A DNA stretch of 36,810 nt from Bacteroidales bacterium. Its GTDB lineage: Bacteria > Bacteroidota > Bacteroidia > Bacteroidales > P3. The stretch's first letter is position 1. Every line of letters begins with the position of its first letter. The stretch lies in NCBI GenBank assembly GCA_024400545.1, contig JAKSMO010000023.1, positions 1 to 36,810 on the forward strand. The letters run 5' to 3'. A model generated the notes under the pieces. It did no database searches. It saw only the letters and a list, made by a program, of their open reading frames with translations, and had not been told where the DNA came from. Of the stretch, positions 1 to 36,810 are shown piece by piece. Made by a program: the position numbers and the translations under genes.

Positions 1-649
1 CCATCGATATATCCATAAGGTTGTTCAAGTCGCTGAACACGCTCACCTTGCCGAACTTGGTCACGCCCGTAAGCATGGCAAACTGTATGTGCTCGTCCAT
101 CGATTTCAGGGCACCATAAAAACCCTTCAATGTGGCACGATAGGCATCCTGCAGTTCGGCATTGTCGATGGCCTGCAGCATGGGCTTGTCATATTCGTCC
201 ACCAGTATCACGGTGCGGAGGCCGGTCTTCTCGTGGGCATTACGAATCACCTTCTCAAAGCGCATACCCAATGGTAGATCACGATTTGTGGCACCATAGA
301 TTTCTTCCCATTCGCAGAGGGAGTCGTCTAACTTCTGCGTCAACACCTTAGGACTGTCATACTTGTTGGTATTCAAATCAAGATAGAGCACAGGGTGCTT
401 CTTCCAATCTTTCTCCACGGTGCTGATATACAGCCCGTCAAATAGTTCGCGCTTGCCCTCGTAGTAGCATTTGATGGTGGACAGCAGCAGACTTTTGCCG
501 AATCGGCGTGGACGGGAAAGGAAGTAATAACGATTGGTGTGGGTCAGGTCGTATACCTGGCGTGTCTTATCAACATATTGATAGCCATCGTTGCGAAGGC
601 TTTCAAATCCTTGTATTCCAATCGGAAGTCGCTGCAAAGTAGTGCCCAT
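1..649 (-). CDS. AAA-ATPase-like / PD-(D/E)XK family protein, copy A (partial, C-terminus outside window)
   Basis: Only the N-terminal 216 codons lie in the window; the reading frame is open through the left edge. The ATG at 647-649 and the first residues match the full-length gene at 1109-2665, and 1-649 aligns to 2017-2665 without an indel. The Walker A-like motif RPRRFGKS is present near residue 46 and the Walker B-like motif ILVDEYDKP near residue 148. About residues 93-142 differ clearly from copy B while the flanks are almost identical, and the frame is kept, so this copy looks functional rather than decayed. Family knowledge: these proteins (AAA-ATPase_like plus a C-terminal PD-(D/E)XK nuclease domain) occur in many copies in Bacteroidales genomes, and their biological role is not established. 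Confidence is high for family, low for function. Confidence 0.85.
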   Translation of the reverse strand, partial: MGTTLQRLPIGIQGFESLRNDGYQYVDKTRQVYDLTHTNRYYFLSRPRRFGKSLLLSTIKCYYEGKRELFDGLYISTVEKDWKKHPVLYLDLNTNKYDSPKVLTQKLDDSLCEWEEIYGATNRDLPLGMRFEKVIRNAHEKTGLRTVILVDEYDKPMLQAIDNAELQDAYRATLKGFYGALKSMDEHIQFAMLTGVTKFGKVSVFSDLNNLMDISM

Positions 650-730
650 AATAATTAGTATTAACCTTTGTATAACGCAAACAATGCCGAATTATTGTAT
701 GGCTATTTCGTTGCATCGGATTTTTCAGCT

Positions 731-778
731 TTATTGAGGAATACCGAAGGCCATGTACATCTTCTTTTTGTGTTCTGT
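731..778 (-). pseudogene. Relic of a lipoprotein gene 3' end (copy A)
   Basis: Read on the minus strand, this encodes TEHKKKMYMAFGIPQ followed by TAA. The intact lipoprotein at 3721-4398 ends TKHKKKMYVDFGVPH followed by TAA. The homology continues past the stop codon (672-730 equals 3662-3720 almost exactly). Upstream in gene direction the relic is cut off by the palindromic repeat that begins at 779. Only the last 15 codons survive here. Confidence 0.75.
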
Positions 779-1028
779 TGCATCGGATTTGCAATCCGAT
801 GCTTCCTATTATTAGGATTTGCAATCCGCAGATTAATAATCCAGTCAAACACAATATTGTTGATTGATTAATGCGGATAGCAAACATTGTGAAGAGCGAG
901 CGCAGAACTGAGCTTGCTCAAGTTATGCCGAGCCGCAACAATGTCAGCGAAGCTAATCCTTATAGTAAAGGGTGTCGGATTGCAAATCCGACACAACGAT
1001 AGGCGGCCAGAACATCCGTGAGGACGGG
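779..1028. repeat. Palindromic intergenic repeat element, long form
   Basis: The element contains a perfect 10-bp inverted repeat at 780-802 (GCATCGGATT, loop TGC), a shorter one at 815-827 (GGATT TGC AATCC), and a second perfect 10-bp inverted repeat at 972-994 (GTGTCGGATT, loop GCA). The right edge is GAGGACGGG at 1028, beyond which copies A and B have unrelated flanks. Such GGATTGCAAATCC palindromes resemble REP/BIME-type repeats; I recall similar repeats in other Bacteroidales but could not check. No coding potential is convincing. Confidence 0.7.
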
Positions 1029-1032
1029 TGTT

Positions 1033-1085
1033 TTGCTTAGATGCTTAGTAGTTGTTGCAACGTCTAAGCAATTAAACTACTAAGC
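1033..1085. other. Two interleaved inverted repeats (pseudoknot-capable)
   Basis: TTGCTTAGA (1033-1041) pairs with TCTAAGCAA (1063-1071), and GCTTAGTAGTT (1043-1053) pairs with AACTACTAAGC (1075-1085). The two perfect stems are interleaved rather than nested, so a transcript could form an H-type pseudoknot or choose between two hairpins. The site lies just downstream of the ATPase gene ending at 1109 (minus strand) and could serve as its 3' end structure. No U-tract is obvious. Confidence 0.5.
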
Positions 1086-1108
1086 GGATAAACTAAACAA
1101 TAAACCAA

Positions 1109-2665
1109 TCACTCCACCACATACCGCTCAATATTGCGGTGCTCTTTGGAGAAGTTGAGGCCTACGCGCACTATCTGTTGGCCGTCAAGCTCAAAGGGGA
1201 GGGTGTAGTTGCGATCTTTGATCTGCTCCAAAGCATCCTCGGCTGTGCCGTCTAGTTTGAACTCCATCACATAGCAGAACTTCGGCGCTTTCAGCACCAG
1301 GTCTATACGACCGCGACTGGTGCGGTACTCAGCCTGCACATAAAAGCCCATCAGCTTGGCCACTATCCACACCACGTTTTGATAATGATTCTCCAAGTCT
1401 TTTATCAATTCGTATGGCGTGTCGGCAAAGAGGCTGCGCAAGCGCTCCAAGAACTGCTCGGTGCGGCCGGCCTCTACATCTTCAACAAAACGTTGAATGT
1501 TGAAAGCTGTGTCGCTCTCAGAAATAGGAGTATAGTACGACATCAGATAATCTACAAAGCCCTCTTCGACCTCCTGGTTGGGAAACCCTAACGTATAGGT
1601 CTGGAAACGATCGTCGTAACCTTTGATGGTGAGGTATCCGCTCTGATAGATGACAGGGATGGGGTTGGTGCTGTTGGCATCGATGCTATTGAGCACCTTG
1701 GCCGAAGTCTGGCAGGTGGCCATGTGCTCGAGATTGTAGTTATGTGTGCGCAGCAGGTAGGCCAGATAGGTGGGTGTGCCGGTCTCAAACCAGTAGCTGC
1801 CGAATTCAAATCGGTCGAATGTGTTCAGCACACTAAAGGGGTTGTAAACACCCAATGCGGCCGGATGGAAATGATAGCCATCATACAGCTTCCGCAGTCG
1901 CAACACACATTCATCGTGGTTCAGACTGTTGGCCTCGGCTAGGCGGTCAATGTGGTTTGGAAAGTTTTCCAGGAGTTCCTGCTCGGTGATGCCGCAAATG
2001 TCGTAATAGCGGCGATCCATCGATATATCCATAAGGTTGTTCAAGTCGCTGAACACGCTCACCTTGCCGAACTTGGTCACGCCCGTAAGCATGGCAAACT
2101 GTATGTGCTCGTCCATCGATTTCAGGGCACCATAAAAACCCTTCAATGTGGCTCGGTAGGCATCCTGCAGCTCGGCATTGCCAATGGCCTGCAGCATGGG
2201 CTTGTCATATTCGTCCACCAGTATCACGGTGCGAAGGCCGGTCTTCTCGTGGGCACGGCGGATAACGCCTTGGAATCGGCGTCCCAGACCAATCTCTTCA
2301 GGATTCTTGCCATATAGGCCTTCCCATTCGCACAGCACCTCGTTAAGCAGCTGTTCCAGCACCTCGGGCCGGTCATATTTCTCTGTATTCAAATCAAGAT
2401 AGAGCACCGGGTGCTTCTTCCACTCCTTCTCCACGGTGCTGATATACAGCCCGTCAAATAGTTCGCGCTTGCCTTCGTAGTAGCATTTGATAGTGGACAG
2501 CAGCAGACTTTTGCCGAATCGGCGTGGACGGGAAAGGAAGTAATAACGATTGGTGTGGGTCAGGTCGTATACCTGGCGTGTCTTATCAACATATTGATAG
2601 CCATCGTTGCGAAGGCTTTCAAATCCTTGTATTCCAATCGGAAGTCGCTGCAAAGTAGTGCCCAT
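1109..2665 (-). CDS. AAA-ATPase-like / PD-(D/E)XK nuclease family protein, copy B
   Basis: A 518-residue protein. Residues 46-53 (RPRRFGKS) form the Walker A-like P-loop and 148-155 (ILVDEYDK) the Walker B-like motif, as in the AAA-ATPase_like domain. Near the C-terminus, D455 in GRIDLVL, followed by E468 and K470 in VMEFK, give the D...ExK pattern of the PD-(D/E)XK nuclease fold. Length and domain order fit the common Bacteroidales family often labelled 'ATP-binding protein'. The ATG at 2663-2665 is the same start as in copy A. Its function is not established; a nuclease or defence-like role is only inference. It is the 3' partner of a duplicated gene pair, about 460 bp from copy A. Terminal position and lack of neighbours in the same frame suggest it is transcribed alone. 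Confidence 0.9.
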   Translation of the reverse strand: MGTTLQRLPIGIQGFESLRNDGYQYVDKTRQVYDLTHTNRYYFLSRPRRFGKSLLLSTIKCYYEGKRELFDGLYISTVEKEWKKHPVLYLDLNTEKYDRPEVLEQLLNEVLCEWEGLYGKNPEEIGLGRRFQGVIRRAHEKTGLRTVILVDEYDKPMLQAIGNAELQDAYRATLKGFYGALKSMDEHIQFAMLTGVTKFGKVSVFSDLNNLMDISMDRRYYDICGITEQELLENFPNHIDRLAEANSLNHDECVLRLRKLYDGYHFHPAALGVYNPFSVLNTFDRFEFGSYWFETGTPTYLAYLLRTHNYNLEHMATCQTSAKVLNSIDANSTNPIPVIYQSGYLTIKGYDDRFQTYTLGFPNQEVEEGFVDYLMSYYTPISESDTAFNIQRFVEDVEAGRTEQFLERLRSLFADTPYELIKDLENHYQNVVWIVAKLMGFYVQAEYRTSRGRIDLVLKAPKFCYVMEFKLDGTAEDALEQIKDRNYTLPFELDGQQIVRVGLNFSKEHRNIERYVVE

Positions 2666-2942
2666 AATAATTAGTATTAACCTTTGTATAACGCAAACAA
2701 TGCCGAATTATTGTATGGCTATTTCGTTGCATCGGATTTTTCAGCTTTATTGAGGAATACCGAAGGCCATGTACATCTTCTTTTTGTGTTCTGTTGCATC
2801 GGATTTGCAATCCGATGCTTCCTATTATTAGGATTTGCAATCCGCAGATTAATAATCCAGTCAAACACAATATTGTTGATTGATTAATGCGGATTGCAAA
2901 TCCGACACAACGATAGGCGGCCAGAACATCCGTGAGGACGGG
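2017..2942. repeat. Copy B of the long direct duplication
   Basis: Counterpart of 1-1028. It lacks the 102 bp found at 879-980 of copy A, with the junction in the shared pentamer CGGAT. Sequence is nearly identical across the 5' 230 codons of the ATPase except for the patch equivalent to 2255-2386. From about 2493 to 2894 the two copies appear identical. Confidence 0.9.
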
Positions 2943-2990
2943 AATTGATGTCAAGTTTATTAATCCACAAAATCCGGTCCTAAAATAAAT
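2747..2990 (-). pseudogene. Broken lipoprotein paralogue with repeat inserted in it
   Basis: Two fragments match the intact lipoprotein at 3721-4398. Positions 2944 to about 2990 read LF(stop)DRILWINKLDIN against IFLDRHRWWINTLDIN of the intact protein. Positions 2747-2794 read TEHKKKMYMAFGIPQ and then TAA. In the intact gene the two stretches are separated by 13 codons; here 149 bp of palindromic repeat sequence (2795-2943) separates them. The upper fragment also has an in-frame TAG. The rest of the paralogue is gone; the membrane-protein gene at 2999-3592 starts where it would continue. Confidence 0.65.
2795..2942. repeat. Palindromic intergenic repeat element, short form
   Basis: Same element as 779-1028 but 102 bp shorter. 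It keeps the perfect inverted repeat GCATCGGATT/AATCCGATGC at 2796-2818 and a CGGATT-GCA-AATCCG palindrome at 2890-2904. The second palindrome looks like a fusion of the left half of one motif with the right half of another, as expected for a deletion between two CGGAT copies. Confidence 0.7.
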
Positions 2991-2998
2991 TAAATCGA

Positions 2999-3592
2999 TT
3001 ATCGTTTTTTGATGGCTTTGCCATGCCTTCTCCAATAGGTCTTGATAGTTCCGATTATCTTGATGCTGTAGTTGTTGACACAAAACTTGAACACTTCCCC
3101 CATGCGATCGGTGATAGTGATCACACGCCACTCATAATCAATCGATTTAATGTCTTCCCACGCAAGCTCTACCTCAAGGTCGCCATAAGGATAAGCATGC
3201 TTTAATTCCCAAAGGACTTTTTGTATAAACGTAGGATTCTGCAAAGGAGACCATGCCCCTACAACTAACAACTTCTCCTTATCCAAAACCACACGAGACG
3301 ATAGGTCGCGCAGGGCTGAGATGATAAAATACACAAAAAAAGCTATAAACACAATGAGCATAAGGATTACGTCGATATCCTCAGGCACAACAAAACCTCC
3401 CCCAAACAATCCCGAAACCAAGATGTAGAGTAAAAACAAAGTAAAAGCACCGAAGAATACTGCAATAAATACAATACCTCCTGTGGGACGGAATGTAATC
3501 GTCTGGTTGCAGTCTCTATTGGCCTTAGCAAACTTCTTCTCGTACCCTGTTGCAAAAAGATTCAGTATAGACTCTATCAAAGGTGAACTCAT
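2999..3592 (-). CDS. Two-helix membrane protein, possible PH-like C-terminal domain
   Basis: A 197-residue protein with no recognised family name. A short hydrophilic N-terminus is followed by two hydrophobic helices at about residues 38-63 (starting GGIVFIAVFFGAF) and 74-94 (DVILMLIVFIAFFVYF). The C-terminal 100 residues are soluble and strand-rich, with an aromatic and charged pattern (EVELAWEDIKSIDYEWRVITI), as in small bacterial PH-like membrane proteins. The basic tail is RRHGKAIKKR. It likely sits in the inner membrane with the C-terminal domain in the cytoplasm. The gene is flanked on both sides by lipoprotein-gene or relic sequence, so it may have been inserted into that context. Function unknown. 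Confidence 0.7.
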   Translation of the reverse strand: MSSPLIESILNLFATGYEKKFAKANRDCNQTITFRPTGGIVFIAVFFGAFTLFLLYILVSGLFGGGFVVPEDIDVILMLIVFIAFFVYFIISALRDLSSRVVLDKEKLLVVGAWSPLQNPTFIQKVLWELKHAYPYGDLEVELAWEDIKSIDYEWRVITITDRMGEVFKFCVNNYSIKIIGTIKTYWRRHGKAIKKR

Positions 3593-3661
3593 TGATTATA
3601 GGTAGGCTCTTAAAATTCAACTTTTCATTGTAGGCTTTCAGGATGCGGAAGATCTTTCTGC

Positions 3662-3770
3662 ATAACGCAAACAATGCCGAATTATTGTATGGCTATTTCG
3701 TTGCATCGGATTTTTCAGCTTTAATGAGGAACCCCAAAGTCTACGTACATCTTCTTTTTGTGTTTAGTTT
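3662..3770. repeat. Third copy of the lipoprotein 3' end / downstream repeat
   Basis: Positions 3662-3720 repeat 672-730 and 2688-2746 almost base for base, and 3721-3770 align at lower identity with 731-780. In this copy the sequence is in its natural place, covering the last codons of the intact lipoprotein gene and its immediate downstream DNA. It therefore marks the parent of the relics in copies A and B. Confidence 0.75.
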
Positions 3771-4398
3771 GGTAGTGCTTCTGCTCCCCACGAACCGAAA
3801 GGCAGAAATTGATGTCGAGCGTATTGATCCACCAGCGATGCCTATCCAAGAAAATACGGAGTATCAGAGTTTCTTTATATCTATTCGGGGACTTAACCAT
3901 AAGATTCTTGAATGTGCCTGTGCTGATGGTGCATGGAATCTGAGCAATGGTATCCATGCCATTAGGAGCGATAGTGTCGAATGAGCCATAGAGATTTCGC
4001 GGAGCCCAGTTCACTATGTGAAAAGGAATCTCTTTGCCACGTTTGTTTCGTACCGTTACGGAATCAAGGGTAACGGCCTCGCAAGTGTCAGAGTAGATGG
4101 AGATGTGATAGGAGTAGTGATTATCTACATAGCGTAACTGTTGATTCTCATAAAACAGAGCGGCAAATCTGAAAATTGGAGAGAGGATTGGTATATGGTG
4201 GGGCTCATCAATCTTACTCCAAAGGCGAATTGGCATGCCGTTTGCATCGTAGGTAATAGTATCCTCTCTTAGCGGACTGAATCTGTCCCAAGAGTCACCG
4301 GTTTGCGTCGCCATCTCCACCGACACACACGATGTGAACATAATCGTGCCGAACAGTAGGGCCGCTGTCAAGAATATGCGTAGAGTTTTCTGCTTCAT
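3721..4398 (-). CDS. Hypothetical lipoprotein
   Basis: A 225-residue protein. The N-terminus MKQKTLRIFLTAALLFG is basic then hydrophobic and leads to a lipobox-like FTSC with Cys at about residue 24, so a lipid-anchored envelope protein is likely. The mature part is soluble, with no family I recognise. It contains a stretch on residue side chains SVTVRNKRGKEIPFHIVNW and ends HKKKMYVDFGVPH. It follows the symporter gene by 47 bp on the same strand and may be the distal gene of that transcript. A broken paralogue sits at 2747-2990 and a shorter relic at 731-778, so the family has been copied locally. Function unknown. Confidence 0.75.
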   Translation of the reverse strand: MKQKTLRIFLTAALLFGTIMFTSCVSVEMATQTGDSWDRFSPLREDTITYDANGMPIRLWSKIDEPHHIPILSPIFRFAALFYENQQLRYVDNHYSYHISIYSDTCEAVTLDSVTVRNKRGKEIPFHIVNWAPRNLYGSFDTIAPNGMDTIAQIPCTISTGTFKNLMVKSPNRYKETLILRIFLDRHRWWINTLDINFCLSVRGEQKHYQTKHKKKMYVDFGVPH

Positions 4399-4445
4399 GG
4401 TCTGCTAAATTATTTGATTATTATTACTTTTAAATCTTAAATACT

Positions 4446-5909
4446 TTATTCTTCCTCCCAAAACTCGGCATTTTTGATGCCTAGGTCTTTGGGGGTGAAC
4501 TTGGGGTTCTTGATGCCGGAGCGCTTCTGGCGCTCGTAGTCTTTCAGGATTCGGAAGGACTGGGGCGAGAGGAGCAGGATGACGATGATGTTGATCCATG
4601 CCATGAGGCCTACGCCCATGTCGCCAAGGCTCCAGATGGTGTTAGCCTCCTTAAGGCTGCCAAAGAGTACAGCACTGACAAATACAACACGCAGCACGCC
4701 GATAATCACCTTCTCGCGGCGAGGGTGTGCGGCTTGGTTCTTGCTGAAGAGATACACCAGGTTGGTCTCAGCATAATAATAGTAGGCCATCACGGTGGTG
4801 AAGGCAAAGAAGAACAACGTGATGCTGATGACAATACCACCCCAGCCCTGGCCCAGCAGGGTGCTGAGAGCCGCAATGGTGTAGTCAACGCCCGGCTGGC
4901 CGAGTTCGGCCACGCCGCTCTGCACCAGATAACCTCCCGTGGCGGGGTCAACCACATTGTAGCACTTGGTGGCCAGCAGCATGACGGCAGTGGCTGTGCA
5001 TACCAAGAGGGTATCGACATATACCGAGAAACCCTGCACCAAGCCTTGCTTCACCGGGTGATCCACCTTGGCGGCGGCGGCCACGATGGGGGCGGTGCCT
5101 TGTCCGGCCTCATTGCTGTAGATGCCACGTTTCACTCCCCAGGCAATGGCGGCACCGATGATGCCACCCAGCACCTCGTGGGTGCCGAAAGCTCCGCGGA
5201 TCATGTCGCTGAAGGCGGCAGGTACGGCCTGGTAGTTGACCACCAGCACCACTATGGCAAGGATGATATAGGCAATAGCCATGAAGGGAGTGACCAGTTC
5301 CGCCACCTTGGAGATGCGCTTCACGCCACCAATCACCACCAAGGCGATAAGGGAGGCCACGGCCACACCCATTATCCAGGGGGCAATGTGGAAGGTATTG
5401 GAGAACGACATGGCGATGCTGTTGCTATGGATGGGAGGCAGGCACATAGAGCACACCAGCACCGTGATGACGGCAAAGGCCACAGCCAGCCAGCGGCAGT
5501 TCAGTCCCTTCTCGATATAATATGCGGGGCCGCCGCGCAGCTGGTCGCCGTGGCGGGTCTTGTATATCTGCGCCAGCGTGGCCTCGGCAAAGGCTGTGCC
5601 CGCACCCAGAAAGGCGATAATCCACATCCACACAATGGCGCCTGGGCCGCCAAAGCCTATGGCCATGGCCACACCCACTATGTTGCCCGTGCCCACACGG
5701 CCCGAGAGGGCCAAAGCAAAGGCCTGGAATGAGGAGATGCCCTCGCGCTTGCTTTTGTCGTTCTTGAATAGCAACTTAATCATCTCACCGAAATGGCGCA
5801 CTTGCACAAATCGTGTGCCAAATGAGAAATAGAGAGCGCCTATCAAACACAGCCCTACCAAGGGCCAACTCCATACGTATTCGTTGAGGGTGAGAATGAT
5901 TTTATCCAT
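4446..5909 (-). CDS. Sodium:alanine/glycine symporter (AGCS family)
   Basis: A 487-residue polytopic inner-membrane protein, the usual AGCS length. Family hallmarks are GRVGTGNIVGVA at about residues 70-81 and GGPGAIVWMW at 87-96, followed by GAGTAFAEATLAQIYK. About ten or more hydrophobic segments are spread to residue 450. Family knowledge: Na+ (or H+)-coupled uptake of alanine or glycine. The start ATG (5907-5909) lies 6 bp downstream of the stop of the fimbrillin/GLUG lipoprotein gene, so co-transcription with the upstream peptidase set is likely. Amino-acid uptake next to a secreted peptidase is a sensible pairing, but this is inference. Confidence 0.93.
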   Translation of the reverse strand: MDKIILTLNEYVWSWPLVGLCLIGALYFSFGTRFVQVRHFGEMIKLLFKNDKSKREGISSFQAFALALSGRVGTGNIVGVAMAIGFGGPGAIVWMWIIAFLGAGTAFAEATLAQIYKTRHGDQLRGGPAYYIEKGLNCRWLAVAFAVITVLVCSMCLPPIHSNSIAMSFSNTFHIAPWIMGVAVASLIALVVIGGVKRISKVAELVTPFMAIAYIILAIVVLVVNYQAVPAAFSDMIRGAFGTHEVLGGIIGAAIAWGVKRGIYSNEAGQGTAPIVAAAAKVDHPVKQGLVQGFSVYVDTLLVCTATAVMLLATKCYNVVDPATGGYLVQSGVAELGQPGVDYTIAALSTLLGQGWGGIVISITLFFFAFTTVMAYYYYAETNLVYLFSKNQAAHPRREKVIIGVLRVVFVSAVLFGSLKEANTIWSLGDMGVGLMAWINIIVILLLSPQSFRILKDYERQKRSGIKNPKFTPKDLGIKNAEFWEEE

Positions 5910-5915
5910 AATATT

Positions 5916-7793
5916 TTAGAATTGAAGTTCGGGTGATACTGTGTTACTGGTTGGGTTGGTCCATTGCATGAGCTGGGCCTGTGAGTCGTAGTTATTGAGC
6001 AATACGCCCAACATCGTACCATTGATGCTGTAGGTGTTGGTCATCTTACAGTTGCCTTGGATGAGATTGCCGTCAGACTGACCTGTGGCAACGAGTTTGT
6101 GTGGGTAGTAGCAATGGCTGATAATGGTGCCGGTGCTGTTGTCGCCGCATATATCGGCTATTTGCTGGGCACTGCCATTTATCTGGTCATAGATGCCGAG
6201 GTAGCAGTTGCTCACCTGGCTACTGGCGTCGGTGCGACCCACTATGCCGCCGATAAAAGCACCGGTGGCCGACAACACATAGTTGTCGCTTGTGGTGGTG
6301 TTAAGTCGGGTGTAGCAGTTGCGCAATAGGCTGTTGAGCAGGTGTCCTGCTATGCCTCCCAGGCGGGTGGATTCATGGGCGTTGGCAATGGCGATGGATG
6401 CTCCGCAATGGCAGTTTTGGATGATGCCTTGGCTGGTGGTTTCTGCCACCATACTACCCACAATGCCGCCAATATAGCTGGCCGAAGTGGGGAGGTTGGT
6501 GAAGGTGACCTGGCCCAGAATGCGGCAGTGGTCGATAGTGCTGCGTACGGCATGGGCGCAAATCACACCGGCGGCACTCTGTCCGTTGGCGTCAATGGCT
6601 GCTTCATTCACCGTAAGGTTAGATACGACAGCATCGTGGCTCACATAACCAAAAAGACCAGAGGTGGCCGATAGGTTGGAGATAGTATGATTGTTGCCGT
6701 TGAAGTGCCCGGTAAAATTGCTGTGGGCCGTGCCGATAGGGGAGAGAACGGCTCCGCTGGCATCGATATCATTTTGGAGCGAATACCAAGCGTTGCTGAA
6801 AGCCTTGGCTGAGCCCAGGGGCTGATAGTCCTTGGCCACCAGCTGCTGTATGCTTTGGAGGTCTTGGATGGAGGAAATCTGGTAGGGCAGGGCTTGTGTG
6901 CCTTTGCCGTTGAGCACCATGGTGTGGGCGGGGTCGGCCAGATTGATATTGATGGGCACCATGGTGTTGCGCCCGAAACAGCCAGAGGCTTCGCTGCTCT
7001 GTTGGTGGCTGAATTCATACACTATTGTGTTAGGCTCGTTGGTCACGGGCGAAGCGGCCACCTCAATAGTAAACCTATTGCCGTGATAGGCTTGGGTGGG
7101 AGGAATCACTACAAATAATGTCGCCGAAGCGCCAGCCGATAGCTGCAGCTGGTTGTTGACTGCCAGGGTCATGCTGCGGTTGTCGTCGTTGCTTGCAATG
7201 CTGTTGTAGATAAGGCTGGGTGCGCCATCGGCCATGCCTGTAATGTTGAACGAGCCAGACAATGGGGCAAGGTCGTCGCTGACAGTGACAGAGCCGATGC
7301 TGAGGGGGAGGCTGTAGTTGTTGGTCACTCTTACTTTCAGCGCCACACAGGCATTCTTGAAGACAATATTGCCAGTGCCGCTGTTCAGGTATGCCGCCAT
7401 GATGGTGGGCACCTGTTGGTTGCCCTGTGGGTCGGTGGCATAGGTCTGCACGGAGGGTACGATGAGGTTAGTGATACAGCTGCTGTTGAGCGTGGTAGCT
7501 TCGGTGGCCATGCTGGCAGGGCAGAAGGCCACATAGCCATTGTCGTTGTAAGGTATTTCGTTCAGCCTACAGCTGGTGCGTTCGTCGTTGATTACGATGG
7601 TGCGGGTGACGTCGTTGATGCGCACTTGGTCGCCATTGCTCCAACAGCTGTAGTCCTCGTTGTTGATATAGGTCTTGGACCCACTTTGATAGGGGGTGGT
7701 GTTCACTGTGAGGGATACGAAGGCTTCCTCCTTGTTGCAACCCGCCATTGCGCACATGGCCAGTATGATGGTGATGAGGGATATTCTTTTCAT
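5916..7793 (-). CDS. Fimbrillin-like / GLUG-motif lipoprotein
   Basis: A 625-residue protein if read from the ATG at 7791-7793; an upstream TTG at 7806-7808 would add five residues but overlaps the previous gene. MKRISLITIILAMCAMAGC is a lipoprotein signal with lipobox MAGC and Cys at residue 19. Residues about 25-270 resemble the N-terminal part of Bacteroidetes fimbrillin-like (Mfa-like) proteins: a SLTVNTTP start, CWSNGDQVRIND, GYVAFCPA. Around residues 355-395 is a GLUG-like repeat (FNGNNHTISNLSATSGLFGY), with further GGI-G-x-x-A repeats to about 540. It is likely exported and surface-displayed, either as a fimbrial subunit-like or an adhesin-like protein. It starts 4 bp after the stop of the 68-residue gene and ends 6 bp before the symporter start. 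Confidence 0.8.
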   Translation of the reverse strand: MKRISLITIILAMCAMAGCNKEEAFVSLTVNTTPYQSGSKTYINNEDYSCWSNGDQVRINDVTRTIVINDERTSCRLNEIPYNDNGYVAFCPASMATEATTLNSSCITNLIVPSVQTYATDPQGNQQVPTIMAAYLNSGTGNIVFKNACVALKVRVTNNYSLPLSIGSVTVSDDLAPLSGSFNITGMADGAPSLIYNSIASNDDNRSMTLAVNNQLQLSAGASATLFVVIPPTQAYHGNRFTIEVAASPVTNEPNTIVYEFSHQQSSEASGCFGRNTMVPININLADPAHTMVLNGKGTQALPYQISSIQDLQSIQQLVAKDYQPLGSAKAFSNAWYSLQNDIDASGAVLSPIGTAHSNFTGHFNGNNHTISNLSATSGLFGYVSHDAVVSNLTVNEAAIDANGQSAAGVICAHAVRSTIDHCRILGQVTFTNLPTSASYIGGIVGSMVAETTSQGIIQNCHCGASIAIANAHESTRLGGIAGHLLNSLLRNCYTRLNTTTSDNYVLSATGAFIGGIVGRTDASSQVSNCYLGIYDQINGSAQQIADICGDNSTGTIISHCYYPHKLVATGQSDGNLIQGNCKMTNTYSINGTMLGVLLNNYDSQAQLMQWTNPTSNTVSPELQF

Positions 7794-7797
7794 AGTT

Positions 7798-8004
7798 CTA
7801 TTCGCCAAAGAAGTTGTAGTTGTCGCCTAAAGAGGAGCTGCCAAAGCTCTCGTTTCTGAAATGGGTTCCGTTCTCATTGGTGTTGGCTCGGAAATTGATG
7901 AGGGCAGTGCCGTCTATCATCATCAGTTCTCCTGATGCATAGTAGCCCTGTTCTACCCTGAATTGCACTACTCTGATAGTGGGTGCTGTGTATGTTGTTC
8001 TCAT
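7798..8004 (-). CDS. Small conserved-type hypothetical protein (68 aa)
   Basis: MRTTYTAPTIRVVQFRVEQG opens a 68-residue protein with no signal peptide or membrane helix; the second half is rich in N, G, S and F and ends DNYNFFGE. Similar short proteins starting with a (K/R)TY-x-x-P-x-I-x-V motif are, from memory, common beside surface-protein genes in Bacteroidales, but none has a known role. It lies 30 bp after the C10 peptidase stop and 4 bp before the lipoprotein start, so it belongs to the same transcript. Its place next to a C10 peptidase makes a role in peptidase control conceivable, without direct support. Confidence 0.65.
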   Translation of the reverse strand: MRTTYTAPTIRVVQFRVEQGYYASGELMMIDGTALINFRANTNENGTHFRNESFGSSSLGDNYNFFGE

Positions 8005-8034
8005 AATATGAAATTCGTGATTAAGGGGTCGGTA

Positions 8035-10371
8035 TTATTTTACAGCCAATTTCTTGGTGATAGTATTGCCAATCTTGATGATATATATGCCTGATTGGCG
8101 GAGATGAATGCGGGTATGGCGGTTCCCGGCAGGGGTGAAGAAGTGCTGACGCCCCAGCATGTCATACACTGCTATGGGGTATTCGTCCAGCATGAGCACG
8201 TCCACCTCCCCGTTGGTCGAGCATACCCGTGCGATATCTTTGCTGTCGGTGTTGAAGATGGCCTCAAACGAGAGGTTCCCATCCACCGTGATGTAGCGGG
8301 GATTAGCCATGTTGCCATCGCTCCATTGCTGAAAGTCTTCGGCGGGCAGAGCTGTGAGGCATACTGTGGCCAGATAGGGGTAATAGGTCTGCTCCGCTTG
8401 GGTCCAGCCCAGTTCGCTCTCCACCTGCACCTGTCCCAATCCGGTGGTGGAGGTGCTGATGGTGTAGCCAATTCTGCTGAAAGTGGCCGTGAGGGTCATG
8501 TCGTCGCTCAGCGTCACAGTGTGGCTCGATTCGCCTCCGTCGCTCCAATTGCCAAATGTGTAGCCTGGCATGGCTATGGCGTTGATGGTGACGGTGGAGC
8601 CTCGCTCATACGTTCCCTGCCCCGAAACAAATCCCATTGATTCGTCATTGCATAGGAGCGTGAGGACGACAGGGTCGGCGATGGCAGTGTTGCTAGTGAT
8701 GAAGGTGCATTCCTCCCACTGGCTAGAGCTGTTGGCATATTGCGCACACACAAATACATGGTAGTTGGTGTTGCTGTTTAGGTCGGTAAGGCTGATGGAG
8801 GTGCTGGTGGTGGAAGTGATGTCGTGCATTAGCGGATTGCTAGTGGTGCCACATGACACAAGGTATCCGGTAAGAGTGTCGTTGGTGGGTGCGCTCCAAC
8901 TGATGGTGGCGCTATTGGCTGTCACATTGCTGGCAGTCAGGTTGGCAACCGTTGATGCCTGGTCTGAGGTGATAGGTTCAAAGATGGCGGTATGAATCTG
9001 GTTGCCACCATTGGGATAAAAATTGCGGATATTGTATCTATTGCCATCGTTCCACTGCTTGAATCGGTAGCCGTGGTTGGCTGTGGCAACGAGGCGCACC
9101 AGGCTATTGGATGAGTAGTTGCCTGAGCCAGTCACGATACCAAATGAGCTGTTGTTGGCCACGGCCGTGATGGTGGTGGGTTGCGCTTCGTTGGGGATAG
9201 TGGCCATGGGTTGAATGCCGATGATGGCATAGTTAGTTTCGCTAAATGTATAGTCGGTGCCTTCGGGACTGAGGGCTCCAATGGCATAATATCCATTGGC
9301 AAATCCGCCCCATCCCCAGTTGAAGTGGAATTTGTCGGTAGCGTCATATCCATCACATATGAAGCTATGGCCGCCACCCCTGTTCGGCTGATGTCCGGCA
9401 TAAATCATGGGCCTGCGTGCATCGAGTTCGGCCTTCAGTGCGGCTATCCATTCATCATCAGTGAAATCTTTTTTTTCAATACAGTTCACCGTATGACTGT
9501 AATAGAAATGGTTGCGCAGAGCTTCTTCGGCTGTGTAATGGGTGGTGGTGGAATTCTGGTTGCCAGTATAGGAGCCTGATCCGTCAAAGCCATATTGCAT
9601 ATGCACGGCTATGCCAATGTTAAAAAGAAGCGAGGAAACATTATATGCTCGTTCATACGTGGATGGCGGGGCATCAAACATCATATCCCATTTAAATATG
9701 GTGTCGGCGAGATGGGTTGTATAGGTGGTTCCGTCCCAGGTATATGAAGGTGTGCCGCAGCCGTGTTCGGGCCATTTCCAGTAATACATAATCTGGCCCA
9801 ACGCTGTGGCCACGCAGCCCGTGGGCGCATGGCGGGTAGTATCACCGTTGGAGTAGAGCGGGGTGTAGAAATTATAGCCATAGCCTTGTGACCATTGAGC
9901 AGTGATTAGTGGGGCAACGCTGTTGTTCGTGTTGGTTTTAGTCAGTGGTTTACTTTGCTTCAATGCTGCCCATTGTTGCTCCACCTGGGGCGATGGCATG
10001 GTATTGTGCAGTCTGTAGTCGCGTATCTGAGATTCGTAGGCCTGCATCCAATCCACAAATTGTTCCGGGTAATCCTCCTCGGGGAATGGACTTTCATCTG
10101 AATAGCCCAAGATGGGTATCACGCAGTCGTCGGCCGACACAATCACAAATCCTCTGCGGTTAGTCGGGGTGAATACATAGACCTCGGTAAAAGGTGTGCC
10201 GTTGGTGATATCCAACAAGGTGTCATTTGCATCTTTGGCCATGTGCATGCCCATCGACTGGGCAAAATTGGTGGCCAGTTGTCGTGCTTGCAATGGGGTC
10301 ACGGGCTTTGCCTTTACGCATCCCATTCCCCATAAAATAGTTAGTAAGCTAATGGTTAGTAGTTTCCTCAT
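8035..10371 (-). CDS. C10 family (streptopain-like) cysteine peptidase with T9SS tail
   Basis: A 778-residue secreted peptidase. MRKLLTISLLTILWGMGCVKA is the signal peptide (GMGC could also act as a lipobox). Residues about 22-150 are a propeptide with the Spi-type pattern (FVIVSADDCVIPILGYS). The catalytic domain has Cys186 in HAPTGCVATALGQIMYYW and His335 in GGGHSFICDGYD, followed by NWGWGG at 351-356. Further domains are InlB-like repeats at about 401-468, an FN3 domain at 475-562, two more InlB-like repeats at 567-708, and a type A T9SS sorting domain at about 712-778 ending GIYIIKIGNTITKKLAVK. It should be exported by Sec, passed through T9SS and attached to the surface or released. Family relatives include streptopain and P. 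gingivalis PrtT. It leads a run of closely spaced genes and has a -7 box about 130 bp upstream. Confidence 0.93.
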   Translation of the reverse strand: MRKLLTISLLTILWGMGCVKAKPVTPLQARQLATNFAQSMGMHMAKDANDTLLDITNGTPFTEVYVFTPTNRRGFVIVSADDCVIPILGYSDESPFPEEDYPEQFVDWMQAYESQIRDYRLHNTMPSPQVEQQWAALKQSKPLTKTNTNNSVAPLITAQWSQGYGYNFYTPLYSNGDTTRHAPTGCVATALGQIMYYWKWPEHGCGTPSYTWDGTTYTTHLADTIFKWDMMFDAPPSTYERAYNVSSLLFNIGIAVHMQYGFDGSGSYTGNQNSTTTHYTAEEALRNHFYYSHTVNCIEKKDFTDDEWIAALKAELDARRPMIYAGHQPNRGGGHSFICDGYDATDKFHFNWGWGGFANGYYAIGALSPEGTDYTFSETNYAIIGIQPMATIPNEAQPTTITAVANNSSFGIVTGSGNYSSNSLVRLVATANHGYRFKQWNDGNRYNIRNFYPNGGNQIHTAIFEPITSDQASTVANLTASNVTANSATISWSAPTNDTLTGYLVSCGTTSNPLMHDITSTTSTSISLTDLNSNTNYHVFVCAQYANSSSQWEECTFITSNTAIADPVVLTLLCNDESMGFVSGQGTYERGSTVTINAIAMPGYTFGNWSDGGESSHTVTLSDDMTLTATFSRIGYTISTSTTGLGQVQVESELGWTQAEQTYYPYLATVCLTALPAEDFQQWSDGNMANPRYITVDGNLSFEAIFNTDSKDIARVCSTNGEVDVLMLDEYPIAVYDMLGRQHFFTPAGNRHTRIHLRQSGIYIIKIGNTITKKLAVK

Positions 10372-10650
10372 GATGTTGTGTTTGCTCTGATTGAGTATAG
10401 GTGGGTACTATATGTTCCATTCTTGAGCTTTGGCAAAATGTCTTGTTTGCACGGTATAGTCCAGTGAGACCTAGTCTCTGTACTCGCTTTGAATGACAAT
10501 GCAAAGATACTAACTTTTTTTTATTTAGATACCTTAATTTGTCCGATGAATGAATAAATTAATAATTTTACTATATGAAGTCTTTGTATTTCAATGCTTT
10601 CTGTGTGCAAATGTTAATTGCCTCATATTCCCCCATACCCCTAAACCAAA
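10372..10650. other. Intergenic gap without gene
   Basis: Apart from the -7 box at 10502-10509 the gap between the two large minus-strand genes holds AT-rich sequence with no coding region. It presumably forms the 5' leader of the C10 peptidase transcript. No conserved RNA was recognised. Confidence 0.6.
10502..10509 (-). promoter_or_regulatory. Candidate Bacteroidetes -7 box for the C10 peptidase operon
   Basis: Minus-strand TATCTTTG matches TAnnTTTG and lies about 130 bp upstream of the peptidase ATG in an AT-rich gap. A convincing -33 TTTG was not found at the usual spacing. Confidence 0.45.
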
Positions 10651-10678
10651 AAAGCCCCGAGATTGCTCTCGGGGCTTT
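10651..10678 (-). terminator. Intrinsic terminator of the 1835-residue protein gene
   Basis: A perfect 12-bp stem AAAGCCCCGAGA/TCTCGGGGCTTT with a 4-base loop, followed on the minus strand by a run of Ts. It lies 25 bp beyond the stop codon at 10703. Confidence 0.85.
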
Positions 10679-10702
10679 GTTATAGCGTATCACTCAAGGT
10701 GA

Positions 10703-13700
10703 TTAGCGGACAACCACGCGGCGAGCAGCCTGGCGGCCTACCTGCACGAGATAGACACCGGTGTGCTGAACTGCGAAGGTCACTTCCTCGCCGTTAGCCT
10801 GGCGCTGAGCAACAAGGCGGCCTACTGCATCGAAGATGCGGACGTTCTGGCTCTCGGCACCACGAACAACGATCTGGTTGCTGCGGCTGAAGATAGTGAT
10901 ATTGTCTGCATTGACATCATCGATACCAATGATGATGGGTTCAACGGTGACGTCGGCGGTGAGGCTGACGTTCTCGGTGCCCATTACAAAGGTGTAAACA
11001 GCATCGGTGGAAACGAGCTCGCCGTTGACATACCAGCCGTTGAAGGTGATGGCCATTGCATCAAAATCAACATCGATAGCGGTGAAGGTAACGGTTACAT
11101 CGTCGCCCTCCTGATAGAAGCCTGCGCCTTCGAGGGTGTAGTACTCGCTAGCCTCGTTGGTGAAGGAAACCTCGTAGGTGGGGATAGCCTCGAAGTTGGC
11201 AGTGATGTCGATGGTGAGACCGGCTGCCATTTCGGGGATAGTGACACTGACGGGATTCTCGGTGTAGGTGAAGGTCTGGCCCATCACGTTGACATTCCAA
11301 CCAATGAAGCGGAAGCCCTCGTTGGCGATAGCCTCGGCGTTAACGGTAGTGTTGACATCGTAGGTGTAGGTACCAGCAGCGGGATTGGTAGTACCCATGG
11401 TGAAGTCGTTCACGGTGAGGTTGACGGTAACGGGGTTGAGAGCGAAGTAAGCAGTGTAGGTAGCATCGCCAGTTACAACAACATTGCGAACAGCGTTGGT
11501 GTCGCCATCGTTCCACTGTACGAAACGGTGGTTGAAGGCGGGAGTGGCGGTGAGGGTAGCGGTGGTGTTGTAAGCGTAAACGCCAGCGCCGGTAACGGTA
11601 CCCATATCGTCGTTGTTGCTGTTAACGGTGAGGGTGTAGTTGTTAGCCTCAAAGTTGGCAACAACATAGATGTGCTGGCCGGCAAGCATTGCGGGAACCA
11701 TCTGAGCGATGGGGTTGAAGCTGCTGGTGTCGGTCATGCCCATAGCCGAAACAGTGTAGTTGACAAAGTGGTAGCCAGTGTTGGCATAAGCCATAGCATT
11801 CATTACGTCGCCCACCTGGAAGGTGTAGATGCCGGCAGCGGGAACGGTGTAGCCCATAACGGTATCGTTGTAGCTGAGGGTAACGGTAACGGGGTTGAAT
11901 GCGAAGGTGGCGGTGAAGGTGGTGTCGCTGGTAACAACGAAAGTGCGAGTCATATTGGTGTCGCCATCGGTCCATTCAACAAAGTGGCTGTTGGAAGAAG
12001 GCATGGCAGTGAGGGTAACGGTGTCGCCTGCATTGTAGATACCACCGCCGAGAACGGTACCCATCAGGATGTCGTTGGTGTTGGTAGTAACGGTGTAGGT
12101 GATGATGGGCTCGGGCTCGGAGCAGGAAGCTACGAAAGAGGCAACGAGGCCGCCGTCGGGCTCTACCTCGGAAGCGATGAGACCGTTGAAGCTGTTATAG
12201 ACATTGAAGCTGACTTCGTCGTCGTAGCTACCGGTGTTCCAAACGAGGTTGTAGGTACGGTCGGGGCATACAGAGACGAAAATGCTGTCGGCCAAGCCGT
12301 AAGAAAGCTGAGCAGTGCCAACAACGGTGTTGAGTGCGGAGTCAACCACGTCGAGGCTGCCGCCGTTCCAACCATCGCCATAAGAGTCAATCATCTCGAT
12401 CTTGATGTAGCACATATCCTCGAGAGCGCAGTTAGCAGTGGTGAAGGTGGTAGCAGCGGACCAGATGCTTTCGTCGTCGGCACCGCAAACAGCCTTAACC
12501 ATTACCTGATAAGTGGTAGCGGCATTGAGGCCGTTGAGGGTGATGCTGTTGGTGCTGGCGTTGACGAGGGTCATGTTGGTGTCGCCCACTTCGGCGTAAG
12601 CCACCACGAAGGAGTTCTGAGTGTTGTCGAGGAGGCTCCAGGTGATGTCGGCAGAAGTGTTGGAGATGTTGGAGGCAATAACGCCGGTAACAGGCGAACA
12701 AGCGGGAGCTGCGGTCACATGCAGGGTGTAGTCGTGAACGATAGTGTAGCTGCTAGCGGGGCAGGGATTAGCGTTGGCTGCACTTGCAAAAGACTCGAAG
12801 TAGCTGTCATAGTAGCTGTCGGAGCCGGCAATACGCATGCGGTAGTAGCCGGTGTCGGCGGTGCTGGGGATAGAGAATGTAGCGTTGAGGGTAGTGGGGT
12901 TGGTGGCAGAAGATTCGCCAACATAAACCACCTCGTTACTGTCGAAGGTAAGGTTGTTGTTCCAGTCAACCCAGATAATGGTACCATAGGTGTAACCAGT
13001 CTGGTAAGTGATGTTGACATCGGCAATGGTGCCGGCAGCAACTGCGCCTACCATATTGTAGTAGTTACCATAGTAAGGTGCAGCGGTGGGGCGGGTGGTG
13101 TTGTCAACCACTTCGCTGCCCATACCGAACTGGAGGCGGGTGATACCCTGGCCGTCAACAGAGGTGGGAGCGGGCTGGCAGTAGCCGGTGAAGGCCTGTG
13201 CGGGGAGGCTCCAGTAGCTCATGTTCTCGCCACATACTGATCTTACAAAGAAGTTGTAGGTGGTTTCGGCATTGAGGCCGGAAATGAGGGCGGTGGTGTC
13301 GAAAACATGAATGGTGTCCATGAGTTCGGGGTTGGTGCCGATACCGTAAGCCACAACATACTCGGCAGCGGTGCCGTTCCAGCTGAGGCTAGCGCTGTTG
13401 GCGCTCTCGGTCTGAGCTGCGAGGTCGGTGGGAATGGGGCAGTTGTTGATTTCGCGAATCATGATATTGTCGATGAAGACAGAGCCATTGCCGTAGTTGG
13501 CCACGGTGTAGAACTGGATCATGATGGTGTCGCCAGCATAGCTGCTGAGGTCGATAGAACGGCTGGACCAGTTGCCGGGATCGCTGTAGCTGTTGCCGTT
13601 GCCGTCGTGGTAGAGGGTGTCAACATCGGTAAAGGTGTCGCCGTGGTCGTTAGAAATTCTAACGTAAACAGCACCCGAAGAAGCGTGGTGTGAATAGTCG

Positions 13701-16210
13701 AAGACGAGCTCGCGGTTGAGGCTGTCAAGCACGATAGCAGGGCTATTGGTGGTAGCAACGCCGCTCTGTACAAAATAGTTGTACATGCGCATCATCTTAT
13801 TACCATTGTAGGTGTAGGTACCCCAAATGTAGTGGGGGTTGCTGTTCATAGTGGTAGAGGTAGAAGCGCTATTGTCCCAACAGAGGGGCACCATGTTGTT
13901 GTCCTGACTTTCGAAATTCTCGGCATAGTCGGTGGCTTTCTCGCAGGGGAGTTCATATACCTCGAGGTCGTCGAAGTAAGTAGCGTTGCCGTAGGAAGAA
14001 GTACCCTGGATAAGGATGTATTTGTTGCCATTGGCCTCGATGGGGAACTGGTAGTTATACCAGCCGGAAGCGGCTTCGGCGGGAGCAGCACCGTAGTGGC
14101 GGTGTACTTCGCCCAGGAAGGTAGCGCCAGTGGTGTCGTCGGCATTGGGCGAGAGCCACAGCTTGATGCCCTCCAAGGGATATGTGGCAGCGATCTGGCG
14201 ATAAACCCATACGGAAACGGCGTATTTGCCGGTACGGTCGATGGGGAGTCTCTGGGTGCTCATCCAGCTGGAGGTACCGTTGGCCTGATCCTGCAGGGTC
14301 ATGGCACGGGCGCCGGAGTGCTTGAAGGTGGTAGAAGTCTTGTAAGGCTGAGTCTTCACACCGGAGCCGGTGGCCTGGTAGAACCAACCCATGGTCCAGC
14401 AGTCGGGAATCTCGTCGCCGCTGAGGGCTTCGAAGTCTTCAACGAAGATGGGGGTGGCGGCAGTCTCGCAAGGAGTCTTGAAAGTGCCAGCAAACGACCA
14501 AGCGCTGGTGTCGCCCTCGCCGCAGATAGCGCGAACGTAAGCGAAATAGTTGGTGTTGGAGGTAAGACCGTAGATGGATTTGGTGTTGCTAGTGGCCGAA
14601 ACGATGCTCATGCTGTCGAGGTCGTTAACGGTGCCATAAGCCACCTGGAACTGGTTCTGGGTGGAGTCGCGCAGAGCCCAGGTAAGGGTTGCGGAGGTAG
14701 TGGCAACAGCTGCGGTGGTGGGAGCCTCGGTCTTCACGCAGGTGGGAACCTGGGTCAGCTCGATATCGTCGATATAGTTGTAGCTGTAGCTATAGTTGGC
14801 AGTGGAGATATTGCGGAAGGCAATATACTGGCCAGCACCGGTATAGTTGTTGAAATAAATTTCGTGATACTGGAAAGCGGTGGTGCTGGTGTTGATGATG
14901 GTGTCGATGGGAGTAAAGGTGCTCTCGTCGAGCAGGTTGCTCATCACACCCACGATGAGGGGATAGGTGGCGCTGGTCTGTTTCAGCCAGAAGCTGAGAA
15001 CGGTGTTGTTTACATTGTCAACACCGGGCATGGCCAGGATACCACGATAATACATGCGCAAGCTGTAGCTGCCGGAGTGGGCGTTGGAGGCGCCGTAATA
15101 GATCTGAGGACGAGTGGAGGCGGTCATAACCACATCTTCGTGAGCCAGCGTCCAGCAGTCGGGCATAACGCCGGTGGCTGCGGTGGTAGCGGTGGTAGCA
15201 TCGTCGAAGTTGTTGGTGTAAGGCAGGACTACATTGTCGCAAGGAGTAGTGAAAGTGATCACGCGAGCATCGCTAGTGTCGCCCTCGCCGCAAATACTAC
15301 GAACGGAAACAGTGTAGGTAGTGTTGGGTGAAAGCATAGGCAGTACGCCGGTTGCGATGGGGAATGCCATCTCGCTGATGCCCATCACAGCGGGAGAGAT
15401 AGTGGCATGCCACTGGGTCTCAGTGCCGCCGGGAACAATCTGGAAGCTGGCAGAATTGCTGCTCATGCTCACGATGTTCAAGCTCTGGGGCTTGGGGCAG
15501 GAGATAATGGGGCGAGTGAAGGTATAGTAGGTGTAGGCAGCGGGCCAGGTGCCGGATGCCCAGGTGGTGGAAGAGCCGCTGGTGAAGTGGGTTCCGTTGC
15601 CGGACTGGTCGATAATCCAACCGTCGGAAGAATTGACGCAGAGTCCTTTCTGGTGAGTGGTGTTGGGGGCAACAGCAGGGTAGTCGCCGAAAACAACATC
15701 GATGTTACCGTTGCTGTAGAGGTGCACCTGATAGCTGTAGAACTGGTTGCGGGTGGTGCTGTTGTAGGTGCCCAGGCAGAACTCAACCACCAACAGAGAG
15801 TCGCCAAAGTTTTGGTAACGAAGGTGGTGTGCGGCAACAAGAAAGTAACCGTCGCAACCCAGGAAGTTGATCTTGGGCGAGTTGGTGTTGGAATTGGAAG
15901 AACTGAAAGGTGTGGTGTAGGAACCAGTACCCGTTACAGTAGGACCAAGGCGGAGGTTACCGTCGGAGTTGACCGAGAACTGGGTGAACACGTCCTCGCC
16001 AAAGGGAAAACTGAAGCCAATGCTCTGCAAAGGAGAAGCATAGCTGTCGGCATCCGCAGTGTTGGAGACATCGGTGTAGGAGGTCAGCGTAATCCATTTG
16101 CTGGCATCCGTACCGGTGGTGAATGTGTAGTCGCCAAGCGACTGCGCATTCATGCCCATAGCCACCAACAAGGCGGCTACAAACATCAGACTTTGTACAA
16201 ATCTTTTCAT
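10703..16210 (-). CDS. Giant modular T9SS-secreted protein (FN3, jelly-roll, GEVED-like, InlB-like repeats)
   Basis: Read from the ATG at 16208-16210 the protein has 1835 residues; MKRFVQSLMFVAALLVAMG plus MNAQ is a good signal peptide, whereas an open frame extending upstream to 16471 would bury it. Modules in order: N-terminal beta domain to about 220; FN3 domains at about 225-315, 490-575, 920-1005 and 1160-1250; three MAM/jelly-roll-like modules starting near 323, 580 and 755, each opened by a Cys and an Y-x-x-x-F-(D/E) motif; a GEVED-like domain about 1030-1130 (VDWNNNLTFDSNE); a DSYGDGWNG module near 1275; InlB-like repeats 1370-1700; T9SS type A tail about 1765-1835 (VYLVQVGRQAARRVVVR). 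FN3 units share ICGEGDTS. Likely a cell-surface or secreted adhesin. No catalytic residues were recognised. It has its own promoter and terminator, so it is monocistronic. Confidence 0.9.
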   Translation of the reverse strand: MKRFVQSLMFVAALLVAMGMNAQSLGDYTFTTGTDASKWITLTSYTDVSNTADADSYASPLQSIGFSFPFGEDVFTQFSVNSDGNLRLGPTVTGTGSYTTPFSSSNSNTNSPKINFLGCDGYFLVAAHHLRYQNFGDSLLVVEFCLGTYNSTTRNQFYSYQVHLYSNGNIDVVFGDYPAVAPNTTHQKGLCVNSSDGWIIDQSGNGTHFTSGSSTTWASGTWPAAYTYYTFTRPIISCPKPQSLNIVSMSSNSASFQIVPGGTETQWHATISPAVMGISEMAFPIATGVLPMLSPNTTYTVSVRSICGEGDTSDARVITFTTPCDNVVLPYTNNFDDATTATTAATGVMPDCWTLAHEDVVMTASTRPQIYYGASNAHSGSYSLRMYYRGILAMPGVDNVNNTVLSFWLKQTSATYPLIVGVMSNLLDESTFTPIDTIINTSTTAFQYHEIYFNNYTGAGQYIAFRNISTANYSYSYNYIDDIELTQVPTCVKTEAPTTAAVATTSATLTWALRDSTQNQFQVAYGTVNDLDSMSIVSATSNTKSIYGLTSNTNYFAYVRAICGEGDTSAWSFAGTFKTPCETAATPIFVEDFEALSGDEIPDCWTMGWFYQATGSGVKTQPYKTSTTFKHSGARAMTLQDQANGTSSWMSTQRLPIDRTGKYAVSVWVYRQIAATYPLEGIKLWLSPNADDTTGATFLGEVHRHYGAAPAEAASGWYNYQFPIEANGNKYILIQGTSSYGNATYFDDLEVYELPCEKATDYAENFESQDNNMVPLCWDNSASTSTTMNSNPHYIWGTYTYNGNKMMRMYNYFVQSGVATTNSPAIVLDSLNRELVFDYSHHASSGAVYVRISNDHGDTFTDVDTLYHDGNGNSYSDPGNWSSRSIDLSSYAGDTIMIQFYTVANYGNGSVFIDNIMIREINNCPIPTDLAAQTESANSASLSWNGTAAEYVVAYGIGTNPELMDTIHVFDTTALISGLNAETTYNFFVRSVCGENMSYWSLPAQAFTGYCQPAPTSVDGQGITRLQFGMGSEVVDNTTRPTAAPYYGNYYNMVGAVAAGTIADVNITYQTGYTYGTIIWVDWNNNLTFDSNEVVYVGESSATNPTTLNATFSIPSTADTGYYRMRIAGSDSYYDSYFESFASAANANPCPASSYTIVHDYTLHVTAAPACSPVTGVIASNISNTSADITWSLLDNTQNSFVVAYAEVGDTNMTLVNASTNSITLNGLNAATTYQVMVKAVCGADDESIWSAATTFTTANCALEDMCYIKIEMIDSYGDGWNGGSLDVVDSALNTVVGTAQLSYGLADSIFVSVCPDRTYNLVWNTGSYDDEVSFNVYNSFNGLIASEVEPDGGLVASFVASCSEPEPIITYTVTTNTNDILMGTVLGGGIYNAGDTVTLTAMPSSNSHFVEWTDGDTNMTRTFVVTSDTTFTATFAFNPVTVTLSYNDTVMGYTVPAAGIYTFQVGDVMNAMAYANTGYHFVNYTVSAMGMTDTSSFNPIAQMVPAMLAGQHIYVVANFEANNYTLTVNSNNDDMGTVTGAGVYAYNTTATLTATPAFNHRFVQWNDGDTNAVRNVVVTGDATYTAYFALNPVTVNLTVNDFTMGTTNPAAGTYTYDVNTTVNAEAIANEGFRFIGWNVNVMGQTFTYTENPVSVTIPEMAAGLTIDITANFEAIPTYEVSFTNEASEYYTLEGAGFYQEGDDVTVTFTAIDVDFDAMAITFNGWYVNGELVSTDAVYTFVMGTENVSLTADVTVEPIIIGIDDVNADNITIFSRSNQIVVRGAESQNVRIFDAVGRLVAQRQANGEEVTFAVQHTGVYLVQVGRQAARRVVVR
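11191..12110 (-). repeat. Tandem 460-bp coding repeat (two units)
   Basis: Within the giant protein gene, two adjacent units of about 460 bp (153 residues) repeat with recognisable DNA identity, for instance CAAAGTTGGCA at 11650 against CGAAGTTGGCA at 11191. Each unit joins an InlB-like half (GTV-x-G-x-G-x-Y, F-x-x-W-x-DGDTN) to a second half containing PAAG-x-Y and ending in ANFEA. The repeat should be prone to unit gain or loss by recombination. Confidence 0.7.
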
Positions 16211-16365
16211 TTTGGATGATTTTTGTTTATAATTAAGTTGATAAAATTTTGTTCTAATGCTGGGAGATGGACAATATTTTGGGAGTGGTTGGAGCGCAGA
16301 GATAGTGTGCAAGTGGCTGAATATTATCAATATTCCTTTCGGAGGCAAATGTCCAATACAACCAA

Positions 16366-16398
16366 CAAAAATACGCATCTTTTTTATTCTATCAACAA
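16366..16398 (-). promoter_or_regulatory. Candidate promoter of the giant T9SS protein gene
   Basis: On the minus strand a TTG-containing -33 region (16393-16398) is followed after 19 bp by TATTTTTG (16366-16373), matching TAnnTTTG. This predicts a leader of roughly 150 nt before the ATG at 16210. Confidence 0.5.
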
Positions 16399-16471
16399 TA
16401 AAATCTGTCCCGCATCCAAAAAGTTGTGAACAATCAGTTGAAAACCATTTTTTATGATGTAGTCCAACCAA

Positions 16472-17017
16472 GGCTGGCCCAAGCCGTGCGGCGGCTCCGC
16501 AGCAACTCCACTTTTGTGCCCATTCTCAAGCAAATCCAAAAGTCTATTGGTTGCAATACGTTTACGCTAATAATACGGAACATGTGGGATGGATAAGGGA
16601 CTTGATGTGGAACTTGGGCGGTGCTGCGCCGAAAGTGGGGCGGAGTTGCGTCGCTGATGGCGCTTTGGGGGTCGTGATGGGGGGCATGACCACGGCGGAA
16701 TTGGAGCGGAGCTTCTTCGGAGCTTCTTCGGAGGTAGAGTGGGATGGGAGCGCGGTGGGCGAGGTGCTGACTGGAGGGTGGGGGAGGGGTGGTTTGGGGG
16801 CGTAAATTGAGTCGTATTTAGGGAGACGAATCGGGGTGTTTTTTGAGCGGATTTTGGAACTTGGTATGGATAAGGGTTGGAAGGCGAAAATGCAAAAACT
16901 GACAAAAATCGAAAAAAAGTGGATTGTGAGTGGCTGACGCCGTTTTTGGGGGTGAAATGGGGGAGATTGTTATTTGCTTGCTATCAGTGGTTTGCAGTTT
17001 TGCTGCTGTTGGCCGTG
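16472..17017. other. Gene-poor, G-rich intergenic stretch
   Basis: No supported gene. The plus strand is strongly G-rich between about 16610 and 16805 and is stop-free in one frame for about 117 codons (16455-16805), but the translation is low in complexity and matches nothing I know. The opposite strand gives a proline-rich translation that is equally unconvincing. An 11-bp tandem repeat CGGAGCTTCTT occurs twice at 16707-16728. It may be decayed DNA. Confidence 0.5.
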
Positions 17018-17141
17018 CCACGTTTTGACAGCAAAAAATCAACTTTTCTATTTTTGTACATTCAAAAAATTGGGGGGTTAACCCCCTCAATAAAAAAAAT
17101 GACAAAATACAATACTCGATAAATATGCTGTCAAAACGTGG
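17018..17141. repeat. 124-bp element bounded by perfect 15-bp inverted repeats
   Basis: CCACGTTTTGACAGC (17018-17032) and GCTGTCAAAACGTGG (17127-17141) are exact reverse complements. The AT-rich interior contains a loopless palindrome GGGGGTTAACCCCC at 17073-17086. No ORF fits inside. The layout resembles a MITE or a large hairpin; a target-site duplication is not clear. Confidence 0.65.
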
Positions 17142-17326
17142 ATAGTGTGTTAAAATTTACTTAACATCATAAGGCGTGGAAGCGGTGTTTTGAGGGGTTG
17201 CGAGGGCAAAAGGAAGGGGACTAGGTTGGGAGGAAATTGCGGTGGGCAAAGGGGGCGTGGGGAGCCCTTGCGCCCCGCGCTGGAGCGGTAGGAAAAGGGA
17301 GGGTTGAAATATGGTGAAAAAATAAT
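17142..17326. other. Intergenic stretch upstream of the operon promoter
   Basis: No gene seen. It holds a G-rich segment with a possible hairpin GGGGCG (17252-17257) / CGCCCC (17271-17276) and then AT-rich sequence leading into the promoter at 17327. Confidence 0.5.
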
Positions 17327-17357
17327 TTTGTCGGTTGAAGAAAAATGCGTAATTTTG
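17327..17357 (+). promoter_or_regulatory. Bacteroidetes-type promoter of the three-gene operon
   Basis: TTTG at 17327-17330 is followed after a 19-bp spacer by TAATTTTG at 17350-17357, which fits the -33 TTTG / -7 TAnnTTTG pattern. A second TAATTTTG at 17323-17330 could act as an alternative -7. The predicted start site leaves a long leader of about 250 nt before the ATG at 17615. Confidence 0.6.
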
Positions 17358-17471
17358 CATAAAATTTGTTAATGTACTTATTGGGCTGCAAGTTAAAAAT
17401 GTGGCTCGCAAAATGCTGGTTATTAATTTTATAAATATAGGCGTTGAAAATAATAAAATAAATTAAAAACC

Positions 17472-17600
17472 ATGAAAACATCAATATTCGCTCGTTTTTC
17501 TTGTTTTGTGGTTGCCCATATGGCGGCAGAAGGCATGGGAAGATCCCATCTTTTTGCTACGTTGGCAAGCGGATTTGACGCGTCTGTATCGAAAGGTTGA
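17472..17600 (+). other. Leader ORF (42 codons) / probable conserved leader element
   Basis: ATG at 17472 opens MKTSIFARFSCFVVAHMAAE and the frame closes at TGA 17598-17600, 14 bp before the first structural gene. Inside, ATGGGA-AGA-TCCCAT (17535-17549) is a perfect hairpin followed by CTTTTT, like a weak intrinsic terminator. From memory, peptide strings from either strand of this kind of DNA (GRSHLFATLA, or in reverse KRWDLPMPSAA) recur in doubtful small Bacteroidales ORFs, which would suggest a dispersed conserved nucleic-acid element rather than a protein. I could not verify that recollection. Confidence 0.45.
17535..17555 (+). terminator. Attenuator-like hairpin in the leader
   Basis: Six-bp stem ATGGGA/TCCCAT with loop AGA, then C and five Ts. 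It is short, so any termination would be partial; its position inside a leader ORF is what makes attenuation worth considering. Confidence 0.35.
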
Positions 17601-17614
17601 AAAATTACAACAGT

Positions 17615-19621
17615 ATGTGTAAAATTGTCAAAATATCCCTTGTGGCCTTGCTTTTGGGCGTGATGCTCCCCTGGTGGGGGGCGCCGGCTTCGGCTCAGTC
17701 CAGCTGGAAGGAGCGTTGGCGCGAACATCGCGAGGCCGACCCCTTGGTGCTCACCGGCACCCTGGGAGCGAGCATCAGCGACCAGTGGTCCAACAGCGAG
17801 TACTCATCGTCGCCGTTGGCTCTGGCAGCCTATGCCAATCTTAACTTTAAGCTTTATGGCTTCAACATCCCACTCAATTTCAACTTCCTGGATGTGTCGG
17901 CCAACAATCTGCTTGGCGATTTGAAAGGGGCCATTCCCCGTCCCAATATCTCGTTAGGCATCACGCCTACGTTGGGCAAATGGAAGTTCCATGCCGGCTA
18001 CAGCGCGCTGTCGTTTTCTAACTACATCTACTCGGGCATGCAGTTTATCGGTGGCGGTATCGAGTATGGCGGCACGTTTCATTTTGGTGCCTTTGCCGGT
18101 TTGCTCAACCGTCCCACCCGTTTCCGCGAGCTCGACGAGCGCAGCGCACTTCAGCAATATGCCGACTCGCTGCTGGGCCTGAATACCTACCAGACGCAAA
18201 CACCTCAGTTCCGCCGCGATGCTATTGGCGCCAAGATAGGTGTGGGTAGCGATCGCAATTTCTTCGACCTTATGTTCCTCAAGGCCAAGGACGATCCCAA
18301 CTCGCTGCCGCTGTACATACCTTATGCCGACTCCACCATTCTGCGCGACTCGCTGGTGGTGCCCAAGGAGAACCTGGCTATAGGCGCTGTGGCCCATTTC
18401 TCTATCGGCTCGTGGTTTAGCTTTGCGCTGAACGGAGCCGCCTCGGTATTCACCCCCAACACACTGATCGACACCCTCGATTTTGAAAACCTCTTGTCGT
18501 TTGTGGGCACCGACCTTGATATTATTGACCAAGTGACCGATATTGCCGATAAGGTGAGCACCATCATGCCCATCAACGGCAACACCCAGATACGTTTTGC
18601 CGGCGATGCTTCGGCCAACTTAAAGTTCAAATACTTCTCGCTGGGTGGCCAGTACCGTATTGTTGAGTCCGACTACACCTCGCTGGGTGTGTATTCCACG
18701 CAGCAAAACCTGAAGAGCCTGGGCGTTAACGGAGGTCTGCGCCTCTTTAAGAATGCCCTCATCATCAATGGCGCGGGCTATGGTCAGCGCGACAACCTCA
18801 ACGGCAAGCAGCTGTTCACCAACTCGGTCAACACCTACAACCTGAATGCCACCGCCAACATTGGCGCGGCATTCACTTTCACTGCTATGGGCAATATGAT
18901 TGTGCAGCAGCAGGACGACGGCCTGCTGGCTGTGGATCCCGCGCTCCGCATCGACCAGACTACGGTCAACCTCAACGCCACTCCCTCCTACACATTCTCT
19001 AAAGTCAACGACCACACGGTCAGCCTCACTTTCTCGCACGTTTCCACCACCAACAACAACGAGAATCTGACTTCGGATATCGATAGCAAGACACTCTCGC
19101 TGGGAGGCGCTTACGAGCTGGATATGGAGGCCACAGGCCTTTCGGTCAACGGCTCGTACGACTATTCCGCATCGCGCAGCAGCTATAGCGACTACAATGC
19201 CAACACCTTTGGTTTGGGCGCACGCTACAAGCTGCTCAACAACGACATTCACACCATTTCTATTTCGGCCAATGGCTCGTATGGTATCAACAACGTGCTC
19301 AGCCAGGGAGACCCCAACGATGTGACCAGTATGGAAAAACGTATGGGAGTGGCCAAAAACAGCAACTACGAAGTGGTTGAGATGTCGGCCCATTCTTTTG
19401 ATATTTCCGCATCCCTCAGCTGGACGGCTAAGACTGGCCATTCTGCCATGCTCAGAGCCTCTTTGCGCAACTACTCCAACCGAGAGCTCATTGCCCAGCG
19501 CGTGTCCACCACACTCAACGCCAACGTGAGCCTTTCCTACTCCTACTCTTTCGGCAAAAAACTCATCGAACGCAAGTCGTCCGACAGCACCCCCGTGCTG
19601 AACAACGCGGATGAGAAATAA
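17615..19621 (+). CDS. Outer-membrane beta-barrel-like protein (668 aa)
   Basis: The ATG at 17615 gives MCKIVKISLVALLLGVMLPW and a cleavage site after PASAQ near residue 28; a TTG at 17597 would add six residues and overlaps the leader ORF. The mature protein is a series of alternating, Asn/Gly-rich amphipathic strands (LTGTLGASISDQW, SLGITPTLGKWKFHAGY, ANVSLSYSYSFGKK), typical of a large beta-barrel. No plug domain, TonB box or T9SS tail is visible. The family is not recognised by name. It lies 20 bp ahead of the 2900-residue gene and is the first gene of the operon, so it may be the membrane channel or anchor for its two exported partners. That role is inference. Confidence 0.75.
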   Translation: MCKIVKISLVALLLGVMLPWWGAPASAQSSWKERWREHREADPLVLTGTLGASISDQWSNSEYSSSPLALAAYANLNFKLYGFNIPLNFNFLDVSANNLLGDLKGAIPRPNISLGITPTLGKWKFHAGYSALSFSNYIYSGMQFIGGGIEYGGTFHFGAFAGLLNRPTRFRELDERSALQQYADSLLGLNTYQTQTPQFRRDAIGAKIGVGSDRNFFDLMFLKAKDDPNSLPLYIPYADSTILRDSLVVPKENLAIGAVAHFSIGSWFSFALNGAASVFTPNTLIDTLDFENLLSFVGTDLDIIDQVTDIADKVSTIMPINGNTQIRFAGDASANLKFKYFSLGGQYRIVESDYTSLGVYSTQQNLKSLGVNGGLRLFKNALIINGAGYGQRDNLNGKQLFTNSVNTYNLNATANIGAAFTFTAMGNMIVQQQDDGLLAVDPALRIDQTTVNLNATPSYTFSKVNDHTVSLTFSHVSTTNNNENLTSDIDSKTLSLGGAYELDMEATGLSVNGSYDYSASRSSYSDYNANTFGLGARYKLLNNDIHTISISANGSYGINNVLSQGDPNDVTSMEKRMGVAKNSNYEVVEMSAHSFDISASLSWTAKTGHSAMLRASLRNYSNRELIAQRVSTTLNANVSLSYSYSFGKKLIERKSSDSTPVLNNADEK

Positions 19622-19641
19622 CTTTTTAATAGAAAAAGAAT

Positions 19642-22600
19642 ATGAATATGAAATATTATCGATTATTAGTATTAACCCTGCTCGTCGCCTTGGGCCATGC
19701 GCTGCATGCCCAATCGGATGTTACGGTAGTGCTTAACAAGACTACCCGGGCCATGAATAGCGCCATGCCCACCAGTGTGCTGAGCTATGTGAACGGCCCT
19801 ATGGAGTATGTATCGCTCAACTTGATCAACAATACAAGCAGCTCCAAGCAGGTGTATCTTTCGTTCCAGATGACCACCTCCTCAGTCATCAATGGTCAGG
19901 CCGGCGTGTATATCGGCACCCGCGAGAACGAGTCGTTCTCACAGGTATCCCATCCCATCACTTTGGCACCGGGCTTGAATCGTATGACCAACGACGACTT
20001 CCTTACCCATTTCAGTGGCCGTCTCACCACCAATTTCAATGCCAACAACGTCAACCTCAATGCGCTTACACTGCCTGAGGGACAGTATCAGATGTGCGTG
20101 CAGGTATTCGACCAGTCGTCCAATCCCGTTTCTACCGACAACTGCCTCACTTTTGATGTGTGCTACAGCGGTTCGGCTCCCGAATTTTCGGCTCCCATGA
20201 TTACCGAACCCGTCAGAATTACGTTGTCGGGGCGTAGAACCAGTGCCTCACTCAACAGCTCGACCCCTGTTTATGGCTATATCATCCCCACTTCGGTGCT
20301 TACCTTTGCGTGGACGGGCGTTATCAGCAACTGTTTCCAGGCCAACGCATTCGACTACACCCTTAAGTTTGTGGAGGTTTACCCCAACCAGAATCCCGCT
20401 TACGCCATTGCCAACAACCCCGTGCTGGCGGCCATCAACTGCGGCCACCGCACCCTCTACAACTACCGCTATCTGGTTGACCGCAATATTCAGTTCGACA
20501 GCGGCCATGTGTATGCCATGCAGGTTATCGCCACACCTTCGAGCAGCGATATGATTGCCAATTTGAGCAACGACGGTATGAGCGAGTTCCGCGTGTTTGA
20601 ATGGCGCGGACCCAAAACTACCACCACCACGCGTCCGCTTCGTCCGAGCAACACCATTAACCGTACTCCCACCAACAGCTCTACCTCCACTACCGACGAT
20701 CAGGCCCAGGTGCTGGCCGGACTGCATGCTCCGGCACTCAACACCCCCGGTCATGGCGTAGTGTGCGACGCTAGCAAAAACCTGGAGGTGAAATTCCTCA
20801 CCGCTTATCACGACTCGATTGTCAACACTTCCTATAATATTAATTTGTATGAATATGTGGGCGACTATGAGGCCACGCTGGCCCGTATGCCCCTCCGCAC
20901 GTCCACCATCACCACCGAACCGCTGACCGACCATAGTCAGGTAGAGCTCAAATCTATCCCCGACGATTGGACCGCCGTGATGGAGCATGGCCTGCAGTAT
21001 CTGCTCGTGCTGTCGTCGTCGGTGGACTACAAATACAAAGAAACCCAAACCACCACCACCATTACCTACATTGATGGCTACCCCTCCACCAACCGTAGCC
21101 AAAACACGGTGATAAAGGTTGCCAACACCACGTTCAGCGACACCCTTACCTTTGCATGGGGTCCCGACACGGGCCTCTTTGTCCGTGTGATCCCCGCCCA
21201 GTTTGTGCGCCCCACCAACGAGAGCACCAAGGACTGGAACGACTCCAGCGATTGGAATGAGATTCCGAAGGTGGTTTACGACAAAGGCTTCCGTTTCTCG
21301 TGGGTGGCTGCCAAGAATGTGTCGAACCTGGACACTGTGCTCTACGACCTGTATGTGTGCAACCTCAAGCAGGGCAAAACACGCGAGGCCGCTATGGGCG
21401 ACACCCTGTATGTGAAACGCGACATCAGCGAAACCCACTATATCGACGATAAGTTGCGCGACAGCCTCAAGGTGGATAAGAAATATTTGGCTTATATCGT
21501 TACCCGTGTGAAAAACGGCGAAGGCCGCTACAACATGCTCAACGAAGGCCGTTCCTTGTTCTCCACTTTCCAACTGGAGAAAGAGACTGAGGTTTCGGGC
21601 GCACTCGACAGCATGGTGTCGTGTTTCCCCGATGCCATCAAAGAGCTCAGCACCGAGGTTATCACCCCCAAGGCCGACTCGCTTATCAACAACCGTGTGC
21701 GCATCCATCTCGGCCAGTTTGATATGATTATGACCGAGGCCAAGCTTGATGCCTCCAAGAAGACCTACAAGGGTTCCGGCTTTATTGTATGGAAGCCCGT
21801 GTTCGGCTTTGGCGGCGTAGGTATCCGTGTTGATTTCGACTCCATCAAGATCAACAAAGACTATGCCGTACTTTCCGGCGGTGCCAAGGGCTCGGGCGAG
21901 AACAACGAGAGCTACATCAAAATCGGTATCGGCAATAAATATACCGACAAGGTGGACCAGGCTCTTGCCTTTGGCCTTGATAAGCTCAAAGATGTGGGTG
22001 CTGCCAAAGAATGGGTGGAACTCTCCAACAAGCTGGCCAACCCCATTAGCGAGATTATCCGCAGCTCGATTGAGGGCGACGTTAATGTGGGCGTAACCTC
22101 GCTGCCTATTGCCATCCCCGACGAGGTGTTCAACGGTCAGCACCAGTATATGCGTGCCACTATCAACGACATGTATTTCACCCCCACCACCGCATTGATG
22201 AACCTGGTGTGTGTGTTCAATGTGCCTGAGGAGAATATCTACATCCCCCTCATGGCCACCAATATCTGTATGACTCCCGAGGGCCTCTTCTCGCTCCAGG
22301 GCGACTCCAATGCCGTAATGTCGCTCAGCCTGGCTGCCGACTATGAGATTCCCTTGCCCGACGGATATACCCTCCGCCTGAAGAAACCCACTAAGCTGGG
22401 CAGCCCCTCCGACGGTACCTATCTCAGCTTCACCAACAACCAGTTCCGCGATTTGAGTCTGGGCGCCGAGCTCGACTTTGGCGGCAAAGAACGCCCCGGC
22501 AACCAGCTGCTGGCTGTGGATATGAAGAACAACGGCAATGTCAACCCCAACAAGCCCGTGCAGGCTCGTTTCAATGTAACTATTAAGGAATGGACCGACT

Positions 22601-25600
22601 GGATTGCCTCTATTGCGATGGATCCCTTCACCGTTGAGGGTTCTACCGACTGGACTTTTGTTCCCACAGGCAACGGCATGTTCTACGACCACTCCTCCAA
22701 GGAGAATCCTGCTGCGATAAGCTTCCCCAAAGGCTATTTTGATGCCGACAGTACCGGCACCGGCAATACCGATCAGGCTGCCAAGACGGGCACCTCGTCC
22801 GATGCCAAGACCCAGACGGCTACCTCTGCCGACTCCAAAGCTGGCGACTCCAAGGCTGACGGCGACAAAGATAAGAAGGATAAGGACAAACCCAAGCCCC
22901 ATCCCGAATGGCAGGGCTTCTATCTCGACGAGTTCAGCGTGCTGATGCCCTCCAGCATCGCCACCACCTTCTCCGACCTCAACGACGAGGTGGATAAGAA
23001 AGACTCGATCTTTACTTATAAATATGGTGTCAACGGCGAGCTGTCAGACTCCACTGTCTATGAAGTGAAAGACCGCATGGCCTTCGGCGCACAACATCTG
23101 ATTATCGACGAAGACGGTTTCTCGACCGATATCTACGGCCGTTTCAATTTCAAGGCTGAGACCAAGAAGGCCGGCGGCTGGATGTTCGGCCTCGACAGCG
23201 CCCGCGTGCGCTTCACCAAGAGCAACTTCACCCACGGCTCGGTGAGCGGTCAGATCGGTCTGCCCCTCTTTACCGGCAAGTTCGACTATAGCTGCGTTAT
23301 CAATACCGATAGCCTTGAGTTTGCTATCAAGCACACCGACTCTACCATGAAGCTCGACCTCTGGTTGGCTTACTTCAAGCTCGACAAGACTTCGCACTTT
23401 ACTATCAATCACAATTTCGACGAAGAGAAGACCAAGGTTGACCTCACAATCAACGGTTTGGTGAATATCGATTTCAAAAACCTCGGCATCGATGTCAACT
23501 TTGCCGGCGTGAAGGTGGAAGACATGCACATGCGCAACTTCCGCGACCCCAAAGCCGAGAAGGACGAGACTATCTCGTTTGACGGCGAAGGCGACGAGGA
23601 TGATTTCGACTTCAGCATCGGTAAATGGAGCAAGGCTTCGCCCCAACACACGATTGGTGGCGCACCTTCTACCCGATATGGCGTGCCGGGTGCCATGCCC
23701 GACGCAGCACCCCTCGAGGCTCCCAGTGCTCCCGCTTTGTGGAGTGGCTCGCTGGGTGGCTTCACCTTTACGGTTGACAAGATCACTCCCATCATGTCGG
23801 CCAGCAAAGATAAACCCGGCTACCAGGATATCGGTATCAATTTCGTGGGCGGTGTAAGCCTTGGCATTGGCGGCTCCGACGATGGCGGCAAGGCTCGTTC
23901 CGTTTCGGCTTCTGCCGGTTTCGAAATCTACTGCCCCGTGAATATGAAGACCTGGGATATCGGCAAGCCTGGCGGCAACCTCGACTCTATCCGCATCACT
24001 ACCGATATGGATATGTTCAAGGTGGACGGTATGCTGGGCCATTACAACGAGCGCAACAACAAGGATGCCGGCAACGGCTGGTACGGTTCGCTCAAGGTAA
24101 CTGTAATGGATCAGGTGGAAGTGAAGATGGCTGCCGGTTTTGGTAGCGCCGACGATGATAAAGGCAGCTACGACTGGTGGTACTTTGAAGGTGCCGCAGT
24201 GTTCAATCCCGGTATTCCCGTCGGCCCCATCAACTTCTCCGGTTTTGGTGGCGGTTTTGCCTACAATATGAAACTTAAGGATGCCAGCATCCTCTCCAAA
24301 CCTACACACGAACTTATCAACGGCACTGGCACGTCGTTTACCGACAAGATGGTGTCGTCCGGTATGGCCTTCGTGCCCCAGCGCAAGAGCTGGCAGGCAA
24401 AGGCCGGTATCCAGCTTGCTTTGGCCGACCCCAAGACCCTCAACGGCGACGCTATGTTTACCCTTGCCATGGAGAAAGGCCATTTCTCGCGTGTGCTTAT
24501 TGATATCAATGCCTATATCCTCACAGGCTTTGTGCCTGGTGCCGACGAAGCAACTGCCACTTCGGCCGAGAGCAAGAACGAAAGCCCCCTGATGACGGCT
24601 CGTGCCATTATCGGATATGAGCAGACTGAGGAGCAAGGCCATTTCCGTTTCAGCCTGCTGGCCAAGAGCGAGGTGGACCTTTCCAACTTGATTAAAGGCG
24701 CTGCCGAAAAGTTCCCCGAAGTGAAGTCGTCGATCGACATCAGTTTTGGCGGTGACGATGTGGATAAAACCACCAATGTGGTGAACACCACCAGCCAGTC
24801 CACAAAGGATAGAAATTCTTCTAAGAATAACAAATTTGGCTGGAGCGCTAAAATGATTATACCTATCGACTTTGAAGTTACCCACTACCGTCAGGACCGT
24901 GCCGAAGAGCGCTCTTCCAACGGCCAGCTGGTCAAAAAGGCTAAGAAGTCGGGCGATGTTGACTGGTATTTTGCCCTGGGTAAGCCCGAGGCCGATAAGC
25001 GCTTGACCTTCAGCACTGACTTGGATTTGGCTGTGATCAAGAGTGCGTCAACATTTACCTTCTATCTTATCACAGGTAACAGTTTTGACTACGAACTGCC
25101 TCCCATCGATGCCGATGTGGCCAAGTTCCTTTTTGACGATGACGACCCCAACAAGCAGGTGCAGACCAGCGAGGGTAAGATTAACGATGCCCGTGAGGCA
25201 GCAGATAAATACAAGATGGGCGCTTTTGCCGATGCCGGCGGCTTTGCCATGGGCATGACTTATCGCTCCGAACTGGGCTTCGACGCCTTCCTCTACCTCA
25301 ACGCTACTGCCGCTCTTGGTTTTGATGTCGGACTCTTTGATGTCAACGGTCAGAGCTGTGCGGGCTATGACACCATTGGTAAGAACAACTTCTATGCTAC
25401 CGGCCAGATTTACGCCATGCTCAAAGGTGATGTGGGCCTTAGCCTGAATCTTGGATTCTGGAAGGGTAAGATCTCGCTCTTTAGTGCCGGTGTGGGTGCG
25501 CTGCTCAAAGGCGGTGGCCCCAACCCCTCGTGGGCTTATGGCCTGCTGCGTTTCAAGGTATCGGCTTTGGGCGGTCTTGTCAAGCTCAATACTTCTTGTG

Positions 25601-28344
25601 ATTTCTCGGTGGGCGATGTATGTCTGCCCGGTGCCGGCGATCCTTTGGCCAATGTGAAATTGTTTGAAACGATCAACCCCTCTTTCGCCAGCATGTCCGA
25701 TGCCAAGGAGACTACCGATAGGACTTCGCCCTACTCTACGGGTAATGTCACTTCCAATATGCCCTGGAGCCATGGTGCCGACGCATACAATTCCTACCGT
25801 CGCAATGAGGTGGTGCTTGTAACACCCACTACTGATGGCCGCGACTACGATGCTCGTTGCTTTGCCTTTGTGCTTGACAAATCCTTGTGCGACCATACGA
25901 GATATTACGCCAGAAAAGGTGGCTGGTCGAGTCAGGGCACTGCTAACACTCGCTTCACATTCCTCGACGACGATCCCAATGCTTTCGCATTTGAAGATGA
26001 AACAGGCGGTTTCGCACCAAGTAAAATCCACAAATTCCAATTTGTTGGTCGCGCGTTTGAGAAACGTAAGCTGACTACTATTGCGAAATACCAGTCGAGA
26101 GACTCTATTTATAATTTATCAACCTGCAAACCCACTGGCGGTAGAATGTCCGCTACAAGTTACTATTGGGGTCTCCCGCTGTACGATGGTCAGCCCAAGC
26201 CCTGGCATCAGGATACTGTGTTCTACATTCGTACCGATGCTGCTTCGGAGAACCTCGACAACCAGGTTATCTTCACTTGGCCTTACAACGGTGATCCTTT
26301 TGTGCCGTACAATGAGGTGAAAGACCACGCCTATATCTTCCTGTTCCAGGATCGTGGCGATTTGCTTGACCCAGCCCAGCTGCGCAGTGAGGGTAAGGAA
26401 CTCAAGGTATTCCTTGTCAATCAGTCGCAGAGTCTGACCGAGGGTACCGAGTGCACCTATACTTATCATGGCAATACTCGCACTCCCTATATTGATGTCA
26501 ACATCAAGCCTGAAAACCTCAAGCATCGCAACTCCGACGGCACCTTCGCACCCTGCTACATTGCATTTATCAAGATTAAGACCGATGAGTATAATCGCGA
26601 GCTGGAGGCAGCACAGCGCCAGGCGCAGAAATATGTTATCGAAAATCAGTTCGTGCAGAACCGTCGCAAGTCGAGCACTTCCGTATTAGGCGCAATCCTT
26701 GACGGTTTGGAGACCCTTGCCGGCGGTAGCGCCGAGTCGGGCAATGTGGACCTAGCTTTCTACCAGAGTGCCGCTCAGCGTCAGGCCACCGACGAGGATG
26801 TTGCCTCGCATGGTGAGGACACCCTGATGTCGTATAAACGTGTGCAGGAGTCGGCCATGCAGATCTGCAAGCGTATAGGCACGCCGATCTACACCCTCTA
26901 CTTCCGTCTTGATCCCGAGTATGAATCGTATAGTGAGATATTTAATGCTATGGTGAAAGACCAGCAGAAAAACCGTGTGGATATTTCGGGCTCGTATAGC
27001 TACAACTCGGATGAAGAGTTGGGTACGATCACTATGGGTGACTACTACAAGCAGAACAATCCTACTTTTGCCAATATGGCCCACATCTTCTCGGAGTACG
27101 ATCCGCAGGATCCCCATATTTATAGAACAACACTCAAACAGCCTCCTATCGCCACTATTACCATCAATGGTATGCGCACCATTAGCCGTAGTTACAACGA
27201 TTACATTCCCGGTTGGTTGGGTCGTAGTGAGGAGTTGGCCTACCAGTTGCATGAACAAAACACCTCTTTCCAAACCTATTTCCGCGATAGAAATGCAGGT
27301 GTGTTGAATAATAGTTTTGTTTCTACAGGAAAGAGCTTCAACAAGCTTGAGTATGCTATGACGCCTGAGAATCGTTCAGTATATGCGGCCACTAGTTATA
27401 CCCGAATGAACGCCAACACCATTATGGACCAGCTTAATAGATATGGTCTGTATTCCGACGACTCCTATAACTGGGGTGACCATGTGGTAGAAGGAACGCC
27501 CCGCTCGAAGGTGCGCGACTGGTTCTTCCCCAACATTCTGCAGGTCACCACTACCGGTGTGCGTCGTGTTGACAGCACTTTCTTCAAGTCGAGCGAGAAT
27601 CTGCATCCTGCCGATTTCCGCACCACGTCGCCGACTATTAAAGTGCTCGACTACACTGCCATGGCTACTTCCAAGAACAATAAGCTGATCTTCTCCTACT
27701 TCCAAGATATTGTGAGTTATGCGCTGTGGTATGAGAATCAAAGCTCCGGAACACTTGACAAATTGGAGAAAACTTATACCTCGTCCGATAAGATTAACGA
27801 TATCTTGACTGTCAACTCTGCGCCTTTCACCGTACGCAAGAGCTCTATGCTGGCAGTGAAGGCCGAGGCACGCTATTGTGAGTCTAAACTTAACAGTACC
27901 AACTCGTATTATCGAAAGAACTACTTTGGATGGTATAAGCATTGGCCTCGTACGGGCAATCCTAAGCATACCAAGTTCAATACCAAATCGGGCTGGTCGT
28001 TGGCGGATTCTCCGTGGTTCACTTATTCCGGCTTCACTGGTAGCAGCTACACCGGCTATTCGAGTAACGGAGGCAACTCAACGCAACGCTATATTGTGGA
28101 TATCTATTACATAACCCAAGGTTCAAATTCCAGCGCATTCGTTACCTACTGTCTTGACCTTTGCGACAAGATTAAGTACAACGCTAATAAAGCCACAATG
28201 CCCATTGCCTACTATCAGCACAAGGTTAGTCCGTCCTATAACAACGGAAGCGGTCTAAAATACTTGCAGATATCTTTCATGCAGGCTTGGACCTTCGATA
28301 CCGATAAAGGCATGACACTTAGTTTTGACAAGAACGACTTTTAG
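19642..28344 (+). CDS. Giant secreted protein with TANFOR-like N-terminal domain (2900 aa)
   Basis: MNMKYYRLLVLTLLVALGHA leads to a signal cleavage after HAQ near residue 24; the ATG at 19648 is an equally possible start. Residues about 30-175 match my recollection of the Bacteroidales TANFOR domain: VSLNLINNTSSSKQVYLS, ITLAPG, and LPEGQYQMCVQVFDQ. Low-complexity linkers occur at about 326-360 (Thr/Ser/Pro-rich) and 1034-1088 (Ser/Thr/Lys/Asp-rich), splitting the protein into an N-terminal arm, a 1090-2000 strand-rich Gly/Asp core with barrel-like patches (NFSGFGGGFAYNMKLKD), and a C-terminal 850-residue part rich in Tyr, Asn and Arg. There is no T9SS tail; the end is GMTLSFDKNDF. Function unknown. 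It sits between a barrel protein and an FN3 protein in one operon, so a surface machine or scaffold is plausible. Confidence 0.75.
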   Translation: MNMKYYRLLVLTLLVALGHALHAQSDVTVVLNKTTRAMNSAMPTSVLSYVNGPMEYVSLNLINNTSSSKQVYLSFQMTTSSVINGQAGVYIGTRENESFSQVSHPITLAPGLNRMTNDDFLTHFSGRLTTNFNANNVNLNALTLPEGQYQMCVQVFDQSSNPVSTDNCLTFDVCYSGSAPEFSAPMITEPVRITLSGRRTSASLNSSTPVYGYIIPTSVLTFAWTGVISNCFQANAFDYTLKFVEVYPNQNPAYAIANNPVLAAINCGHRTLYNYRYLVDRNIQFDSGHVYAMQVIATPSSSDMIANLSNDGMSEFRVFEWRGPKTTTTTRPLRPSNTINRTPTNSSTSTTDDQAQVLAGLHAPALNTPGHGVVCDASKNLEVKFLTAYHDSIVNTSYNINLYEYVGDYEATLARMPLRTSTITTEPLTDHSQVELKSIPDDWTAVMEHGLQYLLVLSSSVDYKYKETQTTTTITYIDGYPSTNRSQNTVIKVANTTFSDTLTFAWGPDTGLFVRVIPAQFVRPTNESTKDWNDSSDWNEIPKVVYDKGFRFSWVAAKNVSNLDTVLYDLYVCNLKQGKTREAAMGDTLYVKRDISETHYIDDKLRDSLKVDKKYLAYIVTRVKNGEGRYNMLNEGRSLFSTFQLEKETEVSGALDSMVSCFPDAIKELSTEVITPKADSLINNRVRIHLGQFDMIMTEAKLDASKKTYKGSGFIVWKPVFGFGGVGIRVDFDSIKINKDYAVLSGGAKGSGENNESYIKIGIGNKYTDKVDQALAFGLDKLKDVGAAKEWVELSNKLANPISEIIRSSIEGDVNVGVTSLPIAIPDEVFNGQHQYMRATINDMYFTPTTALMNLVCVFNVPEENIYIPLMATNICMTPEGLFSLQGDSNAVMSLSLAADYEIPLPDGYTLRLKKPTKLGSPSDGTYLSFTNNQFRDLSLGAELDFGGKERPGNQLLAVDMKNNGNVNPNKPVQARFNVTIKEWTDWIASIAMDPFTVEGSTDWTFVPTGNGMFYDHSSKENPAAISFPKGYFDADSTGTGNTDQAAKTGTSSDAKTQTATSADSKAGDSKADGDKDKKDKDKPKPHPEWQGFYLDEFSVLMPSSIATTFSDLNDEVDKKDSIFTYKYGVNGELSDSTVYEVKDRMAFGAQHLIIDEDGFSTDIYGRFNFKAETKKAGGWMFGLDSARVRFTKSNFTHGSVSGQIGLPLFTGKFDYSCVINTDSLEFAIKHTDSTMKLDLWLAYFKLDKTSHFTINHNFDEEKTKVDLTINGLVNIDFKNLGIDVNFAGVKVEDMHMRNFRDPKAEKDETISFDGEGDEDDFDFSIGKWSKASPQHTIGGAPSTRYGVPGAMPDAAPLEAPSAPALWSGSLGGFTFTVDKITPIMSASKDKPGYQDIGINFVGGVSLGIGGSDDGGKARSVSASAGFEIYCPVNMKTWDIGKPGGNLDSIRITTDMDMFKVDGMLGHYNERNNKDAGNGWYGSLKVTVMDQVEVKMAAGFGSADDDKGSYDWWYFEGAAVFNPGIPVGPINFSGFGGGFAYNMKLKDASILSKPTHELINGTGTSFTDKMVSSGMAFVPQRKSWQAKAGIQLALADPKTLNGDAMFTLAMEKGHFSRVLIDINAYILTGFVPGADEATATSAESKNESPLMTARAIIGYEQTEEQGHFRFSLLAKSEVDLSNLIKGAAEKFPEVKSSIDISFGGDDVDKTTNVVNTTSQSTKDRNSSKNNKFGWSAKMIIPIDFEVTHYRQDRAEERSSNGQLVKKAKKSGDVDWYFALGKPEADKRLTFSTDLDLAVIKSASTFTFYLITGNSFDYELPPIDADVAKFLFDDDDPNKQVQTSEGKINDAREAADKYKMGAFADAGGFAMGMTYRSELGFDAFLYLNATAALGFDVGLFDVNGQSCAGYDTIGKNNFYATGQIYAMLKGDVGLSLNLGFWKGKISLFSAGVGALLKGGGPNPSWAYGLLRFKVSALGGLVKLNTSCDFSVGDVCLPGAGDPLANVKLFETINPSFASMSDAKETTDRTSPYSTGNVTSNMPWSHGADAYNSYRRNEVVLVTPTTDGRDYDARCFAFVLDKSLCDHTRYYARKGGWSSQGTANTRFTFLDDDPNAFAFEDETGGFAPSKIHKFQFVGRAFEKRKLTTIAKYQSRDSIYNLSTCKPTGGRMSATSYYWGLPLYDGQPKPWHQDTVFYIRTDAASENLDNQVIFTWPYNGDPFVPYNEVKDHAYIFLFQDRGDLLDPAQLRSEGKELKVFLVNQSQSLTEGTECTYTYHGNTRTPYIDVNIKPENLKHRNSDGTFAPCYIAFIKIKTDEYNRELEAAQRQAQKYVIENQFVQNRRKSSTSVLGAILDGLETLAGGSAESGNVDLAFYQSAAQRQATDEDVASHGEDTLMSYKRVQESAMQICKRIGTPIYTLYFRLDPEYESYSEIFNAMVKDQQKNRVDISGSYSYNSDEELGTITMGDYYKQNNPTFANMAHIFSEYDPQDPHIYRTTLKQPPIATITINGMRTISRSYNDYIPGWLGRSEELAYQLHEQNTSFQTYFRDRNAGVLNNSFVSTGKSFNKLEYAMTPENRSVYAATSYTRMNANTIMDQLNRYGLYSDDSYNWGDHVVEGTPRSKVRDWFFPNILQVTTTGVRRVDSTFFKSSENLHPADFRTTSPTIKVLDYTAMATSKNNKLIFSYFQDIVSYALWYENQSSGTLDKLEKTYTSSDKINDILTVNSAPFTVRKSSMLAVKAEARYCESKLNSTNSYYRKNYFGWYKHWPRTGNPKHTKFNTKSGWSLADSPWFTYSGFTGSSYTGYSSNGGNSTQRYIVDIYYITQGSNSSAFVTYCLDLCDKIKYNANKATMPIAYYQHKVSPSYNNGSGLKYLQISFMQAWTFDTDKGMTLSFDKNDF

Positions 28345-28372
28345 TAATTAATCTTGAATCAATGTAATTAAC

Positions 28373-30622
28373 ATGATGAAACATATTTTTCGCATATTTA
28401 GTATGGTTGTCTGCCTAGGGTCTTCCTTGGCCGCTATGGCACAGACCCCAGTGGTCGATACCACATCTTATGGCAGAAGGCCCGATTCCCTTTCCGACCA
28501 GATCTTTTATGTCCAAATGGTGGCTCGTAACTATGGCGATAGTATCGTGCTCCGTTGGGCTCCTGAAGACGCTGGTGTGTGGCGTCTGGGCACTTACGAG
28601 GGCTACATTATTGAGCGTTTGGGTGGCACCAAGCTGTATGAGGATAACGCCGCTATCCTCACCCTCAACGGGGGCAAACCCATCAAACCTCTTACCCTCG
28701 AACAAATTCAGGTCCGTTACTCATCCGACGACTTGCATGCCGGTGCGTTGGCCCAGATGCTTTATGGCCCATCGATGGTAGATACCATGGGTAGCACCAC
28801 CACCGAGGGTTTCTTGGGCAACATCTTCCACCAGTATCAGGAGCAAGGCCAGCGCCAGCTGATGGTTTATATCCTTAGCGATATGCGCGCCGATCTTGCA
28901 CAGGCTGGAGGTCTCCGTTTTGTGGACCGCGATATCGAGCGTGGTCAGCGTTACGAATACTCCATCCATCCTATTGTTGACACCTCATTCATCAATGTGG
29001 CCGGCTCTTCGCTCCTAGTGTCGGGCAAAGCCTTTAAGCGCACCGCCGATTTTGAAGTGCCCACCATCAATATCGAGCAGATTGATGCCAGCCGCGCCGT
29101 CCTCTATTGGGGACGCAACAGCCTTACGGGCTATTTTATTGAGTGCAGTATCGACGGTGGTGCATGGACCAAGGTCAACGAAACCCCGATCTTTGCCACC
29201 AACCCCGACGAGGAAACCCGCCAGGTGTATGGCGAAGAACTTTCCAAACTTATGAAAGATAATGTGGTGTATATCGATTCGCTGAAATTGGGCCACACCT
29301 ATCGTTTCCGTGTGAAAGGTTACGACGCCTTTGCCGACTATTCCGACTTCAACACCATGGAGCATGCCTTCAAAATGATTGACATTGTGCCTCCTTCATC
29401 GCCCATTATTCTCGCTACCACTCCTTCTGCCGACAATTCCACCTGTACTCTCCAGTGGGTCAAAGATACGCTTGAGGGCGATTTCCGTGGCTATGTTGTC
29501 ACCTTCTCGTTCTCCTCCCAGGGCCCTTGGCACAACGTGAGCAACCTGCTCGACCCCAAGACCACTTCCTATACCGACTATAATGCCGGTGAGCGTGGTC
29601 CGGGCTATTATCGCATCTTTGCTTCCGACACTGCTGGCAATGCTTCGTTCAGTCTGGCTGCCGGCAACAATATTGCCGACCTTGTGGCACCCCATGCTCC
29701 CACCAATCTGCGTGGTCAGAGCGACTTTATCTTCGACACCATTCCCACTCCTGCTGGCGACTCGCTGGCTATTTCCACCAATGGCCAGATCTATCTTGAG
29801 TGGGATCCCGTTAACGACTTCGACCTTTTGGGTTACCGTGTATTCTACGCCAATCAGCGCGACCACGACTATATCGAGGCATCCCATAAGCCTACCACCA
29901 ACCTCTTCTTCTTCGACACTGTCAACATCAAAACCATCACTCCCTACATCTATTATTATGTTATCGCCGTTGACCAGCGTTACAACTACTCCATCCCTTC
30001 GGACACTATTGCCATCCGCACCCCCGACATTGTGCCTCCCGGCGTGTGTGTGCTCCTCGACATGCACCAAACCGACGACAGCGTTTATATCACTTGGACA
30101 AAGAGCACGTCCGAAGATGTGCAGCAGTATATAGTCTATCGTCGTCAAAAGGGTTCTAACCGCTGGGTGCACAACAAAACTATCCCTGCCGCCCAGCTTG
30201 AGGGTAAGACGGAGATTAACTTTGTTGACTGTCCGCCGGCCAACAACCGCGCATATCAGTATTGCATTGAGGCTTTGGATAGCGCCATGCTCTCAAGCGG
30301 ACGTTTTGGTTATGTGAATGTCTATTCCAAAGGTCCTCGCACTGCCGAGGTTAAGATGAACCTCAATGCCAAGCGCGACAAGAAGACCAACCGTGTAAAC
30401 CTGAATTGGAAGTATAACTATCGTGGCGAGTTGGCTCATTATGGCGTCATCTACCGTGCCATCGATGGCGGTGCCTATACGGCCATTGCCTCCTTTAATG
30501 AAGGTACCTTCGAGTATGTCGATACCCAGGCTCCTGCCGGTTCAACACTCAAGTATTACATCGTCCTCAAACTTGGCAACGGCTGCACATCCAACCCATC
30601 CAACACAGTCAGTGTCAAATAG
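28373..30622 (+). CDS. Secreted multi-FN3 protein (749 aa)
   Basis: MMKHIFRIFSMVVCLGSSLA followed by AMAQ is a signal peptide with cleavage near residue 24. The mature protein is largely made of fibronectin type III-like modules, at about 220-340, 340-440, 440-570, 570-660 and 660-749, each with the W in strand B (AVLYWGR, CTLQWVKD, IYLEWDP, VYITWTKS, VNLNWKYN) and the YxxYR-like strand F. The N-terminal part (50-215) also resembles a looser FN3 unit. It has no T9SS tail, lipobox or catalytic motif. It follows the giant gene by 28 bp and is closed by a strong terminator, making it the last gene of the operon. A binding or adaptor role for the giant protein is inferred from position only. Confidence 0.8.
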   Translation: MMKHIFRIFSMVVCLGSSLAAMAQTPVVDTTSYGRRPDSLSDQIFYVQMVARNYGDSIVLRWAPEDAGVWRLGTYEGYIIERLGGTKLYEDNAAILTLNGGKPIKPLTLEQIQVRYSSDDLHAGALAQMLYGPSMVDTMGSTTTEGFLGNIFHQYQEQGQRQLMVYILSDMRADLAQAGGLRFVDRDIERGQRYEYSIHPIVDTSFINVAGSSLLVSGKAFKRTADFEVPTINIEQIDASRAVLYWGRNSLTGYFIECSIDGGAWTKVNETPIFATNPDEETRQVYGEELSKLMKDNVVYIDSLKLGHTYRFRVKGYDAFADYSDFNTMEHAFKMIDIVPPSSPIILATTPSADNSTCTLQWVKDTLEGDFRGYVVTFSFSSQGPWHNVSNLLDPKTTSYTDYNAGERGPGYYRIFASDTAGNASFSLAAGNNIADLVAPHAPTNLRGQSDFIFDTIPTPAGDSLAISTNGQIYLEWDPVNDFDLLGYRVFYANQRDHDYIEASHKPTTNLFFFDTVNIKTITPYIYYYVIAVDQRYNYSIPSDTIAIRTPDIVPPGVCVLLDMHQTDDSVYITWTKSTSEDVQQYIVYRRQKGSNRWVHNKTIPAAQLEGKTEINFVDCPPANNRAYQYCIEALDSAMLSSGRFGYVNVYSKGPRTAEVKMNLNAKRDKKTNRVNLNWKYNYRGELAHYGVIYRAIDGGAYTAIASFNEGTFEYVDTQAPAGSTLKYYIVLKLGNGCTSNPSNTVSVK

Positions 30623-30648
30623 TGCTGCCTTGTATTACACAACAATAA

Positions 30649-30678
30649 AAAAGGGCCGACCACATGGTCGGCCCTTTT
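30649..30678. terminator. Bidirectional intrinsic terminator
   Basis: A 14-bp perfect stem AAAAGGGCCGACCA/TGGTCGGCCCTTTT with a two-base centre lies between the convergent ends of the FN3 gene (30622) and the DUF389 gene (30695). A-run and T-run on either side allow termination on both strands. Confidence 0.88.
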
Positions 30679-30694
30679 CTGTTTGCCATAGTTC

Positions 30695-32050
30695 TTACTC
30701 TACAATTCTTACATCGTCGGTGTGGGTGCGTACTTTGAGCCACTGGGTCAACCTGATTCGGTCGGCCTGTGGTAGTGTTGGGGTTGACGATAGCTGCACC
30801 ATCAGCACCTCGCTTGACTGCTGAGTGCTGTCGGGCTGGGTGGCTGTGCCACGGGCAAGGGTTACGCCATTCACACTGGGATACTGGGCTTTGATTTCCG
30901 AGGCTAACTGCTGGTAGGGTAGTTCGGCCTGCGACATACGCTCGATTTGCTGCTTGAGGTGTGCAATCGTGCTGTCTTTAGTGGCAATGGTGGCCGATTG
31001 CCGAGCCAGTAGGTCCTGCGTCAGCTTGCCGCCGCGCATAGAGCCGCCCAGAATATCGGTGTTAAACATCAGCTGTCCGCGTCCCAGTCCTTGTTCGGTA
31101 GCCAGCTGGTAGAGGGTTTCCTTGTTGCTGGAGTCAAGCTCGTCGGCGGCAATAAACAGCTCCACAGTCGAATTGCGGCCATCGTGGGTGGTGCGGTAGT
31201 CATAAACATAGTTGTTGCCCAATACTTTGGTGGTCTTTATGAAAGACTCCACATTGCGCTCAAAATTGTTTTGGCGCACTACTGCCACAGCCGATGCGAT
31301 GCTGGGTATTATCAGCACGATGATGGCAAAAGCCATGATGCGTTTGTTGCGACGTTCGCGGCTGGAATCCAACACAGACACCTTCTTAAATCCCATATAT
31401 TTGACACCCACAAAGGTGGCAAGGGCAATAAAAACGCTATTGATGAAGAATAGGTAGAGCGCTCCCAACGCATAATGGATGTTGAGGGTGGCCACGCCAA
31501 AGCCTATGGTGCACAGCGGCGGCATCAGTGCTGTGGCTATGGCAACACCCGAGATGACGGTGCCTTTCTCCTTGCGGCAAGTTTCCAATATGCCGGCCAA
31601 GCCGCCAAAGAGGGCTATCATCACATCATAAATGGTGGGATTGGTGCGGGCCAGCAGTTCGGTAGGATTTTCCAGTTTGAGCGGTGAGAGCAGAAAATAG
31701 AGCGTTGAAGCCACAATACTTATGGCAACCATCACGCCCAGATTTTTCAACGCGTCACGTAGCAGGCGGGTGTCGTTGATTCCGATGGCCATACCGGTGC
31801 CGATGATGGGCCCCATGAGTGGCGAAATAAGCATGGCGCCAATAATCACGGGGATGGAGTTCACGTTCAAGCCCACCGACGCAATCACAATGGCAAAGGC
31901 CAAAATATACACATTGGGTCCTTGGAAATGAATATTGCGCCGTATGCTGTCCTCGGCAATAGCTAGATCAACATGCTCGTGCAGCGCAATGCGGCTGCGC
32001 ATGCGTGAAAAAAGTGAAGAGAGGTTCATTTTCGTATTATTGTTTTTCAT
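30695..32050 (-). CDS. DUF389 family integral membrane protein
   Basis: A 451-residue protein. The first 230 residues hold about six hydrophobic segments with the DUF389 hallmarks IGAMLISPLMGPIIGTGMAI at about 69-88 and GVAIATALMPPLCTIG at about 170-185. A further transmembrane segment near 240-260 is followed by a soluble C-terminal region to 451, including a coiled-coil-like stretch around 365-390 (KDSTIAHLKQQIERM). Family knowledge: conserved inner-membrane proteins of uncertain function. The ATG at 32048-32050 is used here; an internal ATG at residue 8 is also possible. It is transcribed away from the TonB-dependent receptor. Confidence 0.9.
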   Translation of the reverse strand: MKNNNTKMNLSSLFSRMRSRIALHEHVDLAIAEDSIRRNIHFQGPNVYILAFAIVIASVGLNVNSIPVIIGAMLISPLMGPIIGTGMAIGINDTRLLRDALKNLGVMVAISIVASTLYFLLSPLKLENPTELLARTNPTIYDVMIALFGGLAGILETCRKEKGTVISGVAIATALMPPLCTIGFGVATLNIHYALGALYLFFINSVFIALATFVGVKYMGFKKVSVLDSSRERRNKRIMAFAIIVLIIPSIASAVAVVRQNNFERNVESFIKTTKVLGNNYVYDYRTTHDGRNSTVELFIAADELDSSNKETLYQLATEQGLGRGQLMFNTDILGGSMRGGKLTQDLLARQSATIATKDSTIAHLKQQIERMSQAELPYQQLASEIKAQYPSVNGVTLARGTATQPDSTQQSSEVLMVQLSSTPTLPQADRIRLTQWLKVRTHTDDVRIVE

Positions 32051-32201
32051 ACTGTAAGTTATAACGGAAATATTTTCTGCTTATTGTGTCACTCCGTTTT
32101 TATAGGTAAATACAGCGTCTTAGGCGTGAAGATGTAGGGGTGATTGGGCCGTGCCGCTTGTTCTGATGGGTGAAAAAACACGATATTCAAAATAAAGTTT
32201 G

Positions 32202-32209
32202 TATCTTTG
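32202..32209 (+). promoter_or_regulatory. Candidate -7 box for the TonB-dependent receptor
   Basis: TATCTTTG matches TAnnTTTG, and the surrounding AAGTTTGTATCTTTGCAAA is typical of Bacteroidales promoters. It sits within a GTTTG...CAAAC inverted repeat. The leader to the ATG at 32375 would be about 160 nt. Confidence 0.6.
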
Positions 32210-32310
32210 CAAACGAAAAAATAATGCGCAACATGAATAATAATCTCATAAATATCGATGATAAATAACGCGTAATCCGATAAATGGTGTACAGGATCAT
32301 TTGCCGGTAA

Positions 32311-32337
32311 AGGGTTGCGCCGTTGTTGCGCATCCCT
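32311..32337 (+). other. Hairpin in the receptor leader
   Basis: AGGGTTGCGC (32311-32320) pairs with GCGCATCCCT (32328-32337) with one mismatch and a 7-base loop, 38 bp before the start codon. No cobalamin or other riboswitch consensus was recognised in this leader, so it may simply affect mRNA stability or translation. Confidence 0.4.
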
Positions 32338-32374
32338 ACGCCCAACAACCAGAACAACTAATATTTAAACCTAT

Positions 32375-34423
32375 ATGAAACATCAAAACTTTATCCGTCA
32401 GCAGGCATTCCGTTTCCGTCGCTTCTCGCGCTACGGCTATGCTGCTTTCCGTTCGATGCATCGTGTAGTCAATATTGGACGTCTGGCCATACACGTTGCA
32501 GATCACCAGTTGAAGAAATCCGCCGTAGTGCTAGCCCTTGCCGTGCCCGTTGTGGCTGGCAGTGCTTTTGCGCAAGACGATGATGTTCTCGACGAACATC
32601 TGCTCCCCACCATCGACATTACTGCCCCCCTCTTGCCCGAGCAAGGGTCGCCCGATGCGATACAAGTCATTCCGCAATCGCAGCTCCAGGGGTTGGCAGT
32701 GTCTTCGATAGGCGAATTGCTGGAGCAGCTCCCGGGTGTTGATCTGCGTGCGCGTGGTGGCAATGATGTGCAGTCCGACCTCACGCTTCGTGGTAGCACT
32801 TTCGACCAAGTGCTCGTCCTTCTCAATGGTGTCAATCTTGCCGACCCGCAAACCGGCCACCACAATCTCGACATTCCCATCGACCTTTCTCTTGTGGATA
32901 GGGTAGAGGTGCTCCCGCCTTCGGCCCTGCTCCGCTACGGCCTTACTTCGCTCTGTGGTGCGGTGAATATCGTCACCAAGGCTCCGTCTGCCAACCATCC
33001 CAGCCTTTCCTTATCGGCAGGCAGTTTCGGACAGATGCATGTTGTAGGCGCACTGCCATTCGCTGTGGGTTCGTGGCATCTCTTCTCGGCGGCCTCCCAT
33101 CACCGAAGCCAGGGCTATCAGCCCAATACCGATTATCGGTTTTCCAACCTTTGGCTTCAGGCCCAGCGTGCCGACTCGCTGGGGCAGTGGCTCTTGCAAC
33201 TGGGCACTCAGGTCAAGGACTTTGGCAGTCAGGCTTTCTACAGTTCCACCTATCCCCACCAGTTTGAATCTACCCGCACCCTCATGGCTGCCGCCACTCG
33301 ACAGCAAAAGATAAACACGTGGGATTTGGAAGCCACACTCTGCGCGCGACTCCATACCGACCGTTTCGAACTCTTCCGTTCGCAATATGTGGAGCCGCCG
33401 TCGTGGTATGGTGGCCACAATTACCATTTCTCTAATTCTTTAGGATTGCGCGTGCGCTTGTCGAGGCTATGGGTGGCCGGGCGTAGCACCTTGGGTGCCG
33501 AAGTCCGCCACGAGGGCATCCTGTCCAATGTGCTTGGCGATAGTATAGGCAGTCCGTTGCCCGTCATCTTTGACGACGGAGACCATTACTACACCTTAGG
33601 CAAATCTCGTCTCACTTCCAATCTCTTTGCCCACCATAGCGTCTTTCTAGGCCCTGTCTCCATCACGGCGGCGCTGTTGGGTTCGCACAATACCTTGCGC
33701 GGTTTCAACCATGGCTATTCCCTTTCCGTACGAAGCCCCTTGGGGCGTTGGCTCAGGCTGGATTGCTCAGTGGGCCGTTCCATGCGTATGCCCACTTTCA
33801 CCGACTTGTACTACCATTCCGTCAACCAAGTGAGCAATCCCGCCCTTCTGCCCGAAGTGGGCTATACCGCCGAAGCCAATCTGCATTACCATCGTCGGCA
33901 TTTCTTGGCTGAGGGTACAGTCTATGCCCGCCACGGAGTTCATATCATCGATTGGATCCGCCTTCCCGAGTCGGATGTGTGGCATAGCATGAACCATACC
34001 CAGGTTGATGCGTGGGGCTCGTTATTGCGGGCGTCATATAAGGCCGACGGCCTGCTCCGTCGCATCAATGTCAGCTATTCGTATTGCTCGGTGGCGCAAA
34101 CAGCCGATGGATATGTCAGCAGCTATGCGCTCGATTATCTGCGTCATAAGTGTGATGCCAGTGTGGTGCTCTCGCCCGTGGACAACTTGCGGGTGAAAAT
34201 GCTTGCTGACTTCCAGTGGCGCGAAGGACAATACTCCGATGCTGCTGGTTTGCTGCACCACTACAATCCTGTGGCGCTTCTCAATGCCGAGGTGGAGTAT
34301 CAGTTGCGTAGCATCACCTTCTTTGTCGAGGGCGACAACCTCCTCAACCGCACCTATTGCGACTATGGAGGCGTCACCCAGCCCGGCATTTCATGTCTGG
34401 CCGGTATCCGATACAGCCGTTAG
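32375..34423 (+). CDS. TonB-dependent outer-membrane receptor
   Basis: A 682-residue protein. An N-terminal region of 48 residues rich in Arg, Phe and His (FRFRRFSRYGYAAFRSMHR) precedes the hydrophobic core SAVVLALAVPVVAGSAFA, with cleavage near residue 66. Plug domain at about 88-195: SIGELLEQLPGVDLRARGG, LRGSTFDQVLVLLNGVNL and RVEVLPPSALLRYG followed by GAVNIVTKAP. The remainder is beta-barrel, ending in VTQPGISCLAGIRYSR. This fits Cir/BtuB-type receptors by length and plug motifs; the ligand (siderophore, cobalamin, haem or other) cannot be told from sequence. No partner periplasmic or ABC genes are next to it in the window. Confidence 0.92.
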   Translation: MKHQNFIRQQAFRFRRFSRYGYAAFRSMHRVVNIGRLAIHVADHQLKKSAVVLALAVPVVAGSAFAQDDDVLDEHLLPTIDITAPLLPEQGSPDAIQVIPQSQLQGLAVSSIGELLEQLPGVDLRARGGNDVQSDLTLRGSTFDQVLVLLNGVNLADPQTGHHNLDIPIDLSLVDRVEVLPPSALLRYGLTSLCGAVNIVTKAPSANHPSLSLSAGSFGQMHVVGALPFAVGSWHLFSAASHHRSQGYQPNTDYRFSNLWLQAQRADSLGQWLLQLGTQVKDFGSQAFYSSTYPHQFESTRTLMAAATRQQKINTWDLEATLCARLHTDRFELFRSQYVEPPSWYGGHNYHFSNSLGLRVRLSRLWVAGRSTLGAEVRHEGILSNVLGDSIGSPLPVIFDDGDHYYTLGKSRLTSNLFAHHSVFLGPVSITAALLGSHNTLRGFNHGYSLSVRSPLGRWLRLDCSVGRSMRMPTFTDLYYHSVNQVSNPALLPEVGYTAEANLHYHRRHFLAEGTVYARHGVHIIDWIRLPESDVWHSMNHTQVDAWGSLLRASYKADGLLRRINVSYSYCSVAQTADGYVSSYALDYLRHKCDASVVLSPVDNLRVKMLADFQWREGQYSDAAGLLHHYNPVALLNAEVEYQLRSITFFVEGDNLLNRTYCDYGGVTQPGISCLAGIRYSR

Positions 34424-34457
34424 TCCTCCAAACCCATTTCTGGTCGTAAATAAAACA

Positions 34458-34489
34458 GTTGGGGCAGTAGTCAAAACTACCGCCCCAAC
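34458..34489. terminator. Stem-loop between convergent genes
   Basis: GTTGGGGC pairs with GCCCCAAC, continued by GTAGT/ACTAC after one A-C mismatch, with loop CAAA. It is followed on the minus strand by TGTTTTATTT, so it terminates the small minus-strand gene well and probably also the receptor gene ending at 34423. Confidence 0.7.
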
Positions 34490-34526
34490 CCCGTTTATCC
34501 CACCAACCCCTAAGATAAAGCAATAA

Positions 34527-34661
34527 TTATCCAAAACCACTTTGAGTTGAACAATCAGTAATTGTGAGAAAGTTGCCATTATCAGAGGTGAAACAATAAC
34601 GCCTTTTCTTTTCTTCTTCATACCAAAACTTGATTTCACATAATCGCATATCTTTATTCAT
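34527..34661 (-). CDS. Small hypothetical protein (44 aa), coupled to the helicase-like gene
   Basis: MNKDMRLCEIKFWYEEEKKR opens a 44-residue protein ending CSTQSGFG. Its ATG (34659-34661) overlaps the TGA (34658-34660) of the upstream gene as ATGA, a classic translational-coupling arrangement. No signal peptide or known domain. Composition (Phe, Tyr, Cys with many charges) looks like a real compact protein, perhaps from a phage or mobile element. Confidence 0.5.
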   Translation of the reverse strand: MNKDMRLCEIKFWYEEEKKRRYCFTSDNGNFLTITDCSTQSGFG

Positions 34662-36352
34662 AGCCCGAGTGTTCTTGTTTCGTTATTGGCGGCAAACTGA
34701 ATGTAGAAGAGGCGTTCATCCCAATCTTTTTGCCCCGTGCTTTCAATGGAGGTTTCTTCATCCTCCCCATCACGGAACCTCACATCGTCGCCGTCAGAAC
34801 CATCTTCCTCCTCGGACTCTATGTCGGTCACGCTTGCGGCCTCAACCTCTGCGTCCATATCGGCATACTTGGCTTCCTTCTCTTCGAGTTCCTTCTTCAT
34901 CTGTTCTGTGTACTCGACCATGTGCTTTGCATTGTCCTCGCTGCGCACCAAGAAGTCGCCGTTCTCCTTGCTCCATCACTCGAAGCAGGCCTTTGTGTCA
35001 GCCTTCAATGCTGCCATCCCGTCCATGGACAACTTGCGGCCGAACTTCATCACGAACATATCAATCACCTTTCCATTCTTAGTGGTGTACTCTTGGGGCG
35101 TGAGGGGGTAGCCATCGCCGTTCAATTTCTCATTTTCACCCACAGCATCAGTCATATTTTCGTCCTCGCCCGCTTTCTTATCCGAAACTTTTTTGCCCTT
35201 ATTTTCAGTTACTTCCGAACTTTTGTCAACTTTTTCTTTGCCAGTTTCCAAAATCTTCGTACCATTGCCGTCGAAAGTAGAGGGCTTTGTACTGGTCTTT
35301 GTCTGAGTGCCGCCTAGTTCGGCATTGAGCGAACCCTCACCAGTTTCGGCGTTCTGGTTAGTCTGAGTATGACGACTATACACCATATTATTACCGCTAG
35401 CATACTTCTTATTGAATATACCAGCGGTATTTATATTCCAATAAGAGCCATCTCTCGAAAGTTCTACAACAAGGGTGTTATACTCGCATTGCCTGATGGG
35501 AGTATTCACAAATCTTGTCAAGAACTGGATATAATACCAGAGCTTGTGGTCTTTGTTTGAGAGCGGGCAGCCGAAGTATTCCCGAACCTTCTTTGTCTCA
35601 TCCGCCACTATATTCCAGTTCCCGAGTAGTATGATGGAGGAGAAATCCCGGTATGAGTTGGTGGATTTGGTGTCGTCGTCTCCGAAATAGGTGATTTTGT
35701 AACGGTCATGGCCTATACCTTTCTTCTGCAGCTCCGAATCGACCTTCTCTACAAACTCGCGGCAGCCGGGGGCGTTTCAGGAATCCCCGCTGTTCATCCA
35801 AGTCACGACCAGGACAGGGCCCGACTCAGACTGGATCATATTCGACACCTCGTATATTACATCAGTGAAATTACTACCCATATACCTGTCGCTCCTCCTT
35901 ACCTTGCTGGGGAACTCTACAAAATCGACCTTGGCGTTATACTTGTTTTGTAGGTCAAGCAGCTGGAAGTGCTTGGAGTCTCTTAGAAGGACGTCTCCGG
36001 ATTCTTCGTATATCAAGACATGGGTGTTCATCGAAGGCTGGGACAGGTGATGCGGCTTAAAAGATATCTCACAGGCTTCTTTCGAGTCGGACATCCACGA
36101 ACCGTAATAGCTGGGAAGCAGTTGCAGCGTAGTCTCTCGTTTTAGGCGGGTGAGGGTGTTGTTCGCCTTATAGAAGTCCAGGTGTGTCCCACTTAGAAAT
36201 TGTTCGTAGAAGGATCGTACTTTCGAGGGTGACTTCAATACAAAACCGCCGCTTCCAGAATGGTCAGAGAATAGGCCGAGAAGTGTTTTCGGGAAATGGA
36301 GAAGCACCACATCCAACCTAACCAAACCTTTCCCCAGCATTCTCAAATACAC
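34658..36352 (-). pseudogene. Helicase-like gene with two in-frame TGA codons
   Basis: One continuous frame of 565 codons from a GTG at 36350-36352 (ATG possible at 36338-36340), broken by TGA at 35777-35779 (codon 192) and TGA at 34976-34978 (codon 459). Helicase-like C-terminal features cross the first break: VLVVTWMNSGDS before it, then ITYFGDDDTKSTNSYRDFSS and IILLGNWNI at about 220-248, and a motif VI-like Q276...R280...R287 in QFLTRFVNTPIRQ. A low-complexity linker covers about 310-410 and a Glu-rich coiled coil and acidic tail follow the second break. The Walker A half expected of a helicase is missing, and the frame is open only to about 36394, so the 5' part is lost. The sequence is more AT-rich in feel than its neighbours and phage- or virus-like. 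It is either a pseudogene or a recoded gene. Confidence 0.55.
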
Positions 36353-36360
36353 TTTTATCC

Positions 36361-36399
36361 TGTAAAGAAAACTTACACATGCTGTAAAGAATCTTTACA
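36361..36399. promoter_or_regulatory. Tandem 17-bp palindromes, operator-like
   Basis: TGTAAAGAAAACTTACA (36361-36377) and TGTAAAGAATCTTTACA (36383-36399) are two related imperfect/perfect inverted repeats, 22 bp centre to centre, i.e. on the same face of the helix. They lie between the divergent helicase-like remnant and the TolC-family gene, suggesting a dimeric repressor or activator site. They partly overlap the open frame running into the remnant, so coincidence is not excluded. Confidence 0.5.
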
Positions 36400-36446
36400 T
36401 GTATTATTATCGATAAATCATGTATTCGGATGATATACAGTAGTTA

Positions 36447-36468
36447 CAAGATTTTGGCATGAATCTTG
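36447..36468. promoter_or_regulatory. Inverted repeat upstream of the TolC-family gene
   Basis: CAAGATT (36447-36453) and AATCTTG (36462-36468) form a 7-bp inverted repeat with an 8-base spacer, 38 bp before the ATG. It could be a regulator site for the efflux operon; no matching regulator is in the window. Confidence 0.35.
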
Positions 36469-36506
36469 ACGTGTTTATTAAAAACGATAAAATATATCAT
36501 AATTAT

Positions 36507-36810
36507 ATGACACGACGCAAAGCAATAATACTAACCGTGCTCCTCATGGTTTGGGGCTCGCAACCCGCCCTCTCTCAACGGGCGATGACGCTGAAGGAAT
36601 GTATGGAATATGCCGTGGGGCATTCCACCAAGATGCGACTACAGGCTGCCGACCGCAGCGATGAGCAATGGAACCGACGCCAGGCCATCATGCAGGCTTT
36701 CACTCCTTCGGTGTCGGCTCAGTCCTACGCATACAACCAGTATGGTCGAAACCTTGACCCCGAGTCGAACACCTACAACACCATTGCCACCTTCCATAAC
36801 GGCTTCTCTG
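36507..36810 (+). CDS. TolC-family outer-membrane efflux protein (partial, N-terminus only)
   Basis: The first 101 residues lie in the window. MTRRKAIILTVLLMVWGSQP leads to a signal cleavage near ALSQ. MTLKECMEYAVGHSTKMRLQ is the usual start of the first TolC helical repeat (L-x-x-C/A-(I/M)-x-x-A-x-x-x-(N/S)), and the SYAYNQYGRNLDPESNTYN stretch matches Bacteroidetes members. It forms the outer-membrane duct of a tripartite efflux or type I export system; adaptor and pump genes probably follow outside the window. Confidence 0.88.
   Translation, partial: MTRRKAIILTVLLMVWGSQPALSQRAMTLKECMEYAVGHSTKMRLQAADRSDEQWNRRQAIMQAFTPSVSAQSYAYNQYGRNLDPESNTYNTIATFHNGFS

What the first reader, a model, noticed from the sequence alone, without database searches (positions are those of the whole stretch)
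17615..30622. Three-gene operon for an uncharacterised surface system around a 2900-residue TANFOR-like protein
Seen: beta-barrel-like protein, giant secreted protein and multi-FN3 secreted protein, spaced by 20 and 28 bp, with one promoter at 17327 and one strong terminator at 30649. None carries a T9SS tail although two nearby proteins do, so their export or anchoring route differs. Known from memory: TANFOR domains head very long Bacteroidales proteins of unknown function. Inference: the barrel anchors or exports the giant protein and the FN3 protein binds it.
Basis: partly seen in the sequence, partly recalled or inferred. Interest (0 to 1): 0.75.

Follow-up and report, generated by a model that had tools for sequence, protein, structure and literature searches.

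The report
Barrel, giant TANFOR protein, FN3 operon
This operon encodes a conserved cell-surface system of Bacteroidota bacteria in which a relative of known toxin-carrier (TANFOR) proteins is fused to a second giant module and sits beside a predicted outer-membrane barrel and an FN3 protein.

Summary
In detail: three same-strand genes (668, 2,900, 749 aa; gaps 20 and 28 bp) between a Bacteroides-type promoter match and the region's strongest terminator. In 28 related loci with giants of 2,500 aa or more, the barrel directly precedes the giant in 26 of 26 and FN3 directly follows in 26 of 27 that could be judged.

The giant is a fusion. Residues ~22-180 are homologous to TANFOR (profile-profile probability 97%; 32 controls at most 1.1%), though the curated TANFOR model misses them. 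Residues ~818-2017 are a "core" without a known family; in Flavobacteriia and Chitinophagia it is a separate gene near TANFOR genes. In 296 Bacteroidota genomes, 27 of 32 with core have TANFOR (13 of 264 without), and 32 of 32 have the barrel and SprA of the T9SS.

Best reading: a TANFOR surface complex whose barrel is its outer-membrane partner, working like PorP/SprF shuttles but outside that family. Barrel fold, export route and function are inferred. No Pfam toxin or T9SS tail was found in 28 giant C-termini. Structure prediction never ran.

The parts
17327..17357 (+). promoter-like site TTTG-N19-TAATTTTG
   Evidence: pattern search: 2 in window against 0.43 expected, 8 of 100 shuffles reach 2; consensus recalled
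17615..19621 (+). predicted outer-membrane beta-barrel protein, 668 aa, with signal peptide
   Evidence: relatives directly upstream of fused giants in 26 of 26 loci; no known family; weak alternation z 2.6
19642..28344 (+). giant secreted protein, 2,900 aa: TANFOR-like N-module fused to core module and variable C-terminal third
   Evidence: module borders
19705..20181 (+). TANFOR-homologous region, residues about 22-180
   Evidence: hhalign 97.1%, E 4.7e-11, 32 controls at most 1.1%; TANFOR profile hits 19771-20166, E 3.3e-8
22093..25692 (+). core module, residues 818-2017; a separate gene in Flavobacteriia and Chitinophagia
   Evidence: alternating hydrophobic pattern z 5.4
25969..28341 (+). 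C-terminal part, residues 2110-2900; its last ~600 residues vary fast; no Pfam domain
28373..30622 (+). FN3-domain secreted protein, 749 aa
   Evidence: fn3 E 1.1e-12; directly downstream of fused giants in 26 of 27 loci
30647..30680 (.). terminator-like 15-pair stem, bidirectional

Best explanation
The operon encodes the fused form of a Bacteroidota TANFOR surface system. Shown: the giant joins a TANFOR-homologous N-module to a core module that is a separate gene elsewhere; barrel, core, TANFOR and FN3 genes travel together, in genomes that have the T9SS translocon gene sprA. Inferred: all three proteins enter the periplasm by Sec. The barrel sits in the outer membrane as the partner of TANFOR proteins and takes over and holds the giant as it is exported with help of the T9SS, as PorP/SprF barrels do for their type B cargo, but recognising the TANFOR end instead of a C-terminal tail. 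The core forms a long beta-rich body, the variable C-terminal third faces outward, and the FN3 protein joins the complex. In this fused branch the product is more likely a contact or adhesion structure than a swapping toxin.
For: Synteny 26 of 26 (barrel) and 26 of 27 (FN3) in fused loci. TANFOR homology. Core a separate gene beside FN3 and near TANFOR elsewhere. In 296 genomes core and TANFOR co-occur, 27 of 32 against 13 of 264; barrel in 32 of 32 core and 40 of 40 TANFOR genomes against 87 of 264 and 79 of 256 of the rest; 35 of 36 core places have a barrel within 25 kb; 26 of 57 TANFOR places have the barrel directly upstream on the same strand, including loci without core. SprA in 32 of 32 core genomes against 197 of 264. 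Analogy: barrels gene-linked to their T9SS cargo (PMC12618676 abstract and one passage; PMC9143113 abstract).
Against: No fold, complex, localisation or expression evidence. No T9SS tail on giant or FN3, so T9SS use is indirect, and SprA is common anyway (229 of 296). The barrel also occurs in 87 of 264 genomes without core, so it is not exclusive, and 31 of 57 TANFOR places lack it directly upstream. Profiles for barrel and TANFOR were built from core loci, and the tests ignore kinship. The last 150 residues of the window giant match no other giant at E 1e-3, which a toxin reading would also predict.
Confidence: 0.45

Rival explanations
1. The giant is itself a polymorphic toxin: TANFOR and core deliver an unrecognised C-terminal effector domain in the last few hundred residues.
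For: TANFOR proteins carry C-terminal toxins (PMC7073777); the C-terminal third is the least conserved part on average; the last 150 residues of 29 giants (window and 28 relatives) fall into 8 clusters, the window's alone; a Pfam scan also misses toxins in 5 of 6 separate TANFOR proteins.
Against: No Pfam domain in 28 of 28 C-termini; window and L052 align through residue ~2860 in one stretch at 53%; over the last 600 residues 22 of 29 giants form one similarity group; the next gene is FN3, not a small immunity-like gene, in 26 of 27.
Confidence: 0.2
2. The barrel is a self-sufficient exporter of the giant, in the manner of two-partner secretion, independent of the T9SS.
For: Barrel gene directly before the giant in 26 of 26 fused loci and before TANFOR in 26 of 57 places; no T9SS tail on the giant.
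Against: Core and TANFOR occur only in SprA-bearing genomes of the sample, 32 of 32 and 40 of 40; no POTRA or other exporter domain was found in the barrel.
Confidence: 0.15
3. The core is a periplasmic or outer-membrane groove protein (AsmA/TamB-like) and the operon serves envelope transport, not surface display.
For: Strong alternating hydrophobic pattern over residues 818-2017 (z 5.4).
Against: No AsmA or TamB hit and no PDB hit of the core profile; tie to TANFOR, and in split loci to SprB-repeat, T9SS-tailed proteins.
Confidence: 0.1

Closest known systems
TANFOR polymorphic toxins (TIGR02542; Jana, Salomon and Bosis 2020, PMC7073777)
   Same: Homologous N-terminal region in a very large secreted protein; FN3 and T9SS-linked company; genome has the T9SS translocon gene.
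   Different: Below the curated model; fused to the core module; no toxin or immunity gene detected; a barrel directly upstream, which that paper's text does not mention.
PorP/SprF-like shuttle barrels and type B CTD adhesins of the T9SS (PMC12618676, PMC9143113)
   Same: A predicted barrel gene-linked to giant surface cargo; proposed role as partner or anchor.
   Different: No sequence relation found, barrel about twice as long (PorP/SprF ~300 aa is recalled), and the cargo has no CTD.
SprB-repeat, T9SS-tailed proteins beside TANFOR genes
   Same: Encoded in the same clusters as core, FN3 and TANFOR in Chitinophaga and Flavobacteriia.
   Different: Not part of the window's operon.

Membership tests
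TANFOR polymorphic toxins | hit to TIGR02542 above its cut-off | tested here: not met
   no match in the genome at E<=10; none for P0002 at E<=0.1
TANFOR polymorphic toxins | homology of the N-terminal domain | tested here: met
   hhalign 97.1%, controls at most 1.1%; profile hit E 3.3e-8
TANFOR polymorphic toxins | C-terminal toxin domain with downstream immunity gene | tested here: inconclusive
   0 of 28 C-termini with a Pfam domain, but 1 of 6 separate TANFOR proteins only; next gene is FN3
TANFOR polymorphic toxins | Fn3 neighbour and T9SS in the genome | tested here: met
   fn3 in P0003; SprA in G000
T9SS cargo | C-terminal sorting domain | tested here: not met
   none in P0001-P0003; none in 28 giant C-termini by Pfam
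PorP/SprF shuttles | sequence membership | tested here: not met
   0 of 35 members match such a model at E<=0.01
PorP/SprF shuttles | gene linkage with cognate cargo | tested here: met
   26 of 26 fused loci
PorP/SprF shuttles | physical binding and need for cargo secretion | not testable with these tools
   no complex prediction or experiment available
Outer-membrane beta-barrels | barrel fold | tested here: inconclusive
   structure job never accepted; weak alternation z 2.6 and 16 of 60 relatives ending in Phe against 57 of 638 other ORFs

The most novel reading that the evidence does not exclude
Barrel, core and FN3 are a dedicated outer-membrane delivery or display apparatus for TANFOR proteins: a branch of the T9SS in which cargo is recognised through an N-terminal TANFOR domain by its own barrel, without a C-terminal sorting domain. 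The window shows the form in which cargo and apparatus are fused into one 2,900-residue chain.
Probability: 0.33. Interest if true: 0.85.

Novelty: new variant of a known kind. Interest (0 to 1): 0.6.

Why it matters
The one paper found on TANFOR proteins leaves open how they leave the cell. The linked families give a concrete candidate: a partner barrel and a core protein, neither with a model in Pfam or NCBIfam that I could find, plus an FN3 protein. The fused form and the barrel-beside-TANFOR pattern make a direct test possible in cultivable hosts, and success would define an export route without the usual C-terminal signal.

Tried and rejected
Considered and rejected: (1) chance ORFs: rejected by homologues and synteny. 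(2) Barrel as a known porin, TonB receptor, PorV or PorP: no such hit; PDB hits of P0001 to cytochrome P450 (E 0.00085) vanish with the profile and are taken as chance. (3) Core as internal repeats or as kin of the barrel: best internal match 11.9%, core against barrel 0.6%. (4) The T9SS-tailed genes on the minus strand as part of the system: no gene of that size stands in their place in the maps of near relatives, which was not tested further.

Led nowhere: PDB sequence searches; literature searches beyond PMC7073777 for TANFOR; structure prediction (queue full each time).

Limits: local HMMs for barrel, FN3, core and N-module were built from the window and loci. L068 appears to be the same contig as G057 (same length and giant size), so one of the 28 loci is not independent. 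The loci are the best 80 of 440 confirmed. Barrel places were copied from the listed rows, leaving out the weaker listed rows; itself left some unlisted. Stretches end at about 10 kb flanks, so absence there is not proof. Signal peptides were judged by eye and by a crude pattern (16 of 26 barrels, 16 of 28 giants, 17 of 28 FN3 proteins; lipobox in 0 of 82), with start codons not curated.
Full report
Observation. A TTTG-N19-TAATTTTG promoter match lies at 17327-17357 (a second match at 17024; 0.43 expected, 8 of 100 shuffles reach two) and a 15-pair stem at 30647-30680. Barrel and giant have no believable Pfam or NCBIfam relative; PDB gives none for the giant and only weak P450 hits for the barrel that I take as chance. 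The third gene has an fn3 domain. The genome is an unnamed assembly of 2.64 Mb in 105 contigs. The nearest named relative of the core is Candidatus Colimorpha merdihippi (L052; 69% over 915 columns of the tree alignment).

Distribution near home. In 101 genomes of the same family the barrel query hits 19, FN3 29 and the giant 24. Three other same-genus genomes carry the three genes side by side (G057, G080, G085); a fourth (G086) has the barrel followed by a 637-aa protein made of the N-module and an end like that of the FN3 protein. At least 20 listed same-genus genomes hit none of the three, so the system is patchy. Giants are 3,015 aa in G057 and 1,896 and 1,883 aa in G080 and G085, where BLAST finds only about 200 residues of the core. 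In most other genera of the family examined, a ~1,500 aa protein matching residues ~820-2060 sits beside an FN3 gene, with the barrel next to it or elsewhere.

Wider relatives. A scan of the GTDB genome collection with the conserved core segment gave 520 pattern matches, 440 confirmed, the best 80 kept, from rumen and gut Bacteroidales, Prevotella, Tenacibaculum, Flagellimonas, Chitinophaga, Saprospiraceae, Spirosoma, Bergeyella and others. Maps are, counts. Giants >=2,500 aa (28 loci): barrel directly upstream in 26 of 26 and FN3 next in 26 of 27 with room; 28 of 28 hit the N-module profile. 1,700-2,500 aa (8 loci): FN3 next in 5 of 7, barrel upstream in 3 of 6, N-module in 3 of 8. 1,400-1,700 aa (39 loci): FN3 next in 36 of 38, barrel directly upstream in 2 of 36, a barrel anywhere in the stretch in 5 of 39, another TANFOR-like gene in 8 of 39. 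Under 1,400 aa (5 loci): FN3 next in 2 of 5.

TANFOR link. Seven TANFOR candidates near core genes were scanned: 5 hit TIGR02542 (4 at E<0.001, all under the curated cut-off) and 2 do not. A neighbouring protein in each of two loci is T9SS-tailed, one of them with SprB repeats. The window's N-module profile (A2) against these seven proteins (A3) gives 97.1%, E 4.7e-11; 32 control profiles give at most 1.1%. The A3 profile also hits the window at 19771-20166, E 3.3e-8. So the giant is TANFOR and core in one chain. Long-N and short-N core proteins need two changes on the tree (quick trees; the careful one did not finish; several long branches).

Phylum sample. In the same 296 genomes: core in 32, TANFOR in 40, SprA in 229, barrel in 119. 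Core with TANFOR 27 of 32 against 13 of 264 (p 1.3e-23); core with SprA 32 of 32 against 197 of 264 (p 2.2e-4). Core with barrel 32 of 32 against 87 of 264 (p 1.2e-14); TANFOR with barrel 40 of 40 against 79 of 256 (p 1.4e-18). These p-values ignore kinship, the sample includes the window's own genome, and the profiles came from core loci. By place: 28 of 36 core places have TANFOR within 25 kb and 35 of 36 a barrel; 26 of 57 TANFOR places have the barrel directly upstream on the same strand and 44 of 57 within 25 kb. Sixteen stretches read out show the layouts: core-FN3-secreted proteins-barrel-TANFOR-small gene; barrel-core-FN3-TANFOR; barrel-TANFOR-FN3 without core (2 stretches); barrel-[TANFOR+core]-FN3 (4 stretches). 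That the barrel stays with TANFOR even without core points to TANFOR as its partner (inference).

Toxin question. The C-terminal 750 residues of 28 fused giants show no Pfam domain at E<=0.01, T9SS tail included. Of 6 separate TANFOR proteins scanned, 1 has a toxin domain (AHH nuclease), so this control is weak. Over the last 600 residues, 22 of 29 giants form one similarity group, but by the last 150 residues there are 8 clusters and the window stands alone. In 12 pairs of giants the least conserved block lies in residues 2301-2900 in 7 pairs, ties in one and lies elsewhere in 4; window and L052 still align in one stretch to residue 2861. I favour a fast-evolving exposed region over a swapped effector, but the far end leaves the toxin rival open.

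Mechanism. The first gene fits an outer-membrane barrel only loosely: signal peptide, C-terminal Phe in 16 of 60 relatives (57 of 638 in other ORFs) and mild alternation. The analogy is PorP/SprF, barrels gene-linked to their type B cargo and needed for its secretion or anchoring (PMC12618676: outline with abstract and one passage seen; PMC9143113: abstract and outline seen). Sequence membership was tested and not met and the cargo has no CTD, so 'works like' is all I claim. No structure could be predicted: each of 33 requests met a full queue.

Known or new. TANFOR proteins and their Fn3, SprB and T9SS-tail neighbours are known (PMC7073777: parts 1-3 of 6 read and term passages from the whole text, supplements not seen). 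In that paper's main text 'barrel' and 'porin' do not occur, and its neighbourhood test used known domains. 'TANFOR domain' and 'T_forsyth_147' each find only this paper in the held open-access library. As far as these searches reach, the core family, the barrel as TANFOR partner and the fused form are undescribed.

Noticed in passing
L075, L076, L077, L079, L095: In Prevotella-like loci the unit looks longer: a Big_2 or similar secreted protein before the barrel (3 scanned, one with a weak T9SS tail under the cut-off) and two further secreted, lipoprotein-like genes after FN3.
   Followed up: partly
L035:6117-8030: G086 has a 637-aa protein that joins the N-module directly to an end like that of the FN3 protein, with no core.
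   Followed up: no
L132, L134, L135, L136, L138, L147: Barrels in these split-type loci are 810-818 aa, some 150-250 residues longer than in the fused loci, with a different C-terminal end.
   Followed up: no
L078 and L095: Giants nearly identical over residues ~2010-2900 (0.95-1.00) but 0.56-0.90 over most of the rest, as if a block had recombined.
   Followed up: no
window 8035-10371 (-): C10 (streptopain-type) peptidase with Spi inhibitor propeptide, FN3, InlB-type repeats and a T9SS tail.
   Followed up: no
window 10703-16471 (-): 1,922-aa protein with FN3, GEVED, InlB-type repeats and DUF6383, transcribed away from the operon.
   Followed up: no
window 17472-17600 (+): A 42-codon ORF lies between the promoter match and the barrel gene (read by eye).
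   Followed up: no
   Followed up: no
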